Below, one piece after another: positions 1 through 64,000 of a DNA stretch of 64,000 nucleotides. Within the stretch, counting starts at the first letter, position 1; each line of letters begins with the position of its first letter. The stretch is from Alphaproteobacteria bacterium. Its GTDB lineage: Bacteria; Pseudomonadota; Alphaproteobacteria; Micavibrionales; Micavibrionaceae. Made by a program: the position numbers and the translations under genes. Below the pieces are notes generated by a model. The model ran no database searches. It was not told the origin of the DNA and saw nothing but the letters and a program-made list of their open reading frames with translations. The stretch spans positions 310,001 through 374,000 of the forward strand of contig JAJFGS010000013.1 of assembly GCA_021775995.1 (NCBI GenBank), in the 5' to 3' direction.

Positions 1-1036
1 GCGGAGTAAGTCTGTTCCCGTTTTCATTCTGAACAGATTTTTCTGTACTTGGAGCAACACCGTTCCCGTTCTTAGCAGGTTCTTCTGTTAGGTCTTCTAT
101 TGGACCTAGGTCTAGATCTAAACTATCTTGTTTTTCTTCAGCTACTGGTGATTCAACTTTTACTGACTCATTATCAGCAGAGGCTTGTGCCAATACGCCG
201 TCAGTATTTACATCCACATAACCATGAGGGGGAACACCTTGGAATAGCTTCCAATCAGTTTTGGCTTGTTCATTATAGCTTTGTGTCAGGCCAAAATCTC
301 CAGCTTTGATTTTAAGTTTCATGTCAGGATGCGTTTTATTATGTTTCTTAATCGCTTGTTGAATAAGGGATCTTTGATAGTCCGTTCCTGTTAACTCAAC
401 ACCTTGCTCAAGCATTGAGCTATCAAGGGCGGCTAAATCAACCATTTGTTTTGCTTGTAAAGGACCAAATCCTTCGCTAACGGAAGTTATGGTGTCTTTA
501 GTTACTTCAATAACGCTTACTGTTTGAAAACCTGCAACCCTGACTTTGCCAACAAAAGTAATAGCTTTCCCAGGAGCATAGTCTTTAGGAATTTTTGGAT
601 CTAATTCTTGCATTAATTTTTCTACATATTCAACACCTGCCGCTCCTTTTGGCGGTTCTAAATCATTTTGAAAAGCGAGATGAAGGGCTTTAAGAAAATC
701 GTCAAATATTTTATTTTCTTCATCGGTTGCTGTTGTATCTAGTTGTGCTTCGGCTGTAGATAATTGTGTTTTGGCAGCATCCTTTATTCTATTTTGTTTT
801 TCTTTTCGGGCATCTATAACACTTTGAATTGTCCGTTGTGAGGCAAGTTTTTTTGCAGCCTCTATGGCTTCAGCATCATTATTTAAATCTGTTATTTCTT
901 GTTTTTTTGCCGCTGTTTTTTGTTTTTCTGCTACTTCCATGTTTTTAGCATGATTGTGCATAAATTCAGGCTTTGTCTCACCATGGCGTTTAATGGTTGG
1001 TCCTTGTTGGTTTTGTTCTTGTTCGTTAGTAGCCAT
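1..1036 (-). CDS. Unrecognised protein, C-terminus cut by window edge
   Basis: The reading frame stays open from an ATG at 1036 to the left edge (at least 345 codons). AGAGGAC lies just upstream of the ATG as ribosome binding site. The N-terminal 100 residues are charged and Lys/Gln/Ala rich, probably helical or coiled coil (MATNEQEQNQQ..., then AEAIEAAKKLASQR). The middle is a mixed region with a beta-like stretch (AITFVGKVRVAGFQTVSVIEV). The visible end is acidic and Asn/Glu rich (DSLDLDLGPIEDL), typical of a disordered linker. There is no signal peptide or membrane segment. I recognise no family. It is probably cytoplasmic; the role is unknown. Confidence 0.75.
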   Translation of the reverse strand, partial: MATNEQEQNQQGPTIKRHGETKPEFMHNHAKNMEVAEKQKTAAKKQEITDLNNDAEAIEAAKKLASQRTIQSVIDARKEKQNRIKDAAKTQLSTAEAQLDTTATDEENKIFDDFLKALHLAFQNDLEPPKGAAGVEYVEKLMQELDPKIPKDYAPGKAITFVGKVRVAGFQTVSVIEVTKDTITSVSEGFGPLQAKQMVDLAALDSSMLEQGVELTGTDYQRSLIQQAIKKHNKTHPDMKLKIKAGDFGLTQSYNEQAKTDWKLFQGVPPHGYVDVNTDGVLAQASADNESVKVESPVAEEKQDSLDLDLGPIEDLTEEPAKNGNGVAPSTEKSVQNENGNRLTP

Positions 1037-1122
1037 TAGATTTGTCCTCTAGATTATCAAAATACATTTATTATGTTAAGGAAAACTACACAAAGTTAAT
1101 TAAAAATGCAAGCCTTTCTTTT

Positions 1123-3213
1123 CTAACCCGCTCTTAGCCTGGTTATCGCCTGATCTTGCTCAAAGAGGTAAAGGAGGGTTTTTAGGGCAATTCCCCTTGT
1201 AGATTCCAGTTTTTCGTCCTGATTTAGGATTAATTTGGTGTCATCACGGGCGGCAATGAGTAGGCCTCCGTGAGCCGCAATATCGGCTAATTTGAAGGTT
1301 GGCATGCCGCTTTGGCGGGTACCAAGGATTTCGCCACCGCCACGCAGTTCTAAATCTTTTTCCGCTATAATAAATCCATCTTCGGTTTCGCGCATAATGC
1401 GAAGGCGTTCTTTGGCGGTTTGCCCCAGATCTGCGGCATACACCAAGAAGCAAAATGATTTTGCTGCGCCACGCCCCACACGTCCACGCAATTGATGAAG
1501 TTGTGATAGACCAAAACGTTCTGCTTGTTCAATCACCATAATGTTCGCTTCGGGAACATTGACACCAACCTCAATAACGGTGGTGGCGACAAGAATTTTA
1601 ATATCACCACGGGCAAAGGCCCCCATGATTTCATCTTTTTCAGCGGCTTTTAAGCGTCCATGGATAAGCCCGACTTGTGCACCAAAACGCTCGCGTAAAA
1701 TATCGTAACGGGCTTCGGCGGCTTGAAGATCTAGCACTTCACTGTCTTCTACCAACGGACAAACCCAATAGGCACGCGCGCCTTTTTCAATTTGTCGTGC
1801 TATGGCATCAATCATTGTCTCAACTTTTTCCTTAGGAAGGAGGCGGGTATCAATAGGCTTTCTTCCTGGTGGCTTTTCATCAATACGGCTGACTTCCATA
1901 TCCCCATAGGCTGTCAGGGTAAGCGTGCGGGGAATAGGGGTTGCCGTCATCACCAAGACGTCCGTCCCTTTTGATTTTTGAGAGAGAGAAAGTCGTTGGT
2001 GTACGCCAAAGCGATGTTGTTCATCAATTACAGCTAAACCTAAATCTTTAAACTCAATAGTTTCTTGGAATAGGGCGTGTGTACCAATAACAACTTGGGC
2101 TTCACCGCTTTTGATTTCTTCTAAAATATTTTCACGTTCTTTGCCTTTGTTGCGCCCTGTGAGGGTGACGTAAGAAATACCGGCGGCATCAAGCCATTCG
2201 CCAAAGCTTGCTTCATGTTGACGGGCAAGAATTTCAGTCGGTGCCATAATGGCGGCTTGGGCACCACATTCAATGACATTCATCATGGCAATAGCCGCAA
2301 CAATTGTTTTACCACTGCCAACATCCCCTTGGATAAGGCGAAGCATACGAAGGGGGGCTTGCATGTCTTCATCAATATCGGCAATAGAGCGTTTTTGTGC
2401 GTCTGTTAAGTCAAACGGTAAGGTGTCTAAAATTTTTTGCCGTAACTTTCCATCAAATTTCCATGCGCGTCCGTTTTGTTTTTTCTGATGTAGGCGAACA
2501 AGGGCAAGAGAAAGTTGGTTGGCTAACAATTCATCATAAGCCAAGCGTTGTCGTACAGGGTGAGCAGGGGATAAGCCAGATTCATCTTCTGGATCATGAA
2601 GGATTTCCATCGCTTTATGCCAGTCGGGCCATTGGTTCTTTTTCTTATAAGCGGCATCTTGCCATTCATGAAGTTTGGGCAATGTTCCCAATGCGCCTTG
2701 TATTGCTTTACGAACAGCCTTGTTTGTTATACCAGCCGTTAAACCATAAACAGGCTCAATAGTTTCAATAGCGGCGCGATCTTCAGGGGCTCCAATCATG
2801 TCAGGGTGCACCATTTGCATTTGACCTTGATAATGTTCAATTTTACCACTCAATAAACATATTTCACCTATTGGTAGTTGTTTGGTAATCCAATCTTTGT
2901 TGGCGCTAAAGAAAATAATATCAATTGAGCCTGTACCATCTGTTGCGCTAATACGTGTTGGTAGACCACGTCGTGGCGCCAGAGAATGTTTTTCAATACG
3001 GACTTCGATGGTGGCAATTTTTCCATCTGGCGCATCTTTTAATTTTGGTGAAAAACGGCGATCAATGAAATCGATAGGCTTATGATGAAGGACATCAATG
3101 ACTTTGCCACCACCTACCAATTTTTCAAACAAAGGCGCAGTTTTTGGTCCAACACCCGGAAGGGTGGTGATAGCTCTGAATAACGGATCTAATTCAAATG
3201 GTCTATTGCTCAT
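1123..3213 (-). CDS. recG: ATP-dependent DNA helicase RecG
   Basis: Branch-migrating helicase that remodels stalled replication forks and Holliday junctions. From the ATG at 3213 the protein is 696 residues, the usual family length. The N-terminal half holds the wedge/OB region. Walker A GDVGSGKT is at 296-303, followed by the motif DEQHRFG, TATPIPRTL and the C-terminal QLRGRVGRG. The frame could be extended to a TTG at 3258, but that start lies inside a palindromic repeat; AGTAGGA precedes the 3213 ATG, so I chose it. It is divergent from sdhE-mfd, an arrangement common in alphaproteobacteria. Confidence 0.97.
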   Translation of the reverse strand: MSNRPFELDPLFRAITTLPGVGPKTAPLFEKLVGGGKVIDVLHHKPIDFIDRRFSPKLKDAPDGKIATIEVRIEKHSLAPRRGLPTRISATDGTGSIDIIFFSANKDWITKQLPIGEICLLSGKIEHYQGQMQMVHPDMIGAPEDRAAIETIEPVYGLTAGITNKAVRKAIQGALGTLPKLHEWQDAAYKKKNQWPDWHKAMEILHDPEDESGLSPAHPVRQRLAYDELLANQLSLALVRLHQKKQNGRAWKFDGKLRQKILDTLPFDLTDAQKRSIADIDEDMQAPLRMLRLIQGDVGSGKTIVAAIAMMNVIECGAQAAIMAPTEILARQHEASFGEWLDAAGISYVTLTGRNKGKERENILEEIKSGEAQVVIGTHALFQETIEFKDLGLAVIDEQHRFGVHQRLSLSQKSKGTDVLVMTATPIPRTLTLTAYGDMEVSRIDEKPPGRKPIDTRLLPKEKVETMIDAIARQIEKGARAYWVCPLVEDSEVLDLQAAEARYDILRERFGAQVGLIHGRLKAAEKDEIMGAFARGDIKILVATTVIEVGVNVPEANIMVIEQAERFGLSQLHQLRGRVGRGAAKSFCFLVYAADLGQTAKERLRIMRETEDGFIIAEKDLELRGGGEILGTRQSGMPTFKLADIAAHGGLLIAARDDTKLILNQDEKLESTRGIALKTLLYLFEQDQAITRLRAG

Positions 3214-3224
3214 TTTCCTACTCT

Positions 3225-3310
3225 CGTCATTGCGAAGGAGCGTTAGCGACTGCGGCAATCCATTTTAGCATTATAGATTTCTGGATTGCTTCGCTACGCT
3301 CGCAATGACG
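3225..3310. repeat. Dispersed inverted repeat between recG and sdhE
   Basis: Two arms (3225-3262 and 3282-3310) are imperfect reverse complements, each bounded by CGTCATTGCGA outside and GGCAATCCA / TGGATTGC inside. The same arm ends recur at 10379-10408 and 10551-10588, so this is a dispersed element rather than a terminator. It fills almost the whole recG-sdhE gap and lies 12 bases from the recG start. Confidence 0.8.
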
Positions 3311-3346
3311 TTTGCTTATCATCTTTAATTCATATAAAACAACGTT

Positions 3347-3646
3347 ATGATTGTAGAAAGCTTAGAAAAGAAGCGCAAGAGATTGATTTTTCGTTCATGG
3401 CATCGTGGAATGAAGGAAATGGACCAGATTATGGGATCTTTTGCCAATGATTATGTCCCTAACTTTAGCGAAGCAGAGCTTGACCAATATGAAGAAGTGC
3501 TTCAAAACTCTGACCCAGAGCTTTATGACTGGATTTGTAGACGGGTGGAACCGCCAGCCAATAAACGTTCTGATTTGTTAGAAAAGTTATTAAGTTACGA
3601 TTATGCCACAAAACGCAGCACAGGAAGCGACGAAGCCAATTTGTAA
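3347..3646 (+). CDS. sdhE: Succinate dehydrogenase assembly factor 2 (SdhE)
   Basis: A 99-residue protein of the SdhE/Sdh5 (DUF339) family, which promotes covalent flavinylation of the succinate dehydrogenase flavoprotein subunit. The diagnostic RGxxE motif is present near residue 20 (HRGMKEMDQIMGSF), followed by the conserved acidic helix region (FSEAELDQYEEVL) and LYDWI. The last 44 bases overlap the start of mfd in another frame, which suggests co-transcription and translational coupling. No sdh genes lie in the window, as is common for this alphaproteobacterial gene order. Confidence 0.9.
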   Translation: MIVESLEKKRKRLIFRSWHRGMKEMDQIMGSFANDYVPNFSEAELDQYEEVLQNSDPELYDWICRRVEPPANKRSDLLEKLLSYDYATKRSTGSDEANL

Positions 3647-6600
3647 TTCTGGCTCTGATAGTCAAAGAGCGACATTGTTTGGTGCGCCCGAAGGACAAGA
3701 TGCTCGTGTTTTAGCGGATAAAGCGCGTGAGTTGGCCAAATCTCAGCAAATTTTGACTCATATTGCCTTGGATGACGGGCGGGCAGAGACGTTAAAAGAC
3801 CTGTTGGCATTTTTTGCCCCTGATGTGGAGATCATCGATTTTCCTGCTTGGGATTGCCTGCCTTATGATCGTGTTTCACCCAGCAATGATATTGTATCGC
3901 GCCGTGTTAGTGCGTTGACGGAATTATTGATATGGCAACAGGATGATAAGTTTTTGCCGCGTATTCTGATTACAACTATTAATGCAGCCTTACAAAAAGT
4001 AACGCCGCAAGACGTTCTCAAGAATGCCAGCTTAATTGCCTCGCATGGCGGAAGCTTGGATATTGAAGAGCTTCAACAATTTTTAGGAACAAATGGTTAT
4101 ATGCGGACGGATACCGTGAGGGAGTCCGGTGAGTTTGCTATTCGTGGTGGTATCGTTGATGTATTTCCACCTGCTTATGAAAATCCTGTGCGGATTGATT
4201 TGTTTGGTGATGAGATTGAGAGCATTAGAAGCTTTGATGCGATGACACAACGTACGCTTGAGAAGCTTGATAAGTTTACGTTAAAGCCTGCTACAGAGTT
4301 TTTTCTGGATGATAATTCTGTCTCTCGTTTTCGTAAAAATTATCGTGAAGCATTTGGGACGGTGCGCGAGGATGACCCGCTTTATGCCGCCATATCAGAA
4401 GGGCGTCGTTATAATGGAATGGATCATTGGTTGCCATTTTTCTTTGAAAACCCAATGGTCAGCTTGTTTGACTATGTTCCCAATACAAATATCACCCTAG
4501 ATTTACAAATTGAGGCGGCGACGCAAGAACGCCTTAACCAAATTAAGGATTTCTTCGAAGCACGTAAGACGCTTGAAAAAGCTAATGCGAGTGTTAAAAA
4601 AAGCAAGAAGGCCAAAGATAATAAAAGTGATGTTTCGTTGAGTGGTGCTGTTTATCATCCATTACCTGTCGACAGCTTATATATAAGCAATGCTGATTTT
4701 TTAAATTCAGCAGTTCAGCTTTCTCAGTTTAAAGCACCTGACGATACCTCTCTTGATGGTGGTGGTAAGAAGGGTCGTGATTTTGCCGATATCCGTGCCA
4801 TCCCTGATGCTAATGTAATGGACGAAGTACGTGCTTATATTGTGAAGGCGCAAGGTGAAGGTCATAAAGCCGTCATTGCCAGCTATAGTGAAGGTGCACG
4901 TGACCGTTTGAAAATCATGCTGAAAGAGGCAGGATTTGACCGTATTAAAAACTGTCATACGCAAGCCGATATTCAAAAGCTCAAAAATGATGAGCTTGGT
5001 ATTGCTATTCTTGCCCTCGAAAATGGTTTTGTTTCTCAAGAGCTTACAGTCATTAGTGAACAAGATATCTTAGGTGATCGTCTGGCACGTAAAACCAAGA
5101 ACCGTAAGAAGGCTGATAATTTTCTTACCGAGGTATCATCTTTAAATGTTGGTGATTTGGTTGTTCATGTGGATCACGGTGTTGGGCGGTTTGAAGGACT
5201 TGAAACGCTAGATGCTGGGGGCAGGCTCCATGACTGTCTGAAGATAGTTTATGCGGGTGATGATAAGCTGTTCGTCCCTGTCGAAAATATTGAAGTTCTC
5301 TCCCGTTTTGGGTCGGATGAGGGTTTCTCCCAACTCGACAAGCTGGGTGGTGCAGGTTGGCAAGCGCGTAAGGCACGGGTCAAAAAAGATTTGATGCGTA
5401 TTGCGGATCACCTCATGAAGATTGCAGCGGCGCGTGTGCTTCGTAAAGGAGAGAAGTTGACCGTTGACCCAGGTTTATATAATGAGTTTTCAGCACGTTT
5501 TCCGTATGCGGAAACTGAAGATCAATTACGTTCTATTAATTCTGTTATCGAAGATCTTAATGGAGATCATCCGATGGACCGTCTTGTTTGTGGTGATGTT
5601 GGTTTTGGTAAAACCGAGGTGGCGATGCGAGCGGCCTATGTCGCCGCCATGTCTGGGGTTCAGGTTGTGATTGCTGTGCCGACAACGTTGTTGGCGCGTC
5701 AGCATTATGCAGGCTTTGTGAAGCGGTTTGAAGGATTAGGACTTCGTGTTGGGCAATTATCACGCATGGTGAATGCAAAAGATACCGCGCTGACCAAAGC
5801 GGGGCTGGCAGATGGATCGGTTCATATCGTAATTGGAACGCATGCAATCTTCGCCAAAGATGTTAAGTTTGCCCACTTAGGCCTTGTTATTGTTGATGAA
5901 GAGCAACGTTTTGGTGTGAAGCAAAAAGAACGTCTCAAGGAACTCAAAACTGATGTTCATATCTTAACTCTGACAGCAACCCCCATTCCACGCACGCTTC
6001 AAATGTCACTGACAGGGGTGAAGGAAATGAGCCTGATTACCACGCCGCCAGTCGATAGGCTGGCTATTCGGACATTTGCTTTGCCGTATGACCCGATGGT
6101 GATACGTGAAGCCTTGATGCGGGAGCATTATCGTGGTGGGCAGAGTTTTTATGTTGTTCCACGTATTAAAGACCTCAAAGTTATTGAAGATCAATTGAAA
6201 GAGCTTGTCCCTGAACTTAAAAGTGTGACAGCGAATGGGCAGATGACGCCGACAGACTTAGAAAACCGTATGAGCGCCTTTTATGATGGTCAGTATGATA
6301 TCTTATTGGCAACCAACATCATTGAGAGTGGCTTGGATATCCCTACCGCCAATACAATGATTGTGCATCGTGCCGATATGTTTGGTCTGGCGCAGTTGTA
6401 CCAAATTAGAGGCCGCATTGGTCGATCCAAGGTTAGGGCCTATGCGTATTTGACGCATGACCCTAAAAAGACCCTCACACCACAAGGACAGAAACGCTTA
6501 GAAGTCATTGAAACACTTGATACTTTGGGCGCTGGCTTTCAACTTGCTTCACATGACATGGATATTCGCGGCGCGGGTAACTTGTTGGGTGAAGAACAGT

Positions 6601-7157
6601 CAGGTCATATCCGTGAAGTAGGGGTTGAGCTGTATCAAGAGATGCTGGAAGAGGCGGTTGCCATGGCCAAAGCTGGCATTGATATAGACGCAAATGATAT
6701 CGCTGCCGATAAATGGTCACCGCAAATTAATATGGGGACTTCTGTATTAATTCCAGAAACTTACGTTGAAGACTTAAGTGTTCGTATGAGCCTTTATCGT
6801 CGTCTTGCTGACCTTGAAGAGCGTCAAGAAATTGAAGGATTTGCTGCCGAGTTGATTGATCGTTTTGGCGATGTACCAGAGGAGGTTGAAAACTTACTCG
6901 ATATTGTGGCGATTAAACAACTGTGCCGTAAGGCGAGCATTGATAAAGTGGATGCAGGACCAAAAGGGGCGGTTATTGGGTTCTATCAAAATACTGCCAA
7001 AAACCCCGCCAAAATTATGAGATGGATAGAGTCCAAACGTGGCTCCGTCAAAATTCGTGCGAAAGACCAGAAAATTGTCGCCGTTCGTCATTGGGATACG
7101 CCTGCGGAGCGGGTGAAGGGTGTTCAAAGTCTTATAAAAGAGCTTGCCACTCTTTAA
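3603..7157 (+). CDS. mfd: Transcription-repair coupling factor Mfd
   Basis: Translocase of 1184 residues that displaces stalled RNA polymerase and recruits UvrA. It has an N-terminal UvrB-like module, a CarD-like RNA-polymerase-interaction domain from about residue 515 (LNVGDLVVHVDHGVGRFEG), Walker A GDVGFGKTEVA near 663, DEEQRFG, TATPIPRTL, RGRIGRS, and a C-terminal TRCF domain. A Lys-rich insert (VKKSKKAKDNKSD) near residue 330 makes it slightly longer than the usual 1150. The start at 3603 overlaps sdhE; about 26 residues precede the first conserved segment (LFGAPEGQDARVLA), as expected. Confidence 0.97.
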   Translation: MPQNAAQEATKPICNSGSDSQRATLFGAPEGQDARVLADKARELAKSQQILTHIALDDGRAETLKDLLAFFAPDVEIIDFPAWDCLPYDRVSPSNDIVSRRVSALTELLIWQQDDKFLPRILITTINAALQKVTPQDVLKNASLIASHGGSLDIEELQQFLGTNGYMRTDTVRESGEFAIRGGIVDVFPPAYENPVRIDLFGDEIESIRSFDAMTQRTLEKLDKFTLKPATEFFLDDNSVSRFRKNYREAFGTVREDDPLYAAISEGRRYNGMDHWLPFFFENPMVSLFDYVPNTNITLDLQIEAATQERLNQIKDFFEARKTLEKANASVKKSKKAKDNKSDVSLSGAVYHPLPVDSLYISNADFLNSAVQLSQFKAPDDTSLDGGGKKGRDFADIRAIPDANVMDEVRAYIVKAQGEGHKAVIASYSEGARDRLKIMLKEAGFDRIKNCHTQADIQKLKNDELGIAILALENGFVSQELTVISEQDILGDRLARKTKNRKKADNFLTEVSSLNVGDLVVHVDHGVGRFEGLETLDAGGRLHDCLKIVYAGDDKLFVPVENIEVLSRFGSDEGFSQLDKLGGAGWQARKARVKKDLMRIADHLMKIAAARVLRKGEKLTVDPGLYNEFSARFPYAETEDQLRSINSVIEDLNGDHPMDRLVCGDVGFGKTEVAMRAAYVAAMSGVQVVIAVPTTLLARQHYAGFVKRFEGLGLRVGQLSRMVNAKDTALTKAGLADGSVHIVIGTHAIFAKDVKFAHLGLVIVDEEQRFGVKQKERLKELKTDVHILTLTATPIPRTLQMSLTGVKEMSLITTPPVDRLAIRTFALPYDPMVIREALMREHYRGGQSFYVVPRIKDLKVIEDQLKELVPELKSVTANGQMTPTDLENRMSAFYDGQYDILLATNIIESGLDIPTANTMIVHRADMFGLAQLYQIRGRIGRSKVRAYAYLTHDPKKTLTPQGQKRLEVIETLDTLGAGFQLASHDMDIRGAGNLLGEEQSGHIREVGVELYQEMLEEAVAMAKAGIDIDANDIAADKWSPQINMGTSVLIPETYVEDLSVRMSLYRRLADLEERQEIEGFAAELIDRFGDVPEEVENLLDIVAIKQLCRKASIDKVDAGPKGAVIGFYQNTAKNPAKIMRWIESKRGSVKIRAKDQKIVAVRHWDTPAERVKGVQSLIKELATL

Positions 7158-7421
7158 TTTCACCATGTCGGCAAGCCGAAGGGCGAGATGAAGGAAATTT
7201 CCGCCCTGTAACTTGCTGATTTTATTTGTAAATTAGAGTTACTCTTTTTGCTCGCTGGAAATTAGGGAGGGGGGGTATCTAGCCGCTTTGCTTTGCCTTC
7301 TGACTTTTTGTTGCGGCATTCGTCAGGTAGCGCTTTGCGATGTCTCCCACAAAGCCGTGCCGCTATTTTTTAAGTGCGGACAGTAATATTAATATAACAG
7401 AAATTTGGATTATAACAAAGG
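7158..7421. other. Intergenic region left of the IS element
   Basis: No reading frame that I can support. A weak inverted repeat near 7181-7207 (GGGCG...CGCCC with a GGAAATTTCC core) may end mfd transcription but has no strong T-run. The remainder contains a G-run (7265-7272) and no recognised motif. The IS target copy lies at its right border. Confidence 0.5.
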
Positions 7422-7429
7422 AATATTGT

Positions 7430-7453
7430 CCTAATTATATACTTGACTGCACA
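7430..7453 (+). repeat. Left terminal inverted repeat of the IS1595 element
   Basis: Begins CCTAATTATATA and ends ACTGCACA; it matches the reverse complement of 9251-9274 with two mismatches (positions 13 and 16 of the repeat). Confidence 0.9.
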
Positions 7454-7470
7454 GGATAACTATTTACAGT
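7443..7470 (+). promoter_or_regulatory. Candidate sigma-70 promoter at the IS left end
   Basis: TTGACT at 7443-7448 and TACAGT at 7465-7470 with a 16-base spacer. The -35 lies inside the terminal repeat, so transposase binding to the end could occlude its own promoter. It would drive the 71-residue ORF and the transposase. Confidence 0.5.
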
Positions 7471-7491
7471 AGTGATTATAAGGAGCTAACC

Positions 7492-7707
7492 ATGAAAAAA
7501 GAAGCCCATACAGCATACATTATTGAGAAGTTTTCCATTCAAATAACGGAGGATCACAAAGCACTTTTATCTTTATTTTCTCCTTCCGAAGATCGTTTTG
7601 ATTTCGTTTTAAATCCCGAGAATCCCAATCATAAACAAGAGAACATTCTTGAGGCTCTAGTTGAAGGATTGTCTCTCGCGAACTCACAACTTGTAAAAAA
7701 GAATTAA
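7492..7707 (+). CDS. Small IS passenger protein, unknown
   Basis: A 71-residue protein (MKKEAHTAYIIEKFSIQI...) with a good AAGGAG site 7 bases upstream. It ends two bases before the transposase ATG, so the two genes are translationally coupled and clearly one unit. It is predicted soluble with alternating beta and helix (FDFVLNPENP, then ILEALVEGLSLANSQL) and no membrane segment. I recognise no family. Position suggests an accessory or regulatory protein of the element, but that is inference. Confidence 0.7.
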   Translation: MKKEAHTAYIIEKFSIQITEDHKALLSLFSPSEDRFDFVLNPENPNHKQENILEALVEGLSLANSQLVKKN

Positions 7708-7709
7708 CC

Positions 7710-8675
7710 ATGAACCTCACAAATAAAATATATAATAACGAAACTGCCGCCCGTAAGCACTTAGAAGCTATACGTTGGGCTGACGGTGTTACTTGCCCTC
7801 ATTGTGGTGGAATTGATAAAATCAAAACCACTGTTATGAAGAACAAGCCTAGCAAAAAGAACCCCAAACCTAAAGCGGTTAAGGGTTACTATCATTGTGG
7901 TGACTGTCGCAAGCGTTTCACTGTCCGTACTGGTACGATTTATGAACGCTCACACATTCCCCTACATAAATGGGTTTTGGCTACGCAGATTATTTGCTCC
8001 TCAAAAAAAGGAATGTCTGCTCACCAGTTACACCGCATGATTGGTGTTACTTATAAATCAGCTTGGTTTATGGCTCACCGTATTCGTGAGTCAATGATTG
8101 ATGTAAACCCTGACCCTATGGGTGGCAAAGGTAAACACGTTCAAGCCGATGAAACGTATATTGGTAAGAAGAAAAACCCTCCTACCGAACGCACTGACGG
8201 TAAGCCCTTCCTTAAGTCAGGTAAAGCCGCCGCTAAAATGTCCGTTGTATCACTTGTTAGTGAAGGCAAAGCCCGCACGTTTCATGTTGACCGCGCTGAC
8301 GCTCGTACCATTCGTAATATTTTAGTTACCAATGTTAGCCGTGATACTGATTTACATACTGACGAAAGCCGTCTTTACACCAAAGTTGGTGAAGAATACG
8401 CCCGTCATAAAACTGTTAATCACTCTAAAGGTGAATATGTCCGCAATGGTGTTACAACAAACCATGTTGAGAATTACTTCTCTGTTTTCAAACGCGGTAT
8501 GAAAGGTGTCTACCAGCATTGCTCTGAAAAGCATTTAGGTCGTTACCTTGTTGAGTTCGATTTTCGTTATAACCGCCGTGACATTGACGATTTCTCACGG
8601 GCTATAGAAGCCATTAAGGGAGCAGAGGGTAAACGTCTGCAATATAATCCGCTTAGTAGACAAAAAGTCGCGTAA
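7710..8675 (+). CDS. IS1595-family (ISXO2-like) transposase
   Basis: A 321-residue transposase. An N-terminal zinc ribbon is formed by C29-x2-C32 and C63-x2-C66 (CPHC, CGDC), followed by a helical DNA-binding segment (KGMSAHQLHRMIGVTYKSAW). The DDE-type core has D147 (ADETYIG), D218 (HTDESRLY) and the family-typical N251 with E254 (NHVEN), followed by FKRGMKGVY. The length is normal and the frame intact. It has no independent ribosome binding site and depends on coupling to the upstream 71-residue ORF. Confidence 0.95.
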   Translation: MNLTNKIYNNETAARKHLEAIRWADGVTCPHCGGIDKIKTTVMKNKPSKKNPKPKAVKGYYHCGDCRKRFTVRTGTIYERSHIPLHKWVLATQIICSSKKGMSAHQLHRMIGVTYKSAWFMAHRIRESMIDVNPDPMGGKGKHVQADETYIGKKKNPPTERTDGKPFLKSGKAAAKMSVVSLVSEGKARTFHVDRADARTIRNILVTNVSRDTDLHTDESRLYTKVGEEYARHKTVNHSKGEYVRNGVTTNHVENYFSVFKRGMKGVYQHCSEKHLGRYLVEFDFRYNRRDIDDFSRAIEAIKGAEGKRLQYNPLSRQKVA

Positions 8676-8784
8676 ATACAAACCTGTCAGAGAATTCTTT
8701 AAAAATTAATTTTTAATGTGGATAACCAATTTAGCGACTCCTCGCACATACTGGATACGCGTATAATGCAAGATGGTAAAAGAC

Positions 8785-8824
8785 AGCGACGAAGTATTCG
8801 ACCACTTCACGTCACTGCCTTTTT
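8785..8824 (+). terminator. Probable terminator after the transposase
   Basis: An imperfect hairpin AGCGACGAAGT (8785-8795) / ACTTCACGTCACT (8804-8816), followed by GCC and five T at 8820-8824. It is located about 110 bases after the transposase stop. Confidence 0.5.
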
Positions 8825-8851
8825 GTTATCAACTCTTATATAGGAGCCAAT

Positions 8852-8887
8852 ATGGTAATTCTTATTGTGGTGGTTATCCCACCATAG
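8852..8887 (+). CDS. Eleven-residue Ile/Val-rich leader peptide
   Basis: ATG at 8852 with an ideal AGGAG site six bases upstream; it encodes MVILIVVVIPP and stops at TAG 8885-8887. Eight of eleven residues are Val, Ile or Leu. The ORF overlaps a hairpin and sits 26 bases before a strong intrinsic terminator, the layout of amino-acid attenuator leaders of ilv operons. No structural gene follows on this strand within the IS. A very short hydrophobic toxin peptide is the alternative. Confidence 0.5.
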   Translation: MVILIVVVIPP

Positions 8888-8944
8888 CCCGTTAGGGCTT
8901 AATAATGTTAAAGCAGGCCGTACATTGTTACGGTCTGTTTTTTT
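8868..8944 (+). promoter_or_regulatory. Attenuator-like RNA: three hairpins ending in a terminator
   Basis: Three successive stems: TGGTGG 8868-8873 / CCACCA 8879-8884 inside the leader ORF; AGCCC 8886-8890 / GGGCT 8895-8899 with a GTTA loop at the stop codon; and CAGGCCGTA 8914-8922 / TACGGTCTG 8929-8937 followed by seven T (8938-8944). The last is a textbook intrinsic terminator. A TATAAT at 8763-8768 could start the transcript but has no good -35. Confidence 0.6.
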
Positions 8945-9086
8945 ATATTTTGGGAGATTGTTTAATAATTTTCATGTTTCCCTTTGTCATTGTCGAATCA
9001 ATATTGCCCCTTTTGCGGCAAGAATCAAAGAAAAATTGACACCAAAAGCACAATAAATGTGTATTAATCCCCGCTATCCACAGGGT

Positions 9087-9191
9087 CTACTTGTCCTTAT
9101 CTTCTTCTTTTTTCTCGTCTTTTATGGGTTTTGGAGGAGTTTTCAACATTCTCTCTAAAACCTCATCTCTTTTCTTTTCATCTTCAGTCAT
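9087..9191 (-). CDS. Small charged protein inside the IS right end
   Basis: A 34-residue ORF starting ATG at 9191 and stopping at TAG 9087-9089. It is almost entirely charged (begins MTEDEKKRDEV, ends in a Lys/Glu/Asp run) with a central LKTPPKP motif. Short proteins with a TPPKP/H-type motif are widespread as uncharacterised genes, from memory; I know no function. The ribosome binding site is weak (AGAG). It may be a passenger of the element. Confidence 0.45.
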   Translation of the reverse strand: MTEDEKKRDEVLERMLKTPPKPIKDEKKEEDKDK

Positions 9192-9250
9192 ACTCTAGTT
9201 TATCTCTAAAATCTTAAAGAATACAAAATCTTATTTTCCCCGAATCACCT

Positions 9251-9274
9251 TGTGCAGTTAAATATATAATTAGG
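9251..9274 (-). repeat. Right terminal inverted repeat of the IS1595 element
   Basis: Reverse complement of the left end with two mismatches; immediately followed by the second AATATTGT target copy at 9275-9282. Confidence 0.9.
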
Positions 9275-9315
9275 AATATTGTCCTATGGTTGGGCTTATA
9301 CAAATTAATGATGTT

Positions 9316-9400
9316 ATGCCCGACTTGTTCGGGCATCTAGAAAAACTAAGAGGCGCAGAAAATCTCTGCACATGAATGGATCCCCGCTCGGGGGCGATAT
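9316..9400. repeat. Composite palindromic repeat
   Basis: A perfect 8-bp stem ATGCCCGA 9316-9323 / TCGGGCAT 9329-9336 is followed by a GCAGA/TCTGC stem and a GGATCCCCGC segment near 9379-9388. The GGATCCCCGC sequence is shared with the repeats at 9913-9960 and 19833-19860. No protein is encoded here. Confidence 0.6.
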
Positions 9401-9438
9401 TGACAAATAGTGCGCTATTGTCGTAATAAGGCGGAATA

Positions 9439-9723
9439 ATGACTGATGATGATTTTTATAAAAAATATTTTAGGGCCTATGATGACTTTCGTTCGGCAGT
9501 GAATAATAAAACAGACCCAATTGTTAGTTTGTCGATGTACCGTAACGCGCAGATTTTAAGCGACACACCACTGAGTAAAAGATTCATCAATACCGTTAAA
9601 GGTATTGAATCGGGTCGTATATGGCCAGAAGGCACAGACGAAGCCAAACGCGCTTTTCTAAAAGAACAGGCTAGCCTTGCTTTGCTTGATTGCGGTATGT
9701 ACCACCAATCATATAAGAGCTAG
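9439..9723 (+). CDS. Hypothetical protein, 94 residues
   Basis: ATG with AAGGCGGA upstream. The protein is soluble and mostly helical (MTDDDFYKKYFRAYDDF..., AKRAFLKEQASLALLDCGM). It has no signal peptide, metal motif or membrane segment, and I recognise no family. It stands alone between the IS right flank and a repeat-rich gap of 258 bases, so context gives no functional clue. Confidence 0.65.
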   Translation: MTDDDFYKKYFRAYDDFRSAVNNKTDPIVSLSMYRNAQILSDTPLSKRFINTVKGIESGRIWPEGTDEAKRAFLKEQASLALLDCGMYHQSYKS

Positions 9724-9912
9724 CTCCTTGAAAGCCGACTGTTAGCATTGTCAGAACTGATGACAAGGTTTGGGGCTGTCAGATTGAAAAATTTAAAAAT
9801 ATTCCTACTTTGTCAATAATTATGAGGGGAAGACTTTCTATAAACTCTAGGCATAGCGTGGGGTTTAAGGTTACAATGCGAATTGTAGAACAGCGATGGC
9901 TGTTCACATTGT

Positions 9913-9960
9913 GGATCCCCGCCGTAGATATTTGGCTGACGCCAAATCGCGGGGATGACG
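9913..9960. repeat. Palindromic GGATCCCCGC / GCGGGGATGACG repeat
   Basis: A long inverted repeat: GGATCCCCGC and ATATTTGGC on the left pair with GCCAAAT and GCGGGGAT on the right around TGAC. The same GCGGGGATGACG end occurs at 19847-19858. A separate 7-bp stem GAACAGC/GCTGTTC lies at about 9889-9906. The repeat ends 22 bases before the next gene. Confidence 0.7.
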
Positions 9961-9981
9961 AAGGATTTAGGGAGTTTCATA

Positions 9982-10377
9982 ATGTCACGCGAATATTCAA
10001 TTAAGAAAATTAAAGAAGCTTTGCATGCCACACGGGGTAATGCGACCAAGGCACGGCAAATGATTATTGCACAGTCTATGGAAGATACGAGATTGTTACA
10101 AGAATTGGTAACGCCGCACATGGTAGGCATTGTAGCGCATGCCGTTGGGCGTGTCGTGAGTGGTAAAACCGAGCCAGAAGTGATGGCGCAACCGCAAGAC
10201 CAATTGAGTGAGAGTGATAAGGATTCTTTTGGTCTGGATATTTTAAAGACAATTGCGGAAGGTGATACGGCGCAATTTGGTCAAGAAGCCTATGGTCGCC
10301 CGATGAGGAAACAAGGGGCTTCACAAAAACATATAGACGCCATTCATCAAATTATTAAAAAATCTAAGGGCGATTAA
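9982..10377 (+). CDS. Hypothetical protein with Fis-like HTH segment
   Basis: A 131-residue soluble protein. The chosen ATG at 9982 has AGGGAG eight bases upstream; an ATG at 9955 in frame falls inside the repeat and lacks such a site. Residues 8-28 (IKEALHATRGNATKARQMI) resemble the helix-turn-helix spacing of Fis-type domains, so DNA binding is possible. The rest is helical with a Lys-rich end. I do not recognise a named family. It ends directly at the next repeat element. Confidence 0.65.
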   Translation: MSREYSIKKIKEALHATRGNATKARQMIIAQSMEDTRLLQELVTPHMVGIVAHAVGRVVSGKTEPEVMAQPQDQLSESDKDSFGLDILKTIAEGDTAQFGQEAYGRPMRKQGASQKHIDAIHQIIKKSKGD

Positions 10378-10378
10378 T

Positions 10379-10588
10379 GTCATTGCGAGGCAACGCCGAA
10401 GCAATCCACTTATGCGTAGTAACCCCGTATTTATTACGGGGTCTGTTAAATACAGGTACAAGACCCCGCAACAAGTGCGGGGTTACGGTATTAGGCGGGG
10501 TTACGGTATTAGGCGGGGTTACGGTATTAGGCGGGGTTACGATATTAGAATGGATTGCCACAGTCGCTATCGCTTCTTCGCAATGACG
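10379..10588. repeat. Composite repeat island with CATTGCG arms
   Basis: Outer arms 10379-10408 and 10551-10588 are imperfect inverted repeats with the same CATTGCGA and CAATCCA / TGGATTGCC ends as the element at 3225-3310. Inside are ACCCCG/CGGGGT palindromes and a four-copy tandem repeat. The right arm ends in TGACGAGG, which also serves as the likely ribosome binding site of the kinase gene at 10601. Confidence 0.75.
10477..10548 (+). repeat. Four tandem copies of an 18-bp unit
   Basis: Unit GCGGGGTTACGGTATTAG repeats at 10477, 10495, 10513 and 10531; the first three copies are identical and the fourth differs by one base. There are no spacers, so it is not a CRISPR array. It is probably a replication-slippage expansion of a palindromic element. 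Confidence 0.9.
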
Positions 10589-10600
10589 AGGATTTGAAAA

Positions 10601-11623
10601 ATGAACCAGCCAGTACAACAATCTGAATATAATGACCTTTCTGAATTTCTTGTCGGTACGGAATGGGAAGGGGCCAGCATATCGCCCATGAGCGCAGATA
10701 TGGGATTGCGCCGTTATATGCGTTTGGAAAAAGAAGGTAAACACGCATTATTCATGGACATGAGCCGATCTGGTATTCTTGAAACGGGTTTAAAAGAATA
10801 TGTAGAAGTTGCGGTGTATCTAGATAGCCTAGATGTTCACGTCCCTGAGATTTATCATTATGATTTAGAAAGTGGCTTGGCGGTTATTGAGGTTGTGGGG
10901 GCAGAAAGTTTTGGTGATAAGAAAAACCAAGGGCATGATCCGCACGAGATTTATCAAAAAGCAACAGATATTTTGGTGCAGATAAAAAATGGAGCGGCAG
11001 AAAATACAATTCCGCTGGTGGGATATAAGAAAACCTTGATCCGTGAACGCTTGCGACAGTTTGTTGATTATTATGTGCCTGCGGTGACTGATTTAACACC
11101 CGATCCCAAACTAGTTGAAGAATTTGAAACCATCTTGAATGATATTGCGTTGAGTTTACCACCTTGTCCCATGGGGTTCTGCCATGCAGATTATCATTTA
11201 GAAAATTTGATGTGGTGTCCCGATGAGGCGGATGGTTATGGTTTGATTGACTTTCAAGATGCGTTTTGGGGGTTTAAAGGGTATGACCTGCTGAACTTAT
11301 TAGAAGATGCCCGGCAGAGCGTACCGGAAAAAATAAAACAGGAAATGCGGGCGCGTTATTGCGAGAGCATGAGTGCGCAAGAGCGGGAGGTTTTTGACCA
11401 ATGGTATGCGTTGATGAGCATGCATTTTCATTGCCGCGTGATTGGACTATTCATTAAGTTTGCTCGTGAGAATGCCAGAGAAGATCGTGGCGTTGAATTT
11501 TTAGCTCATATCCCAAGATTGCAAGGTTACATAAAACATAACCTTGAAAATCCTGTGCTTGCCCCCTTGAAAGAATTTATGAAGCGTCATAACATTCGTT
11601 TTGATGTTGCCCCAACCGTTTAA
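10601..11623 (+). CDS. Aminoglycoside-phosphotransferase-fold kinase, AmgK-like
   Basis: A 340-residue kinase-fold protein. The catalytic loop is HADYHLENLMW (HxDxxxxN type) near residue 198 and the metal-binding DFQDAFWG follows about 28 residues later. This combination and the overall length resemble AmgK, the anomeric N-acetylmuramate/N-acetylglucosamine kinase of a cell-wall recycling route. AmgK is usually next to murU and tsaE; here neither is visible, and the downstream gene 18 bases away is an aminotransferase. The substrate is therefore uncertain. Another APH-family sugar or choline kinase is possible. Confidence 0.75.
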   Translation: MNQPVQQSEYNDLSEFLVGTEWEGASISPMSADMGLRRYMRLEKEGKHALFMDMSRSGILETGLKEYVEVAVYLDSLDVHVPEIYHYDLESGLAVIEVVGAESFGDKKNQGHDPHEIYQKATDILVQIKNGAAENTIPLVGYKKTLIRERLRQFVDYYVPAVTDLTPDPKLVEEFETILNDIALSLPPCPMGFCHADYHLENLMWCPDEADGYGLIDFQDAFWGFKGYDLLNLLEDARQSVPEKIKQEMRARYCESMSAQEREVFDQWYALMSMHFHCRVIGLFIKFARENAREDRGVEFLAHIPRLQGYIKHNLENPVLAPLKEFMKRHNIRFDVAPTV

Positions 11624-11632
11624 AGAAATTAG

Positions 11633-12871
<1,239 letters not shown>

Positions 12872-12888
12872 TAAAATATTTTAAAGCG

Positions 12889-14127
12889 TTATTCGCTTAA
12901 ACGTAAGAAAGAGAAAATACTTCTTTTCCCTTTTTTCTTTTGTTTGGCTTGCGTTGTTTTTTTGTCGCGGTTGTTCACAAGAATATCACAAACATGATCT
13001 AACTCATCTGCATGTTCTTCCATGATACCTTCCGCAAAATTGCGAAGTTTTTTGAAATTATTATCCGAACCATCGTCAATTTGTAAATTTGGATGGTCGG
13101 GGTTTCTGCTATCAATTGTTCGGTTGAACATGTGCAGATTATCACCCATTTCATGAACAAAACTGTGTGATAGGGCACTTTCCGAAGAATGAAAGAAAAT
13201 ATTTATGAGTGGCAAATCATTGACAGGGTCAACCACGCCAAGTGATCCATATTTATTCCATTTTTCACGTTTAATAGAGCGGTTGGTATAACCGGTTCCT
13301 AAACCAACCATGATAAGTTTTTGGTGAGGATCGAGTTGTTTTTTGAGGGCGCCAAAATAGGACACGGCAGGATTGTCAAAAATATTTCCATCAATGCCAG
13401 CATATTCTTTTGTGCCGCGATCATCGGGCCAGCCAATAGGGAAGTGGTGACAAGGGAAGTATGTTGGTGCAGCGCAACTCGCCATGACAGCATCATACAT
13501 TGAGATGTGTGGAGTCTTGTTGTTCTTTTGTTTTTCATTGTGAAGTTTCATATTGCGTAACCAGACGGCGTGTCCTCCTTCGCGCGCATAATGTTGCATG
13601 GCGCGTGTAGAAATATCCCTGCTGTAACCACCGGGTGTACTGTTACCGTCAATGCTATAGAAAGGAATGACAACACTTTTTAAGCTATCCGCTAGTTTTG
13701 CGTTTCCGTATAGGGCGCGAAGGGCCTTACCAAGGTGGTCAGGGTTATAATGACCATGTTTGAAAATACTTTCCAGCTGGCTTATTTTTGTGAGTCTATT
13801 ATTAAAGTCGTGCAGCAATCCACGTAATTCACGAAAGCGATCTTGAGGGAAAATATTATGCCCCTCACGTTCATAAAAACGGACGAGATGACGTGCCCGA
13901 TATTTACAGCGATGTGGATGATCAGGGTGTGGAAGCGTTAGGGCGGCATTTAAAATGGCACCTGTTGAAGGGCCACAAAAGATATCGACCATTTCACTCA
14001 TTCTTAAACCCGTCTTTTTTTCTATACGAGTCATTATATGAGCGGGGATAAGGCCGCGCAGACCACCGCCATAGTTAAATAAGGCAATAACGGGTTCTTT
14101 ATCTTCTTCTGGAATTATAACAGTCAC
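12889..14127 (-). CDS. Patatin-like phospholipase
   Basis: A 412-residue predicted lipid acyl hydrolase with a Ser-Asp dyad. The oxyanion-hole segment NYGGGLRG is near residue 19, the nucleophile elbow GPSTG (GxSxG) near 53, and the catalytic Asp lies in GIDGNIFDNP near 240. There is no signal peptide, so it acts in the cytoplasm or is exported by another route. The C-terminus is basic (KKTTQAKQKKKGKRS). The gene stands alone, behind the non-coding RNA and its terminator. Confidence 0.88.
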   Translation of the reverse strand: MTVIIPEEDKEPVIALFNYGGGLRGLIPAHIMTRIEKKTGLRMSEMVDIFCGPSTGAILNAALTLPHPDHPHRCKYRARHLVRFYEREGHNIFPQDRFRELRGLLHDFNNRLTKISQLESIFKHGHYNPDHLGKALRALYGNAKLADSLKSVVIPFYSIDGNSTPGGYSRDISTRAMQHYAREGGHAVWLRNMKLHNEKQKNNKTPHISMYDAVMASCAAPTYFPCHHFPIGWPDDRGTKEYAGIDGNIFDNPAVSYFGALKKQLDPHQKLIMVGLGTGYTNRSIKREKWNKYGSLGVVDPVNDLPLINIFFHSSESALSHSFVHEMGDNLHMFNRTIDSRNPDHPNLQIDDGSDNNFKKLRNFAEGIMEEHADELDHVCDILVNNRDKKTTQAKQKKKGKRSIFSFLRLSE

Positions 14128-14206
14128 GGGAATATGTTTCTGGCAAGCTATTGATTCTACAAAGTATATTATAATTGGATTACGCAGAAAATACTATCTC
14201 ACAGAT

Positions 14207-14245
14207 AAAAAAAACCAGGCTGCTTAATTAAAAGCTGAGCCTGGT
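14207..14245 (-). terminator. Intrinsic terminator of the non-coding RNA
   Basis: On the minus strand the perfect 8-bp stem ACCAGGCT / AGCCTGGT (14238-14245 and 14214-14221), with a nested AGCTT/AAGC helix in the loop, is followed by eight consecutive T. Confidence 0.9.
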
Positions 14246-14376
14246 AAGTTGAACAGGGAGGTTTGCGTCTTGATATTCAGCTCAGCTTGTAAACAAGAGA
14301 ACCGAATAGACGCAGGATCTGTGAAATCCTCACTTAGCTCTCATCCCCCTATAACAGGAGATAATTGCGTAAGTTA
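14207..14376 (-). ncRNA. Free-standing structured RNA, family unassigned
   Basis: About 170 nt with its own consensus promoter and an intrinsic terminator and no ORF. On the minus strand it can form a long central hairpin closed by TGCGTCT / AGACGCA, an outer AGGGGG / CCUCCCU pairing, and a side hairpin (AGGAT...ATCCT or GTGA...TCAC) in the 5' half of the internal loop. Size and the stem-bubble-stem outline are compatible with 6S RNA, but I cannot confirm the family from sequence. It lies between the patatin-like gene and a hypothetical gene. Confidence 0.6.
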
Positions 14377-14382
14377 AGAGGG

Positions 14383-14411
14383 GTTATAGCCGTATGAATT
14401 TATGATGTAAA
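14383..14411 (-). promoter_or_regulatory. Sigma-70 promoter of the non-coding RNA
   Basis: Minus strand -35 TTTACA (14411-14406), a 17-base spacer and -10 TATAAC (14388-14383). It predicts a start near 14376. Confidence 0.75.
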
Positions 14412-14489
14412 CAGCAAAATGTGCTTAAAAAGGATTTTTTTCACTTTTGTAAACAGTTAATTTTTAATCAAAGAGGTTTTACCGCTAGG

Positions 14490-14528
14490 CTATTGATTTA
14501 AAAGAGATTCTTTGAATAATTTAATGCG
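14490..14528 (-). pseudogene. Remnant of a duplicated LysR gene 3' end
   Basis: The minus strand reads RIKLFKESLLNQ followed by stop, matching the C-terminus RIKLLKDYLLDQ-stop of the LysR gene at 15086. Similarity continues past the stop: 14470-14528 aligns with 15067-15124 with one small gap. The remnant overlaps the end of the 156-residue gene in a different frame. It is best explained as the scar of a tandem duplication whose second copy was lost or replaced. Confidence 0.75.
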
Positions 14529-14991
14529 TGTTAGTAAGAGCGGGGTGTAGTTTTTTGGTGGCGGTGTTAGAGACGGTTTCTGTAGCAGGCGCGGGACGTG
14601 TGGCTTTGAGTTTCTCATGCGCTTCATGGAGCGCGGTGATGTGAGTGTCTATTTCTTCACAGATAGAAGGGTAATTCTCTGGATGGTTTAGCGTTGGATA
14701 GAGAAGCTCTTTTGTTTTTTCAATCTCTGCGGCCACCTTGTTGATAAAATGCTCGCTGTTGATGAGGCCTTCCGTGTCTAGTTTTAGGACTTTGATTGCG
14801 CTATCAACGGCTCCTGAAGCACCCTGATAGACACCATCCAAATGCCCGTTATATTTTTCTTTGGCTATAGCCTGCACACACCCGAGGTAAAATTTTGTAT
14901 GGTTTATAGAATCTAAAACAGCACAATTTCCGATAGAACTTTCTTCAAAAGCATCGATCAGTTTTATGTGCTGTCCGTATTTAGTAGCCAT
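14521..14991 (-). CDS. Hypothetical helical protein, 156 residues
   Basis: ATG at 14991 with AGGAG upstream (CAGGAGATTCAA). The protein is soluble and helical (GHLDGVYQGASGAVDSAIKVL, FINKVAAEIEKTKELL) with a Thr/Pro/Ala-rich tail. I recognise no family. Its last codons and stop (LTNTH) are formed by sequence of the LysR remnant, so the gene's 3' end was created by the rearrangement. It lies just downstream of LysR on the same strand. Confidence 0.65.
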   Translation of the reverse strand: MATKYGQHIKLIDAFEESSIGNCAVLDSINHTKFYLGCVQAIAKEKYNGHLDGVYQGASGAVDSAIKVLKLDTEGLINSEHFINKVAAEIEKTKELLYPTLNHPENYPSICEEIDTHITALHEAHEKLKATRPAPATETVSNTATKKLHPALTNTH

Positions 14992-15085
14992 TTGAATCTC
15001 CTGTATATCTCTTTTTCATAGTAATTCTTTTCTCTTGAAAGTCAAGTTTAAGGGCGAGCTTTGTTCAAAGAAGTTTTACGCTAAC

Positions 15086-15958
15086 TTATTGATCTAAAAG
15101 GTAATCTTTGAGTAATTTTATGCGTGAAGAATCCTTCCTGCTCTCCATATAAACAAGGTACATGGTGACGGATGGATGTTTCATGTCGTCCAAACAAGTT
15201 TCGACCACTTTATCCCCTTGAAACAGATATTCCGGTAAGGCGGCGAGGCCATATCCATTCTTAACGGCTTCATAGATACCAAACTGCGAATTCATTTGAA
15301 TGAGTTTTGAATTGTTTTGCATCGGTACATTTGCTTTGCGGAGCAACCAGTTTGGATCTTCATAAGGTGCCGTCAGGTTTGCAGGGTAGCCGATTAAATG
15401 GTGTTCTTTTAAATCTTTGGCTGTTTTAGGGACGCCATGTTTTTTGAAGTAGTTCTTACTGCCGCAAATATGAAAGTCAACTTTACCCATAGTGTGGTAC
15501 ATAAGATCATTTTGCTCTGGCTTGTAAAGACGGATGGCAGCATCTGCTTCACGCATTGCTAAGTTCAAAATACGGTCATCAAAAATGAGGCTAAGTTGTA
15601 AGTCCGGGAATTTATCATTTAAATCGGCCAGTTTTGGTACGAGCCATGTTGAACCCAAAAAATCAGGTGCAGTGACGCGTAATGATCCAGTAGGTTTGAA
15701 CTTTGAATCTGCTAAGCGTCCTTCAATTCTGGAGAGCTTACCAAAGATATCACGCGCAGCGTCACTCAGTAGTTCACCGGCTTCGGTTAAAACCAATCCG
15801 CGTGCATGACGTTGAAAAAGCTTAACGTCTAAACTTTCTTCAAGAGCGCTTATTTGTCTTGAGATTGCAGATTGACTTAAATTAAGGGTGGTTCCAGCAT
15901 GGGTAAAGCTACCCGCTTCGGAAACGATGTGAAAAGTGCGTAGTTTATCCCAATCCAT
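15086..15958 (-). CDS. LysR-family transcriptional regulator
   Basis: A 290-residue regulator. The winged HTH lies at about 1-60 (FTHAGTTLNLSQSAISRQISALEESL), followed by a linker helix and a substrate-binding domain from about 90 (GSLRVTAPDFLGSTWLVPKL). The length is normal and no residues appear missing. Downstream of trxB in the same orientation with a 104-base gap, a neighbourhood often seen in alphaproteobacteria. The inducer and targets are not indicated by the sequence. Its 3' end is duplicated at 14470-14528. Confidence 0.93.
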   Translation of the reverse strand: MDWDKLRTFHIVSEAGSFTHAGTTLNLSQSAISRQISALEESLDVKLFQRHARGLVLTEAGELLSDAARDIFGKLSRIEGRLADSKFKPTGSLRVTAPDFLGSTWLVPKLADLNDKFPDLQLSLIFDDRILNLAMREADAAIRLYKPEQNDLMYHTMGKVDFHICGSKNYFKKHGVPKTAKDLKEHHLIGYPANLTAPYEDPNWLLRKANVPMQNNSKLIQMNSQFGIYEAVKNGYGLAALPEYLFQGDKVVETCLDDMKHPSVTMYLVYMESRKDSSRIKLLKDYLLDQ

Positions 15959-16062
15959 TTAAAAATCCTTTTTCTTTGTTCCGTGACGTCGTTGCCACGT
16001 TTCTAAAATATTAAAATATTCGTCGTCGCTTGCGCCTTGTCACAAAACAAAGGCAAACGATT

Positions 16063-17049
16063 TTATTCTGCTGCCTCATTTTGTTGATTGTTTGCTTCTA
16101 AATTTGCGATGTATTTGTCTGCTTCTAGAGCGGCCATACATCCCATACCTGCCGCCGTTACGGCTTGGCGATAAATTTTATCTTTTACATCCCCTGCGGC
16201 ATAGACACCAGGAATGTTGGTGGCAGTGGAATCTGGTGCGGTGATGAGATAACCTTCCGCATCCATTTCAAGTTTATCCTTAAAGAGTGATGTAGCGGGA
16301 TCATGACCGATGGCAACAAAAACACCCTCTAAATCTGTTTCTGTGATATCGCCTGTTTTGTTATTTTTAGTACGTAAGCCTGTGACACCAGGGTTATCAC
16401 CTTGCCCAACTTCAACACCAAGAATTTCTTCGACTTCATTGTCCCAGAGAATTTCAATCTTCGGATTATCGAAGAGGCGTTGTTGCATAATTTTTTCGGC
16501 ACGTAGTTCATCGCGGCGGTGAACCAGTGTTACCTTCTCACATAAGTTAGCGAGGAAGAGAGCTTCTTCAACGGCAGAGTTACCACCGCCAATGACAGCC
16601 ACACGTTTATTACGAAAGAAAAATCCATCACAAGTGGCACAAGCACTGACACCCATGTTCTGAAATTTTTCTTCGGAAGGGAGACCAAGCCATCGTGCCT
16701 TTGCCCCCGTTGAAATAATAATAGTATCAGCGGTGATTTCCGACCCTGAATCTAATTTGGCTTTAAAAGGTTTTGAATTGAAATCTACGTCAGTCACAAT
16801 GTCATGCATTGTTTTTGTTCCAACATTTTCAGCTTGCGCTTTCATTTGTTCCATTAACCAGGGCCCTTGAATAGGATCAGCAAAGCCAGGATAATTTTCT
16901 ACTTCCGTTGTGATGGTTAATTGACCACCCGGTTGTAATCCAAGAACGAGAATAGGGCTGAGGTTTGATCGGGCGGCATAAACGGCAGCTGTATAACCTG
17001 CAGGACCGGAGCCGATAATAAGAACTTTTGTATGTAGTTTTTCAGACAT
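16063..17049 (-). CDS. trxB: Thioredoxin reductase
   Basis: A 328-residue NADPH-dependent flavoprotein that reduces thioredoxin in the cytoplasm. It has the FAD motif GSGPAGYTAA at 13-22, the redox-active C137-A-T-C140, the NADPH-binding GGGNSAVEEA with HRRDELRA, and the C-terminal FAD segment GVYAAGDV. The short C-terminal extension is Asn/Glu rich. It lies downstream of the ELM1-like gene with a 67-base gap. Confidence 0.97.
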   Translation of the reverse strand: MSEKLHTKVLIIGSGPAGYTAAVYAARSNLSPILVLGLQPGGQLTITTEVENYPGFADPIQGPWLMEQMKAQAENVGTKTMHDIVTDVDFNSKPFKAKLDSGSEITADTIIISTGAKARWLGLPSEEKFQNMGVSACATCDGFFFRNKRVAVIGGGNSAVEEALFLANLCEKVTLVHRRDELRAEKIMQQRLFDNPKIEILWDNEVEEILGVEVGQGDNPGVTGLRTKNNKTGDITETDLEGVFVAIGHDPATSLFKDKLEMDAEGYLITAPDSTATNIPGVYAAGDVKDKIYRQAVTAAGMGCMAALEADKYIANLEANNQQNEAAE

Positions 17050-17116
17050 AGTTTTCCTTGGTTTGAATATAGTTTTATTGTTTTAGGGTAGTTGGAGCCA
17101 TGCGTAAAGGGCATGA

Positions 17117-18106
17117 CTAAAGCTTATCCCAATTTTCTTTTATGGCATGGGCCACTTTTTGAGCATCATGAAGGGGTTCGTAAGTCCAAGCTTCTAAGTT
17201 ACCTGTAAAATTACGGGTTACGTCGATTTTGTTAAGATGATCATAGAGGCGATTAAAGCGGGGAGAGCCTCCCTCTAGATTAACCATATAAACGGGCTTG
17301 CCTGTTGTGCCTGCATCGGAAAGCATAGAGACACTATCAGAGGTGACGATAATATAATCCGCCCATGCTAACATACCCAAATATGGGTTTTGACCGTTTC
17401 CGCTCCATATAAAATTTTGATCTTTGGTCAGAGCATCTTGTATCATTTTTAGATTTTCTTCGCCTGTGCGGCGGGAGGTTGTCACCATAAGGCTGGCGTC
17501 GAGATTTGATAACTGGTTGATGAGTTGATGGGTTATAGAATTTGTAAGTTTATGGGTACGGCTGTTACCCCCAATCAAGACGGCAACACGAGGTGACTTC
17601 ATTGATTCAAAAGGGGGTGCAAAATCTTGTTTGGCTTGGTTCAGTTTGTCTTTTGTTAATTTATTGGGGGCGCCATCGGTTACAATAACATTTTGTCCCC
17701 TTAATTTATCGTGAAAGGGAACAGCAACAAGATCAAATTGTGTAGCGGATATTTTAGGGTCTTGAATGTGAACGGTAAATGTTTTGCCGCCACTTTGTTT
17801 TTTTATGTAACGCGAAGCAGCAACGGATTTACGTCCTGAAGTGATAAGAATGTCTGGCCATGTAGAGTCTTTGGGTGGTGTGAGGGAAGGAGAAAAACTA
17901 CTGGTTGTTTCAAAGCCAAGCCAAGGTGAAAATGTTTTCCATGGTTGTCGTAAGCCAATTTGTTTTATAATGGGGTTAAGACCAAGCGCGTTAGCCACGC
18001 CAACACATTGATTTTGCGTGCCAATCATACCTTCGGTTATAATCCAGCAGGTTATTAAACCTATTTTATTTGTAGGGTTTTCTAATAAAGTACTTGAGTT
18101 CGTCAT
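17117..18106 (-). CDS. ELM1-like (DUF1022) protein
   Basis: A 329-residue protein. The N-terminal signature TCWIITEGMIGTQNQCVGVANALG and the sequences TSGRKSVAASRYIKK, TDGAPNKL and VLIGGNSRTHKL match the mitochondrial-fission ELM1 / DUF1022 family, which has a glycosyltransferase-B-like fold. The bacterial function is not established. VTSDSVSMLSDAGTTGKPVY resembles a nucleotide-sugar site, which suggests transfer to an envelope glycan, but that is inference. It is predicted soluble and divergent from the Lrp-type regulator. Confidence 0.85.
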   Translation of the reverse strand: MTNSSTLLENPTNKIGLITCWIITEGMIGTQNQCVGVANALGLNPIIKQIGLRQPWKTFSPWLGFETTSSFSPSLTPPKDSTWPDILITSGRKSVAASRYIKKQSGGKTFTVHIQDPKISATQFDLVAVPFHDKLRGQNVIVTDGAPNKLTKDKLNQAKQDFAPPFESMKSPRVAVLIGGNSRTHKLTNSITHQLINQLSNLDASLMVTTSRRTGEENLKMIQDALTKDQNFIWSGNGQNPYLGMLAWADYIIVTSDSVSMLSDAGTTGKPVYMVNLEGGSPRFNRLYDHLNKIDVTRNFTGNLEAWTYEPLHDAQKVAHAIKENWDKL

Positions 18107-18174
18107 GGTGGAACTTTATACCTTATTTTCAGGGTGTAAAATAATAAACTTACCAAATTAGGACATAATATTTC

Positions 18175-18651
18175 ATGAAACGCATTAAGCTTGATAAAAT
18201 TGATCGAAAAATCTTGCGGGATTTGCAGGCCAATGGACGTATTACAAATGTCGAACTATCAAAAAATGCAGGTATTTCTGCACCACCTTGTTTAAGACGG
18301 GTTCGTGCCTTAGAAGAAAGTGGATTTATTAAGGGATATTACGCACGGTTAAGCGCAAATTCTTTGGGGTTTGGCTTAAGCGTTTTTGCGTTGATTAAGT
18401 TAGTATCCCAAGCGGAGGCTGATTTAAAAAAATTCGAAGAATCGTGCCTTGAGTTGGATTTAGTCAGAGAATGCCATATGTTATCAGGAGAAGTTGATTT
18501 TCTTTTGAGGATTGTTGCGAAAGATTGGGATAGTTATCAGCAATTTTTAACGGAAAAATTAACTGGTCTAGAGAACGTGACATCCGTTAAAACAATGCCG
18601 CTTGTCCGCTCTTCGAAGCAAGATACTGGCGTGCCTATCTCAGTAGAATAG
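18175..18651 (+). CDS. Lrp/AsnC-family transcriptional regulator
   Basis: A 158-residue protein with an N-terminal HTH (LDKIDRKILRDLQANGRITNVELSKNAGISAPPCLRRVRALEESG) and a C-terminal RAM effector domain (VRECHMLSGEVDFLLRIVAKDWDSYQQFL). RAM domains bind amino acids in this family, and GEVDFLL is the usual ligand-contacting stretch. It is transcribed divergently from the ELM1-like gene, 68 bases away, so it may autoregulate from that gap. The specific ligand is unknown. Confidence 0.93.
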   Translation: MKRIKLDKIDRKILRDLQANGRITNVELSKNAGISAPPCLRRVRALEESGFIKGYYARLSANSLGFGLSVFALIKLVSQAEADLKKFEESCLELDLVRECHMLSGEVDFLLRIVAKDWDSYQQFLTEKLTGLENVTSVKTMPLVRSSKQDTGVPISVE

Positions 18652-18656
18652 CTATA

Positions 18657-18685
18657 TTGACATAATTGCCTATTTAGGTTACTAT
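18657..18685 (+). promoter_or_regulatory. Sigma-70 promoter of the His-rich lipoprotein
   Basis: Perfect -35 TTGACA at 18657-18662, a 17-base spacer and -10 TACTAT at 18680-18685. It starts five bases after the Lrp-type gene stop. Confidence 0.7.
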
Positions 18686-18713
18686 CTTCCGAAATTTAAG
18701 GGAAGGATATTTC

Positions 18714-19340
18714 ATGCTTGAAGATTTTGCATCTGCCGCTCGTAAGGTCGTAGCCGTAGGATTAATTTTTGCTACTGTTGCGTCGTTGTCAGCTTGCTCA
18801 ACCATTCCTACAGCTGGAGGGAGTCATATTGTTCACCGTGATTTTAGTAATAAAAAAGCGCCGTGTTTATCAGAGTATAATACTCGCACAGCTCGTTTAA
18901 AAGTATCAATAACATGTACTGGCCCCCAAGTTTCAGCAGCAAAAGCATTTTATAACGTTAAGGGTGTGCAAATTATTAGGGAACATAAAGGTAGTCGTTT
19001 CCTTGGTACCCATCGGAGAGTGCCAGTTGTTCCAGCGGATTCAGAAAAGCATGTGCCTGATTCAGAACCTGTGCACACACATGTGCCTCGTTCTCATTCA
19101 GAAGAACATGAACATTCAGCGGATTCAGAAAAGCCTGTACATATACCTAGTCCTACAGGCCCCTCTAAACCAGTAGAAACAAAACCTTCTAAAGCCTATG
19201 GAGGGCATAATCATCCTCACAAGCACGATGACTTAGTAACTGGAGAAACTTATACTCACAAACATCCTCACCCAAAAAAATTACCACATGTTCATTTAGA
19301 GCCTTTAAAGCTAGAGCCTTTAAAGCCTTTAAGGCCTTAA
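18714..19340 (+). CDS. Histidine-rich lipoprotein
   Basis: A 208-residue exported protein. A hydrophobic signal ([17 protein letters not shown]) ends in lipobox LSAC with the lipidated Cys at 28. Residues 45-90 form a small domain with two Cys. From about residue 102 the tail holds 17 His in HxH, HP and HK clusters ([26 protein letters not shown]) and ends in [10 protein letters not shown] repeats. Such tails bind Zn, Ni or Cu in other proteins; a metal-buffering role in the periplasm is inference. It has its own promoter. The stop overlaps the greA stop by four bases on the opposite strand. Confidence 0.8.
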
Positions 19341-19813
19341 GAGTAATGAACTTCTAAGACTTCGTAATCTACTTTGCCTTTGGGTGTGATAACCTTTACA
19401 GAGTCACCGACAGATTTTGCAATTAAAGCTTTTGCAATAGGGGATGTGACAGAAATTTTACCTTCGTCTGCGTTTGATTCATATTCACCAACGATTTGCA
19501 ATTTGCGCTCTTCATCCGTTTCTTCATCGACAATAACGACGACGGCACCAAATTTAATTTGGTTCCCAGAAAATTGTGAAGGGTCAATAATTTGAGCGGC
19601 ACCGACGGCACCCTCAAGTTCTTTGATACGGCCTTCGTTAAAACTTTGTTGTTCTTTGGCGGCGTGATATTCCGCATTTTCTTTTAAGTCGCCATGCTCA
19701 CGTGCCGTCGCAATTGACTCAACAATTTCAGATCGAGTCACGGTTTTACGTTCTTTCAGCTCTGCCTCGATGGTTTTATAACCAGCAGGAGTAATTGGCA
19801 CTTGATTAGACAT
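19337..19813 (-). CDS. greA: Transcription elongation factor GreA
   Basis: A 158-residue factor that rescues backtracked RNA polymerase by stimulating transcript cleavage. The N-terminal coiled coil carries the acidic tip [21 protein letters not shown]; the C-terminal FKBP-like domain ends with [21 protein letters not shown]. The ATG at 19813 with GGAG upstream is the start; upstream in-frame codons run through a palindromic repeat and are not coding. It follows carB by about 170 bases. Confidence 0.96.
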
Positions 19814-19832
19814 TTTTTTCTCCGTTTTAAAT

Positions 19833-19860
19833 AGATCCCCGCCTACGCGGGGATGACGAG
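19833..19860. repeat. Short palindrome AGATCCCCGC / GCGGGGATGACG
   Basis: ATCCCCGC and GCGGGGAT pair around CTAC; related to 9379-9388 and 9913-9960. It sits directly upstream of the greA ribosome binding site. Confidence 0.75.
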
Positions 19861-19979
19861 GGAGGGGAAATAATAAAGCCCGCATCAAAAGTAGCGGACT
19901 CTACTAACACGCCATGCCCGCTTAAAAATCTTGGGGCGGGAGGGCTTGATATAAAATATAGGTTTTTAGCGGTTAAGCG

Positions 19980-22900
19980 TCAAGCCGCTTCTTCTTCTGT
20001 TTCATCTTCCTTTGGGAAGTAATCTTGCAGTGGTTTTACATCCATTTCACGGGTTTCTAAGGCGTGAATGGCTTGGATTCCCGCTTTCGCCGACGTCAGC
20101 AACGTATAATAGGGGATTTTATGCATAACGGCTTGGCGACGGATACTCATGGAGTCTGCTAAAGCTTGTGGTCCTTTTGTTGTATTAATAAGGAAGTCGA
20201 TATCACCATTAATGATGGCATCAACAATATGTGGATGCCCTTCCATCACTTTATTGATGCGTTCAACTTCTAAACCAGCATTTTGAAGAGCACTGCATGT
20301 GCCGCCAGTGGCAACAAGATGAAAACCCATTTCAGATAAGTCTTTGGCGAGTGGAATAAGATCTTCTTTATCAGCGTTTTTGACAGAGAGAAAAACTTTA
20401 CCTTCTGTTGGCAGGACATTGCCCGCCGCAATTTGTGATTTAGCGAAAGCCTGGGCAAAATCAACATCAACCCCCATGACTTCGCCCGTTGATTTCATTT
20501 CTGGACCGAGGATAACATCCGTTCCTTGAAAACGGTTGAAAGGAAAAACAGGCGCTTTTACAGCAGTATGATCAGAGGCCATGCCGATTAATTGGTCACG
20601 GAAATCGGCAAGTTTTTCACCAGCCATGATACGTGCCGCGATTTTGGCGACGGGCACATTTGTTGCTTTTGCAACAAACGGCACTGTACGAGAGGCACGC
20701 GGATTAACCTCGAGAATATAAATATCATATTCGCCTGTGTTTCTGTTCATCTTTACGGCGAATTGAACATTCATAAGACCAACAACTTTAAGAGCTTTGG
20801 CAAGAAGGGTGCTTTGACGTTCGAGTTCACGAATTGTTTTATAAGGCAGTGAGTGAGGGGGAAGAACAGACGCAGAGTCACCAGAATGAATGCCTGCTTC
20901 TTCAATATGTTCCATGATTCCAGCAATATAGACTTCTTTGCCGTCACAAAGAGCATCAACATCAATTTCAATGGCGCTTTTTAGGTAGCGATCAAGAAGG
21001 ACGGGGTTTTTACCAGAGACATTCATCGCGCGAGTCATGTATTTTTCAACTTCTTCTATTGAGCCAACAATTTCCATGCCCTGACCGCCAAGAACGTAAG
21101 AGGGGCGAATAACAAGGGGGAACCCAACTTTTTCAGCGAGTTCTAATGCTTCTTTTTTAGAGAAGGCTAAAGCGTTATTGGGTTGGCGCAGTTTAAGTTT
21201 CTGAATTAATTTTTGAAAACGTTCACGGTCTTCGGCAAGGTCAATGGAGTCAGGGTCTGTCCCAAGGATTTTGATGCCCGCTTTTTGTAAGTCATGACAG
21301 AGTTTAAGGGGTGTTTGTCCCCCGAGTTGAACGATGACGCCTTCAACGTTGCCGTTTTGGCTTTCTGCGCGAATAATTTCAATGACGTTTTCTGCGGTTA
21401 ACGGTTCAAAATACAAACGGTCAGCGGTGTCGTAATCAGTTGAAACGGTTTCAGGATTACAATTAATCATGATTGTTTCATATTCTGCTTCTTGTAGGGC
21501 ATAACAGGCATGAACGCAGCAGTAATCAAATTCAATTCCTTGTCCGATTCTATTCGGCCCGCCACCAAGGACAATAATTTTCTTTTTGTCGGTTGGTGCG
21601 CATTCATTTTCTGCGGGGGTGATGCCGTTACCTTCGTAGGTGCTGTACATATAAGGTGTTTCAGAAGGGATTTCTGCGGCGCATGAGTCAACACGTTTGA
21701 AAACCTGATGTATTTTATGTTTTTGGCGTGCTTTGGTAACAGAACTTTCTTTTACATCAACAATGTCGGCGAGGCGGGCATCAGAAAAACCAAGTTTTTT
21801 GATTTCCATCCATTCTTGAGCATCAACGGGAAGACCGTTTGTGCGGATTTCTTCTTCATGATTGATAATATTTTGAATGCGTTCTAAAAACCATTTGTCA
21901 ATTTTACAGCCAGCGTGAATATCATCAATGTTCATGCCGTGACGCATGGCTTGTGCAACATAAAGAAGACGACGTGGTGTTGGTTGAGAAATAGCCGCCC
22001 GTAATTGGTCCGCATCTGGTGTTTCACCGTCACCTATTTTTGTTTCATTAAAACCGTTTAACCCTTCTTCCATAGAGCAGAGAGCCTTTTGCAAAGATTC
22101 TTCCATGGAGCGACCGATGGACATGACTTCACCGACGGATTTCATCGCCGTTGTCAGTTTTTTGTCAGAACCTTTGAATTTTTCAAAATTAAAGCGGGGA
22201 ATTTTTGTGACAACATAATCAATAGAAGGTTCAAACGAGGCAGGGGTGCGACCATTGGTGATATCGTTATCTAATTCATCTAAAGTATAGCCAACCGCAA
22301 GCTTTGCCGCGATTTTGGCAATGGGGAACCCTGTTGCTTTTGACGCCAAAGCAGATGAGCGTGATACGCGCGGATTCATCTCAATGACAATCAGACGCCC
22401 TGTTTCTGGATGTACAGCGAATTGGACGTTTGACCCTCCTGTTTCCACGCCGACAGCGCGCAGAACAGCAATAGAGGCGTTACGCATAATTTGATATTCT
22501 TTATCAGTAAGCGTTAAGGCAGGTGCAACCGTAATGGAATCCCCTGTATGTACGCCCATAGGATCAATGTTTTCGATAGAACAAATAATGATGCAGTTGT
22601 CATTTTTGTCACGAACAACTTCCATTTCATATTCTTTCCAACCGAGTAAAGATTCTTCAATTAGAATTTGATTAATCGGGGAGGCGTCTAACCCTTCTTC
22701 GGTGATTTCAAAATATTGGTCTTTGTTATAAGCAATACCGCCGCCAGTTCCACCCATGGTGAAGGCTGGACGGATAATAGCAGGTAGACCTATTTCTTCT
22801 AATGCGGCTTTTGCCTCTTCTCTATTATGCGCTAAGACAGAGCGAGCGGATTCTAAACCAATTTCATCCATACAGTTTTTGAAAAGATTACGATCTTCTG

Positions 22901-23276
22901 CTGTGGCAATGGCTTGTTGATTGGCCCCAATAAGCTCAATGCCAAGTTTATCAAGTGTTCCGTTTTCAGCGAGATCAAGGGCGCAGTTCAGTGCTGTTTG
23001 TCCGCCCATAGTCGGGAGGACGGCATCTGGTTTTTCTTTTTCTAAAATTTTTGCAACAATTTCTGGTGTGATGGGTTCGATGTATGTTGCATCTGCCATA
23101 TTTGGATCGGTCATGATGGTGGCAGGGTTAGAATTGACCAAGATAACACGATAGCCTTCTTCGCGTAGTGCTTTACAGGCTTGGGTGCCCGAATAATCAA
23201 ATTCACAAGCTTGACCAATAATGATTGGTCCTGCGCCAATGATAAGAATTGATTTTATGTCAGTACGCTTTGGCAT
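19980..23276 (-). CDS. carB: Carbamoyl-phosphate synthase large subunit
   Basis: A 1098-residue synthetase making carbamoyl phosphate from bicarbonate, glutamine-derived ammonia and 2 ATP for arginine and pyrimidine synthesis. Two homologous ATP-grasp halves are visible ([10 protein letters not shown] near 80; [10 protein letters not shown] near 640), each with [10 protein letters not shown] or LGGQGMEIV loops, and the C-terminal MGS-type allosteric domain ([19 protein letters not shown]). It starts five bases after the SpeE-like gene ends, so it is the fourth gene of the carA operon. Confidence 0.98.
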
Positions 23277-23281
23277 TTTTC

Positions 23282-25489
23282 TTACTCGTTGCTTGTATCC
23301 TGACTCGCGTCAGGTTCTTTATGGCTAAAAATTCTTAAAGTAGATATGAAATTACTATAATCATCTGTCCATGGGCGCATAGTGGTTTTTACCTCAGTCC
23401 AGCCTTTGTTATCAAGTGATTTAGCAATATTCTTATTCTTTGTAATAACGACCCACTCAGAGGCGAAATTATAAGGGTCTTCTGGCTTTGATTTGTTAAA
23501 TTTAAAGCGGTAGATATAGCCTAAATGATTTGAAATGGAGGCGAGCGGTTTTGTTAGATCTAAGTGTCGATTAGAGATGTTTATTAAGATAACGCCATTG
23601 TTTTTAATTTTGCTCATGTAAAGTTCAATAGCTTCGCTTGTAATAAGATGAATTGGAATTGAATCAGAACTGAAAGTGTCAATCATCACCATGTCATATT
23701 TATTTTCGTCTTTAGCGAACTCTAAGCGACCATCACCGATAATAATATTTTTGTGACCGCATTTTTCAAGTATTTGAAAATAGTCTTTTGCGACTTCTGC
23801 AACATGAGGATCAATTTCATAGAAAGTATATTGGCGTCCTCGTCGTTTATGGCAGGAAACTTGACCAACCCCTAAGCCCAATACGGCGATATCCTTAGGT
23901 TTTTGAATAGCGAAAGTATCTCCAACAGGGCCGTTTTCGCCGTAATAAGATAGAGGTTTAAAGGCCAAGCTTTTATCGAGCGCCTGAAATCCATGTAATG
24001 TTGTGCCGTGATATAAAGCTCTTACTCTTTTTGTTGGCGCATCGAGGATGCCTTCCTCATAAACTTTTACAACACCGAAAAAATTTCTATCAATATGGAG
24101 AAGGTTTTTCTTACTTAAGGGGGAGGCTAAGAAAAGTAATATTATTGTAGCAGTTACAAATAATGTTTTTGCATGCATAGATGAAAAAATAACAATAAAG
24201 AGAAGCAATGCTATGGTGAAATTATTTTCTTTAAAGACAATGAGCGCAATAACGGCAATGGCAGCCATGAAAATGCCATATGATATTTTTTTGAGATTAG
24301 AAGGGAGCGATTGTGTGAAGGCAGGATTTAACAATAAAGATAATATAAAAACGAATTGAAACTCATAGACATCATTAAATAAAACAGGCGCGATAAAGGC
24401 ATTAAAGCTGCCGCCCAGAGCGCCGCCCAAGGCCATTATCAGATAAAATTCTGTTAGTTTGGTTGTGTTTGGTCGATCATTTGCAAGGCAAGAGTGAAGG
24501 AGCAATGCCGTTATTGTAAAGGCGGCCATATAAACCAAGGCAACAAAAACAGTATAGTGGCTGAAGGCGCCATTATAATTTTCCAGCACAAGTAACCAAG
24601 TGATCGTAACGGCACCTAAAATATGCAGTGTAGAAAGATTGTTCGTATCAATCTTATGGCGTTTAGCAAAGGCGATGATGTTGGTTAGTAAATAAAGGCT
24701 TAGTGGTAATACCCAAATCATCGGAGCGGAAGCTATGTCTGTTGTGATTTCGGTTGTTGTCCCAATCATTAAACTGGAAGGGATGGCGGCAAGGGCAAGC
24801 CATTTAAAACGGCGTGACCATGTTATTGTTTTATCTGTTCCTATTTTTTGTGTTTTTTCATTTTTGAATTTAAAGTTAACTAAGTCACGACGTCCTGAAA
24901 AAATACTGACGGTAGATAAGGCGACACAAGCGAATAAGGCGGCAAATGCGATCATCCAAATTTGGCTTTGTGTTTGTAGACCTATGAGAGGCTCAAGAAG
25001 TATTGGATACGCCAGAAGTCCAACGAAGCTGCCCACGTTACTGGCGGCATATAGGTAATAGGGGTCATTTGCCGTTGAATGGGTGCTGAAGGAAAAAATG
25101 CGTTGTAGACCTGGGGCAAGCGTTGAGAGCGCCAAGAATGGCACGGCGGTTGACGCGGTCAGTTGTAAAAAGACAGCCCATGGTGAAATGGAATCAACAA
25201 TGCCGCTTTGGTAGGCAATAGGTAGAAACAATGCCGCAGGGACAAACATAAACAAGATGGCAAGAATATTTAAAAAAGGCGGTAACTTAGAAAATAAATA
25301 GGCCAAGCCATAGCCAAATAACAAACAGGTTTGGAAGAAAAACATGGTGACAGCCCAGCCTGCGGGTGCGCCACCAACATGAGGTAACATCATTTTACCA
25401 AGCATAGGTTGAACAGAAAAAACTAAAGTTGCAGACACAAACAAAGTGAAGGCAAATATATAAGGAATAGTTTTTTCAAATTTAAGCAT
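23282..25489 (-). CDS. Membrane-fused spermidine-synthase-like protein
   Basis: 735 residues. The N-terminal part has roughly a dozen hydrophobic segments (starts [30 protein letters not shown], a hallmark of fused SpeE-like membrane proteins). The C-terminal 230 residues are a SAM-type Rossmann domain: [32 protein letters not shown] and [11 protein letters not shown]. Polyamine synthase activity is not established for this fused class, so the substrate is uncertain. It overlaps the carbonic anhydrase by eight bases and is locked between carA and carB. Confidence 0.85.
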
Positions 25490-26132
25490 TTCGGCGGCTA
25501 CCCCCTGTTTCTGTATCTAAAGCTGTGTCTAGGGTTACAACCTCAAAATTATTTGTTGATGGGTTGTATTCCAGCAAGTCGCCGATTCTGATATCAAACT
25601 GCCATGATTTTATAGAGAGAGTCTTTTCTGAAAGGGCTTTTGCAACGCAAGGATATGATTTTAAATTTTCAGCGCTCTCAAGAATAGCTTCCTGTTCTGC
25701 TCTGTCCAAAAGTTTATCCGAACCCTGACAATAAGCTTGTGCTTTTGCCAAGACCTGTTTGGCTACATTAATAAAGTTGGAGATTTCGGGGTCATCAATA
25801 TCTTCGGCTAAGGCCTTTATTGCGCCGCATCTTGTGTGCCCTAAAACAATAATGGTTTCGATTTTACTGTAATTAATTGCAAATTGCAGAGCAGCACCAA
25901 GACCTGTTCCTTTTTGATGGGGGTGGACAATGGCACCCATCGCTTTGTAGGAAAAAAACGTACCAGGGGGCGCTCTGAATATCGTGCCAAGATTAGAACG
26001 AGAGTCGATGCAAGAAATAATGAAATATTTTGGGTGCTGACCAGTTCTGACCAACGATGCCATTAGATCATTATCACTTTCATAGTAATGATGTTTAAAT
26101 TCTTGTGCGCCTTTGATGAGGTCGTCGGTCAT
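25482..26132 (-). CDS. Beta-class carbonic anhydrase
   Basis: A 216-residue zinc enzyme converting CO2 to bicarbonate. Zinc ligands and dyad are visible: C41-x-D43-x-R45 (SCIDSRSN), H99 and C102 (GHTRCGA). KAMGAIV and GLGAALQFAI are conserved structural segments. It starts two bases after carA and overlaps the next gene by eight bases, so it is co-translated with carA. Bicarbonate is the carbon substrate of carbamoyl-phosphate synthase, which gives a direct metabolic reason for the position. Confidence 0.93.
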   Translation of the reverse strand: MTDDLIKGAQEFKHHYYESDNDLMASLVRTGQHPKYFIISCIDSRSNLGTIFRAPPGTFFSYKAMGAIVHPHQKGTGLGAALQFAINYSKIETIIVLGHTRCGAIKALAEDIDDPEISNFINVAKQVLAKAQAYCQGSDKLLDRAEQEAILESAENLKSYPCVAKALSEKTLSIKSWQFDIRIGDLLEYNPSTNNFEVVTLDTALDTETGGSRRNA

Positions 26133-26134
26133 TC

Positions 26135-27379
26135 TTACGCCGCCTTATCTATCATCTCAACGAAGCGATCGAAGAGATAATGGCTGTCTTGAGGGCCGGG
26201 GGAGGCTTCGGGATGGTATTGAACGCTAAAGGCTGGTTTTGATTTATGACGTATGCCTTCATTGGTTTTATCAAAGAGACTGATATGGGTCACTTCTATA
26301 TCTGAAGAAAGAGATGAGGGTATAACCACAAAGCCATGATTTTGTGAAGTAATTTCAACTTTGCTTGTCTGTATATCTTGGACAGGATGATTGGCACCAC
26401 GATGTCCCAATGCCATTTTTTCTGTTTTACCCCCTAAGGCAAGGGCAAGAATTTGATGTCCCAAACAAATACCGAAAACCGGCAAGTCTTTGTCTAGGAG
26501 TGCTTTGATCGTCGGGACAGCATATTCGCCTGTTGCGGCAGGATCACCGGGACCGTTGGAAAGGAACACACCATCTGGTTTGTGTTTCAGTATATCTTCG
26601 GCAGAGGTATTGGCTGGCACAACAGTCACTTTACAGCCTGTCGAGGCCAAACAACGTAGAATGTTACGTTTGGCACCAAAGTCCATAGCGACAACATGAC
26701 GCTGTGGGTTTTCTTGTTTGCCGTAGCCCCCCCTTGCATCCCCCCCGTTGGGGGGGAGAGATGAGGGGAGAACCCAATTGGTTTCGTTCCATTCGTAGGT
26801 TTGAGTGCATGAAACTTCCTTGGCGAGGTCTAATCCTTCTAATCCGCTCCATTCTGAGGCTTGTTTCTGGAGAGCGTCTAAATCAAATTTGCCATCGGCT
26901 TGGTGGCAGATGACGGCGTTTGGTGCGCCCTTGTCGCGAATATGGCGGGTCAAAGCGCGGGTATCGACACCGCAAATACCAGCCAGATTATGGCTTTTGA
27001 GCCAATCATTGAAATGCGATGTGGCGCGCCAGCTTGCTTCAGTTGTGATGTCCTCACGCATAATGGCACCGCGAGCAAAAGGGGTTAGATGCTCTATATC
27101 TTCATTATTCGTCCCAACATTACCAATATGAGGGAAGGTGAAGGTGATAATCTCACCTGCATAAGAGGGATCTGTCAGAATTTCTTGATAGCCTGTTATG
27201 GAGGTATTGAAGCAAATCTCGCCAACTGCGGCGGTTTCAGCCCCGATGCCTTTGCCGTAAATGGTTGTTCCATCAGCAAAAATAACCACAGCAGTGTTAT
27301 GGGCACTTGCATTCTTAGGGGGCTTAGATGTAGATTGTTGCTTGGTTGTTTTATGGGGTTTTGATGTTGCTTCGGTCAC
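26135..27379 (-). CDS. carA: Carbamoyl-phosphate synthase small subunit
   Basis: A 414-residue glutaminase subunit that hydrolyses glutamine and channels ammonia to CarB. The class I amidotransferase triad is present: C305 (GICLGHQ) and the His-Pro-Glu of QYHPEASPGP. The N-terminal domain begins near residue 30 (VVIFADGTTIYGKGIG); the first 29 residues are a Thr/Ser/Lys/Pro-rich extension not usual in the family. Residues 206-221 (SLPPNGGDARGG within) come from a palindromic insertion between the two domains. It is first gene of the operon, divergent from yqeY. Confidence 0.97.
   Translation of the reverse strand: MTEATSKPHKTTKQQSTSKPPKNASAHNTAVVIFADGTTIYGKGIGAETAAVGEICFNTSITGYQEILTDPSYAGEIITFTFPHIGNVGTNNEDIEHLTPFARGAIMREDITTEASWRATSHFNDWLKSHNLAGICGVDTRALTRHIRDKGAPNAVICHQADGKFDLDALQKQASEWSGLEGLDLAKEVSCTQTYEWNETNWVLPSSLPPNGGDARGGYGKQENPQRHVVAMDFGAKRNILRCLASTGCKVTVVPANTSAEDILKHKPDGVFLSNGPGDPAATGEYAVPTIKALLDKDLPVFGICLGHQILALALGGKTEKMALGHRGANHPVQDIQTSKVEITSQNHGFVVIPSSLSSDIEVTHISLFDKTNEGIRHKSKPAFSVQYHPEASPGPQDSHYLFDRFVEMIDKAA
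26717..26764. repeat. In-frame palindromic insert within carA
   Basis: Contains a perfect 7-bp G/C stem (26740-26746 and 26750-26756) with a GTT loop, flanked by further C- and G-runs. It encodes the domain linker of CarA and keeps the frame. The composition differs sharply from the rest of the gene. Confidence 0.7.
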
Positions 27380-27457
27380 TATCGAAATCTTTCCAGTAAA
27401 TTGGTGTCACTGGAAAACATTGTAATAGATTAGTTTGACAAGAAATGGAAGTATAAA

Positions 27458-27919
27458 GTGAGTATAAGAGACGAGTTTACCACAGCTTTAAAAGAAGCAA
27501 TGCAAAATAAGGATCAAGTGGCGATGTCCACGATCCGCTTAATCACAGCAGCGATGAAGGATAGGGACATTGCGGCACGCGGAAATGGCAATGCGGGGGG
27601 CATAGCAGATTCTGAGATTTTATCGATGATGCAGTCGATGATTAAGCAACGTCAGGAAAGTTCTAAGACTTATGCGGATGCGGGGCGTCCAGAATTGGCT
27701 GAGCGGGAATTGACTGAAATCCAAGTGATTGAAAAATTCCTGCCCGCTCAAATGGATGAAGCCGAAACTGGAGCTGCTATTGATGCCGTGATTGCAGATA
27801 TTGGTGCGGCAAGCATTAAGGATATGGGTAAAGTCATGGGTGCGCTGAAGACTAAATATGCAGGTCAGATGGATATGGCGAAGGCTGGCGGTGCCGTTAA
27901 GGTGAAGTTGGCTGGTTAG
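27458..27919 (+). CDS. GatB/YqeY domain protein
   Basis: A 153-residue YqeY-family protein: MSIRDEFTTALKEAMQNKDQVAMSTIRLI..., MKDRDIA, QRQESSKTYADAGRPELAERE and FLPAQM are the family signatures. The domain is related to the tail of GatB and is thought to bind tRNA or RNA; its cellular role is unknown. The start is GTG at 27458. YqeY usually lies directly before dnaG, but here an AT-rich gene separates them. Confidence 0.92.
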   Translation: MSIRDEFTTALKEAMQNKDQVAMSTIRLITAAMKDRDIAARGNGNAGGIADSEILSMMQSMIKQRQESSKTYADAGRPELAERELTEIQVIEKFLPAQMDEAETGAAIDAVIADIGAASIKDMGKVMGALKTKYAGQMDMAKAGGAVKVKLAG

Positions 27920-27930
27920 GTTAATTAGTA

Positions 27931-28626
27931 GTGAATGTAGTAAGTATTGATAATATAATTGAAAATTTACTTGATTCTAAAAATGAATTTTTACTTTCTG
28001 AAGTAAGGGAAGCTATTGATTTAGTGCTTGAAAAAGAGCTTTCTTATAAACATAGATTTCATCATTCTTTTTTTTACGAAATACGCCCACTTTTTACTGT
28101 TGCAAAACTTTTAGATGACGAATGTGTAAAGTTACGTTTTTGTTCTGTTGAGCAAGAGTATGATGGGGAAATAATATTTTCCAATAATGCTCTTGTAAAA
28201 GTTGAACTTACGAGAGCTGTTGATGGTTACAATGAGAGTTTAACTATGCAACTACTAGAAGAAAGAGGCGACGCTCCTGCATTTCAGAAGATAGAATACT
28301 CTGGGAGTAAACATAATCGGAGCTTTGGCGTAAATGTTCCAGTTGCAAGGTGTGTTAAAACGGATGGTTGGTATCAAGAAATTGAAGAGCTTATTACTAT
28401 CGCTTATACAAATAAAATGAATGGTAAATATCAGGGGTATTGGTTGATTATCACTTTTGATGATTGGAAACTTCAAAATAAAGACGATAAACATTATTTT
28501 AATATTCCGTGTAAAAATTTCTGGGAAAAAAATATAAAGAATAAAGAAAATTTAGTTTTTCAAAGAATTTTTATCGTTGGAGATTCTGGTAAATTTATTT
28601 GGGATTCTAACGCGATGGAGCTTTAA
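27931..28626 (+). CDS. Unrecognised AT-rich orphan gene
   Basis: A 231-residue soluble protein starting GTG at 27931, 11 bases after yqeY. It is clearly richer in A/T than its neighbours and in Lys, Asn, Phe and Ile codons, suggesting transfer. Segments VKVELTRAVDGYNESLTMQLLEERG and YWLIITFDDW alternate strands and helices with conserved-looking acidic residues, faintly like a nuclease-type fold, but I cannot assign a family. It is followed by a hairpin repeat and then dnaG. Function unknown. Confidence 0.7.
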   Translation: MNVVSIDNIIENLLDSKNEFLLSEVREAIDLVLEKELSYKHRFHHSFFYEIRPLFTVAKLLDDECVKLRFCSVEQEYDGEIIFSNNALVKVELTRAVDGYNESLTMQLLEERGDAPAFQKIEYSGSKHNRSFGVNVPVARCVKTDGWYQEIEELITIAYTNKMNGKYQGYWLIITFDDWKLQNKDDKHYFNIPCKNFWEKNIKNKENLVFQRIFIVGDSGKFIWDSNAMEL

Positions 28627-28649
28627 TGTCGTTTTTATTTAAGATTACT

Positions 28650-28680
28650 CCATTTGCTTGCGCAAATGTTCGGAATGACG
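28650..28680. repeat. Hairpin repeat before dnaG
   Basis: CATTTGC 28651-28657 pairs with GCAAATG 28662-28668; the sequence ends GGAATGACG, close to the ATGACG end of the other dispersed repeats. It separates the orphan gene from dnaG. Confidence 0.6.
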
Positions 28681-28693
28681 CTAGAGTGCGGTT

Positions 28694-30463
28694 ATGAGTA
28701 TACCACCACGCTTTATGGAGGAGCTGCGCTCGCGGCTTGTGCTGTCTGATATTATTCAGAGGAAAGTCCGTTTGACGCGTGCGGGGCGAGAATTTAAGGG
28801 CTGTTGCCCGTTTCATAACGAGAAAACCCCCTCTTTCTATGTGAATGATGATAAGCAGTTTTATCATTGCTTTGGTTGTGGGGCACATGGAGATGCAATT
28901 GGCTTTGCCATGCAGCATGATAACCAATCCTTTATCGAGGCGATTGAGACACTCGCACAAGAGGCAGGCATGGAAGTGCCACAGCAATCCCCGCAAGACA
29001 TTCAAAAATCCAAGGAAGAGAAAAGTCTTTATACTTTGATGGAAGAGGCGGCGCGCTGGATGGAGGCGCAGTTACGTGACCCATCCAATAAAGAAGCCTA
29101 TCGGTATATTACTGATCGTGGGATGAGCGAAGAACAACTCAATAATTTTCGTGTGGGGTATGCGCCTGCGGATAGAAATGCGGTGCGTAAAGCGATGCAG
29201 GCACTGGGCTATACAGACACACAAATGATTGAAGTCGGCATTCTGCGCGCTGGAAAAGAGGGGAGAGAGCCTTATGCCTTTTTCCGTGAGCGGATTATGT
29301 TTCCAGTCCCCGATAGGCGAGGCCGTGTTGTGGCGTTTGGGGGGCGTATTCTACCCGATCACTTAAGACCACCTGACTCATTTAGTCGGGGGGGAGATTA
29401 TGTTCCTGCAAAATATATGAACTCATCAGACACAACCTTGTTTCATAAAGGGGGCATGTTATATGGTGAACCACGAGCACGACAGGCGGCGATAGATGGA
29501 CACCCGCTGGTGGTGGTTGAAGGTTATGTTGATGTGATTGCTTGTGCCAAAGCAGGGTATTCTGGGGCGATGGCTCCGATGGGAACAGCGTTGACCGAAG
29601 AGCAGATCATGGTGTTATGGCGGATGATCCCCGATGCCCGTAAAGTACCTATCTTATGTTTTGATGGTGATAGTGCAGGGCGGCGTGCCGCCGCCAGAGC
29701 CGCAGAACGGATTATGCCGTTATTAAAACCAGACCATAGTGCCCGTTTTGCATTTTTACCTGATGGGCAAGATCCTGATAGTTTGGTAAATGGGCAAGGT
29801 AAGAAAGCGCTGGAAAGTATTTTAAATGCTGCTATTCCGTTGGTTGACTTTATTTGGATGTATCATACAAGTGGGCAAAATTTTGATACGCCAGAGGCAC
29901 GTGCGGGATTGTCTAAAATTTTAGAAGATGAAGTTTTAAGAATTACTGACCGGGAAGTGCAGCATTATTACCGTCAGGCCTTTCGGGAGAAAATTAATAA
30001 AACTTTCGGTTCGAGCTATCAGAAAAATTATAATGGAAATAAATCTTCTTTTGTTCCTTATAAAAAGCCAGCCAATCAACCTGTTACACCGATGAAACAC
30101 CCCTCTTATTCCCGCGATAAATTGATGGAGCAGATTTTACTGGCAAGCTTACTTAATCACCCAGCCTTATTTGATATGGTTGAAGAAGAGGTGGGGATGT
30201 TGGAAATTGGGGAAGAGAGACTGGATTTATTACGTCAATCTCTTGTAACTCACTTAAGTGAAAATGCGAATGTTCAGCGGGATGCTTTGTTACAAACACT
30301 GAGTAACGATGGGTATGAAAGTGAAATAAAAGGTATCTTATGTGAAGCCGTCTACACCCATGCTAGTTTTATACGTCCGCAGACCGAGATTGAAGACGTT
30401 CAAGAAGGCTGGAAACAAGCGATTCAGGCATTTAATCAAAGCCGTCAGAAGGCAATGTCTTAG
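28694..30463 (+). CDS. dnaG: DNA primase
   Basis: A 589-residue primase that makes RNA primers at the fork. The N-terminal zinc site is C38, H41, C59 and C62 (CPFH...CFGC). The TOPRIM domain shows EGYVDVIA near 276, followed by DGDSAGRRAA. The C-terminal helicase-binding region is present and variable. Upstream hairpin and orphan gene replace the usual direct contact with yqeY; rpoD follows 130 bases later, the common alphaproteobacterial order. Confidence 0.97.
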   Translation: MSIPPRFMEELRSRLVLSDIIQRKVRLTRAGREFKGCCPFHNEKTPSFYVNDDKQFYHCFGCGAHGDAIGFAMQHDNQSFIEAIETLAQEAGMEVPQQSPQDIQKSKEEKSLYTLMEEAARWMEAQLRDPSNKEAYRYITDRGMSEEQLNNFRVGYAPADRNAVRKAMQALGYTDTQMIEVGILRAGKEGREPYAFFRERIMFPVPDRRGRVVAFGGRILPDHLRPPDSFSRGGDYVPAKYMNSSDTTLFHKGGMLYGEPRARQAAIDGHPLVVVEGYVDVIACAKAGYSGAMAPMGTALTEEQIMVLWRMIPDARKVPILCFDGDSAGRRAAARAAERIMPLLKPDHSARFAFLPDGQDPDSLVNGQGKKALESILNAAIPLVDFIWMYHTSGQNFDTPEARAGLSKILEDEVLRITDREVQHYYRQAFREKINKTFGSSYQKNYNGNKSSFVPYKKPANQPVTPMKHPSYSRDKLMEQILLASLLNHPALFDMVEEEVGMLEIGEERLDLLRQSLVTHLSENANVQRDALLQTLSNDGYESEIKGILCEAVYTHASFIRPQTEIEDVQEGWKQAIQAFNQSRQKAMS

Positions 30464-30593
30464 TGGCTTGATTATAGAAAAGCTTTTGTTTATAAAGGCT
30501 TTTCTCTTTAATACCCGAATCAGGTATAACCATTTGGTTATATTTGGATTTAAAGATTAATCACCTATTTGGAAAACGGCAGAGACAAGAATT

Positions 30594-32999
30594 TTGGCAT
30601 CATCTAAAAAATCAGTAGCAAAAAAAGCGCCTGCTAAAAAGAAGGCAGCGAAGCTATCGGCGGTGAAGAAGACATCGGCGAAGAAAAAGCCTGCGAAAAA
30701 AGCGGCTGTTAAAAAAGCTTCTGCAAAAGTAACAAAAAAAGCGGTTAAGAAAACTGTTTCCAAAAAACCTAAAAAGGTTGTAAAGAAAACAGCCGCAAAG
30801 AAGACAGTAAAGAAAACGCTTAAAAAAGCGATTAAGAAAACTGTTTCCAAAAAACCTAAAAAAGCGGTTAAGAAAACAGCCGCAAAGAAAACAACGTCGA
30901 AAAAAACTACAACAGTAAAGAAAACCGTGATTAAAACAGCCGCAAAGAAAACCGTCGCAAAAACCCCAGCCAAGAAAGCGGAAGCAAAAAAAGCGTCTCC
31001 AAAATCTGCCCCTAAGAAAGGTGCGACAAAGAAATCTGCGTCTAATAAAAATGTAAAAGCAGAGGATGAAGAAGATAGTGATACTCCTAAACGTACGGTC
31101 AAAGGTACTTTGGCGCAGATCGTTAAAAAATTGGTCAAGCAGGGTAAAGAAAAAGGTTACATTACCTATGACCAGTTAAACAAAGCATTACCTGCTGAAG
31201 AATTTTCTTCTGAACAAATTGAAGATGCGATGTCAACATTGTCCGATGTTGGTATTCAGATGACGGAGGGGGACTCTGAAGACGAGGAAGAAGAGGAAAA
31301 ATATGAGTCAGGTGGTAATATTGCCTCTGATGATACGGGTCGTACCGATGATCCTGTGCGTATGTATTTGCGCGAAATGGGTACGGTGGAATTGTTATCG
31401 CGCGAGGGCGAGATTGCAATTGCAAAACGCATAGAGGCCGGTCGTGAAATGATGATCGGCGGTATTTGTGAAAGTCCGCTGGCGATTGAATCCTTAATTG
31501 CGTGGTATGACTCTCTACAAAAGGGTGATATTTTGTTGCGTGAGGTTATTGATCTTGATGCGACGTATAATGATGGACCAGAAATTGACCATTCTGCAAA
31601 GCCAAGACCACCTGTAAAGCCATCACTTCCTCCCCCCGTTAAAAAAGAGAAAAAAGATGAGACCGAAGCGGGCGAAGGTGGCGAAGGTGGCGAAGGAGGC
31701 GATGATACGACTGTTGATGAAGCAGAGGAGGAAAATGTATCTCTCGCTGCGATGGAAGAAGAGCTGAAACCGAAGGTCTTTGAAGTTTTTGGCAAAATCA
31801 AAAAAACATATAAGAAAATTAAAGTCGTTCAGGCTGTGCGTATTGAAGCCATTCAAGCTGGTGATGAGCCTGATGCGGCGACGAATAAAAAATACGAAAA
31901 ATTAAAGACCGAAATGGTCAAGTTGATGGACGAAGTGAAATTTCACAACGCGCGTATCGAACAGCTTGTCCAAGCCCTTTATAAAATTAACCGTGAGTTG
32001 GTATCATTAGAAGGTAAGTTGTTGCGTCTTGCCGTTGATAGCAAAGTGAAGCGTGAGAGCTTTCTTGATAATTATTACGGGGCAGAGCTTGACCCTGATT
32101 GGGTAAAGCGTGTTAGGAAAATTGATGCGAAGTGGGAAAAATTTGTCGATAAAAACAAAGATAAGATTAACGATATCCGCACTCAGATTGGGTTAGTGAC
32201 TGAAGATGCGGCGTTGCCAATTAAGGAATTCCGTCGTGTTGTTTCCACGACACAGCGAGGTGAAAAAGAAGCGGCGCGTGCGAAAAAGGAAATGGTGGAA
32301 GCCAATCTTCGTTTGGTTATCTCCATTGCTAAGAAATATACAAACCGTGGATTGCAGTTCTTGGACTTAATCCAAGAAGGAAATATTGGTTTGATGAAAG
32401 CGGTTGATAAATTTGAATATCGCCGTGGTTATAAATTTTCAACTTATGCAACATGGTGGATTAGACAGGCAATCACACGTTCGATTGCTGACCAAGCTAG
32501 AACAATTCGTATTCCTGTTCATATGATTGAAACAATCAATAAGTTGGTGCGTACGTCACGTCAGATGATGCATGAAATTGGTCGTGAACCAACACCAGAA
32601 GAATTGGCCGAGCGTCTTCACATGCCACTTGATAAAGTGCGCAAGGTTATGAAGATTGCAAAAGAGCCTGTGTCGCTTGAAACGCCAATCGGTGATGAGG
32701 AAGATTCATCATTGGGTGATTTCATTGAAGATAAGAATGCGATTTTACCTGTTGAGAGTGCCATTCACTCTAATCTACGTGAGACAACAACTCGTGTGTT
32801 AGCCTCACTGACACCGCGTGAAGAGCGTGTGTTGCGTATGCGTTTTGGTATTGGGATGAACACCGACCATACATTGGAAGAGGTGGGGCAGCAATTTAAC
32901 GTGACACGGGAACGTATCCGTCAGATTGAAGCCAAAGCACTTCGTAAGCTAAAACATCCAAGTCGTTCCAGAAAACTTAGAAGCTTCTTGGATACGTAA
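30594..32999 (+). CDS. rpoD: Primary sigma factor RpoD with H1-like N-terminal tail
   Basis: 801 residues. Residues 1-155 are Lys/Ala/Thr rich like histone H1 tails, with a 29-residue internal repeat ([10 protein letters not shown] at 52 and 81). Region 1.1 follows an acidic link from about 168; region 1.2 is [22 protein letters not shown]; a long non-conserved region holds a Pro/Gly/Glu-rich insert; region 2 is [27 protein letters not shown] through [13 protein letters not shown]; region 4 ends with [20 protein letters not shown]. The start is TTG at 30594 since a stop (30558) lies just upstream and no ATG is available before the conserved parts; AGAGAC is a weak binding site. Confidence 0.96.
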
Positions 33000-33024
33000 G
33001 ATTTTTTGGCTATAACTTTTTTAA

Positions 33025-33101
33025 GGGCCTGTAGCTCAGCTGGTTAGAGCAGACCGCTCATAACGGTCTGGTCGGGGGTTCAAGTCCCTCCAGGCCCACC
33101 A
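33025..33101 (+). tRNA. tRNA with CAU anticodon, probably Ile2
   Basis: 77 bases with encoded CCA. Acceptor stem GGGCCTG / CAGGCCC, D arm GCTC...GAGC, anticodon stem GACCG / CGGTC with loop CTCATAA, T arm GGGGG TTCAAGT CCCTC. The anticodon CAT fits elongator Met or Ile2 (lysidine-modified); body sequence favours Ile2 from memory of alphaproteobacterial tRNAs. Confidence 0.93.
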
Positions 33102-33122
33102 TTCATTTTAAATGCGTTACTT

Positions 33123-33653
33123 ATGATAAAAAAAAGCATTCTATGTTGTTTGTTAACCCTATTATTAGCAGGTTGTGCTGATTTTAATATAGGAACAACT
33201 AACCGAGGGCAGGTTAAATATTCTTTACCGCCACCTAAGCCATCTTCTCGTGATTATTATACAATTAAGGAGCCGTTGCAGTGTGTTCCCTATGTAAGGA
33301 ATGCATCAGGCGTTCAAATTTTTGGGAATGCTCATACTTGGTGGGATAAAGCGAAGGGGAAATATAGAATGGGCGCAACTCCCCAAAAAGATGCAGTAAT
33401 GGTTTTGTCTAAAACCGAACGTCTTAAATATGGACATCTTGCGGTTGTAAAAAGAGTTATTAATAGTCGTAACATTGAGGTGACCCATAGTAATTGGGGA
33501 GGGGACCGTAAAACACGTTCTATTATTTATAAAAAAATGCGTGTTGTAGATACTTCAAGACACAATGATTGGTCAAATGCTCGTTTCTGGCATTACCCAT
33601 CGGCAAGTTATGGCAGCGTCTATAAAGTTTCTGGATTTATTTATCCTAATTAA
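33123..33653 (+). CDS. CHAP-domain lipoprotein, putative cell-wall hydrolase
   Basis: 176 residues. The signal peptide ends in lipobox LLAGC, lipidated Cys at 18. The CHAP (cysteine, histidine-dependent amidohydrolase/peptidase) fold shows the catalytic Cys in LQCVPYVRNASG, the His in GHLAVVKRV and the polar third residue in THSNWGG. The family cleaves peptidoglycan cross-links or glutathionyl bonds. Anchored in the outer or inner membrane facing the periplasm, it may act in wall remodelling. It lies alone after the tRNA. Confidence 0.82.
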   Translation: MIKKSILCCLLTLLLAGCADFNIGTTNRGQVKYSLPPPKPSSRDYYTIKEPLQCVPYVRNASGVQIFGNAHTWWDKAKGKYRMGATPQKDAVMVLSKTERLKYGHLAVVKRVINSRNIEVTHSNWGGDRKTRSIIYKKMRVVDTSRHNDWSNARFWHYPSASYGSVYKVSGFIYPN

Positions 33654-33657
33654 TGGC

Positions 33658-34176
33658 TTAATTGTTATACTTTTTTGTATAACGCCCGATAACTCTTTTC
33701 ATTTCGTCATCTAGCGCCTTGCCCTCTGTGCCGCCATTACCTTTGTTGTTATGGTTGATTATTAGCTTGATACTGACGTTGTGCGCTTCAATAATGTCAA
33801 ATAAGTCTTCATTAATTTGTTCAACGTCTTCAAGAAAGGTAAGGGTTTTACTTGCGATGTCGCTCATAATATCATAATCGAACATACCACCATGCGCCTT
33901 GATATGCATGATGTGTTGAATTATTTTTTGCATCCATTCTTTTTGTTTTTTAGAATCGTTTTCATTTTTAAGTTCTTTTAAGCTCTGTTCAATTTCAGTA
34001 ATATGATCGGAGGCGTAAGGTGCATATTCAATAGTATTATCGCGAATAAATGTTTGCGCGCTCTCAATAAGATGTTGAGGGATTCCACCATCACCAGCTT
34101 TTTCTTTTAAATAATTATGCGGCATTGTAAATTCCGCCTCTTCACCATATATATCCATGTTATCTTCGTCTGACAC
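33658..34176 (-). CDS. Hpt-like phosphotransfer protein
   Basis: 172 residues. The segment IIQHIMHIKAHGGMFDYDIMSDIASKTLTFLED (about 85-117) has the Hpt pattern of a His followed by a Gly-containing turn and a second helix ending in LE; the candidate phospho-His is in HIKAHGG. It begins four bases after the response-regulator gene ends, so they form one unit. I infer it passes phosphate to or from that receiver. The remainder is acidic and helical. The Hpt call is by pattern, not certain. Confidence 0.6.
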   Translation of the reverse strand: MSDEDNMDIYGEEAEFTMPHNYLKEKAGDGGIPQHLIESAQTFIRDNTIEYAPYASDHITEIEQSLKELKNENDSKKQKEWMQKIIQHIMHIKAHGGMFDYDIMSDIASKTLTFLEDVEQINEDLFDIIEAHNVSIKLIINHNNKGNGGTEGKALDDEMKRVIGRYTKKYNN

Positions 34177-34180
34177 TCTG

Positions 34181-34735
34181 TTAACTTTCGTCTTTGTTTC
34201 TTAAAATTATATCATCGGCCTCTTGTTCGCGTTTTTCATTCTTTTCGTTCTGATCTTCTATGCGGCGTACAGGACCTTGGTAATCGTCTACGCGTCTTCT
34301 TCTGTCGGGGCCGAAAAAGTCTTCAGATTTAACGAATTGCCTTGGTTTTTCGATAAGCTGAACAATCTTTTTATATAAATCTCTAGCTGTATAGGGTTTC
34401 ATAAGAAATTCTGTCATGCCGTTATCGCGTGCCTTTTCAACACGCTTACGACTGCTATATCCTGTCATAACGATAATTGGCACATAGGGGTTTGGCGAAT
34501 TTTTATCACTACGAATTTTATCTATCATCTCTAGACCATCCATAGGTTCCATATGCCAATCTGTGATAATAAGATCAGGTTCTTCTTTGAGATAAAGTTT
34601 ATAGCCTTCTTCACCATCCCTCGCAGAGAATAATTTTTTAAACCCAAAAATAGTTAATATGGACTTTGTCAAAGTCAGCATAGGGAGCATGTCTTCGACA
34701 ACAAGTATTTTGATTTGATCTAATTTATAGGTCAT
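34181..34735 (-). CDS. Single-domain response regulator
   Basis: 184 residues with a receiver domain at 8-130: acidic pair VVEDM, phospho-acceptor Asp in IITDWHMEPMDG near 59, Thr in IIVMTGYSS and Lys in FLMKPYT. No DNA-binding or enzymatic output domain follows; instead a short charged tail contains FFGPDRRRR and GPVRR motifs. It likely relays phosphate to the Hpt-like partner or binds a protein target. No histidine kinase lies nearby. Confidence 0.92.
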   Translation of the reverse strand: MTYKLDQIKILVVEDMLPMLTLTKSILTIFGFKKLFSARDGEEGYKLYLKEEPDLIITDWHMEPMDGLEMIDKIRSDKNSPNPYVPIIVMTGYSSRKRVEKARDNGMTEFLMKPYTARDLYKKIVQLIEKPRQFVKSEDFFGPDRRRRVDDYQGPVRRIEDQNEKNEKREQEADDIILRNKDES

Positions 34736-34807
34736 AGAGGATGTAACCGATTGTTAATTATGTTATTTTGTCATAGCCGTAACTGGCTGACAACACTTAA
34801 TAATACC

Positions 34808-35569
34808 TTACTTTACTTGGTTCCCAAAAACCTTTTTGAGCAAATCGGTGGTTTGTCTTGCGGGGTCTTGGCGGATTTGTGCTTCTTGCTGTGCCAAGTA
34901 AAAGAAAATTCCTTCAATACCCTGATCTACGACATAGCTGGTTAAATCTGCTTTGACATCAGGCATAAAAGGAATGTTTTTATATTTTGACATAACGTTA
35001 TCGTAGGCGGTGACGACGCCAGCTTCAGAAATTGCAGAATTGACGAAGGGTTGCATTTTGGTAGCAAGGGGGGCCGACATTTTATCTTTGAAAAAAGTCG
35101 TGGCAGAATCTTGAGGACCTTTGTAAATCGTCATGACATCATCGAAAGTCATTTCAGAGATAGCGTTGATAAAGAGCTCTTTTGCATGAGGTGTTGCAAT
35201 TTCGGCGGCGCGGTTAAGGCGTGTTTCTAAATCATCCATCATAAAAGAGAGCCCCGCAGCTTCCAGTACATTTTGCACTTTGGCTAGGCTGCTGGGCAGG
35301 GGGATATGTATTTTAGGATCAAGATTGAAACCATTTTTAACGCCGAGCTGCCCGACAACTTCACCTGTTCCAATCGATAGAGCTTGTTTGAAGGCCGCAG
35401 CAATATCTTGGTTAGAAAGTAAGGATGCGCTCGCAGCGCGTGTGTTTGTATTGCTAAAAATTTTATTGCCTAGGGCGGCTATGTCGTTAGATAGTGTTTG
35501 GGTTGAGGTCTGACAGCTCCCCAATAGCAAGCAGGCGGTGGAAACGGGGATAAGAACGAGTCTTTTCAT
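34808..35569 (-). CDS. DUF4197 lipoprotein
   Basis: 253 residues from ATG 35569. The signal LVLIPVSTACLLLGSC makes C19 the lipidated residue. The mature part matches DUF4197: AAFKQALSIGTGEVVGQLGVKNGFNLDPKIHIPLP, LETRLNRAAEIATPHAKELF, MTFDDVMTIYKGP and the C-terminal VDQGIEGIFFYLAQQEAQIRQDPA. The family is periplasmic/outer-membrane attached and of unknown function. The frame continues upstream of 35569 through rpsD-leader sequence, but the lipoprotein signal identifies the true start. Confidence 0.88.
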   Translation of the reverse strand: MKRLVLIPVSTACLLLGSCQTSTQTLSNDIAALGNKIFSNTNTRAASASLLSNQDIAAAFKQALSIGTGEVVGQLGVKNGFNLDPKIHIPLPSSLAKVQNVLEAAGLSFMMDDLETRLNRAAEIATPHAKELFINAISEMTFDDVMTIYKGPQDSATTFFKDKMSAPLATKMQPFVNSAISEAGVVTAYDNVMSKYKNIPFMPDVKADLTSYVVDQGIEGIFFYLAQQEAQIRQDPARQTTDLLKKVFGNQVK

Positions 35570-35636
35570 GGTTTTGGCTCTTTTTAATGATTTTCGGCTC
35601 AATATAACTAAATTCTCGCTTTGAGGGCGTAAATTC

Positions 35637-35664
35637 TTGACATTTATCCCCAAACCCTTATAAA
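35637..35664 (+). promoter_or_regulatory. Sigma-70 promoter of rpsD
   Basis: TTGACA at 35637-35642, a 16-base spacer, TATAAA at 35659-35664. It would start an approximately 147-base leader. Confidence 0.75.
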
Positions 35665-35670
35665 TCCCTT

Positions 35671-35817
35671 CATTCCCAAGAAAAGGAGGCGACTCCTTGT
35701 TGATGGATATCAAAAGATAGACTTCAATCCACAAAGGAAATTGGGACAATAAATAGAAGATAAGCCTCCTCGCGTTTACGCGCATGAGGGCTCTTCATAA
35801 AAAAAGGAACTATTGAT
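35671..35817 (+). promoter_or_regulatory. Structured rpsD leader
   Basis: Two hairpins: AAGGAG 35683-35688 / CTCCTT 35693-35698 with a GCGA loop, and a second at 35763-35792 with inner CGCG / CGCG around TTTA and outer AGCCTC / GAGGGCT. The second ends 25 bases before the ATG. S4 represses its own synthesis in many bacteria by binding leader RNA; that this leader is the target is inference. Confidence 0.45.
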
Positions 35818-36435
35818 ATGAGTGAAAAAAGACCTCAGTCCAAATATAAAATTGACCGTCGCCTAGGGTGTAACCTTTGGGGCCGTCCAAAATCTCCATT
35901 TAATGCCAGACAAACTGCACCAGGTATGCACGGCGCACGTCGTGCCAAACCAACTGATTACGGTATTCAGTTATTTGCAAAGCAAAAACTTAAAGGCCAT
36001 TACGGTAACATTGGCGAGCGTAAATTCCGTCGTTACTTTGCCGAAGCCAACCGCATGAAAGGTGACACAGGTCAAAACCTTATTGGTTTGTTAGAGTGTC
36101 GTTTAGATGCCGTTATATACCGTGCTAAATTTGTACCAACTGTTTTTGCAGCGCGTCAATTTATCAGCCATAAACATGTGACAATAAATGGTAAAAAAGT
36201 GAATATTCCTTCTTACCATGTAAAACCAGGTGATGTTATTCAGGTAAAAGATTCATCATTGAAAATGCCAATGGTTGTTCAAGCTGTTGAATCTGTTGAG
36301 CGTGATGTGCCTGAATATATCGAAGCAGATCATAAAGCAGGGAAAGTTACGTTCTTACGTGTGCCTGAGCTTGCAGATGTACCATTTGCTGTTGAGATGG
36401 AACCGCATCTTATCGTTGAGTTTTACTCACGTTAA
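35818..36435 (+). CDS. rpsD: 30S ribosomal protein S4
   Basis: 205 residues, the usual length. N-terminal [27 protein letters not shown], the central [32 protein letters not shown], and the S4 RNA-binding domain [28 protein letters not shown]. It nucleates assembly of the 30S body by binding 16S rRNA. The gene is alone with its own promoter and terminator rather than in the alpha operon, as is usual in alphaproteobacteria. Confidence 0.98.
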
Positions 36436-36547
36436 AATCTGCGTCTTTTTGCTTTTGACGTCGTCGCGCGTTGCTCATGTAGATTTTCTACATTTCGCTC
36501 CTTGCTTCTAGTCAAAATTCAAAAATACTTTGATTAAGAATTTAGAG

Positions 36548-36570
36548 AACCGCCTTAATAGGCGGTTTTT
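36548..36570 (+). terminator. Intrinsic terminator of rpsD
   Basis: AACCGCC 36548-36554 pairs with GGCGGTT 36561-36567, loop TTAATA, followed by a T-rich tail. It ends at the stop codon of the converging trmJ gene. Confidence 0.9.
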
Positions 36571-37297
36571 ATTTGATTTTATTCCCAATTAAGGCGGAGA
36601 TAATACCCTGAAAGGTGCGGGTTTCTTGCTCGGTTAAGTTGGCGCGTGTTAGGGAATTACGAATATTTCGTATGAGGCTAGGGCGCATATCAGGATTGCG
36701 GAAGAACTTCCTATCCTCTAGCTCGGTTTCTAGACGTTCAATCATTTCATTTAATTCTTTGTGAGAAACGGGCGCACTATCGCCAACGGGGAGATTCTCT
36801 GGCGTTGTATCATTTGTTGTTTGAAATAATTCATAAGCAACAAGTAAAACACTCTGTCCTAAATTGATTGAAGAAAAATCAGGATTAACAGGAATGGATA
36901 TGATGTTATGGGCGAGGGCAATGTCATCATTGGTGAGGCCGGCACGTTCACCACCAAATAAAATAGCAGTCTTTAAGCCTTGTGATTGTTTGTCGGCGAT
37001 ATCTTGTGCGGCGTGGTTTGCGCTCATCACTTTTTTGCGCATATCACGAGGGCGTGCGGTTGTGGCATAGACGGTATGGTAATTTTTTAGAGCGTCGGCT
37101 GTTTTTTCAAACACTTCAACAGGGGGCATGATGTCAAGTGCGCCAGCAGAGTTTGCCGTTGCACTTTCGCTAGGCCAGCCATCACGTGGATTCACGAGTT
37201 TTAAATCTTCCAGACCAAAATTACACATGGCACGCGCGGCGGCACCTATATTCTCTCCCATTTGTGGCTGAACGAGAATGATAGCTGGTTTAGGCAT
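36569..37297 (-). CDS. trmJ: tRNA Cm32/Um32 methyltransferase TrmJ
   Basis: A 242-residue SPOUT-class enzyme that 2'-O-methylates residue 32 in the tRNA anticodon loop with SAM. The signatures are IILVQPQMGENIGAAARAMCNFGL at the N-terminus, FGGERAGLTNDD and the knot IPVNPDFSSINLGQSVLLVAYEL. The C-terminal extension with RPSLIRNIRNSLTRANLTEQE is typical of TrmJ. Its start overlaps the gltX stop by one base (TAATG), so the two tRNA genes are translationally coupled. Confidence 0.94.
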   Translation of the reverse strand: MPKPAIILVQPQMGENIGAAARAMCNFGLEDLKLVNPRDGWPSESATANSAGALDIMPPVEVFEKTADALKNYHTVYATTARPRDMRKKVMSANHAAQDIADKQSQGLKTAILFGGERAGLTNDDIALAHNIISIPVNPDFSSINLGQSVLLVAYELFQTTNDTTPENLPVGDSAPVSHKELNEMIERLETELEDRKFFRNPDMRPSLIRNIRNSLTRANLTEQETRTFQGIISALIGNKIK

Positions 37298-38637
37298 TAA
37301 GCGGCTAAACGTTTCTTGGTTTTTTCAGGCCCAAGAAGGGGAAGGAGGTTATTTAGTTCTGGCCCATGCTCCATACCTGTGAGGGCTTTACGAAGAGGCA
37401 TAAACAAATTCTTACCTTTGCGGTCAGTGCCTTCTTTAATTTTATCAACCCATGCTTTCCATGTGGTTTCATCCCATGGTGCATCTGGTAAAAGGGTTGC
37501 AGCCTGGGCAATAAAGTCTTTATCTTCATCTTCAATGACGGTAGCAAGAGATTCATTGGTCATGTCCCACCAGTTTTTAATATCTTCCAGTTTTTCTAAA
37601 TTCGGGCGGACGGCATTCCAGAAAGATTCATCCATTTCATTTAACCCCATAGCGGCAAGACGTTCTTTAACGGTGTCAAAAGATGTTTCATGAAGGATTT
37701 TTGCATTCAAGCGTATAAGTTCATCCGGATCAAACTTCGGTGTAGAGCGAGAGAATTTAGAGAAGTCAAAGCTATCAACCAAAGATTGAATGTTTGTAAA
37801 AGATTCGATGGGGTCGGATGTGCCGAGGCGTGCCATTAAAGAGACAACCGACATGGCTTCTAAGCCGTCTTGTTCTTGAATGTCTTTGACACTTAAAGAG
37901 CCAAGGCGTTTGGAAAGTTTTCCGCCTTCGGCATCAGAAATGAGCGATAAGTGAGCAAAATCTGGCGCTTTGCCTGAGATGGCCTCAAACATTTGTACGT
38001 GAGTGGCGGTGTTGGAGACATGGTCTTCGCCGCGCACCACATGCGTGATTTCAAAATCAATATCATCAATGACGGAACATAAATGATAAAGTGGGGTGCC
38101 ATCTTCACGCAGGACAACAGGGTCAGATAAATCCTCGCCTTTAAAGGCAACGGATCCACGAACAAGATCATTCCATTCGATAGGGGCGTGGTTTAATTTA
38201 AAACGCCAATGTGGTTTGCGTCCTTCCGCTTCATATTTTGCAATGTCGTCTTTGGAAAGAGATAATCCAGCCCGATCATAGGTGGGTGGAATGCCACGTG
38301 ATAATTGTGTCTTACGTTTTAACCCCAATTCTTCAGGAGTTTCATAGCAAGCGTAAAGACGTCCATCGACTTTTAGTTTTTCGATGATTTCGGTATAGCG
38401 TGCCATGCGATCTTTTTGATTGGCCTTTTCATCCCAATCTAGACCAAGCCATGTCAGACCATCTATGATGGCTTGCTCATATTCATCCTTTGAGCGTTCG
38501 CGATCTGTATCGTCAATACGGAGTAGAAAATGCCCGTTTTGAGAGCGCGTAAAAAGCCATGTGATGATAGCCGTACGGGCATTTCCAACATGTAGAAAAC
38601 CAGTAGGGGATGGGGCAAAGCGAGCTTTTACGGTCAT
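37297..38637 (-). CDS. gltX: Glutamyl-tRNA synthetase
   Basis: A 446-residue class I synthetase. The HIGH-type motif is HVGNARTA near residue 16 (PSPTGFLHVGNARTAI) and the KMSKS equivalent is KLSKR near 246. VVRGEDHVSNT and HLSLI are conserved around the active site. The length equals the shorter alphaproteobacterial form. Many alphaproteobacteria have two copies, one possibly charging tRNA-Gln for GatCAB; which one this is cannot be told. It is upstream partner of trmJ. Confidence 0.96.
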   Translation of the reverse strand: MTVKARFAPSPTGFLHVGNARTAIITWLFTRSQNGHFLLRIDDTDRERSKDEYEQAIIDGLTWLGLDWDEKANQKDRMARYTEIIEKLKVDGRLYACYETPEELGLKRKTQLSRGIPPTYDRAGLSLSKDDIAKYEAEGRKPHWRFKLNHAPIEWNDLVRGSVAFKGEDLSDPVVLREDGTPLYHLCSVIDDIDFEITHVVRGEDHVSNTATHVQMFEAISGKAPDFAHLSLISDAEGGKLSKRLGSLSVKDIQEQDGLEAMSVVSLMARLGTSDPIESFTNIQSLVDSFDFSKFSRSTPKFDPDELIRLNAKILHETSFDTVKERLAAMGLNEMDESFWNAVRPNLEKLEDIKNWWDMTNESLATVIEDEDKDFIAQAATLLPDAPWDETTWKAWVDKIKEGTDRKGKNLFMPLRKALTGMEHGPELNNLLPLLGPEKTKKRLAA

Positions 38638-38677
38638 TCGTGTAATCTTTCTAATTATGTATTACTTAAGTAGCGGA

Positions 38678-40270
38678 TTATGACTGATTTTTCAAGAATC
38701 CATTCGTGATGGGATAACGTCTGTCACGGCCGAAGGCTTTGGGGGTTACTTTCGCCCCTGGTGGAGATTGGCGACGTTTATATTCTGCAGCATTGAGCAT
38801 CTTCCAGACGTGTAGAACCGTTTCTCTATCATGGGGTATGTCTTCTACGGCCATATCTTTTTCAATAAGGTGTTCAAGAATATCATCTAATACATCATAG
38901 GGTGGAAGAGTGTCTTGATCTGTTTGGTCGTGTTTAAGCTCTGCCGTTGGGGCTTTGGTAATGATCCGTTCGGGAATAACAGGGCTTTGGGTATTGCGCC
39001 ATTTGGATAAAGCATAGACCTGCCCTTTGTAAAGATCTTTAATGGCATTGTATCCGCCGCACATGTCACCATAAAGTGTGGCGTAGCCAACCGCCATTTC
39101 AGCTTTGTTGCCTGTCGATAAGAGCATTTTTCCTGTTTCATTAGACAGTGCCATTAACACCATTCCACGTAGGCGTGATTGAATATTTTCAAATGTTGTT
39201 GTGGTTGTGTTTTTATCAATAAAGCCGTTAAGCATATCGTCAAACGCTGTCATAGCGTCTGTGATTTCGATGGTGTCTAACTGCACGCCTAAAAGTTTGG
39301 CGCATTCAGCGGCATCATCAAGACTATCTTGTGAGGTATAGGGCGAAGGCATCATCACGCAATGAACATTCTTTGCGCCAAGAGCATCAACGGCGATAGC
39401 AGCCGAAAGGGCACTGTCTATACCGCCAGACAAGCCAATCAGAATGCCTTTAAACCCATTTTTTTGGATGTAGTCCTGCAAGCCAAGAGTGACAGCTTTG
39501 TAAAGAGACTCTTCAAGTGGAAGTTCTTTTGCAAGGGTTGGTGTTTTTGTTGATGTAATAGATTCTTCAAAGGCGGGGAGTTGGTGTGTGATGTTTCCAT
39601 CTTTATCCATGACAAAAGAATGACCATCAAAGATAAGATCGTCTTGTCCGCCGACTTGATTCACATAGACAAGAGGAAGTTTTGTTTCTTTAACGCGCGC
39701 GCTAGCGATCGCTTGGCGGCGTGAGACTTTATTGTAATGAAAAGGACTACCATGAGCGCTGATTAGGATTTCTGCGCCTAGTTTTTTAAGGTGTAAGGCG
39801 ACTTTATCGCTCCATAAATCTTCACAAATCAAGATTCCTAGTTTGGTTCCTTTAAATTCAAAAATATCGGGAAGATCGCCACCGTAAGCAAAATAACGCT
39901 TCTCATCAAACACGCCAGTGTTTGGGAGTATGTGTTTAAAGACAGTGTGTTGGATTTTTCCATCACCAATGAGTAGGGCGGCGTTGTAAAGTTTGCCATC
40001 ATCACGCCATGGCGTGCCAACAAGGATGTAAGGTTTTTTATCTTTACTTTCTTCGACGAGAATTTTTATTTTTTCTTCAACCTGATCAATAAAATTTGGT
40101 TTTAAGACCAGATCATCAGCAGGGTAGCCGATGAGAATCATTTCTGAAAAAACAATCAGGTCGCTTTCAGGGTTTGTGTCCCACGCCTTACGAATTTTAT
40201 TTAGGTTGCTATCTAAGTCACCCACGGTGGGGTTTAGTTGGGCGAGTATAATGTCGAGAGGAAGGGTCAT
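38678..40270 (-). CDS. nadE: Glutamine-dependent NAD+ synthetase
   Basis: A 530-residue two-domain enzyme. The N-terminal nitrilase-type glutaminase (to about 260) has catalytic segments FSEMILIGYPADDL, LICEDLW with the active Cys, and EKR-type Lys region (FDEKRYFAYGG). The C-terminal synthetase has the ATP-binding SGGIDSA near 281 and LSTGNKAEMAVGY. It converts deamido-NAD to NAD with glutamine. It is 10 bases behind the DAHP synthase stop-start junction on the same strand. Confidence 0.96.
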   Translation of the reverse strand: MTLPLDIILAQLNPTVGDLDSNLNKIRKAWDTNPESDLIVFSEMILIGYPADDLVLKPNFIDQVEEKIKILVEESKDKKPYILVGTPWRDDGKLYNAALLIGDGKIQHTVFKHILPNTGVFDEKRYFAYGGDLPDIFEFKGTKLGILICEDLWSDKVALHLKKLGAEILISAHGSPFHYNKVSRRQAIASARVKETKLPLVYVNQVGGQDDLIFDGHSFVMDKDGNITHQLPAFEESITSTKTPTLAKELPLEESLYKAVTLGLQDYIQKNGFKGILIGLSGGIDSALSAAIAVDALGAKNVHCVMMPSPYTSQDSLDDAAECAKLLGVQLDTIEITDAMTAFDDMLNGFIDKNTTTTTFENIQSRLRGMVLMALSNETGKMLLSTGNKAEMAVGYATLYGDMCGGYNAIKDLYKGQVYALSKWRNTQSPVIPERIITKAPTAELKHDQTDQDTLPPYDVLDDILEHLIEKDMAVEDIPHDRETVLHVWKMLNAAEYKRRQSPPGAKVTPKAFGRDRRYPITNGFLKNQS

Positions 40271-40280
40271 GGTGCCCCGA

Positions 40281-41624
40281 TCATATTTTTTTCAGCTCAT
40301 CAGCGACGAGGAAAGCCAACTCTAACGCTTGATTGGCGTTAAGGCGTGGGTCGCAAGCTGTGTGGTAACGACTGGATAAATCCTCATCGGTCACATCATC
40401 TGCACCACCAACACATTCAGTCACGTTTTGACCTGTCATTTCAAAGTGAACACCGCCCGGGTGAGTGCCTTCGGCACGATGCACGTTAAAGAAACCTTGA
40501 ACTTCGCCTAGGATATTACTGAATTGACGGGTTTTATAACCGCTTGCTGATTTTTCAATATTACCGTGCATGGGATCGCAAATCCATGTGACGTTGCGAC
40601 CTTCTTCTTTTACACGACGTACGAGAGGGCTCAATTTTTCTTCAATATCCGCCGCACCCATGCGAGAGATAAGTGATAAACGTCCAGCTTCATTTTCAGG
40701 GCTAAGTTTATCAATCAGTGTAATCAATGTGTCTCCGTCCAAACCAGGTGGCACTTTCATGCCAATAGGATTGTTAATACCACGCGCAAATTCAATTTGT
40801 GCCCCATCTGTTTGTTGGGTACGGGCACCAATCCATAGGAAGTGGGCAGAAGTATCATACCAATCGCCTGTTGTACTATCCACACGAGTCATAGCTTCTT
40901 CATAAGGTAGTAACAATGCTTCATGACAGGTGTAAAAATCTGTTTGGCGCATGCTGGCAACTGTGTCGCCATTAATACCACAAGCGTTCATAAATTGAAT
41001 GGCACGCTCAATTTCGGTAGCTGTTTTTTCAAATCGAGTCGTTACTGCAGTGTCCTTAACAAAGCCTAAATTCCAGTTGTGGATTTTACTGAGATCCGCA
41101 TAGCCACCTGTTGCAAAAGCACGAAGCAGGTTTAGCGTTGATGCCGATTGATTGTAAGCGCGTATCATGCGTTCAGGATTAGGAATACGAGCGTCTTCTG
41201 TGAATTCTAATTTATTGATGATGTCACCGCGATAGCTGGGCAGTTCTACGCCATCAATTGTTTCTGTATCGGCAGAGCGTGGTTTTGCAAATTGTCCCGC
41301 CATGCGTCCCATTTTTATAATAGGAAGCGAGCCACCATAGGTCATGGTAACGGCCATTTGTAATAAAACACGGAAGGTATCGCGGATTTTACTGCTGTGG
41401 AATTCACCAAAACTTTCGGCGCAGTCACCACCTTGAAGGACAAAGGCCTTGCCTTCGCAGGCATCAGCCAATTGTTTTTTCAAGTTACGTGCTTCACCGG
41501 CAAAAACCAAAGGAGGTAGTTTGCCAATAATACCTTCTACTTGCTCAAGTTTTTCTTGGTCAGGATAGTTGGGAAGTTGTGAGGCGGGCTTGTCACGCCA
41601 AGTCTGTGGTGTCCAATTTGTCAT
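40281..41624 (-). CDS. aroG: Class II DAHP synthase
   Basis: A 447-residue plant-type 3-deoxy-D-arabino-heptulosonate-7-phosphate synthase, first step of the shikimate pathway from PEP and erythrose 4-phosphate. Signatures: VLQGGDCAESF near the N-terminus with the metal-binding Cys, GRMAGQFAKPRS, HNWNLGFV, WIGARTQQTDGAQIEF, WICDPMHGN and HPGGVHFEMTGQNVTEC. The length is normal. Gene name assignment within this class is conventional. It precedes nadE by ten bases and may share its transcript. Confidence 0.95.
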   Translation of the reverse strand: MTNWTPQTWRDKPASQLPNYPDQEKLEQVEGIIGKLPPLVFAGEARNLKKQLADACEGKAFVLQGGDCAESFGEFHSSKIRDTFRVLLQMAVTMTYGGSLPIIKMGRMAGQFAKPRSADTETIDGVELPSYRGDIINKLEFTEDARIPNPERMIRAYNQSASTLNLLRAFATGGYADLSKIHNWNLGFVKDTAVTTRFEKTATEIERAIQFMNACGINGDTVASMRQTDFYTCHEALLLPYEEAMTRVDSTTGDWYDTSAHFLWIGARTQQTDGAQIEFARGINNPIGMKVPPGLDGDTLITLIDKLSPENEAGRLSLISRMGAADIEEKLSPLVRRVKEEGRNVTWICDPMHGNIEKSASGYKTRQFSNILGEVQGFFNVHRAEGTHPGGVHFEMTGQNVTECVGGADDVTDEDLSSRYHTACDPRLNANQALELAFLVADELKKI

Positions 41625-41700
41625 GGAGCTTTTGTAAGCTGATTTGCCCTAATTTTCAACTTATTTAGCAGGATTCTAAGCTTTCTGGCGCTTTTTATTG

Positions 41701-42579
41701 TTATTGGGCATTGCTATAACTTTCTATTTCTTGTTGGCTCATCCATCGACGGTGAAGCCATAGCCATTGTTCGGGGCGTTTACCAATCCAATTTTCTAAT
41801 AAGGAATGCGTTTCAGTTACAATTTCATCACTAGACTTATTTATAATGTCTAGCGGTTCAGATACAGTGATACGAAAATTTATGCCTTTGATGCGTTCTA
41901 TTTGTAGAGGAATGATCGGGCAATCAAGTTTTTGTGCCAGTTTTGCAAAATGATCAGATGTCATGGCAGGGTGCCCAAACAAATCAGCTTTAATGCCTTC
42001 ATTCAATTTTTGATCAATCAGTAAACCAATTCCTTCGCCACTTTGTAACGTTTTTACAATGTTTCGTGTGCCGCCACGTGATTTTGGGATAGGGGTGAGG
42101 GCGCCGTTTACGGTTCTTACTTTATTTAATATTTTGTCAGAGAAAGGATTGTTGGGAGCACGATAGATGGGATTTACCCTTATTCCTGTTTGAAGAAAAA
42201 AGGCAGGAGGACAAACTTCCCAATTTCCTAAATGAGCAGAAATAAAAATAGGAGCGGTAGATTGATTTGCTTTAAAAATATCAATGCCAATTATTTCAGT
42301 ATGGTTTTTAGCAATGTTTTTGATGTGTGGGTATTCCATCATAACACGGCCTAAATTTTCCCACATGCCTGTTAATATCTGAGTAATCTCTTCTTCTGTC
42401 TTGTCGGGGAGCGCCATTTGTATATTAGCGCGCGCTTTGCGAGAGGCGGCAAGGCGTGGGCCGATGGTGCGCCCAATCCAGCCACCAAGATTTGAAGCCC
42501 ATAAGGTGGGCATCAATTTTGATAGTCCTAAGATAAAGGCTAATAAAATGGCTTCGGTAAAATAACGTATTTTTTTCAT
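41701..42579 (-). CDS. lpxL: Lipid A acyltransferase, LpxL/HtrB type
   Basis: 292 residues with an N-terminal membrane anchor (ILLAFILGLSKLMP). The catalytic HxxxxE motif is HLGNWE (SAHLGNWEVCP) near residue 115, followed by YRAPNNP and LIDQKLNEG. Family members add a secondary acyl chain to Kdo-lipid A at the inner membrane. It is eight bases after lpxK and completes a waaA-lpxK-lpxL operon, which supports the lipid A role. Whether it is the laurate-type or another acyl specificity is not visible. Confidence 0.9.
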   Translation of the reverse strand: MKKIRYFTEAILLAFILGLSKLMPTLWASNLGGWIGRTIGPRLAASRKARANIQMALPDKTEEEITQILTGMWENLGRVMMEYPHIKNIAKNHTEIIGIDIFKANQSTAPIFISAHLGNWEVCPPAFFLQTGIRVNPIYRAPNNPFSDKILNKVRTVNGALTPIPKSRGGTRNIVKTLQSGEGIGLLIDQKLNEGIKADLFGHPAMTSDHFAKLAQKLDCPIIPLQIERIKGINFRITVSEPLDIINKSSDEIVTETHSLLENWIGKRPEQWLWLHRRWMSQQEIESYSNAQ

Positions 42580-42586
42580 GAATAAG

Positions 42587-43543
42587 CTAATTCAGTTTAT
42601 TTTTTAAAAAAGTTACGAGTGAATTTTCATCTTTAAAATTTAGAGCAATAGGGAGTGTTTTTATTTTGTCTTTTACAGCTTTAGGCAAGCGAACATGGTC
42701 TTTTTCAGTCGTGATGAGTTGTGCGTCTTGTGCGTTAGCTTCTTTTAATAAGGCATCAATTTCAAATTGGGTATAAAGATGATGGTCGGCGAATTCATGC
42801 CAGCCGACAATGTTGGCTTTCATATCTTGTAGCGTTTTTAGAAGCTTTTTGGGACGACCCAAGCCCGCAAAGGCTATATATTTTCCCGTTAGGTTATTTT
42901 CTATAGGCGTGATATCGGCTTCAAATACAGTTTTGTCAGATTGAAGCGGGCGACCAATACAAATCACAGCACCGATTTTGGGTAAAACACGTGATAGAGG
43001 TTCGCGTAAAGGGCCAGCAGGAATGGTTTTACCATTACCAAAATCAACGGCACGATCAATCACAAGAAAAGTTATATCTTTGACGAGACTGTTATTTTGA
43101 AGACCGTCATCCATAATGATGAGGTCTGCGTCTGCTCTTTCGGCTAATTTAGCGCCATCCGCACGATTGGTTGCGACAATGGTTGGGGCGTGTTTGGCAA
43201 GAAGGAGGGCTTCATCACCAACCTGTGCGGCATTGTGTTTTTGCGCATCAACAAGGCTAGTAGAGTTGCTTTCTCCGCCATAGCCACGGGTTAGGAAATA
43301 GGGATTTTTATATAAGCCGCTTTCTTGAATGGTTTTCATGAATGATAAAGCCGCAGGGGTTTTACCGCTACCACCAGCCACGGCGTTGCCTATGCAAATA
43401 ACAGGAATTGAAGATTTATAAGGAGATGATTTTAAACCTTGATTGATGACGTGACCAATTTGATAGAGCCATGCAAATGGCAAGAGGGCGTAAGCCCGTA
43501 AGCCCGCTGGTTGATACCAAAATTCAGGTGTTTTAAACGGCAT
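42587..43543 (-). CDS. lpxK: Tetraacyldisaccharide 4'-kinase LpxK
   Basis: 318 residues from the ATG at 43543. It phosphorylates the lipid A precursor at the inner membrane. The Walker A is GNAVAGGSGKTPAA near 60; LTRGYGGE, VGDEALLLA, and IIMDDGLQN are LpxK signatures. The start overlaps the end of waaA by 11 bases, so the chosen ATG gives translational coupling; a longer frame to 43630 would lie wholly inside waaA and adds no conserved sequence. Confidence 0.94.
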   Translation of the reverse strand: MPFKTPEFWYQPAGLRAYALLPFAWLYQIGHVINQGLKSSPYKSSIPVICIGNAVAGGSGKTPAALSFMKTIQESGLYKNPYFLTRGYGGESNSTSLVDAQKHNAAQVGDEALLLAKHAPTIVATNRADGAKLAERADADLIIMDDGLQNNSLVKDITFLVIDRAVDFGNGKTIPAGPLREPLSRVLPKIGAVICIGRPLQSDKTVFEADITPIENNLTGKYIAFAGLGRPKKLLKTLQDMKANIVGWHEFADHHLYTQFEIDALLKEANAQDAQLITTEKDHVRLPKAVKDKIKTLPIALNFKDENSLVTFLKNKLN

Positions 43544-44831
43544 CAGAATTTCTTTTATTTTCAAGAGGTGTGAGTAGGGGGGTAAGATGTTCCATGACAC
43601 GATTGATAACATCAGTTTTGGCCGTTGCAAATTTTACAGCACGCGCAATGGCTTCGGTTCTAACCTTTTCATCTTCCAATAAAGTGCGGAGAGCTTTTAA
43701 GAGCTCTGCCTTATCATCCATTTGATGTGCAGCATTCACATAGAACATTTCATTAAATAATTGTTGTTGGAATTGTATATTTGGTCCAGTCAGAACAACG
43801 CAACCCATTTGGGCTGCTTCAATTGGGTTGTGACCGCCACCACCATCATCACTAAAAGATCTTCCAATGACAGCGATATCCGTTAATTTATAAAACAACC
43901 CTAACTCACCGAGTGTGTCGGCAACATAGATTCCCGTGTCGCTTTGTGGCAGAGTTTTATTGTTTCCACGAAAGATGCTCGTCATCTTCATCATGTCACA
44001 AGTTTTCTTAATATCGCCACGGCGTTCAGGGTGACGTGGTACAATGATGGTAAGAATATTGGGGTATTTTTGTACCAAAGCAGCGTGGATACGACAGGCA
44101 AGAAGTTCTTCCCCTTCATGGGTGCTGGCAAAAACCCAAGTGGGACGACCACCAATTATGTTTTGAATATCTTGTAATTCATTATCATTATAAGGCAGGG
44201 GAGCAGCACTAAATTTTATATTATCTGTGGTGACAACATTTTCTGCCCCAAGATTTTTAAAGCGTTTTTCATCTGTTGGGGTTTGAGTAAGAATAAGGTT
44301 GAATGTTGAGAGCAGTTTTTTTGCACTGCCAGAAAAAATATTCCAGATATTATATGATTTGTTAGACAAGCGCGCATTGACCAATGCCGTGGGAATGTTT
44401 CTTTGTTTTATAGCACTCAACATGTTTGGCCAAAGTTCTGATTCCATCCAAAGGATTAAATCGGGTTGCCAATGATTTAAAAACTCTGTTGTCCAATTTG
44501 GGTGATCTAAAGGGTAAAATTGGTGAAAGGCGTTTTCGGGTAAACGTTCGGCCATGAGTTGGGCAGAGGTAAGGGTGCCGCTGGTGACCAAAAATTTTGC
44601 TTCTGGCATTTGTTTTGAAATAGTACTTATGAGGATAAGAGTTGATTGAGCCTCACCAACGCTGGCGGCATGAAGCCATATAAGCACTCCTTCAGGGCGT
44701 GGGATGCTTGGTTGCCCACGACGCTCATTTATACGGCTTTCGCTCTCTTTTCCATGCTTAAGACGGAAGTCTAGGAGCTTATTGAACAGCTTTTCACATT
44801 TACTAGTTAATTTTTTATAGTAATCCAACAT
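43533..44831 (-). CDS. waaA: Kdo transferase WaaA
   Basis: A 432-residue CMP-Kdo-dependent transferase (KdtA) adding Kdo to lipid IVA. N-terminal GT-B half contains the catalytic Glu in ASVGEAQS near 60, followed by LVTSGTLTSAQLMAERLPE and PDLILWMESELWPNML; the C-terminal half has the sugar-nucleotide site GGHNPIEAAQMGC. It first in the operon with lpxK and lpxL. The N-terminus has a Lys-rich amphipathic region instead of a clear anchor. Confidence 0.95.
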   Translation of the reverse strand: MLDYYKKLTSKCEKLFNKLLDFRLKHGKESESRINERRGQPSIPRPEGVLIWLHAASVGEAQSTLILISTISKQMPEAKFLVTSGTLTSAQLMAERLPENAFHQFYPLDHPNWTTEFLNHWQPDLILWMESELWPNMLSAIKQRNIPTALVNARLSNKSYNIWNIFSGSAKKLLSTFNLILTQTPTDEKRFKNLGAENVVTTDNIKFSAAPLPYNDNELQDIQNIIGGRPTWVFASTHEGEELLACRIHAALVQKYPNILTIIVPRHPERRGDIKKTCDMMKMTSIFRGNNKTLPQSDTGIYVADTLGELGLFYKLTDIAVIGRSFSDDGGGGHNPIEAAQMGCVVLTGPNIQFQQQLFNEMFYVNAAHQMDDKAELLKALRTLLEDEKVRTEAIARAVKFATAKTDVINRVMEHLTPLLTPLENKRNSDAV

Positions 44832-44916
44832 GGATAAACCGTTATTCTTATCTATATCATTATATTCTTATGGTATGATATAGGGATAATCTGCTTGAAA
44901 AGTAAAGGATATCACG

Positions 44917-45315
44917 GTGAAAAACCCCTCTCATCCCCCATCAAAACCCTCAAAAGAACAGGGGCCTAAACCAATAACGGCAAAACGCCAAAAAATACTG
45001 GATAGCGCGATGGCGCAGCTTAGAAAAACCAGAGCGCAGATGGATCCAAAAATATTAGGGAAAATTAGGAGTCTTGTTGAAAGTAATCCTAAAATTATGA
45101 AGATATTGGGTGTTGATTCAGTGCCGCAAGAAGAACCGAAGGTAGAACCTGTAAAAGAAACTAAGCCAGCAGCTGAAGTTCAGGTATCTCAAGAAAATAG
45201 CGGGGCTGAAAAAATAGATCAGGCCAGAAATATGGAAGTGATGGCAAAGCTAATGGCGTTAAAACCATCTGAAATAGAAAATATTAAAGCTGTGTTGTTA
45301 AAGACGCAGGATTAA
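44917..45315 (+). CDS. Hypothetical basic protein, 132 residues
   Basis: The start is GTG at 44917 with AAAGGA upstream. The N-terminus is Pro/Ser/Lys rich and disordered. A helical core (KRQKILDSAMAQLRKTRAQMDPKILGKIRSLVES) is followed by a Pro/Glu/Lys linker and a final helical segment (MEVMAKLMALKPSEIENIKAVLL). There is no membrane segment. I recognise no family. Its end overlaps the converging exported-protein gene by four bases. Confidence 0.7.
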   Translation: MKNPSHPPSKPSKEQGPKPITAKRQKILDSAMAQLRKTRAQMDPKILGKIRSLVESNPKIMKILGVDSVPQEEPKVEPVKETKPAAEVQVSQENSGAEKIDQARNMEVMAKLMALKPSEIENIKAVLLKTQD

Positions 45316-46229
45316 TCACATCCACCACCAGCCGCAAATGTACAGCCAGGATTTGAGCAAACTCCATCTTCATGGGCAGGGCCAGCCGCAAGTACAACTT
45401 GTACCCCCGTCAATATGCCATCAGTGCATTCTCCGGGAACTGTTCTCTCAAAAACATCAAGAAAGATTTCACCTAAAGGTGTTTGAAATTCGTACAGGAC
45501 TTCGCCTTGGTTTTCAGCAAATTCTATTTGCTCGGCCCAATCGGTCAGTTCGCTTTCGCTTTCACATTCCATGCCCTCAGGATATTGTCTCGTATCTGTA
45601 ATCTCGTCGTATCCTGCGATATCTTCGCAGTTGTCCTGGTTGTCGCCACACGCAATTGTTTCAAACGGATAATAACCATCTTTATCAACAAATTCTTCAT
45701 TGTGGACAAAGTTAAGACATTTCGCCACTCTCCAAACATCAGCCATGACCGTACATTCATATGGGAGCGGATTATCTATGACTGGTTCGAATTCTGTTCC
45801 AGGAGCTTCCTCTAATCCGACATGTTCGCCACGCCCTCCTAGAAGGCTATGTTCAAAATTATCATCTCTATAGATATCTAATGCTTCATAAACTATATTT
45901 TCTATGCTGGTGTCTAAGGCATAAGGAGAGGAGCGCTCAATTATCTGTTCTCCGAAGTATTCTGTGTGTGTAAAAATATCTCCGGCTGGCCAAGCTGCTA
46001 CATTCGCCCAACGATCAAAACATGTATATTCTAAAACACTATCTGCTTTAAATATTAAGTTTTGATTCTGCATGATTTCACGTTCTGATTCTAACCATGC
46101 ACGGGATTGCATTTGGCTGTAAAATTGTGGATCACAGGGTTGTGGGGCAATATCTTGTGCCCAAGCTGGTTTTTGATCTATTTGAACACCAATTAAAGCG
46201 ATAAATGATAGTAATAGTAGTTTATGCAT
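45312..46229 (-). CDS. Exported Cys-rich protein, cassette paralog A
   Basis: 305 residues. The signal peptide MHKLLLLSFIALIGVQID...WAQ is almost identical to that of the next gene upstream. The mature part shares a block with the 238-residue protein at 47441: M-x3-A-x-LE-x2-RE-x-[LI]M, then IxKADSVLxYxCF, then a xESL/EALxxYxxxNFxHxxLxG element, and VWxxAKCxNF. It ends with the tri-Cys tail C-S-N-P-G-C-x7-C. AGGA precedes the ATG. It is predicted periplasmic or surface exposed; family and function unknown. Confidence 0.75.
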   Translation of the reverse strand: MHKLLLLSFIALIGVQIDQKPAWAQDIAPQPCDPQFYSQMQSRAWLESEREIMQNQNLIFKADSVLEYTCFDRWANVAAWPAGDIFTHTEYFGEQIIERSSPYALDTSIENIVYEALDIYRDDNFEHSLLGGRGEHVGLEEAPGTEFEPVIDNPLPYECTVMADVWRVAKCLNFVHNEEFVDKDGYYPFETIACGDNQDNCEDIAGYDEITDTRQYPEGMECESESELTDWAEQIEFAENQGEVLYEFQTPLGEIFLDVFERTVPGECTDGILTGVQVVLAAGPAHEDGVCSNPGCTFAAGGGCD

Positions 46230-46295
46230 ATTTTATATCCTCACTAGTATGATATCTCAATTTATAGTCTGATAGCAAACAACTGTTTATATTTA

Positions 46296-47444
46296 TTACT
46301 CTAGACATGCTTCCCCTTTATTGGGCATACACCCTTGATTTGTACAGAAAGTATCTGGAAATAGTTCAAGCTCTCTAAATACTTGCTTATTGACTTCTAC
46401 ATTCGTTGGTTGAGGGTCTATACAAGCTTCTTCAAAAGATAATTCCTCCATATAACTATTTACGGGGTCAAAAATGACTTGCTCACCTTGGGCAACTTCA
46501 ATCATGGGCTCGTTTATACAAGTTGTCGTGTCGCAAGGGGGAGCAACCAATACGTTAACTTCACCACCGCCACCGCCAAAAAAGTCACCAAATAGAAAAC
46601 CGCCATTAAATGCAAAGCCGCCGCCTGTTAGGGCATTGACAAAATCATTGGTAGCATTGCCTAGGGCACCGACAGCCCCGCCTGTTATCTCATTGGCAAA
46701 TTCAGTGGCCGCCTCGGTAGCGGCATCGGTAGCATCGTTTATTACGCCCTCGGCAAATTCATTGGCAGCGTTTGTTATGTTCTCGGCAACTTCATCAATG
46801 CTTGTGGGTAAGCCATCAGCAAATTCAGTGGCACCATCTACAAAATCCGTTGCGGTTCCTAGAACATTCCCTGCCGCGTCTTCAAGTGCTCCTGTGTCCA
46901 GACCTACGTCATTTAGTCCAGGGATTTGATTTGCAAGATCTGTAGCACCAGCGACAACATCACTTCCTCCAGATATAAGACCGCCTGCTGCGCCTGTAAG
47001 GCCTCCAGCAGCAGCGAGTACACCATTCACATCGCCCCCCGTAACGGCAGTAACAAGATCTTGAGCGCCAGTTCCAAGATCTCCTATACCAGCTTGAATT
47101 TCCCCTGCTGAAGTTTGGATACCATTTGCCGTGTTGAGGGCATCTCCTGCTAGTTCTTCTGCTACGCCTTGTGCTAGTTCTGTTGCTTGATCAACGGCTC
47201 CTCCATTGACGAAATCTCCCGCTTGTTGAACGACTCCTTCAGCGGCGGTAACAGTTGCGTCTGCCTGATTTGTAATTTCTTGGGCTGCTGCTTCAAGACC
47301 AGTTGCTTCAGCAAGAATACCTCCGACAACTTGTAAAGCTTCAGTTTGTGCCCAAACTGGCTTATGAGTTAGTTGAGCAGCAATTAAAACAATAAATGAT
47401 AGTAATAGTCGTTTATGCATACTGTGTTTCTTTATCTTCATCAT
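46296..47444 (-). CDS. Exported Ala/Gly-rich repetitive protein of the cassette
   Basis: 382 residues (ATG at 47444 overlaps the upstream stop by four bases; a second ATG at 47420 is where similarity to the next gene's signal peptide begins, so the true start could be either). After the signal peptide the core from about 35 to 290 is Ala/Gly/Thr/Asn rich with periodic amphipathic helices (ATDFVDGATEFADG, NAANEFAEGVINDATDAAT), followed by a Gly/Phe stretch. The C-terminal 80 residues hold six Cys including C-T-N-Q-G-C-x7-C. Probably a secreted or surface structural protein; function unknown. Confidence 0.7.
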   Translation of the reverse strand: MMKIKKHSMHKRLLLSFIVLIAAQLTHKPVWAQTEALQVVGGILAEATGLEAAAQEITNQADATVTAAEGVVQQAGDFVNGGAVDQATELAQGVAEELAGDALNTANGIQTSAGEIQAGIGDLGTGAQDLVTAVTGGDVNGVLAAAGGLTGAAGGLISGGSDVVAGATDLANQIPGLNDVGLDTGALEDAAGNVLGTATDFVDGATEFADGLPTSIDEVAENITNAANEFAEGVINDATDAATEAATEFANEITGGAVGALGNATNDFVNALTGGGFAFNGGFLFGDFFGGGGGEVNVLVAPPCDTTTCINEPMIEVAQGEQVIFDPVNSYMEELSFEEACIDPQPTNVEVNKQVFRELELFPDTFCTNQGCMPNKGEACLE

Positions 47445-48157
47445 AGTTCACACGGCATGCTTGGCGGAAACTCCCGCGGGTCAAAGTCAACTAGATCTTC
47501 AAATCTATAAAAGATATCTGTCCCATCAAAATTTTTACATTTGGCAGCCTGCCAAACGCTAGCCATGTCGTAACATAACCCAACATCAGCAAGTTCAGTT
47601 GTACCTGACAATACAATGTGGCCAAAATTTTCAAGCATATAAGCCTCTAAAGATTCAAAGACGACAAGGGTGACGGCTTCTTCCAAAGAGGTGGGAGATA
47701 AAAGTTCAAAGACATAACCTGCTGTGTAATCAAAGCCAGCACCTTCTACAATTTCGTAATATTCCGGATCAGTCGGTATGTGTAGTTGTGTAAGAGAAGG
47801 TTCGTAGATGGCCATAGAGGTTTGTTCACCTTCTATTAGAGCGATATCTCTTTCCGCCCATTGTTCGCCATTACTAAATATTGGCGCAATATTAGCGTTT
47901 GTATTATTCATTTCCTCTGTAAAGCAGCTATATTGAAGGACAGAGTCTGCCTTAACGATATATCTCTTATTCATGAGGTCTTCACGCCGTGTTTCAAGAG
48001 CTGCTTGGTTTACCATTGCGGTCCAAGTGTCAGTGGCACAACCTTCAGAACTTTGAGCGTATGATGGCGCAGAATAGGCAATAAGGGTGGCTCCAACCAT
48101 AAACAGGCTAAAACAGAATAATTTCAATAGGTTATAAAATGTTGGATTTTCTACCAT
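47441..48157 (-). CDS. Exported Cys-containing protein, cassette paralog B
   Basis: 238 residues. The signal peptide is FCFSLFMVGATLIAYSAPSYAQ. The mature part is a paralog of the protein at 45312: ALETRREDLMNKRYIVKADSVLQYSCF, FESLEAYMLENFGHIVLSG, and VWQAAKCKNF. It lacks the tri-Cys tail of the other two members and is shorter at the C-terminus. It begins the three-gene unit, with AAGGAT before the ATG. The family is unrecognised; adjacent paralog and overlapping start of the next gene show they work together. Confidence 0.75.
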   Translation of the reverse strand: MVENPTFYNLLKLFCFSLFMVGATLIAYSAPSYAQSSEGCATDTWTAMVNQAALETRREDLMNKRYIVKADSVLQYSCFTEEMNNTNANIAPIFSNGEQWAERDIALIEGEQTSMAIYEPSLTQLHIPTDPEYYEIVEGAGFDYTAGYVFELLSPTSLEEAVTLVVFESLEAYMLENFGHIVLSGTTELADVGLCYDMASVWQAAKCKNFDGTDIFYRFEDLVDFDPREFPPSMPCEL

Positions 48158-48236
48158 ATCCTTACCATTTTACCCTGTTTTATAATGTTTTAGCAAAAAT
48201 ATTCTTTTTTTCGCCTTAATTTTTGTGCGCTATTTT

Positions 48237-48680
48237 TTATTTTATCTCGTAAACGAAGGAAAATGGGTTCCAATAGGCGGTTGAAAAGGAGAAACTATTG
48301 CTTTTATTGCCATAAATTCTTAAGTTGCGGACACCATATTCATTACCTTCTTCCGCAACAATATTATGAGCCTTAAAATCTCCTATTAATATGGGTTTAT
48401 AGTGGGAGAGGGCTACAATTTTATAAGAGCAAAAGCTTGATATAACACAGAATTTTGGCGAATTCGGCTTTACTATATATTCATTTATAAAATCGTCATT
48501 AAGATCAATTTTTGCAATGAGATAAGGAATATCTGTTGTATCAGTTTGTTGATGGATAAAGTTAACAACAAATTTTTCCTTATAGCTGTGAGGTTCTTTG
48601 AAGTTTAAGGCCTCAAGAGCATAAGCGGGAAGACAAATAAATAGAGCAGGTAGTAGTAATAAAAGAGCGCGTTTTATCAT
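48237..48680 (-). CDS. Exported hypothetical protein, 147 residues
   Basis: The signal peptide MIKRALLLLLPALFICLPAYA gives a mature protein of about 126 residues. It contains one Cys pair (KFCVISSFCSYK) and a C-terminal beta-rich stretch ending FSFSTAYWNPFSFVYEIK. DLNDDFINEYIVKP resembles a small calcium-binding-like acidic loop of the FG-GAP/VCBS type, but I cannot call this. No family recognised. It lies between the exported cassette and the DUF3126 gene on the same strand. Confidence 0.7.
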   Translation of the reverse strand: MIKRALLLLLPALFICLPAYALEALNFKEPHSYKEKFVVNFIHQQTDTTDIPYLIAKIDLNDDFINEYIVKPNSPKFCVISSFCSYKIVALSHYKPILIGDFKAHNIVAEEGNEYGVRNLRIYGNKSNSFSFSTAYWNPFSFVYEIK

Positions 48681-48697
48681 GCTCTTTCCCCCTTTTC

Positions 48698-48916
48698 TTA
48701 TTCTGGGAGATCAATATTTAAGATGGCCATGTTGAAATCATAGGATGTTTCGCCTTCATCTTCATCCTTATAAACAAGCCCTATAAACTCACCATTGATA
48801 AGGACTTCTATAGAATCAGTTGTTTGAGAGCGGGGGCGTACAGCCAAACCGTCATTGCCAAATTTTGAACGTAGGAAGGCTTGTATTTTGATTAGTTCGT
48901 CAGGTGTTATTTCCAT
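48698..48916 (-). CDS. DUF3126 family protein
   Basis: 72 residues from the ATG at 48916, which has GGAG seven bases upstream (the TTG at 48928 adds only four residues). The signature ITPDELIKIQAFLRSKFG, SIEVLINGEFIGLVYKDEDEGE and SYDFNMAILNIDL identify DUF3126, known from Alphaproteobacteria. It is a small soluble protein of unknown function. Its presence supports the class assignment of the organism. Confidence 0.9.
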   Translation of the reverse strand: MEITPDELIKIQAFLRSKFGNDGLAVRPRSQTTDSIEVLINGEFIGLVYKDEDEGETSYDFNMAILNIDLPE

Positions 48917-48945
48917 GAAAGTCTCCAATAAATTGAAGCATATGT

Positions 48946-49752
48946 TTAAGACGCTTTTGTTCTTAAATCAAGGGCTGTGGGTAAAGAATTCTCTAAACCC
49001 TGCTGTGAATCACGATGGCAGTCATTTGCCAGTTCTTTTCGGTCGTTATAATTGGCTGCGGGCCGTGTTGAGTGAAAGTTAATGAGAACTTCTACTCCCT
49101 TTGATTGTCCTAGATCCCATAGGTGAGGCAGCATCGTCATATCCGCATACCAAGCGTATAAGTCATTGTCTTTAGCACTTATCACGTCATGACCATCCGT
49201 TTTTTGGATTGAGATTGTAAAAGGTTGAATAAGGAGCTCGTCTCTTAAGTCTTTGCTTAAGAAAAGGTCAAAAATACTTGATTTAAAAGGAAGAACGCTC
49301 AGGCCTTGTGTGGATGTGCCTTCGGGGAACAATATTAGAGAGCGATCTTTTTCTAAGGCGCTTTTGATATCTTCTATGCATTGGGCGGCAGCTTCACGGT
49401 TGCGTTTGATAAAGACCGTTTGTGTCAAAATTGCCAAAATACCAAATATCGGCCATTTTTTAACATCTGCCTTTGAAATAAAAGTAGCAGGAAGTGTTGA
49501 GCCAAAAACAGGAATATCAATATAAGATAAGTGGTTGCCGACAAAAACGACATGGTTTGTAACGTCGGGTGTGCCCTCGATGTGAATTTTGATGCCGTAA
49601 ATTTTGCAGACAACGCTGTTATATATTTTGGGAAAAATATAAAATTTTCGTGTGCTGCCAAAAAGAAAAGCGCTTAATGCTTGAATGGGAATACTAATTA
49701 ATGACCAGATAATAAAAGCAGTAAGTTTTAAGATGGAGATAAGAAAGCGCAT
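48946..49752 (-). CDS. olsA: 1-acylglycerol-3-phosphate-type acyltransferase (OlsA-like)
   Basis: 268 residues, PlsC family. The N-terminal membrane anchor is FIIWSLISIPIQALSAFLF; the catalytic HxxxxD motif is GNHLSYIDIPV near 73 and the substrate site FPEGTS lies near 147. It starts three bases after the GNAT-type gene upstream. PlsC-type enzymes paired with an OlsB-like N-acyltransferase make ornithine lipid from lyso-ornithine lipid; I therefore favour OlsA over a general lysophosphatidate acyltransferase. Confidence 0.85.
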   Translation of the reverse strand: MRFLISILKLTAFIIWSLISIPIQALSAFLFGSTRKFYIFPKIYNSVVCKIYGIKIHIEGTPDVTNHVVFVGNHLSYIDIPVFGSTLPATFISKADVKKWPIFGILAILTQTVFIKRNREAAAQCIEDIKSALEKDRSLILFPEGTSTQGLSVLPFKSSIFDLFLSKDLRDELLIQPFTISIQKTDGHDVISAKDNDLYAWYADMTMLPHLWDLGQSKGVEVLINFHSTRPAANYNDRKELANDCHRDSQQGLENSLPTALDLRTKAS

Positions 49753-49754
49753 TT

Positions 49755-50576
49755 TTATTGTGTTCCAATCATTTTTTCACCGGCGGGAATAACTTTGTTG
49801 GTTTTACGTTCATAATGTTTGACGTATTTTTCACGAACGAGAGCAGAGGGTAGGACAATACAAACATCAATAGAATTCCATTGTCTATCAATAAAAGCGC
49901 CGTCACCAATATAGGCCCCTAATCGAAGGTAGCCTTTTAAAAGAGGGGGCATGCTCATAAAAACTTTTTTGGCGTTGAGGTCATCTTTTTTATGAAGATT
50001 CATTTCTACATATACTGATGGGAGAGCTTTTGGGCATATCTCTGGTGGGGCGAGGTGGTAATGATGTAGATAGGCTAATATTTCTGAAGCTTTATCGACA
50101 TTTGTTCCTGGAATACTAGCGCAACCAAACATAAGGCCTATATTGTTATCTGCAACATAATGGGCAATGCCCTCCCACAGCTTTTGTAAAACGGGACGGG
50201 TGCGATAAGGTTCTAAAACACAGGAGCGTCCCAACTCTAATAGATCTTTATTGTTATTTAAAAGAGGTTGAATATCATATTCATCACTGGTGTAGAATTT
50301 ACCATACTCTTCGGCGACTTTTTGTTTTAACAGTCGGTATGTCCCAATGATTTGGTCTGGCCCTTCGGGTAAGTCGTTATCAATAACAACCAGATGATCT
50401 GTTATGGGGTCGAACTCATTAATGTCGCGTTTTTCTTTTAGCATTTCCTCATTGGGCGTTGCGCCATATTCTTCATAAAATACTTTATAGCGCAAAGCTT
50501 GAGACGCTTTGATTTCGTCTTCGTTTTGCGTTAAGCGCACCTGAATTTTATCAGGATCATAGGGGAGTTGAGCCAT
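49755..50576 (-). CDS. olsB: Ornithine N-acyltransferase OlsB-like
   Basis: 273 residues of the GNAT-like acyl-ACP N-acyltransferase family (OlsB). The N-terminus EDEIKASQALRYKVFYEEYGA, the TDHLVVID / IIGTYRLL strands, LLELGRSCVLEPYRTRPVLQKLWEGIAHYV and MFGCASIPGT are family signatures. It attaches a 3-hydroxyacyl chain to ornithine as the first step of ornithine-lipid formation. It is followed three bases later by olsA. Substrate assignment rests on this pairing. Confidence 0.85.
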   Translation of the reverse strand: MAQLPYDPDKIQVRLTQNEDEIKASQALRYKVFYEEYGATPNEEMLKEKRDINEFDPITDHLVVIDNDLPEGPDQIIGTYRLLKQKVAEEYGKFYTSDEYDIQPLLNNNKDLLELGRSCVLEPYRTRPVLQKLWEGIAHYVADNNIGLMFGCASIPGTNVDKASEILAYLHHYHLAPPEICPKALPSVYVEMNLHKKDDLNAKKVFMSMPPLLKGYLRLGAYIGDGAFIDRQWNSIDVCIVLPSALVREKYVKHYERKTNKVIPAGEKMIGTQ

Positions 50577-50663
50577 GGCCTTATAGTTTATGATAAGCCT
50601 GCGAGGGTCAAGGGGTAAGAATAAGCACTTGTTTTGGATTGTTAATAATTTTAATCATAATAA

Positions 50664-51125
50664 ATGAAGAAAATTTTATTCGTTTGTACAGGAAACATAT
50701 GTAGATCTCCTAGCGCTGAAGCTGTTTTTAGACATTTTACAGTGCAAGAAGGAAGGGAGTTGGAATTTGAAGCCGATTCTGCCGGAACGCACGGGTATCA
50801 TGTGGGTGAGCCCCCTGATGGGCGTGCCATTAAAATCGCTGAAGAGCGGGGTATTTCTATGGAAGGAATAAAGGCAAGAAAGGTTAGCGTTTCAGATTTT
50901 AAGAAATTTGATCTTATTGTTGCAATGGATAAAGGACATTATAATTTTTTAGAAAATATGATGCCTGTTGGATCGCAGGCAGAATTAGCTCTCTTTATGG
51001 ATTTTGGTAATAATAAAAAAAATATAGATGTTCCCGATCCTTATTACGGAACGGATGATGGGTTTAGAAAAGTTATTGAAATGCTAGAGGGTGGCGCCAA
51101 AGGAATTTTAAAAAATTCTTTTTAA
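50664..51125 (+). CDS. Low-molecular-weight protein-tyrosine phosphatase
   Basis: 153 residues. The P-loop CTGNICRS (C-x5-R-S) is at residues 8-15 and the general acid Asp lies in DVPDPYYG near 122. The length matches the family. It dephosphorylates phosphotyrosine proteins in the cytoplasm; in bacteria it often regulates envelope polysaccharide kinases, none of which are nearby. Convergent with the membrane protein at 51127, the stops lying one base apart. Confidence 0.93.
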   Translation: MKKILFVCTGNICRSPSAEAVFRHFTVQEGRELEFEADSAGTHGYHVGEPPDGRAIKIAEERGISMEGIKARKVSVSDFKKFDLIVAMDKGHYNFLENMMPVGSQAELALFMDFGNNKKNIDVPDPYYGTDDGFRKVIEMLEGGAKGILKNSF

Positions 51126-51126
51126 G

Positions 51127-52110
51127 CTATTTGCCGCAACTAGCAGTAGATCCACCACAACTTCCTGAACTGCCACGAGGTTGGCGATTAAGAATGGATT
51201 GGAATATTTCTTCTGGGCTAGTTGGTTTTGCGTTGGCACTATTGGTGCTACAGCTTCCTGTTGCGTCTCCTGACGGTGCTTCTGGAGTTTTCTGCTCACG
51301 ACACTTTTTCAATTTTTTTGCTTGTTCTTCCATAAATTTATCATGTGAGTAGGTTCGGTAGTCATAGTAAGCTTGCTTAATGGGGCTTTTGAGTGGTGCT
51401 TTAAATTTAACTTGGGTCATACCATATATTTTTTTGTCTTTAATTTTTTTATCAGGTTTTAATATAACGAGGCTGTATGCATTAATAGGTTTGCCAGCGA
51501 TAAAATGATTGCGACCTATGGTTGGCTTGTCTACCCATGTTTTTATGGCTTTGTATTTATTTTTATTGTTTGTCTTTTCAGCGACCCAAACAAATGTGTT
51601 GCCATTTTTATCCCGTTGTAAGGCGGTTAGTGGATATCTTTGTGAGGCTATTATTTCTGATGTAATGATTTCAGCTTCATTAGAAAGTAGTTCTGTTTTT
51701 GTGCCCGCTGGTAATTGGATGCCGATTTCAATTAAGTCATCTTTAGGTTCAATGGTTTTAACCTCGCCGCCTAATGGCATTACAGTTTTGGCTTTATCAA
51801 ATAAAATTACATTTTGTTTTGCTCGTAATTTATTTTCATGATCGGCGGGAATGTTAGCGGATGCCAAATTATTTTCATGGTAGTTTAATGTAATTTTTTT
51901 TGTCTTGGTTAGGGGGCCATTACTAGGGCGAGAAAAAAGATAGCCCGTCTCTGATGAATTAGATGAGGTTTCTTCAGTAACATTTTGAATTTCAATGTTT
52001 AAGTTCTCATCATTTGAGTCTTGTGGCTGTAGCAATATATAAACCAAGCCAATGGTAGCTGTAATGATTAGTAAAAAGATAAAAAGAGATTTTTGTGCCT
52101 TTTTAGACAA
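51127..52110 (-). CDS. Membrane-anchored periplasmic protein, adaptor-like
   Basis: 327 residues. The single membrane helix at about 9-27 (LFIFLLIITATIGLVYILL) leaves the rest in the periplasm. Residues 80-215 read like the C-terminal part of HlyD/RND-type adaptors (AKTVMPLGGEVKTIEPKDDLIEIGIQLPAGTKTELL, then DKNGNTFVWVAEK), but no lipoyl half is visible, so I do not call an efflux adaptor. A Lys-rich helix and a Gly/Ser/Cys tail (SSGSCGGSTASCGK) follow. It follows the OmpA-like gene with a nine-base gap, so the pair acts together. Confidence 0.7.
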   Translation of the reverse strand: MSKKAQKSLFIFLLIITATIGLVYILLQPQDSNDENLNIEIQNVTEETSSNSSETGYLFSRPSNGPLTKTKKITLNYHENNLASANIPADHENKLRAKQNVILFDKAKTVMPLGGEVKTIEPKDDLIEIGIQLPAGTKTELLSNEAEIITSEIIASQRYPLTALQRDKNGNTFVWVAEKTNNKNKYKAIKTWVDKPTIGRNHFIAGKPINAYSLVILKPDKKIKDKKIYGMTQVKFKAPLKSPIKQAYYDYRTYSHDKFMEEQAKKLKKCREQKTPEAPSGDATGSCSTNSANAKPTSPEEIFQSILNRQPRGSSGSCGGSTASCGK

Positions 52111-52119
52111 CGCTATGAC

Positions 52120-53316
52120 CTATCTTACAAAAAGGTGGACTTCGCTTGAGCGTGCTTCTGGGCTTGGAGCCGTTGACATATCTATACGATCTAATGAGAC
52201 GCCCATTTGAGTTAATGTTCTTAAAACATCCTCAGCATTGCGGCGCGCCCGTGTGCTTTCAATAGCAACTTGAGCAGCATTTCCTGAAACAGGGTGGACA
52301 GCCATTAATTCAAAGCGACCATCTGGAAAGCGTTCTAAAGCTTCTTGTACAGCATTATAGACAGGTTGTTGGTAGTTCACATTTGGTTTATCAAAACGGA
52401 TTTTTGCTAATGGACGAACGCCTCGGCTTGAATTGCTGTTCGCTGTTTGTCGTGCATCGCTATTCGGTATAGTGTTTCCGCCATAGCTTGCCTGTTGTAG
52501 TAAATTACTTTGTGGCGCGCGTGAGAAAGGATGGTTGGCCAAACTATTACCATATAGGTTACCGTCAGTAATGCCCAACGCTAAAGTACGTAAATTACTT
52601 CTTTCCGTTGCTAAATAAGATGTTGTGCGTGTGATGTTATCATTCACATCATTCAGTAGACGATCCGTGCTGACCACTGTGGCGTTTACTTGGTCTTCCA
52701 TTTGAGCCAATCTGACATGATCTTCTTCGATGGCGCCAGAGAGGCTATAGGTTGAGCGGGTTGTGTCTAATAAATAAGAGCCTTTGGAAGCAGTTTCAGA
52801 TATTTCTAAAGCTAAGTTATTAAAGTCAGCAACATTCTTTGACAGTGAATCAAGATTGCTTTGCGCGGTATCTAATTTTGCAATGAGGCGCGGGTTGCCA
52901 GGTGTTGTTCCTGTTTGTAATTGGGTATTAATTGTCGCGATACTGGCATAATAGCCAGCCGCTAAATTTTGTCCGCGTGATTCAATGCCAAGTAATTGTT
53001 CAGATAAACGATTTATTGTATTTTGCAGTGAAAACAAATCTTTATTAAGGCTGTCGATGCGACGACCCACGACGGTGCTTTCTTGATCAAAATAAGCATC
53101 ACCAGCAACCTGTTCTGCTGTGATTTCAGGCGCACGAGAAGGTCGGCTATAAATCGGTGAGCTATTAGAAGAAGCCATTGGCTTGTTTGTAATGACCAAA
53201 ACTGGCTTTTGAGCCATATCAATTTGTGCCTGCGCTTGTCCTGTCGGTGCTATTAACGTTAACCCCCCAAGAATGGATAGGGTTAATGCATTGTATATAA
53301 AGGTTTTTTTTGTCAT
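52120..53316 (-). CDS. Exported coiled-coil protein with OmpA-like domain
   Basis: 398 residues from ATG 53316. Signal peptide (LTLSILGGLTLIAPTGQAQA) to about 31. Residues 75-260 are helical with Gln/Asn/Leu/Ser heptads (DSLNKDLFSLQNTINRLSEQL), probably coiled coil. The last 90 residues resemble an OmpA C-terminal peptidoglycan-binding domain (KIRFDKPNVNYQQPVYNAVQEALERFPDGRFELMAVHPV, ARRNAEDVLRTLTQMGV). It is probably periplasmic and wall-associated. Pairs with the downstream membrane-anchored gene. Confidence 0.75.
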   Translation of the reverse strand: MTKKTFIYNALTLSILGGLTLIAPTGQAQAQIDMAQKPVLVITNKPMASSNSSPIYSRPSRAPEITAEQVAGDAYFDQESTVVGRRIDSLNKDLFSLQNTINRLSEQLLGIESRGQNLAAGYYASIATINTQLQTGTTPGNPRLIAKLDTAQSNLDSLSKNVADFNNLALEISETASKGSYLLDTTRSTYSLSGAIEEDHVRLAQMEDQVNATVVSTDRLLNDVNDNITRTTSYLATERSNLRTLALGITDGNLYGNSLANHPFSRAPQSNLLQQASYGGNTIPNSDARQTANSNSSRGVRPLAKIRFDKPNVNYQQPVYNAVQEALERFPDGRFELMAVHPVSGNAAQVAIESTRARRNAEDVLRTLTQMGVSLDRIDMSTAPSPEARSSEVHLFVR

Positions 53317-53560
53317 TTTATAGGCTACCAAATAGATTATTTCGGTTGAGTTATAATTATAGTGATTTTAAGTCGTTAATCACAACTTTCCAATTCAAGC
53401 CTAATTCACCTGAAACGGTAACAAGAGTCAATAGTATAGGCGTTTCAGACCAAATAAATACATAAAAATTTAAGACGTTTAATCGGTTTTTAGGGTTGCA
53501 AAGCCATTGAGCCATGATGTACTGTCCGTTTCGTTCGCTATAGCAGGACTTTATTACCGT

Positions 53561-53637
53561 GCGCCCGTAGATCAACTGGATAGATCGTCTGACTACGAAT
53601 CAGAAGGCTAGGGGTTCGAATCCCTTCGGGCGCACCA
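53561..53637 (+). tRNA. tRNA-Arg (ACG)
   Basis: 77 bases with encoded CCA. Acceptor GCGCCCG / CGGGCGC, D arm GATC...GATC, anticodon stem CTGA... with loop CTACGAA giving anticodon ACG, T arm AGGGG TTCGAAT CCCTT. The wobble A is normally deaminated to inosine by TadA. Confidence 0.96.
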
Positions 53638-53893
53638 TTTTTCATTCCATGATCAAACTTTGTCTAAGTTTTACGCTTTTCTATGATGTTTTGTTGAACA
53701 AGCATAAGAAGTGAGGATGGCAAATATCTTTATGAAGTATCGCAATTTTATATTATAATTTTGCGGTATCAATGCTTTGTAGCAAATTTTTTCCATAACC
53801 AACTATCGATTTATTAATCTTTTAAATTTAAAATATGTACATAAGAGGCATTACTCCTGTGCCTTTGTAATCTTAAAAGCATTTAGGGTATTG

Positions 53894-53899
53894 TATAAT
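53894..53899 (+). promoter_or_regulatory. Candidate -10 element of the pilus operon
   Basis: Perfect TATAAT fourteen bases before the ATG of the first pilus gene; the start point would leave a leader of only a few bases. The -35 region is poor, so an activator may be needed, or the true promoter may lie further up in the 275-base gap after tRNA-Arg. Confidence 0.4.
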
Positions 53900-53912
53900 A
53901 GAGAGCTAATTT

Positions 53913-55853
53913 ATGAAGAAAAACGACACATCAAATGTAGAGCCAGGAATCGTCTTTGACGATTCTGAATTCTCGACACTTCTAGAAGATGGTTTCGAAG
54001 ATACTGCTACGGTTAACTCTGAGACAGTAAAAACCGTTAATGATGTTGATAAGCAAAACCCATCAAATGAAGAAGTTGAATTTGCTGTTGATGTTGAGGT
54101 TATGCCAGAAGAAACAGCAGATAAGGTTGAAGGAACAGCGTTAGGTCCCATTGGTAATTTTGCCATACAAAATATGGGTGGACGTTTAGGGGATCAACTT
54201 ATTGACCGTGGTCTTATAACGCCAGACCAATTAAACGTCGCATTACAAGAAAAGAAAATCTCTTCTAAGATGATGGGAGAAATTCTTGTTGAGTTAGGTT
54301 TTGTTGACGCCGATGTATTAAGTCGCTTTCTTGCTGAAATATCAGGGTTTGGCGTTTTTGATCCTAAAAATACAATCATTGATGCCGAAGCTTTAGCTTT
54401 AATCGAAAAAGGATTGGCTCATAAACACTCGATGTTGCCTTACTCGCTAAGCGAAGGGTTTCTTTATGTTGCGATGGCGGATCCGCATGACGTTCTTGCA
54501 TTAGATACTTTAAAAAAATATGTTCCTAAAGGTGTTAAGGTTAAGCCATCAATTACAACAAACCGTACTTTAGGAGATGCGATTGATGCCGCTTATGGTT
54601 ATGCGGGAACAGTGAAGGCTATCCTTAAAGAACTTGAAGGGCAATCAGTTGATGAACTGGACGAGGTTGCGGGGTTATCCGAAGATGAGGCATATAGTCA
54701 TCCTCTTGTTCGTCTGGTTAATGCTCTTATCTTTGAAGCTGTTAAGGCTGGTGTTTCCGATTTACATTTTGAACCTGAAGAAAATTTTGTCCGCCTTAGA
54801 TGCCGTAAAGATGGTGTTATGGTGACGACGCAAATTCTACATAAACAACATTGGAATGGAATTTCTCAACGCCTTAAAATTATGGCCTCTTTGAATATTG
54901 CGGATAAATTAGCGCCACAAGATGGTCGTATTCAAATGAATATTAAGGGGCATGAAGTTGATTTTCGTGTTTCATCTTTGCCAACGGTTCACGGCGAAAA
55001 TATTGTTATGCGGGTATTGGATAAGCAGTCCAATATCATGCCATTGTCAAAATTGGGTTTTAGTGAAGATAATTTATCACGCATTAAAAAAGCGCAAAAA
55101 AGACCAGAAGGTATTATTATTGTAACAGGGCCGACAGGAAGTGGTAAAACGACCTCTCTGTATTCCATGTTAAATGAAATTAATACGGTTGATGTTAATA
55201 TTCAAACATTGGAAGATCCTGTTGAGTATTCGCTGCCAATGATTCGTCAAACACATGTACGAGAAGGTGTGTTGGATTTTGCTGATGGTATTCGTGCGCT
55301 TTTACGTCAAGACCCTGACATTATCTTTATTGGTGAGATTCGTGATAAAACAACGGCAGAAATGGCGTTACAAGCAGCGATGACGGGACACCAAGTCTAT
55401 ACAACGCTTCATACAAACGATTCATTTGGTGCTTTGCCACGGTTACTAGATTTGGGAATGGTACCCGGTATGCTTGCTGGAAATATTATTTCCGTATTTG
55501 CTCAGCGTTTGACAAGAACGTTATGTGAAAATTGTAAGGAAGCTTATAAACCCACGGATGAAGAGATTAAAGCTCTAGGTGTGAGCAATTCGCCTGAAAT
55601 TTTTAATGCAAAGCAGGGTGGTTGTACATCTTGTGAGGGGCAGGGATATGCAGGGCGTGTGGCTGTTGCAGAGGTGCTTCTTTTTGATGAAGAAATGGAT
55701 GAGGTTTTGGCGCGTGGTGGAACAAAAGCAGATTTAAAAGAAATTGCTGTTGCGAAGGGCTTTAAGAATATGAGAGACGATGCTATGCTAAAAATCTTAG
55801 AAGGTCGAACAACCTTCGAGGCGGTTTCCAAAGTCGTGGATGTCAACAAATAA
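53913..55853 (+). CDS. Pilus assembly ATPase, MshE/PilB type
   Basis: 646 residues. A charged Asp/Glu/Asn-rich N-terminus is followed by a MshEN-type domain from about 90 (LGDQLIDRGLITPDQLNVALQEKK, then LSRFLAEISGFGVFDP), which binds c-di-GMP in MshE. The GspE core has Walker A GPTGSGKTTS near 410, the Asp box TLEDPVEY, Walker B IIFIGEIRD and His box TLHTND. The zinc site is CENC...CTSC. It powers pilus extension at the inner membrane. It is first gene of a ten-gene operon. Confidence 0.94.
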   Translation: MKKNDTSNVEPGIVFDDSEFSTLLEDGFEDTATVNSETVKTVNDVDKQNPSNEEVEFAVDVEVMPEETADKVEGTALGPIGNFAIQNMGGRLGDQLIDRGLITPDQLNVALQEKKISSKMMGEILVELGFVDADVLSRFLAEISGFGVFDPKNTIIDAEALALIEKGLAHKHSMLPYSLSEGFLYVAMADPHDVLALDTLKKYVPKGVKVKPSITTNRTLGDAIDAAYGYAGTVKAILKELEGQSVDELDEVAGLSEDEAYSHPLVRLVNALIFEAVKAGVSDLHFEPEENFVRLRCRKDGVMVTTQILHKQHWNGISQRLKIMASLNIADKLAPQDGRIQMNIKGHEVDFRVSSLPTVHGENIVMRVLDKQSNIMPLSKLGFSEDNLSRIKKAQKRPEGIIIVTGPTGSGKTTSLYSMLNEINTVDVNIQTLEDPVEYSLPMIRQTHVREGVLDFADGIRALLRQDPDIIFIGEIRDKTTAEMALQAAMTGHQVYTTLHTNDSFGALPRLLDLGMVPGMLAGNIISVFAQRLTRTLCENCKEAYKPTDEEIKALGVSNSPEIFNAKQGGCTSCEGQGYAGRVAVAEVLLFDEEMDEVLARGGTKADLKEIAVAKGFKNMRDDAMLKILEGRTTFEAVSKVVDVNK

Positions 55854-55889
55854 CCGTTTGATTAAAAATAAAGTTTAAGGGCTGTAAGG

Positions 55890-57098
55890 TTGGATAAATA
55901 TAAGTATAGAGCTGTAAATGAAGCGGGTCGGCCTATTCGCGGAGTTTTGACGGCGGCTAATGAGACAGACTTATTTAATCAGTTGCAGAATTCCAGTTTA
56001 GAATTAATAGATTGTTCACCAGTAAAGTCAAAAACAGGGGCTTTTTCTCTACGTAAAAAAGTTTCGCTTCGTGAGCTCATCCAGTTTTTTATGAATTTAC
56101 AACAAATGCAGGGCGCGGGTATTCCGTTGCTTGATGCTCTTGCTGACTTGCGGGATACGGCTGATAAAGATGCCTTTCGTGATGTTTTGTCAGAGCTGTA
56201 TCGTGATGTATCCGAAGGTAGTGCTTTGTCAGAGGCGATGGCAAACCATCCACGCGTTTTTGGTAATCTTGAGATTTCTTTGATTGCCTCAAGTGAAGAG
56301 AGTGGTGATTTACAAGAGGCATGTCGTCAATTGGTGTCTTATCTAAAATGGGTTGATGCTATGCAAGTGCGCGTTCGTAAGGCAACGCGTTATCCAATGA
56401 TTCTTCTGGCCGTTGTACTGTTTACAGTGACAATCATGATGGGTTTTGTTGTTCCTCAAATTGTAGATTTCATTCGTAATCTTGATCAAGAGCTTCCTTT
56501 TTCAACGACGTCTTTAATCGCGACGTCAGATTTTTTTGCTGCACACTGGCTTTGGGTTTTGCTGGTTCCAATTGTTTCTATAATTGCAATTATATTCTTT
56601 TCAAGAACATCAGATTCTTTTGCTTACAGGGTTGATGCTCTTATTTTAAAAACGCCTATTATGGGAGAGTTGATTCGGAAAATTAACATTGCACGCTTTG
56701 CTCAAACATTCGGTGCGCTGTTCCAAGGGGGTATTGAGATTTTAAAGGCGTTGGATGCCGCAACCAATACGGTTGGTAATAGAGTGTTAAGAGAGGGGCT
56801 TGAGAATGTCCAAAGATATGTCAAATCAGGAGATTCTCTTTCCGAGGCTTTGAACAAAAGTGGGGAGTTTCCCTCTATGGTGGTGAGGATGGTGAGAGTT
56901 GGTGAGGAGTCCGGTGGGCTTACAAACGTTCTCAATCAGGTGTCTGAGTTTTATACAAATGATGTTGATGAGGAGGTTCAAAAAGTAATAACGATGATTG
57001 AGCCTTCACTTACTGCTGTTCTTGGTGGTATGATACTGTGGATTGCGGTTGGAGTCTTTGGCCCCATCTATTCGAGTTTTGAAAATATTGATTTTTAA
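55890..57098 (+). CDS. Pilus inner-membrane platform protein, PilC/GspF/MshG type
   Basis: 402 residues, start TTG at 55890 with TAAGG just upstream. Two GspF-type repeats are visible: first with FFMNLQQMQGAGIPLLDALADLRD and second with FAQTFGALFQGGIEILKALDAATNT. Three membrane segments occur near 170-195 (MILLAVVLFTVTIMMGFVVPQI), 215-235 and at the C-terminus (ILWIAVGVFGPIYSSF). It forms the rotor/platform moved by the ATPase. It lies 36 bases after the ATPase gene. Confidence 0.94.
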   Translation: MDKYKYRAVNEAGRPIRGVLTAANETDLFNQLQNSSLELIDCSPVKSKTGAFSLRKKVSLRELIQFFMNLQQMQGAGIPLLDALADLRDTADKDAFRDVLSELYRDVSEGSALSEAMANHPRVFGNLEISLIASSEESGDLQEACRQLVSYLKWVDAMQVRVRKATRYPMILLAVVLFTVTIMMGFVVPQIVDFIRNLDQELPFSTTSLIATSDFFAAHWLWVLLVPIVSIIAIIFFSRTSDSFAYRVDALILKTPIMGELIRKINIARFAQTFGALFQGGIEILKALDAATNTVGNRVLREGLENVQRYVKSGDSLSEALNKSGEFPSMVVRMVRVGEESGGLTNVLNQVSEFYTNDVDEEVQKVITMIEPSLTAVLGGMILWIAVGVFGPIYSSFENIDF

Positions 57099-57119
57099 TT
57101 TTAAGGGCTGTCTCAAAAG

Positions 57120-58730
57120 GTGACTTTTTTTTCTTCTACGCGCTGTGTTCTTATCCTTGGTGACGAAGGATTACAGATATTCAATGTTGGTCGTTTAAGT
57201 GCAAAGTTTGTAGACTTTGTACCGTGGAACACTGTTGAATTTGAAATAAGTGTCAGAGAGATACTTGTTCGTAAATGTAAGCGTAAACCAATTGTTATTT
57301 TAAATGATATGGTTGAGCAACATTATCGCAAAGAGCGTTTGCCAAAAGTTGGTATGATGGATCGCGCTAATGTTTTGAAAAGACGTTTAGGTATTGCGTT
57401 TCCAAATTATAAAATTCGAGCAGCACTGAAGCTTGATGATAAAAGTTCAAATTTACCTAAGGATGGTAAGGGTGCTGCTTACTTATTTGCAGCGATACCG
57501 ACCACGGAATCCTTTTCTAAAACAATGAGGGCTATTCACCTTTCTAACGCCAGCGTTTTAGGGTTTTATTTATTGCCAATTGAGGCTTCGGCCATGGTTA
57601 AGGCGTTGTCCGCTAAAGTTTCTAAAGGTAAGAAAGGGGCGGCCACGTGGTCTATATTTATGGGGCAACACCAAAATGGTGGTGTAAGACAAGTTGTTAC
57701 GCGTGATGGAGAGCTTGCATTAACGCGTATGACGCCCATTGTTGATACGGACGTAGAGCCAGAACTTTGGTCAAAGGAGATTGCGGGTGAATTAAAAGCG
57801 ACGATGAGTTATTTGTCTCGTTTTGGTTACAATGAGGCAGATGGTTTAAATGTCATTATTATTGGCAATGAGGGTACAGAGAGTTACCTCGAGTCTACAA
57901 TAGATGTAGACTGTAATTTGCAGGTATTGACGTCACAGCAAGCGGGCAAGCTTTTGGGCATCAACACTGGTGGTCAAAGTGATTTGCGGTACGCAGACCC
58001 GCTACATGCGGCATATTTAGGGCGTAAATCAAAGTTTCGTTTGCCTATGCAGGTTGCCGCTTTGGACAGTATGGTTAAGCCGCGACGTATGGCATCTTTT
58101 GTTATTTTGGCGTTGTTGGCTGGCTCTTCTTACTTTGGATATAAAATATTTTCTGATTGGACAAAGTCCCTTGAGGTTAAGGAAGAGATACGTGTTGTTG
58201 ATGAGCGCAAAAGGTCGGTACAACAAGAATATAATCTTGAGCTAGCAAAGCAGAAAGAAATCGGTTTTGATTTCCTTCTTGTGAGCAATTCTGTCGAGCT
58301 TTTCAATGAGATTGATAAACAAAAAATAAAACCGTTGTCGTTGTTTCAACAGATTGGACGATCTTTGGGTCCTGATTTGCGTCTTGATAATCTAGTTTTA
58401 AAGTCAGTAAAATTAAAAAAGCGGGCTTCAAATGAAAATCAGTATTATGATTCTCAAGAGCCGGTTAATAAAGAAGAAATAATCATGGAAGCTGTTATGA
58501 CGCTTTCCTTTGACAGTGATATTGACCCAGATATTGGTGTTCAAAAAACAAATACATTACAAGAACGCTTACAAAAGAATTTGCCTAATTATGATGTCTC
58601 TATCATTAAGCAAGTTGCAGATCTTAGTTATACTGGCAATTTCGTGGGTGAGGCTGGGATGGCTGCAAGTGTTGAAGAGGAGCCACAAGATTATGAGGCA
58701 GAAATTGTCGTAAGGGGGCCTGTACGATGA
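57120..58730 (+). CDS. PilM-PilN-like composite (MshI/GspL-like)
   Basis: 536 residues, start GTG at 57120 with AAAAGG upstream. The N-terminal 300 residues resemble an actin-fold PilM/GspL cytoplasmic domain (GDEGLQIFN, ALKLDDK, AYLFAAIPTTESF). A single membrane helix follows at about 323-342 (FVILALLAGSSYFGYKIF), then a periplasmic coiled coil and ferredoxin-like PilN part. PilM and PilN functions are therefore fused, as in MshI and GspL. It overlaps the PilO-like gene by four bases. Confidence 0.8.
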   Translation: MTFFSSTRCVLILGDEGLQIFNVGRLSAKFVDFVPWNTVEFEISVREILVRKCKRKPIVILNDMVEQHYRKERLPKVGMMDRANVLKRRLGIAFPNYKIRAALKLDDKSSNLPKDGKGAAYLFAAIPTTESFSKTMRAIHLSNASVLGFYLLPIEASAMVKALSAKVSKGKKGAATWSIFMGQHQNGGVRQVVTRDGELALTRMTPIVDTDVEPELWSKEIAGELKATMSYLSRFGYNEADGLNVIIIGNEGTESYLESTIDVDCNLQVLTSQQAGKLLGINTGGQSDLRYADPLHAAYLGRKSKFRLPMQVAALDSMVKPRRMASFVILALLAGSSYFGYKIFSDWTKSLEVKEEIRVVDERKRSVQQEYNLELAKQKEIGFDFLLVSNSVELFNEIDKQKIKPLSLFQQIGRSLGPDLRLDNLVLKSVKLKKRASNENQYYDSQEPVNKEEIIMEAVMTLSFDSDIDPDIGVQKTNTLQERLQKNLPNYDVSIIKQVADLSYTGNFVGEAGMAASVEEEPQDYEAEIVVRGPVR

Positions 58731-59386
58731 TGAAAGTAGTAGGATTAAATAAAATATTATTGATTTTATTGTTGGCCGCTTTTTTAGTTTTGGCGTTTTT
58801 ATATAGTCAATATGTTCTTGGACCGAGTTTGAAAAAACAGCAGTCTCTGCTTTCTGTGAGTAAGGCAGAAATTTCTGAAATGACAAATAACCTTACTTTG
58901 TTATCAGAGGGGCTAGAAAAGTTTGAGCTACAAAAGGATGATTTTGAAAAAATTAGACATTTAGGTTTTTTTAATCCGCAAAATCGTGTTGAAGCGAAGC
59001 AAATTATAACAGCAATGCAACGTGAGAGCCGTTTAAGAATTAAAACATATACGATTAAACCTGCGGTTAGTATTACAAACGAAAAAAGTAGGGAAGCTGG
59101 CTATAAAGTTTTAAATACAGATATGGATTTTAATTTGGAGGCGATTGAAGATGCAGACATTTATAAGTTCATTTATATTTTAAATTATGGTTTTCCAGGT
59201 CAGGTCATTATCAAAAACTTTTCAATATCGAGAGAGGTTGATATAACTCAACCGCTTTTGAGAAAAATTGGTGTGGGGCAATCAGAGCCGATCATTGAAG
59301 CGACTTTAAGTATTTCCTGGCAGACAATGGTTCCTGATGAAGCACTATCTGTTTCCGATGCCACTTCTCAACAAGGGGGGCAATGA
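58727..59386 (+). CDS. PilO/MshJ/GspM-like protein
   Basis: 219 residues. Membrane helix at 9-27 (ILLILLLAAFLVLAFLYSQYVL), then a coiled coil (LLSVSKAEISEMTNNLTLLSEGLEKF) and a small alpha/beta domain. This is the PilO layout: an alignment-complex subunit that dimerises with PilN. Starts with ATGATG overlapping the end of the previous gene by four bases. Sequence identity to named families is low, so the call rests on topology and position. Confidence 0.75.
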   Translation: MMKVVGLNKILLILLLAAFLVLAFLYSQYVLGPSLKKQQSLLSVSKAEISEMTNNLTLLSEGLEKFELQKDDFEKIRHLGFFNPQNRVEAKQIITAMQRESRLRIKTYTIKPAVSITNEKSREAGYKVLNTDMDFNLEAIEDADIYKFIYILNYGFPGQVIIKNFSISREVDITQPLLRKIGVGQSEPIIEATLSISWQTMVPDEALSVSDATSQQGGQ

Positions 59387-59387
59387 C

Positions 59388-59981
59388 ATGAAAAAACTGT
59401 TTTTAAAAACTCTTCTTGTTTGTGCTCTCGTAACGCCAAGTATTGTATATGCTCAACAGGCGGTCGTTACACCGCAACAAGCGGCACCTAATAATTTTAA
59501 CATGCCTATTGTTGGTACGGCAGAAGAAGGTTTGTCAGTTATAATTAATAGAATTGATAAAGTGCGTCCTGATATTGATTTAAATCAAATTCCGTCATTA
59601 TTTTTTACGCCATCGGAGCAAAGTCTTATTGCTGAAGCCCGTTTGGGGTTAACTGCGAGAGCGCCGTCGCAAACAGAGTTAAACGCAGCTGAGCAGGGCG
59701 AAATCATAATTGGCCCGCGGGAATTAGCCTTAGGAGGAATTGTTTATTCATCTTCAACAGATTGGACAATATGGCTTAATGGTGAAAAAATTACACGCGA
59801 TAGATTGCCGCCAGAAATATATGATATTGAAGTTCGTAAAGATTATATAAAGCTTAAATGGTTTGATGCTTATACGAACCAAATCTTCCCAGTAAAATTA
59901 AGAACACACCAGCGTTTCAATATAGATACGCGTATATTCTTGCCAGGCGAAACACCTATGAAAGTGATAAGCGAATATTGA
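59388..59981 (+). CDS. Periplasmic pilus protein, MshK/GspB-like
   Basis: 197 residues from ATG 59388, preceded by GGGGGG. Signal peptide KKLFLKTLLVCALVTPSIVYAQ. The C-terminal 90 residues (LALGGIVYSSSTDWTIWLNGEKITRDRLPPEIYDIEVRKDYIKLKWF) have the pattern of the small beta domain found in GspB, MshK and PilP-type proteins that link the inner-membrane complex to the secretin. An earlier in-frame ATG at 59337 lies inside the previous gene and precedes the signal by 17 residues, so is rejected. Confidence 0.7.
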   Translation: MKKLFLKTLLVCALVTPSIVYAQQAVVTPQQAAPNNFNMPIVGTAEEGLSVIINRIDKVRPDIDLNQIPSLFFTPSEQSLIAEARLGLTARAPSQTELNAAEQGEIIIGPRELALGGIVYSSSTDWTIWLNGEKITRDRLPPEIYDIEVRKDYIKLKWFDAYTNQIFPVKLRTHQRFNIDTRIFLPGETPMKVISEY

Positions 59982-60700
59982 TGTCACAGCCTGTCCTTGC
60001 CGTAAGCGCCCTTAGCGCAGGTTATAATAAATTACTCGTTGTTGATGATGTTTCATTTGAAATTAAAAAAGGTGAAATATTTGGTCTTGTTGGCTTAAAT
60101 GGCGCAGGAAAAACAACGCTGATTAAAACCATACTGGGGTTAAGAGAAAAATTTAGTGGTGATATTAGTGTGGGGGGGAAGGAACAATTTTCTTATCTTC
60201 CAGAAAGATTTGACCCACCGTGGTTTTTGTCTGGTTATGATTTTATAAAATTTTCTTTAAGCCTTTATAAGAAGAAAGTTAAAAAGGAAGAGACAATAGA
60301 TTTAGCAAAACGTATTTCCTTGAATCCCGATTTTTTGCATAAGCGTGTAAATACGTATTCAAAAGGGATGCGTCAAAAATTAGGTCTTTTAGCCACTTTT
60401 ATGACTGGAGCCCCAGTTTTGATTTTAGATGAGCCGATGAGTGGTTTGGACCCTAAGGCAAGGCAAGAGGTCAAACAGATTATTTACGAAACTAAGGCTG
60501 AGGGACGTTCGGTCTTTATGAGTTCTCATATTTTGACGGATGTTGCTGAATTATGTGACCGTGTTGCGGTATTTCATGATAAATCGATAATATTTATCGG
60601 AACGCCACAAGATTTAAGGAAACAAGGCGTAAATGAAGATATTGAAAAGGCTTTTTTATCCCTTTTAGAATCTCATTCGGCAGATGCCATGATTTCATAA
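59981..60700 (+). CDS. ABC-transporter ATP-binding protein in pilus operon
   Basis: 239 residues. Walker A GLNGAGKTT at 38-46, Q-loop region, signature YSKGMRQK near 130, Walker B VLILDEPMSGLDP and switch His in SSHIL. ATG overlaps the upstream TGA by one base (TGATG), so it is an integral operon member. It looks like an ABC-2-type exporter ATPase, yet no permease gene is present. In Myxococcus an ABC ATPase (PilH) belongs to the type IV pilus locus, an established precedent. Confidence 0.93.
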   Translation: MSQPVLAVSALSAGYNKLLVVDDVSFEIKKGEIFGLVGLNGAGKTTLIKTILGLREKFSGDISVGGKEQFSYLPERFDPPWFLSGYDFIKFSLSLYKKKVKKEETIDLAKRISLNPDFLHKRVNTYSKGMRQKLGLLATFMTGAPVLILDEPMSGLDPKARQEVKQIIYETKAEGRSVFMSSHILTDVAELCDRVAVFHDKSIIFIGTPQDLRKQGVNEDIEKAFLSLLESHSADAMIS

Positions 60701-60785
60701 TTTCTTTTTTTGGTTTTTTTTGTTATACTCGTTATGCGTAATTTCATTTTTCTTTCAGACATTTCAGTCAAAGGTGCTTTTAAAC

Positions 60786-61700
60786 ATGTTTTTAAACAGT
60801 AAAAATTTTCTTAGAGTTGGCACGTTAGCAATAATATTTGTATCGGTATGCTCTATATCGGCCATGGCACAAGAACAAGCTGTAGAGGGGTTGCCTCCTC
60901 AACCTGCTCAATCAACATTACCTGAGGCGGAAGCTGTTGCAAGTCAACCTTCAACGCCATTGAATGACGTTCAGCCAGAGCCTGTTCCTTTTTCAGGGAC
61001 GTATTATGATGCTGGTTCGATTGGACCAAGTGAATTAGGGGCTTCTGCAGGTCCTCGTAAAGTTGATCCAAAATATGAACCAGGCTCAAGTTTTGTCGTG
61101 GTTAAAAAGAATGCTTCTGCGACAAGTCGCCAAGCAACTATCGTTGCTGCACAACGTGCCTTAAAATTACAACGTTATTCTTCAGCATTAGAGCTATATG
61201 AAACTCTTTATAAAAAGAATCCACGCGATAAACAAATTTTAATGGGCTTGGCTGTATCTCAACAATATAACGGATTTAATGAGTCTGCTATAGCGACGTA
61301 TGAGGAGCTTTTAAAAATTGATCCTCGTAATTCAGGAGCCATGGTTAATCTTATGGGGCTGTTGGAGCAACATCAGCCAGATTTGGCGTACCGTAAATTA
61401 CAAGACCTATGGAACAATAAAGGAAATAATCCTGCCATTGCTGCCCAGTTGGGTTTGCTGAGTGCAAAGATGGGGAACTATGAAGATTCCAGTCGCTACT
61501 TAGGAATTGCCGTCTCATTGGAGCCTAATAATGCGTTAAATTATTACAATTTAGCTGTTGTTATGGACCAAGCAAAATCACACCAGTCTGCCATTGAATA
61601 TTATCAAAAGGCATTGGAAGTTGATGTTGCACATAAGGGCGGTCAATCTATTCCTCGTGAACAGGTTTATGATCGTTTAGCACAGCTTCGTCGTTTGTAA
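60786..61700 (+). CDS. Exported TPR protein (MshN/PilF-like position)
   Basis: 304 residues from ATG 60786, with AAAGG upstream; longer frames add an unlikely second hydrophobic leader. Signal peptide LRVGTLAIIFVSVCSISAMAQ; then a Pro/Glu/Gln-rich linker (to about 95) and at least four tetratricopeptide units (ALKLQRYSSALELYETLYKKNP, FNESAIATYEELLKIDPRN, NYEDSSRYLGIAVSLEPNN, SHQSAIEYYQKALEVD). TPR proteins act as pilotins or scaffolds; MshN sits at the same place in MSHA loci. Confidence 0.85.
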   Translation: MFLNSKNFLRVGTLAIIFVSVCSISAMAQEQAVEGLPPQPAQSTLPEAEAVASQPSTPLNDVQPEPVPFSGTYYDAGSIGPSELGASAGPRKVDPKYEPGSSFVVVKKNASATSRQATIVAAQRALKLQRYSSALELYETLYKKNPRDKQILMGLAVSQQYNGFNESAIATYEELLKIDPRNSGAMVNLMGLLEQHQPDLAYRKLQDLWNNKGNNPAIAAQLGLLSAKMGNYEDSSRYLGIAVSLEPNNALNYYNLAVVMDQAKSHQSAIEYYQKALEVDVAHKGGQSIPREQVYDRLAQLRRL

Positions 61701-61703
61701 TTT

Positions 61704-62177
61704 TTGTCATTGTTTGATCTTGTTCCTGATAATTTAGCAATTGAATTAACAATAGCTATATTTTTAGGCATGCTTTTAGGCAGCTTTTCTACGGCTGTGG
61801 TTTATCGTACGCGGCACAATCAATCATGGATTTGGAATAATAAGCGGGATGATAAGGCGCGTTCTTTTTGTCCGGCATGCGGTCATACATTAGGTATTAA
61901 GTCATTGGTTCCTGTCTTTTCTTGGTTATTTCAAAAGGGAAGGTGCTGTTATTGTCAGGCAAAAATACCTTCCGAATATATTCTTATTGAACTGACGTTA
62001 ATTATTGTTTGTCTGGGTATTTACGCCCTTCTTGGTTTTACAAAATTAGGGGTATTTATGATGTTTTTGTCAGCCTTTTTTGTAAGTCAGGGGCTTTTGG
62101 CTGTAAAATATAAGGTGTTATCGAAATTGCTCTTTTCAATTATTGTTTTTGGAGGGGTTTTTATTCTTTTGCTATAA
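61704..62177 (+). CDS. Prepilin-peptidase-like N-terminal domain, protease half absent
   Basis: 157 residues, TTG start at 61704. First helix LTIAIFLGMLLGSFSTAVVYR is the A24 N-terminal hallmark; zinc-type Cys are C56-x2-C59 and C81/C82-x-C84 (CPAC ... GRCCYC), followed by IPSEYILIELT. In full-length enzymes (about 250-290 residues) the catalytic Asp of the ID...LPD motif comes next; here the corresponding stretch is LLAVKYKVLS and the protein ends, so both catalytic Asp are missing. It may act as methyltransferase domain only, or be degenerate. Confidence 0.8.
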   Translation: MSLFDLVPDNLAIELTIAIFLGMLLGSFSTAVVYRTRHNQSWIWNNKRDDKARSFCPACGHTLGIKSLVPVFSWLFQKGRCCYCQAKIPSEYILIELTLIIVCLGIYALLGFTKLGVFMMFLSAFFVSQGLLAVKYKVLSKLLFSIIVFGGVFILLL

Positions 62178-62309
62178 TTCTGTTTGGTTATTTTAAGGTT
62201 ATTGACCGTAAGTTAAGAATAGCTCAAACTATCCAATGTATGTTTACACTTCCTTTATTAATTTACGATATAAGAGGAGGTACTATTTATTCCATAAGGG
62301 GGAAGAAAA

Positions 62310-63455
62310 GTGGATTTAACGCAACTTCTTGCATTCACGATGCAAAACAACGCATCGGACCTTCATTTAAGTTCAACATGCCAACCAATTATACGTGTTC
62401 ATGGAGAGTTAAAACGGGTTAAGACTGATATACTTTCAAGCGAAGATATTCGTTCTATGCTTTATTCCGTTATGTCTGAAGATCAACGGGCAATCTATGA
62501 ACGTGATTTTGAAGTTGATATGGCTATCTCTTTTGGAGAGAAGGCTCGTTTTCGTGTGAATGCGTTTATGACCCGAAATGGAGCGGCTGCTGTTTTTAGA
62601 ACAATTCCTTCTGTTATTCCGACGATGGAAGAATTGCAGTTGCCGCCAGCAATTCGTAAATTTGCTGAGCTTGAAAAAGGGATTGTGATTATTACTGGGG
62701 CAACAGGTTCTGGTAAGTCGACGACCCTTGCTTCGATTATCAATCAGATTAATACAACGAAAAGAAAACATATTTTGACGATTGAGGACCCAGTCGAGTT
62801 TTTTCACACGTCTGACAAAAGTTTGATTAATCATCGTGAGTTAGGGCGTGACACACATTCTTTTAAAAACGCTTTGAAAAGTGCATTACGTGAAGACCCG
62901 GATGTTATTCTTGTTGGGGAGATGCGAGATTATGAAACAATCTCTCTTGCTTTGACGGCCGCCGAAACAGGCCATTTAGTTTTTGCAACGCTTCATGCAA
63001 ATTCTGCGGCAAAGACTGTTGACCGTATTATTGATGTGTTTCCGACAGGGGATAAGGAGATGGTGCGTGCGATGTTATCAAACTCTTTGGAAGGGGTTAT
63101 TGCACAGACACTTTTGAAAAAGGCCGATGATAGTGGTCGTGTTGGTGTGTTTGAAGTTTTGGTTGGAACGAACGCTGTTAGAAATTTAATTAGAGAGAAT
63201 CAAGTTCCTCAAATTTATTCTATGATGCAGACAGGGTCTCGCTACGGCATGATTACAATGGAAGAATCTATAAACAATCTTTTAGAGCAAGGTCAAATTA
63301 CAGCTTCTGAGGCAAGGGTTGTTTTGGCGAGAGCTAGTGATGAGGGTATCGGAACTGAGGAAGAAGGGGAAGGCGATAAGGAAAAAATATCCAAGCCTTC
63401 TGCTGCGGCCACTAAACAAGAGGCAGCGTCAGATGAGGGAGGTTATTCATTTTGA
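62310..63455 (+). CDS. pilT: Twitching-motility retraction ATPase PilT
   Basis: 381 residues, GTG start with AGGGGG upstream. N-terminal PAS-like part (ASDLHLSSTCQPIIRVHGELKRV), Walker A GATGSGKSTTLAS near 131, Asp box TIEDPVEF, Walker B VILVGEMRD and His box TLHANSAAKT. AIRTL-type segment is TPR-free; the C-terminal tail is acidic and Ala/Lys rich (about 40 residues beyond the usual end). It depolymerises the pilus. The next ATPase gene overlaps it by four bases. Confidence 0.95.
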   Translation: MDLTQLLAFTMQNNASDLHLSSTCQPIIRVHGELKRVKTDILSSEDIRSMLYSVMSEDQRAIYERDFEVDMAISFGEKARFRVNAFMTRNGAAAVFRTIPSVIPTMEELQLPPAIRKFAELEKGIVIITGATGSGKSTTLASIINQINTTKRKHILTIEDPVEFFHTSDKSLINHRELGRDTHSFKNALKSALREDPDVILVGEMRDYETISLALTAAETGHLVFATLHANSAAKTVDRIIDVFPTGDKEMVRAMLSNSLEGVIAQTLLKKADDSGRVGVFEVLVGTNAVRNLIRENQVPQIYSMMQTGSRYGMITMEESINNLLEQGQITASEARVVLARASDEGIGTEEEGEGDKEKISKPSAAATKQEAASDEGGYSF

Positions 63456-64000
63456 ACGAGCCGCTTGCTTTTACTTACCTGACGCAAATGAATGATCGGA
63501 ATGCTAGCGATCTTTATTTGACTGTTAATAGGGTTCCAACAATTCGTGTTGATGATGAATTATACTCTTTGTCAGAAGAGCCGCTTGATATTGAAGATAT
63601 TAATAATATTATCAATAGTATCCTGACAACAAAACAACGCCGTGATTTTGAATTAAATTGGGACCTAAATACCTCGCTTGATATGGGGCAACATGGTCGT
63701 TTTCGTATTAATGTTTTAAAACAACGTCAAACCCCTGGTTTGGTGATCCGCCGAATTATTACAAAAATACCAGCTATTCGTGAACTAAAACTACCTCCTG
63801 TTTTAGAAAAGCTTGCTCTTGAAAAACGAGGGCTCATTCTTTTAACGGGTATGACGGGGTCTGGTAAATCTACGACTTTAGCTTCAATGGTCAATCATAG
63901 AAACCAAAGGGTTTCTGGGCATATTCTAACGATTGAAGATCCTATCGAATATTATCATGAACATAATAAGAGCGTTATTACACAGCGCGAGGTAGGGGTT
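63452..64000 (+). CDS. pilU: PilU-like retraction ATPase, cut by window edge
   Basis: 183 codons visible, start TTG at 63452 overlapping the pilT stop by four bases. NDRNASDLYLTVNRVPTIRVDDELY parallels the PilT N-terminus; Walker A GMTGSGKSTTLAS and TIEDPIEYYHEHNKS follow. The order pilT-pilU is typical. No stop before the edge. Confidence 0.88.
   Translation, partial: MNEPLAFTYLTQMNDRNASDLYLTVNRVPTIRVDDELYSLSEEPLDIEDINNIINSILTTKQRRDFELNWDLNTSLDMGQHGRFRINVLKQRQTPGLVIRRIITKIPAIRELKLPPVLEKLALEKRGLILLTGMTGSGKSTTLASMVNHRNQRVSGHILTIEDPIEYYHEHNKSVITQREVGV

Follow-up and report, generated by a model that had tools for sequence, protein, structure and literature searches.

The three adjacent minus-strand genes A, B and C, located in the analyzed stretch of 64,000 nucleotides (the window), are members of a single protein family, FAM (a name coined here), whose proteins are acidic, rich in Cys and provided with signal peptides. 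The upstream FAM gene is split in the window: A carries the N-terminal module of the family and B the C-terminal one. With a probability of about 0.5, FAM may be read from its sequences as a complex of the envelope or the cell surface, exported by the Sec route and bearing cargo domains that can be exchanged, where A and B would re-form the upstream protein.

Two FAM modules and a split gene

The features of the three genes are the following.

47441..48157, minus strand: gene A, 238 aa; signal peptide and FAM N-module only; upstream half of the split FAM gene
46296..47444, minus strand: gene B, 382 aa; signal peptide, Ala/Gly-rich insert and FAM C-module
45312..46229, minus strand: gene C, 305 aa; whole FAM of the downstream type (N-module and C-module)
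46311..46535, minus strand: FAM C-module of B, residues 304-378; profile match E=9.8e-9
46539..47345, minus strand: Ala/Gly-rich acidic insert of B, residues 34-302
47346..47430, minus strand: signal-peptide-coding stretch of B, duplicate of that of C (82% over 85 nt)
46155..46239, minus strand: signal-peptide stretch of C, duplicated in B (82% over 85 nt)

A preliminary description had proposed three adjacent genes, the first pair overlapping by four bases, all with signal peptides. The ORF coordinates confirm the arrangement, and a crude, home-made rule (Lys/Arg followed by a hydrophobic stretch and a site of small residues) is positive for A, B and C, as it is for 117 of 124 relatives, versus 193 of 534 neighbouring genes of at least 150 aa. 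Acidic composition and predicted signal peptides run across the family; export of the three proteins by the Sec route is plausible, given their putative signal peptides.

The N-module is helical and marked by KADSVLxYxCF, with KxDSVxxxxCF as membership motif; the C-module is a Cys-rich segment of about 80 residues, recognized by TGxxV...C...GC...C. Both modules are present in C, which covers positions 5-257 of the 269-position profile of the order; A covers positions 5-199. The paralogy of A and C, already proposed along with a shared pattern, is borne out by four aligned blocks (LETRRE/LESERE, IVKADSVLQYSCF/IFKADSVLEYTCF, NFGHIVLSG/NFEHSLLGG and VWQAAKCKNF/VWRVAKCLNF), and chance does not account for their similarity (phmmer on 1,608 ORFs, E=1e-14).

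B had been taken as a second, unrelated type of protein, with a low-complexity body and a six-Cys C-terminus. Composition and Cys count are as described: the six Cys all lie within residues 304-380, in the C-module or just after it. The separation into two types does not stand, because the C-terminus of B, which reads TNVEV where the motif has TGxxV, is homologous to that of C and supplies the part that A lacks. The profile match was obtained with 99 proteins, none from the genus of the window, and none of 1,000 shuffled sequences matched at E<=10. In several relatives the upstream protein is unsplit and runs on into the C-module (L135, 587 aa; L139, 297 aa; L141, 511 aa; L156, 548 aa). A and B being a single polypeptide in these relatives, they probably assemble with each other. 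The proposal of a secreted or surface multi-protein structure is partly retained: secretion is plausible from the signal peptides, and the multi-protein part is supported indirectly, by the unity of A and B in relatives.

B and C carry duplicate signal peptides: the repeated stretch covers each of them, and identity drops to background directly past the signal peptide. The following stretch of B contains 19% Ala and 18% Gly, no Lys or Arg, and has a net charge of -39; its tandem repeats are weak, with spacings of 12 nt and 57/66 nt. This stretch is a variable insert. In the nearest relative, L132, B is only 128 aa long and lacks it; together with the C-terminal homology, this shows that the picture of two paralogs flanking an unlike, repetitive protein is not right. 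In L133 and L134 an M23-like stretch is found at the insert site, with HLD replacing HxH (motif evidence only; a Pfam scan of the two L133 proteins gave no match, M23 included). L138 does have an Ala-rich insert, but at a different place. In L133, the crude rule finds no signal peptide in the B protein as called.

The preliminary description knew no family for these proteins, and this holds in all the libraries searched. A and C match nothing in Pfam and NCBIfam, and B gives insignificant matches only (E 0.28 and worse); in PHROGs there are weak matches to the low-complexity part of B (best E 0.0076). When 55 C-type proteins were compared with Pfam at E<=1, 13 families appeared, each matched by one or two of the proteins (best E 0.0035); a profile of the C-type proteins found no PDB chain better than E 0.36. 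For C and A, structure modelling reached fair quality only (pLDDT 73.7 and 72.9). Foldseek with these two models gave nothing below E 4, and its searches of PDB (both models) and BFVD (model of C) taken together gave no match below E 1; VIA-align, run with the model of C on 20 chains, gave nothing usable, with one row at Z 2.7. In the libraries searched, the FAM modules appear to lack a trustworthy match in Pfam, NCBIfam or PHROGs. An EF-hand, suggested by a DGFxxF stretch of the N-module, was rejected: a canonical loop is found in 5 of 55 proteins (0.4% in shuffles), and Pfam EF-hand matches are absent.

Distribution and genomic neighbourhood

FAM is found in 121 of 142 genomes of the order, presumably Micavibrionales, and in none of the 381 sampled elsewhere in the class, and so looks confined to this order in the samples searched. 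Among 58 related genomes, relatives of A occur in 36 and relatives of C in 41; those of B are reported in 9, several being low-complexity matches. A tandem pair of whole FAM genes is the usual form in the family of the window: outside its genus, at least two whole genes are present in 36 of the 42 complete loci. Co-occurrence of the three genes in relatives is seen in the three-gene form of the genus of the window, and elsewhere FAM mostly has two genes. The window and loci L131-L194 together have 127 FAM ORFs, of which the FAM tree includes 90; the motif and length filter removed 37, among them A of L133 and the C-module-only proteins. Carriage by plasmids or viruses was discarded, with no plasmid match for C and no confirmed relative of A in viral_contigs.

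Micavibrio aeruginosavorus, an epibiotic predator with a poorly known attack machinery, belongs to the order. In its strain ARL-13 there is a single whole FAM match (G452:C1:1552088-1553020), and neither a split pair nor a 147-aa gene (see below) is present within the 3 kb read around it; the A/B/147-aa part is therefore not needed for predation as such. One gene of a nearly universal family may make a small target in ARL-13. In the window, the split represents bacterial gene fission caught in the act, the detached half sharing with its neighbour a signal peptide whose two coding stretches are still 82% identical. Any functional import of either is our inference.

The genes surrounding the cassette are the following.

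48237..48680, minus strand: 147-aa protein with a DLNxD...E loop; signal peptide by eye; frequent partner of the upstream FAM gene
44917..45315, plus strand: convergent 132-aa ORF that starts with GTG and shares 4 bases with the end of C
48946-49752, minus strand: OlsA-like acyltransferase; NCBIfam Ols match below the curated cut-off
49755-50576, minus strand: OlsB-like GNAT; NCBIfam Ols match below the curated cut-off
43533-44831, minus strand: waaA (Kdo transferase), by domain match
42587-43630, minus strand: lpxK, by domain match

The gene for the 147-aa protein is present in 40 of the 43 complete loci with at least two FAM ORFs and in none of the five with one (Fisher p=3e-5, a statistic that ignores shared ancestry). 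The convergent ORF has no match in Pfam; small ORFs on the opposite strand occupy its place in many relatives. A scan for promoters and terminators gave fewer sites than were found in shuffles.

Possible roles of the family

According to the preferred reading, that of an exported complex with exchangeable cargo, FAM proteins would be disulfide-bonded in the periplasm after Sec export. A and B would reassemble there, non-covalently or by disulfide, to give a counterpart of the unsplit upstream protein, which would pair with C and the 147-aa protein in a hetero-complex, in the periplasm or at the cell surface. The conserved modules would serve as a scaffold or anchor; the cargo or working part would be the segments that vary, whether N-terminal or inserted: an M23 peptidoglycan peptidase, a right-handed beta-helix, repetitive helices or, in the window, the Ala/Gly-rich acidic stretch. 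In Micavibrio-type predators, the complex may act at the cell envelope, either on the cell's own wall or at the contact with prey.

FAM proteins might instead be periplasmic or outer-membrane helpers in the assembly of Kdo/lipid A and of ornithine lipids, co-inherited with the olsBA-like genes, waaA and lpxK. The gene order speaks for such a role: FAM lies between the olsB/olsA-like genes and waaA in 48 of the 64 named loci, and in 48 of the 48 where both flanks are present; the flanks of the window are confirmed by domain; and in L084, which belongs to a different family of the order, a single small ORF separates a FAM array from waaA. Yet plain vertical inheritance may explain a conserved order, other FAM copies adjoin htpG (L078, L080, L180, L194) or lie elsewhere (L083, L088, L089), and fusions with M23 and beta-helix domains are ill-suited to lipid chemistry. 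We regard this role as unlikely.

A and B might also be what is left of an upstream gene that broke and is decaying, C alone being functional. Split and short forms within the genus point in this direction, as do L161, where the upstream gene has come apart into two pieces and lacks a part, the five complete loci that, like ARL-13, have no upstream gene, and B of L136 and L140, with only 4 Cys versus 6 in the window. Decay is nonetheless an improbable explanation: both halves are open frames in 8 of 10 genomes of the genus (of the other two, the contig of G007 ends at this place and G003 falls outside the count), the crude signal-peptide rule is positive for 8 of 8 A and 7 of 8 B proteins, identity between the A proteins of the window and of G005 is 59%, and B shares its signal peptide with C.

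Dot/Icm-type secretion genes are present in nearly all Micavibrionales genomes, including that of M. aeruginosavorus ARL-13. In the parts considered, the ARL-13 genome analysis (PMC3189940) reports no type IV system, and PMC10482364 contains no mention of one in Micavibrio. A literature search on Micavibrio and type IVB secretion found no report, though one may exist elsewhere.

FAM proteins would, on a further hypothesis that has little probability, be outer or accessory parts of this Dot/Icm-type (type IVB) system, or work beside it. The link runs through the 'YHPSE' proteins, a second exported family seen in Micavibrionales only, whose arrays adjoin DotI in the four genomes looked at. In G032 a FAM gene lies within such an array, and one array member of the genome of the window has an Ala/Asp-rich N-terminal stretch to which a search with B gives a weak match (E 0.0088). 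But G032 is the sole genome showing this linkage, with its best DotI match about 290 kb from the array, and the genome of the window has FAM on contig 5 and the secretion genes on contig 3. Co-occurrence was dropped as evidence of function: DotI is present in 119 of 121 FAM-positive and in 19 of 21 FAM-negative genomes, so that the two show no association (p=0.10), and since nearly every genome of the order has both, the comparison is uninformative.

A broader proposal, held with equally low expectation, combines FAM, its DLNxD...E partner and the 'YHPSE' family in an apparatus for predator-prey contact specific to Micavibrionales, alongside a Dot/Icm-type injector that the published ARL-13 genome analysis would have missed. 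FAM would provide a Sec-exported, disulfide-bonded docking complex, with wall peptidases, beta-helix binders and repetitive acidic spacers as cargo; in the genus of the window, one docking protein would have become two subunits by fission and capture of a signal peptide.

Finally, a cassette in which the repetitive protein B is a structural fibre, capped by the paralogs A and C, fits three co-directional genes with signal peptides and a low-complexity B, but is very improbable, since the repetitive part is missing from B of the nearest relative, the M23-like stretch stands in its place in L133 and L134, and the Ala-rich insert of L138 lies at another place.

Comparison with known systems

As to Dot/Icm (type IVB) systems, DotI occurs in the same genomes as FAM, and the 'YHPSE' proteins, another exported family, lie beside DotI; FAM differs in that no T4BSS domain is matched by A, B or C. 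The loop of the 147-aa partner, which we take to resemble the calcium loops of FG-GAP/VCBS-type proteins, is of the DLNxD...E type in 55 of 59 family members, as judged by a loose pattern; the partner differs in having a single loop, and the copy of the window has no match in Pfam or NCBIfam.

Other likenesses come from the upstream FAM proteins, although in most FAM members scanned, and in all three proteins of the window, no cargo domain is recognized. Pfam comparison of 55 upstream-type proteins found M23 in four, Beta_helix in two, and NosD, Pel9A-like beta-helix, DUF1565 and MgtE_N (E 2e-9) in one each. EnvC and NlpD are degenerate regulators of the LytM type. Several upstream relatives have an M23/LytM domain (PF01551) ahead of the FAM modules, which themselves match no M23 profile; A, B and C of the window have no PF01551 match. 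The domain scores 40.8 bits in L135, versus a cut-off of 28.7, and the zinc-ligand motifs HxxxD and HxH are found by regex in 7 of the 127 FAM ORFs, A of L133 included, and in L141 by a second regex. The right-handed beta-helix (PF13229), absent from the window and seen in 2 of the 55 scanned proteins, is fused to the upstream FAM protein of L166 in the same polypeptide (100 bits); in L143, a separate 1,259-aa gene directly upstream is read as a beta-helix protein.

Three probably exported proteins of one family

The preliminary description had placed three minus-strand reading frames in the window, the first two overlapping; they are present in the sequence, with four bases shared by A and B:

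47441-48157, minus: gene A, 238 aa
46296-47444, minus: gene B, Ala/Gly-rich, 382 aa
45312-46229, minus: gene C, 305 aa
48237-48680, minus: the "147-aa gene", signal peptide by eye, one DLNxD...E loop

The proposed paralogy of A and C is supported by phmmer (query A retrieves C at E=1e-14 among 1,608 ORFs) and, as anticipated, neither has a family in Pfam or NCBIfam up to E=10. B yields only insignificant matches there (E 0.28 and worse), all to its low-complexity part. B had been taken for a separate type of protein, a view that has to be abandoned: it joins the family of A and C, here called FAM, defined by a helical N-module (KADSVLxYxCF) and a Cys-rich C-module of about 80 residues. B residues 304-378 are matched at E=9.8e-9 by a C-module profile whose 99 source proteins all come from loci of other genera, a choice made against circularity. 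The profile was run on 678 ORFs (genus loci and window) and on 1,000 shuffles of B's end: among the former, exclusively proteins from FAM loci are matched; among the latter, none at E<=10. Weak matches are the middle-gene proteins of two congeners, L138 (E=4e-4, an Ala-rich insert breaking up its module) and L136 (E=0.003). B and its counterparts are also pulled in by an iterated profile seeded with A and C (window and 20 fetched loci). On the order profile (269 positions), A covers 5-199 and C 5-257; in relatives, A-type halves end near position 206 of 298, and B-type modules mostly begin near 200. Judged by these alignments, A, B and C are one family. A search of the window's genome (2.0 Mb, 15 contigs) found no extra FAM copy outside the locus.

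Splitting, insertion and a shared signal peptide

Outside the genus, at least two whole FAM genes are found in 36 of the 42 loci with both flanks present, and a single gene in 5. In the remaining one, L161, the upstream gene (A/B position) is broken in two and lacks part of the module (3840-5095); waaA of that locus is likewise in two pieces, so that the break may reflect an assembly error. Among whole upstream homologs, the closest are those of L135 (587 aa), L139 (297), L141 (511) and L156 (548). Of the 10 genomes of the genus, 8 have a split locus (window, L132, L133, L134, L136, L137, L138, L140); of the other two, one contig stops at the locus (G007) and one is known by a partial match only (G003). 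An N-module tree of 90 sequences, holding 7 of the 8 A-halves of split genus loci, needs two changes of split state, and the starred branches force two: the gene may have been split twice, or split once and rejoined once. Because relatives carry whole, unsplit homologs, A and B would be expected to form one complex.

The repetitive part of B is, by comparison with relatives, a variable insert. Residues 34-302 contain 19% Ala and 18% Gly, carry a net charge of -39 and have no Lys or Arg; the Lys/Arg-free stretch of 324 residues is the longest among the 55 called window genes, the next being that of A (102). In the nearest relative, L132, B consists of signal peptide and module alone (128 aa), while L133 and L134 have, at the insert position, a stretch M23-like by motif, with HLD replacing HxH; no Pfam domain was found in the L133 protein. 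In the L138 middle gene (5053-5922) an Ala-rich insert lies within the C-module, a position different from that in B, which we read as a probable independent gain of low-complexity sequence. Long repetitive inserts are also found elsewhere in FAM (L145, 1,009 aa; L162, 1,053 aa). The family is generally acidic: median net charge is -0.056 per residue, versus 0.0 in 600 neighbouring proteins, and 106 of 124 members are below -0.03.

Genes B and C of the window are 82% identical over 85 nt, corresponding to the signal peptide and its start: aligned from the ATG, 65 of 78 positions are identical, and identity falls to background directly past that stretch. In the nearest relative (L073/L132) the two signal peptides are dissimilar by eye. 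Probably C was the source of B's signal peptide, though it may have passed from B to C instead.

Distribution and neighbourhood

With a profile of 18 diverse FAM members, the family was found in 121 of the 142 genomes searched from the order, presumably Micavibrionales (87 of 98 good genomes, 45 of 54 genera). Among 385 genomes sampled from the class, matches are four members of the window's taxonomic family and none of the 381 others; in a phylum sample (398 genomes, narrower profile) the window's genome is the sole match. Micavibrio names also carry the lineage Pseudobdellovibrionaceae, Bdellovibrionota, taken for an older placing. M. aeruginosavorus ARL-13 has one FAM match, a whole gene; in the 3 kb read around it, the split pair and the 147-aa gene are absent, and the strain apparently manages without any of these three genes.

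Either waaA or olsB is found in 61 of 64 loci; 2 adjoin htpG and 1 lies elsewhere. Single FAM genes adjoin htpG in L078, L080, L180 and L194, another conserved FAM locus. In 48 of the 61, waaA is accompanied by olsB or an olsA-like gene, and in all 48 FAM lies between them, with at least two FAM ORFs in 43 and one in 5. The 147-aa gene is present in 40 of these 43, versus none of the 5 (Fisher p=3e-5, ignoring shared ancestry). In L133 (4157-4747) and L134 (4197-4805), longer members of its family (196 and 202 aa) are placed between genes A and B. By domain, the window flanks encode LpxK, WaaA, DUF3126, an OlsA-like acyltransferase and an OlsB-like GNAT, the NCBIfam Ols matches being below curated cut-offs. 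For two other families of the order, an RsmD-type gene (domain check for L084) adjoins FAM in all four loci read (L084, L085, L091, L092); in L084, waaA is also one small ORF from FAM. In L089 a lone FAM gene is one gene away from a Phage_lysozyme and CHAP protein.

Domain fusions and type IVB secretion

Domain fusions are the best clue to FAM function. L135 carries a fused M23 peptidase domain above the Pfam cut-off; in L166 (3148-6567) a right-handed beta-helix is fused to the upstream gene, and in L143 (966-4745) a beta-helix protein, itself non-FAM, lies beside it. Among 55 proteins scanned, that of L143 included, M23 is found in 4, Beta_helix in 2, and NosD, a Pel9A-like beta-helix, DUF1565 and MgtE_N in one each. 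One regular expression picks out zinc-ligand motifs in 7 of 127 proteins; a second one does so in L141. In most members, A, B and C included, no cargo domain is recognised. In the structure models (pLDDT 73.7 and 72.9) the N-module is helical and the C-module is small, with two strands at pLDDT >90; no usable match was found in PDB or BFVD. FAM proteins may assemble, after export, into a complex in the envelope or at the surface, in which FAM modules would hold exchangeable working domains.

A second exported, Cys-containing family ("YHPSE") occurs in arrays, as in the window's genome (L203, C3:242000-261000):

5730-13623: "YHPSE" array
10241-12304: 687-aa array member, with a long Ala/Asp/Glu-rich N-terminal stretch resembling B's insert; weak Pfam match to SMBP (E 0.007)
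13845-18714: type IVB genes, DotI (219 bits) and DotH (258 bits), TrbI-like adjoining

Its motifs are 'AHKDYHPSE...C', 'KRSVAxNSF' and 'PSYYAQMEILTKK', and the proteins scanned gave no Pfam family beyond weak matches. Arrays are also found in L204, L205, L206, L082 and L221. The array lies between flgK/flgL-like genes and type IVB genes (flgK, flgL, DotG and like names being assigned by eye unless a Pfam match is cited), and adjoins DotI in all four genomes examined (L203-L206); in G031 one "YHPSE" gene is about 2 kb from DotI. A single-protein search retrieves 4 of the 385 genomes in the class sample, identical to the four found with FAM. The two families were seen physically linked in L082 alone (genome G032), where a FAM gene (9025-9939) lies within the array, beside a flgK-like gene.

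Across the order, 138 of the 142 genomes have PF11393 (DotI/IcmL), versus none of 14 control genomes: almost all appear to encode a Dot/Icm-type (type IVB) secretion system. The co-occurrence of FAM and type IVB genes is uninformative. In section 10 of the ARL-13 genome paper (PMC3189940), a type III or IV system is described as without evidence; the DotI match in that genome (G452:C1:2432226-2432765, 249.6 bits) contrasts with the statement made there on type IV.
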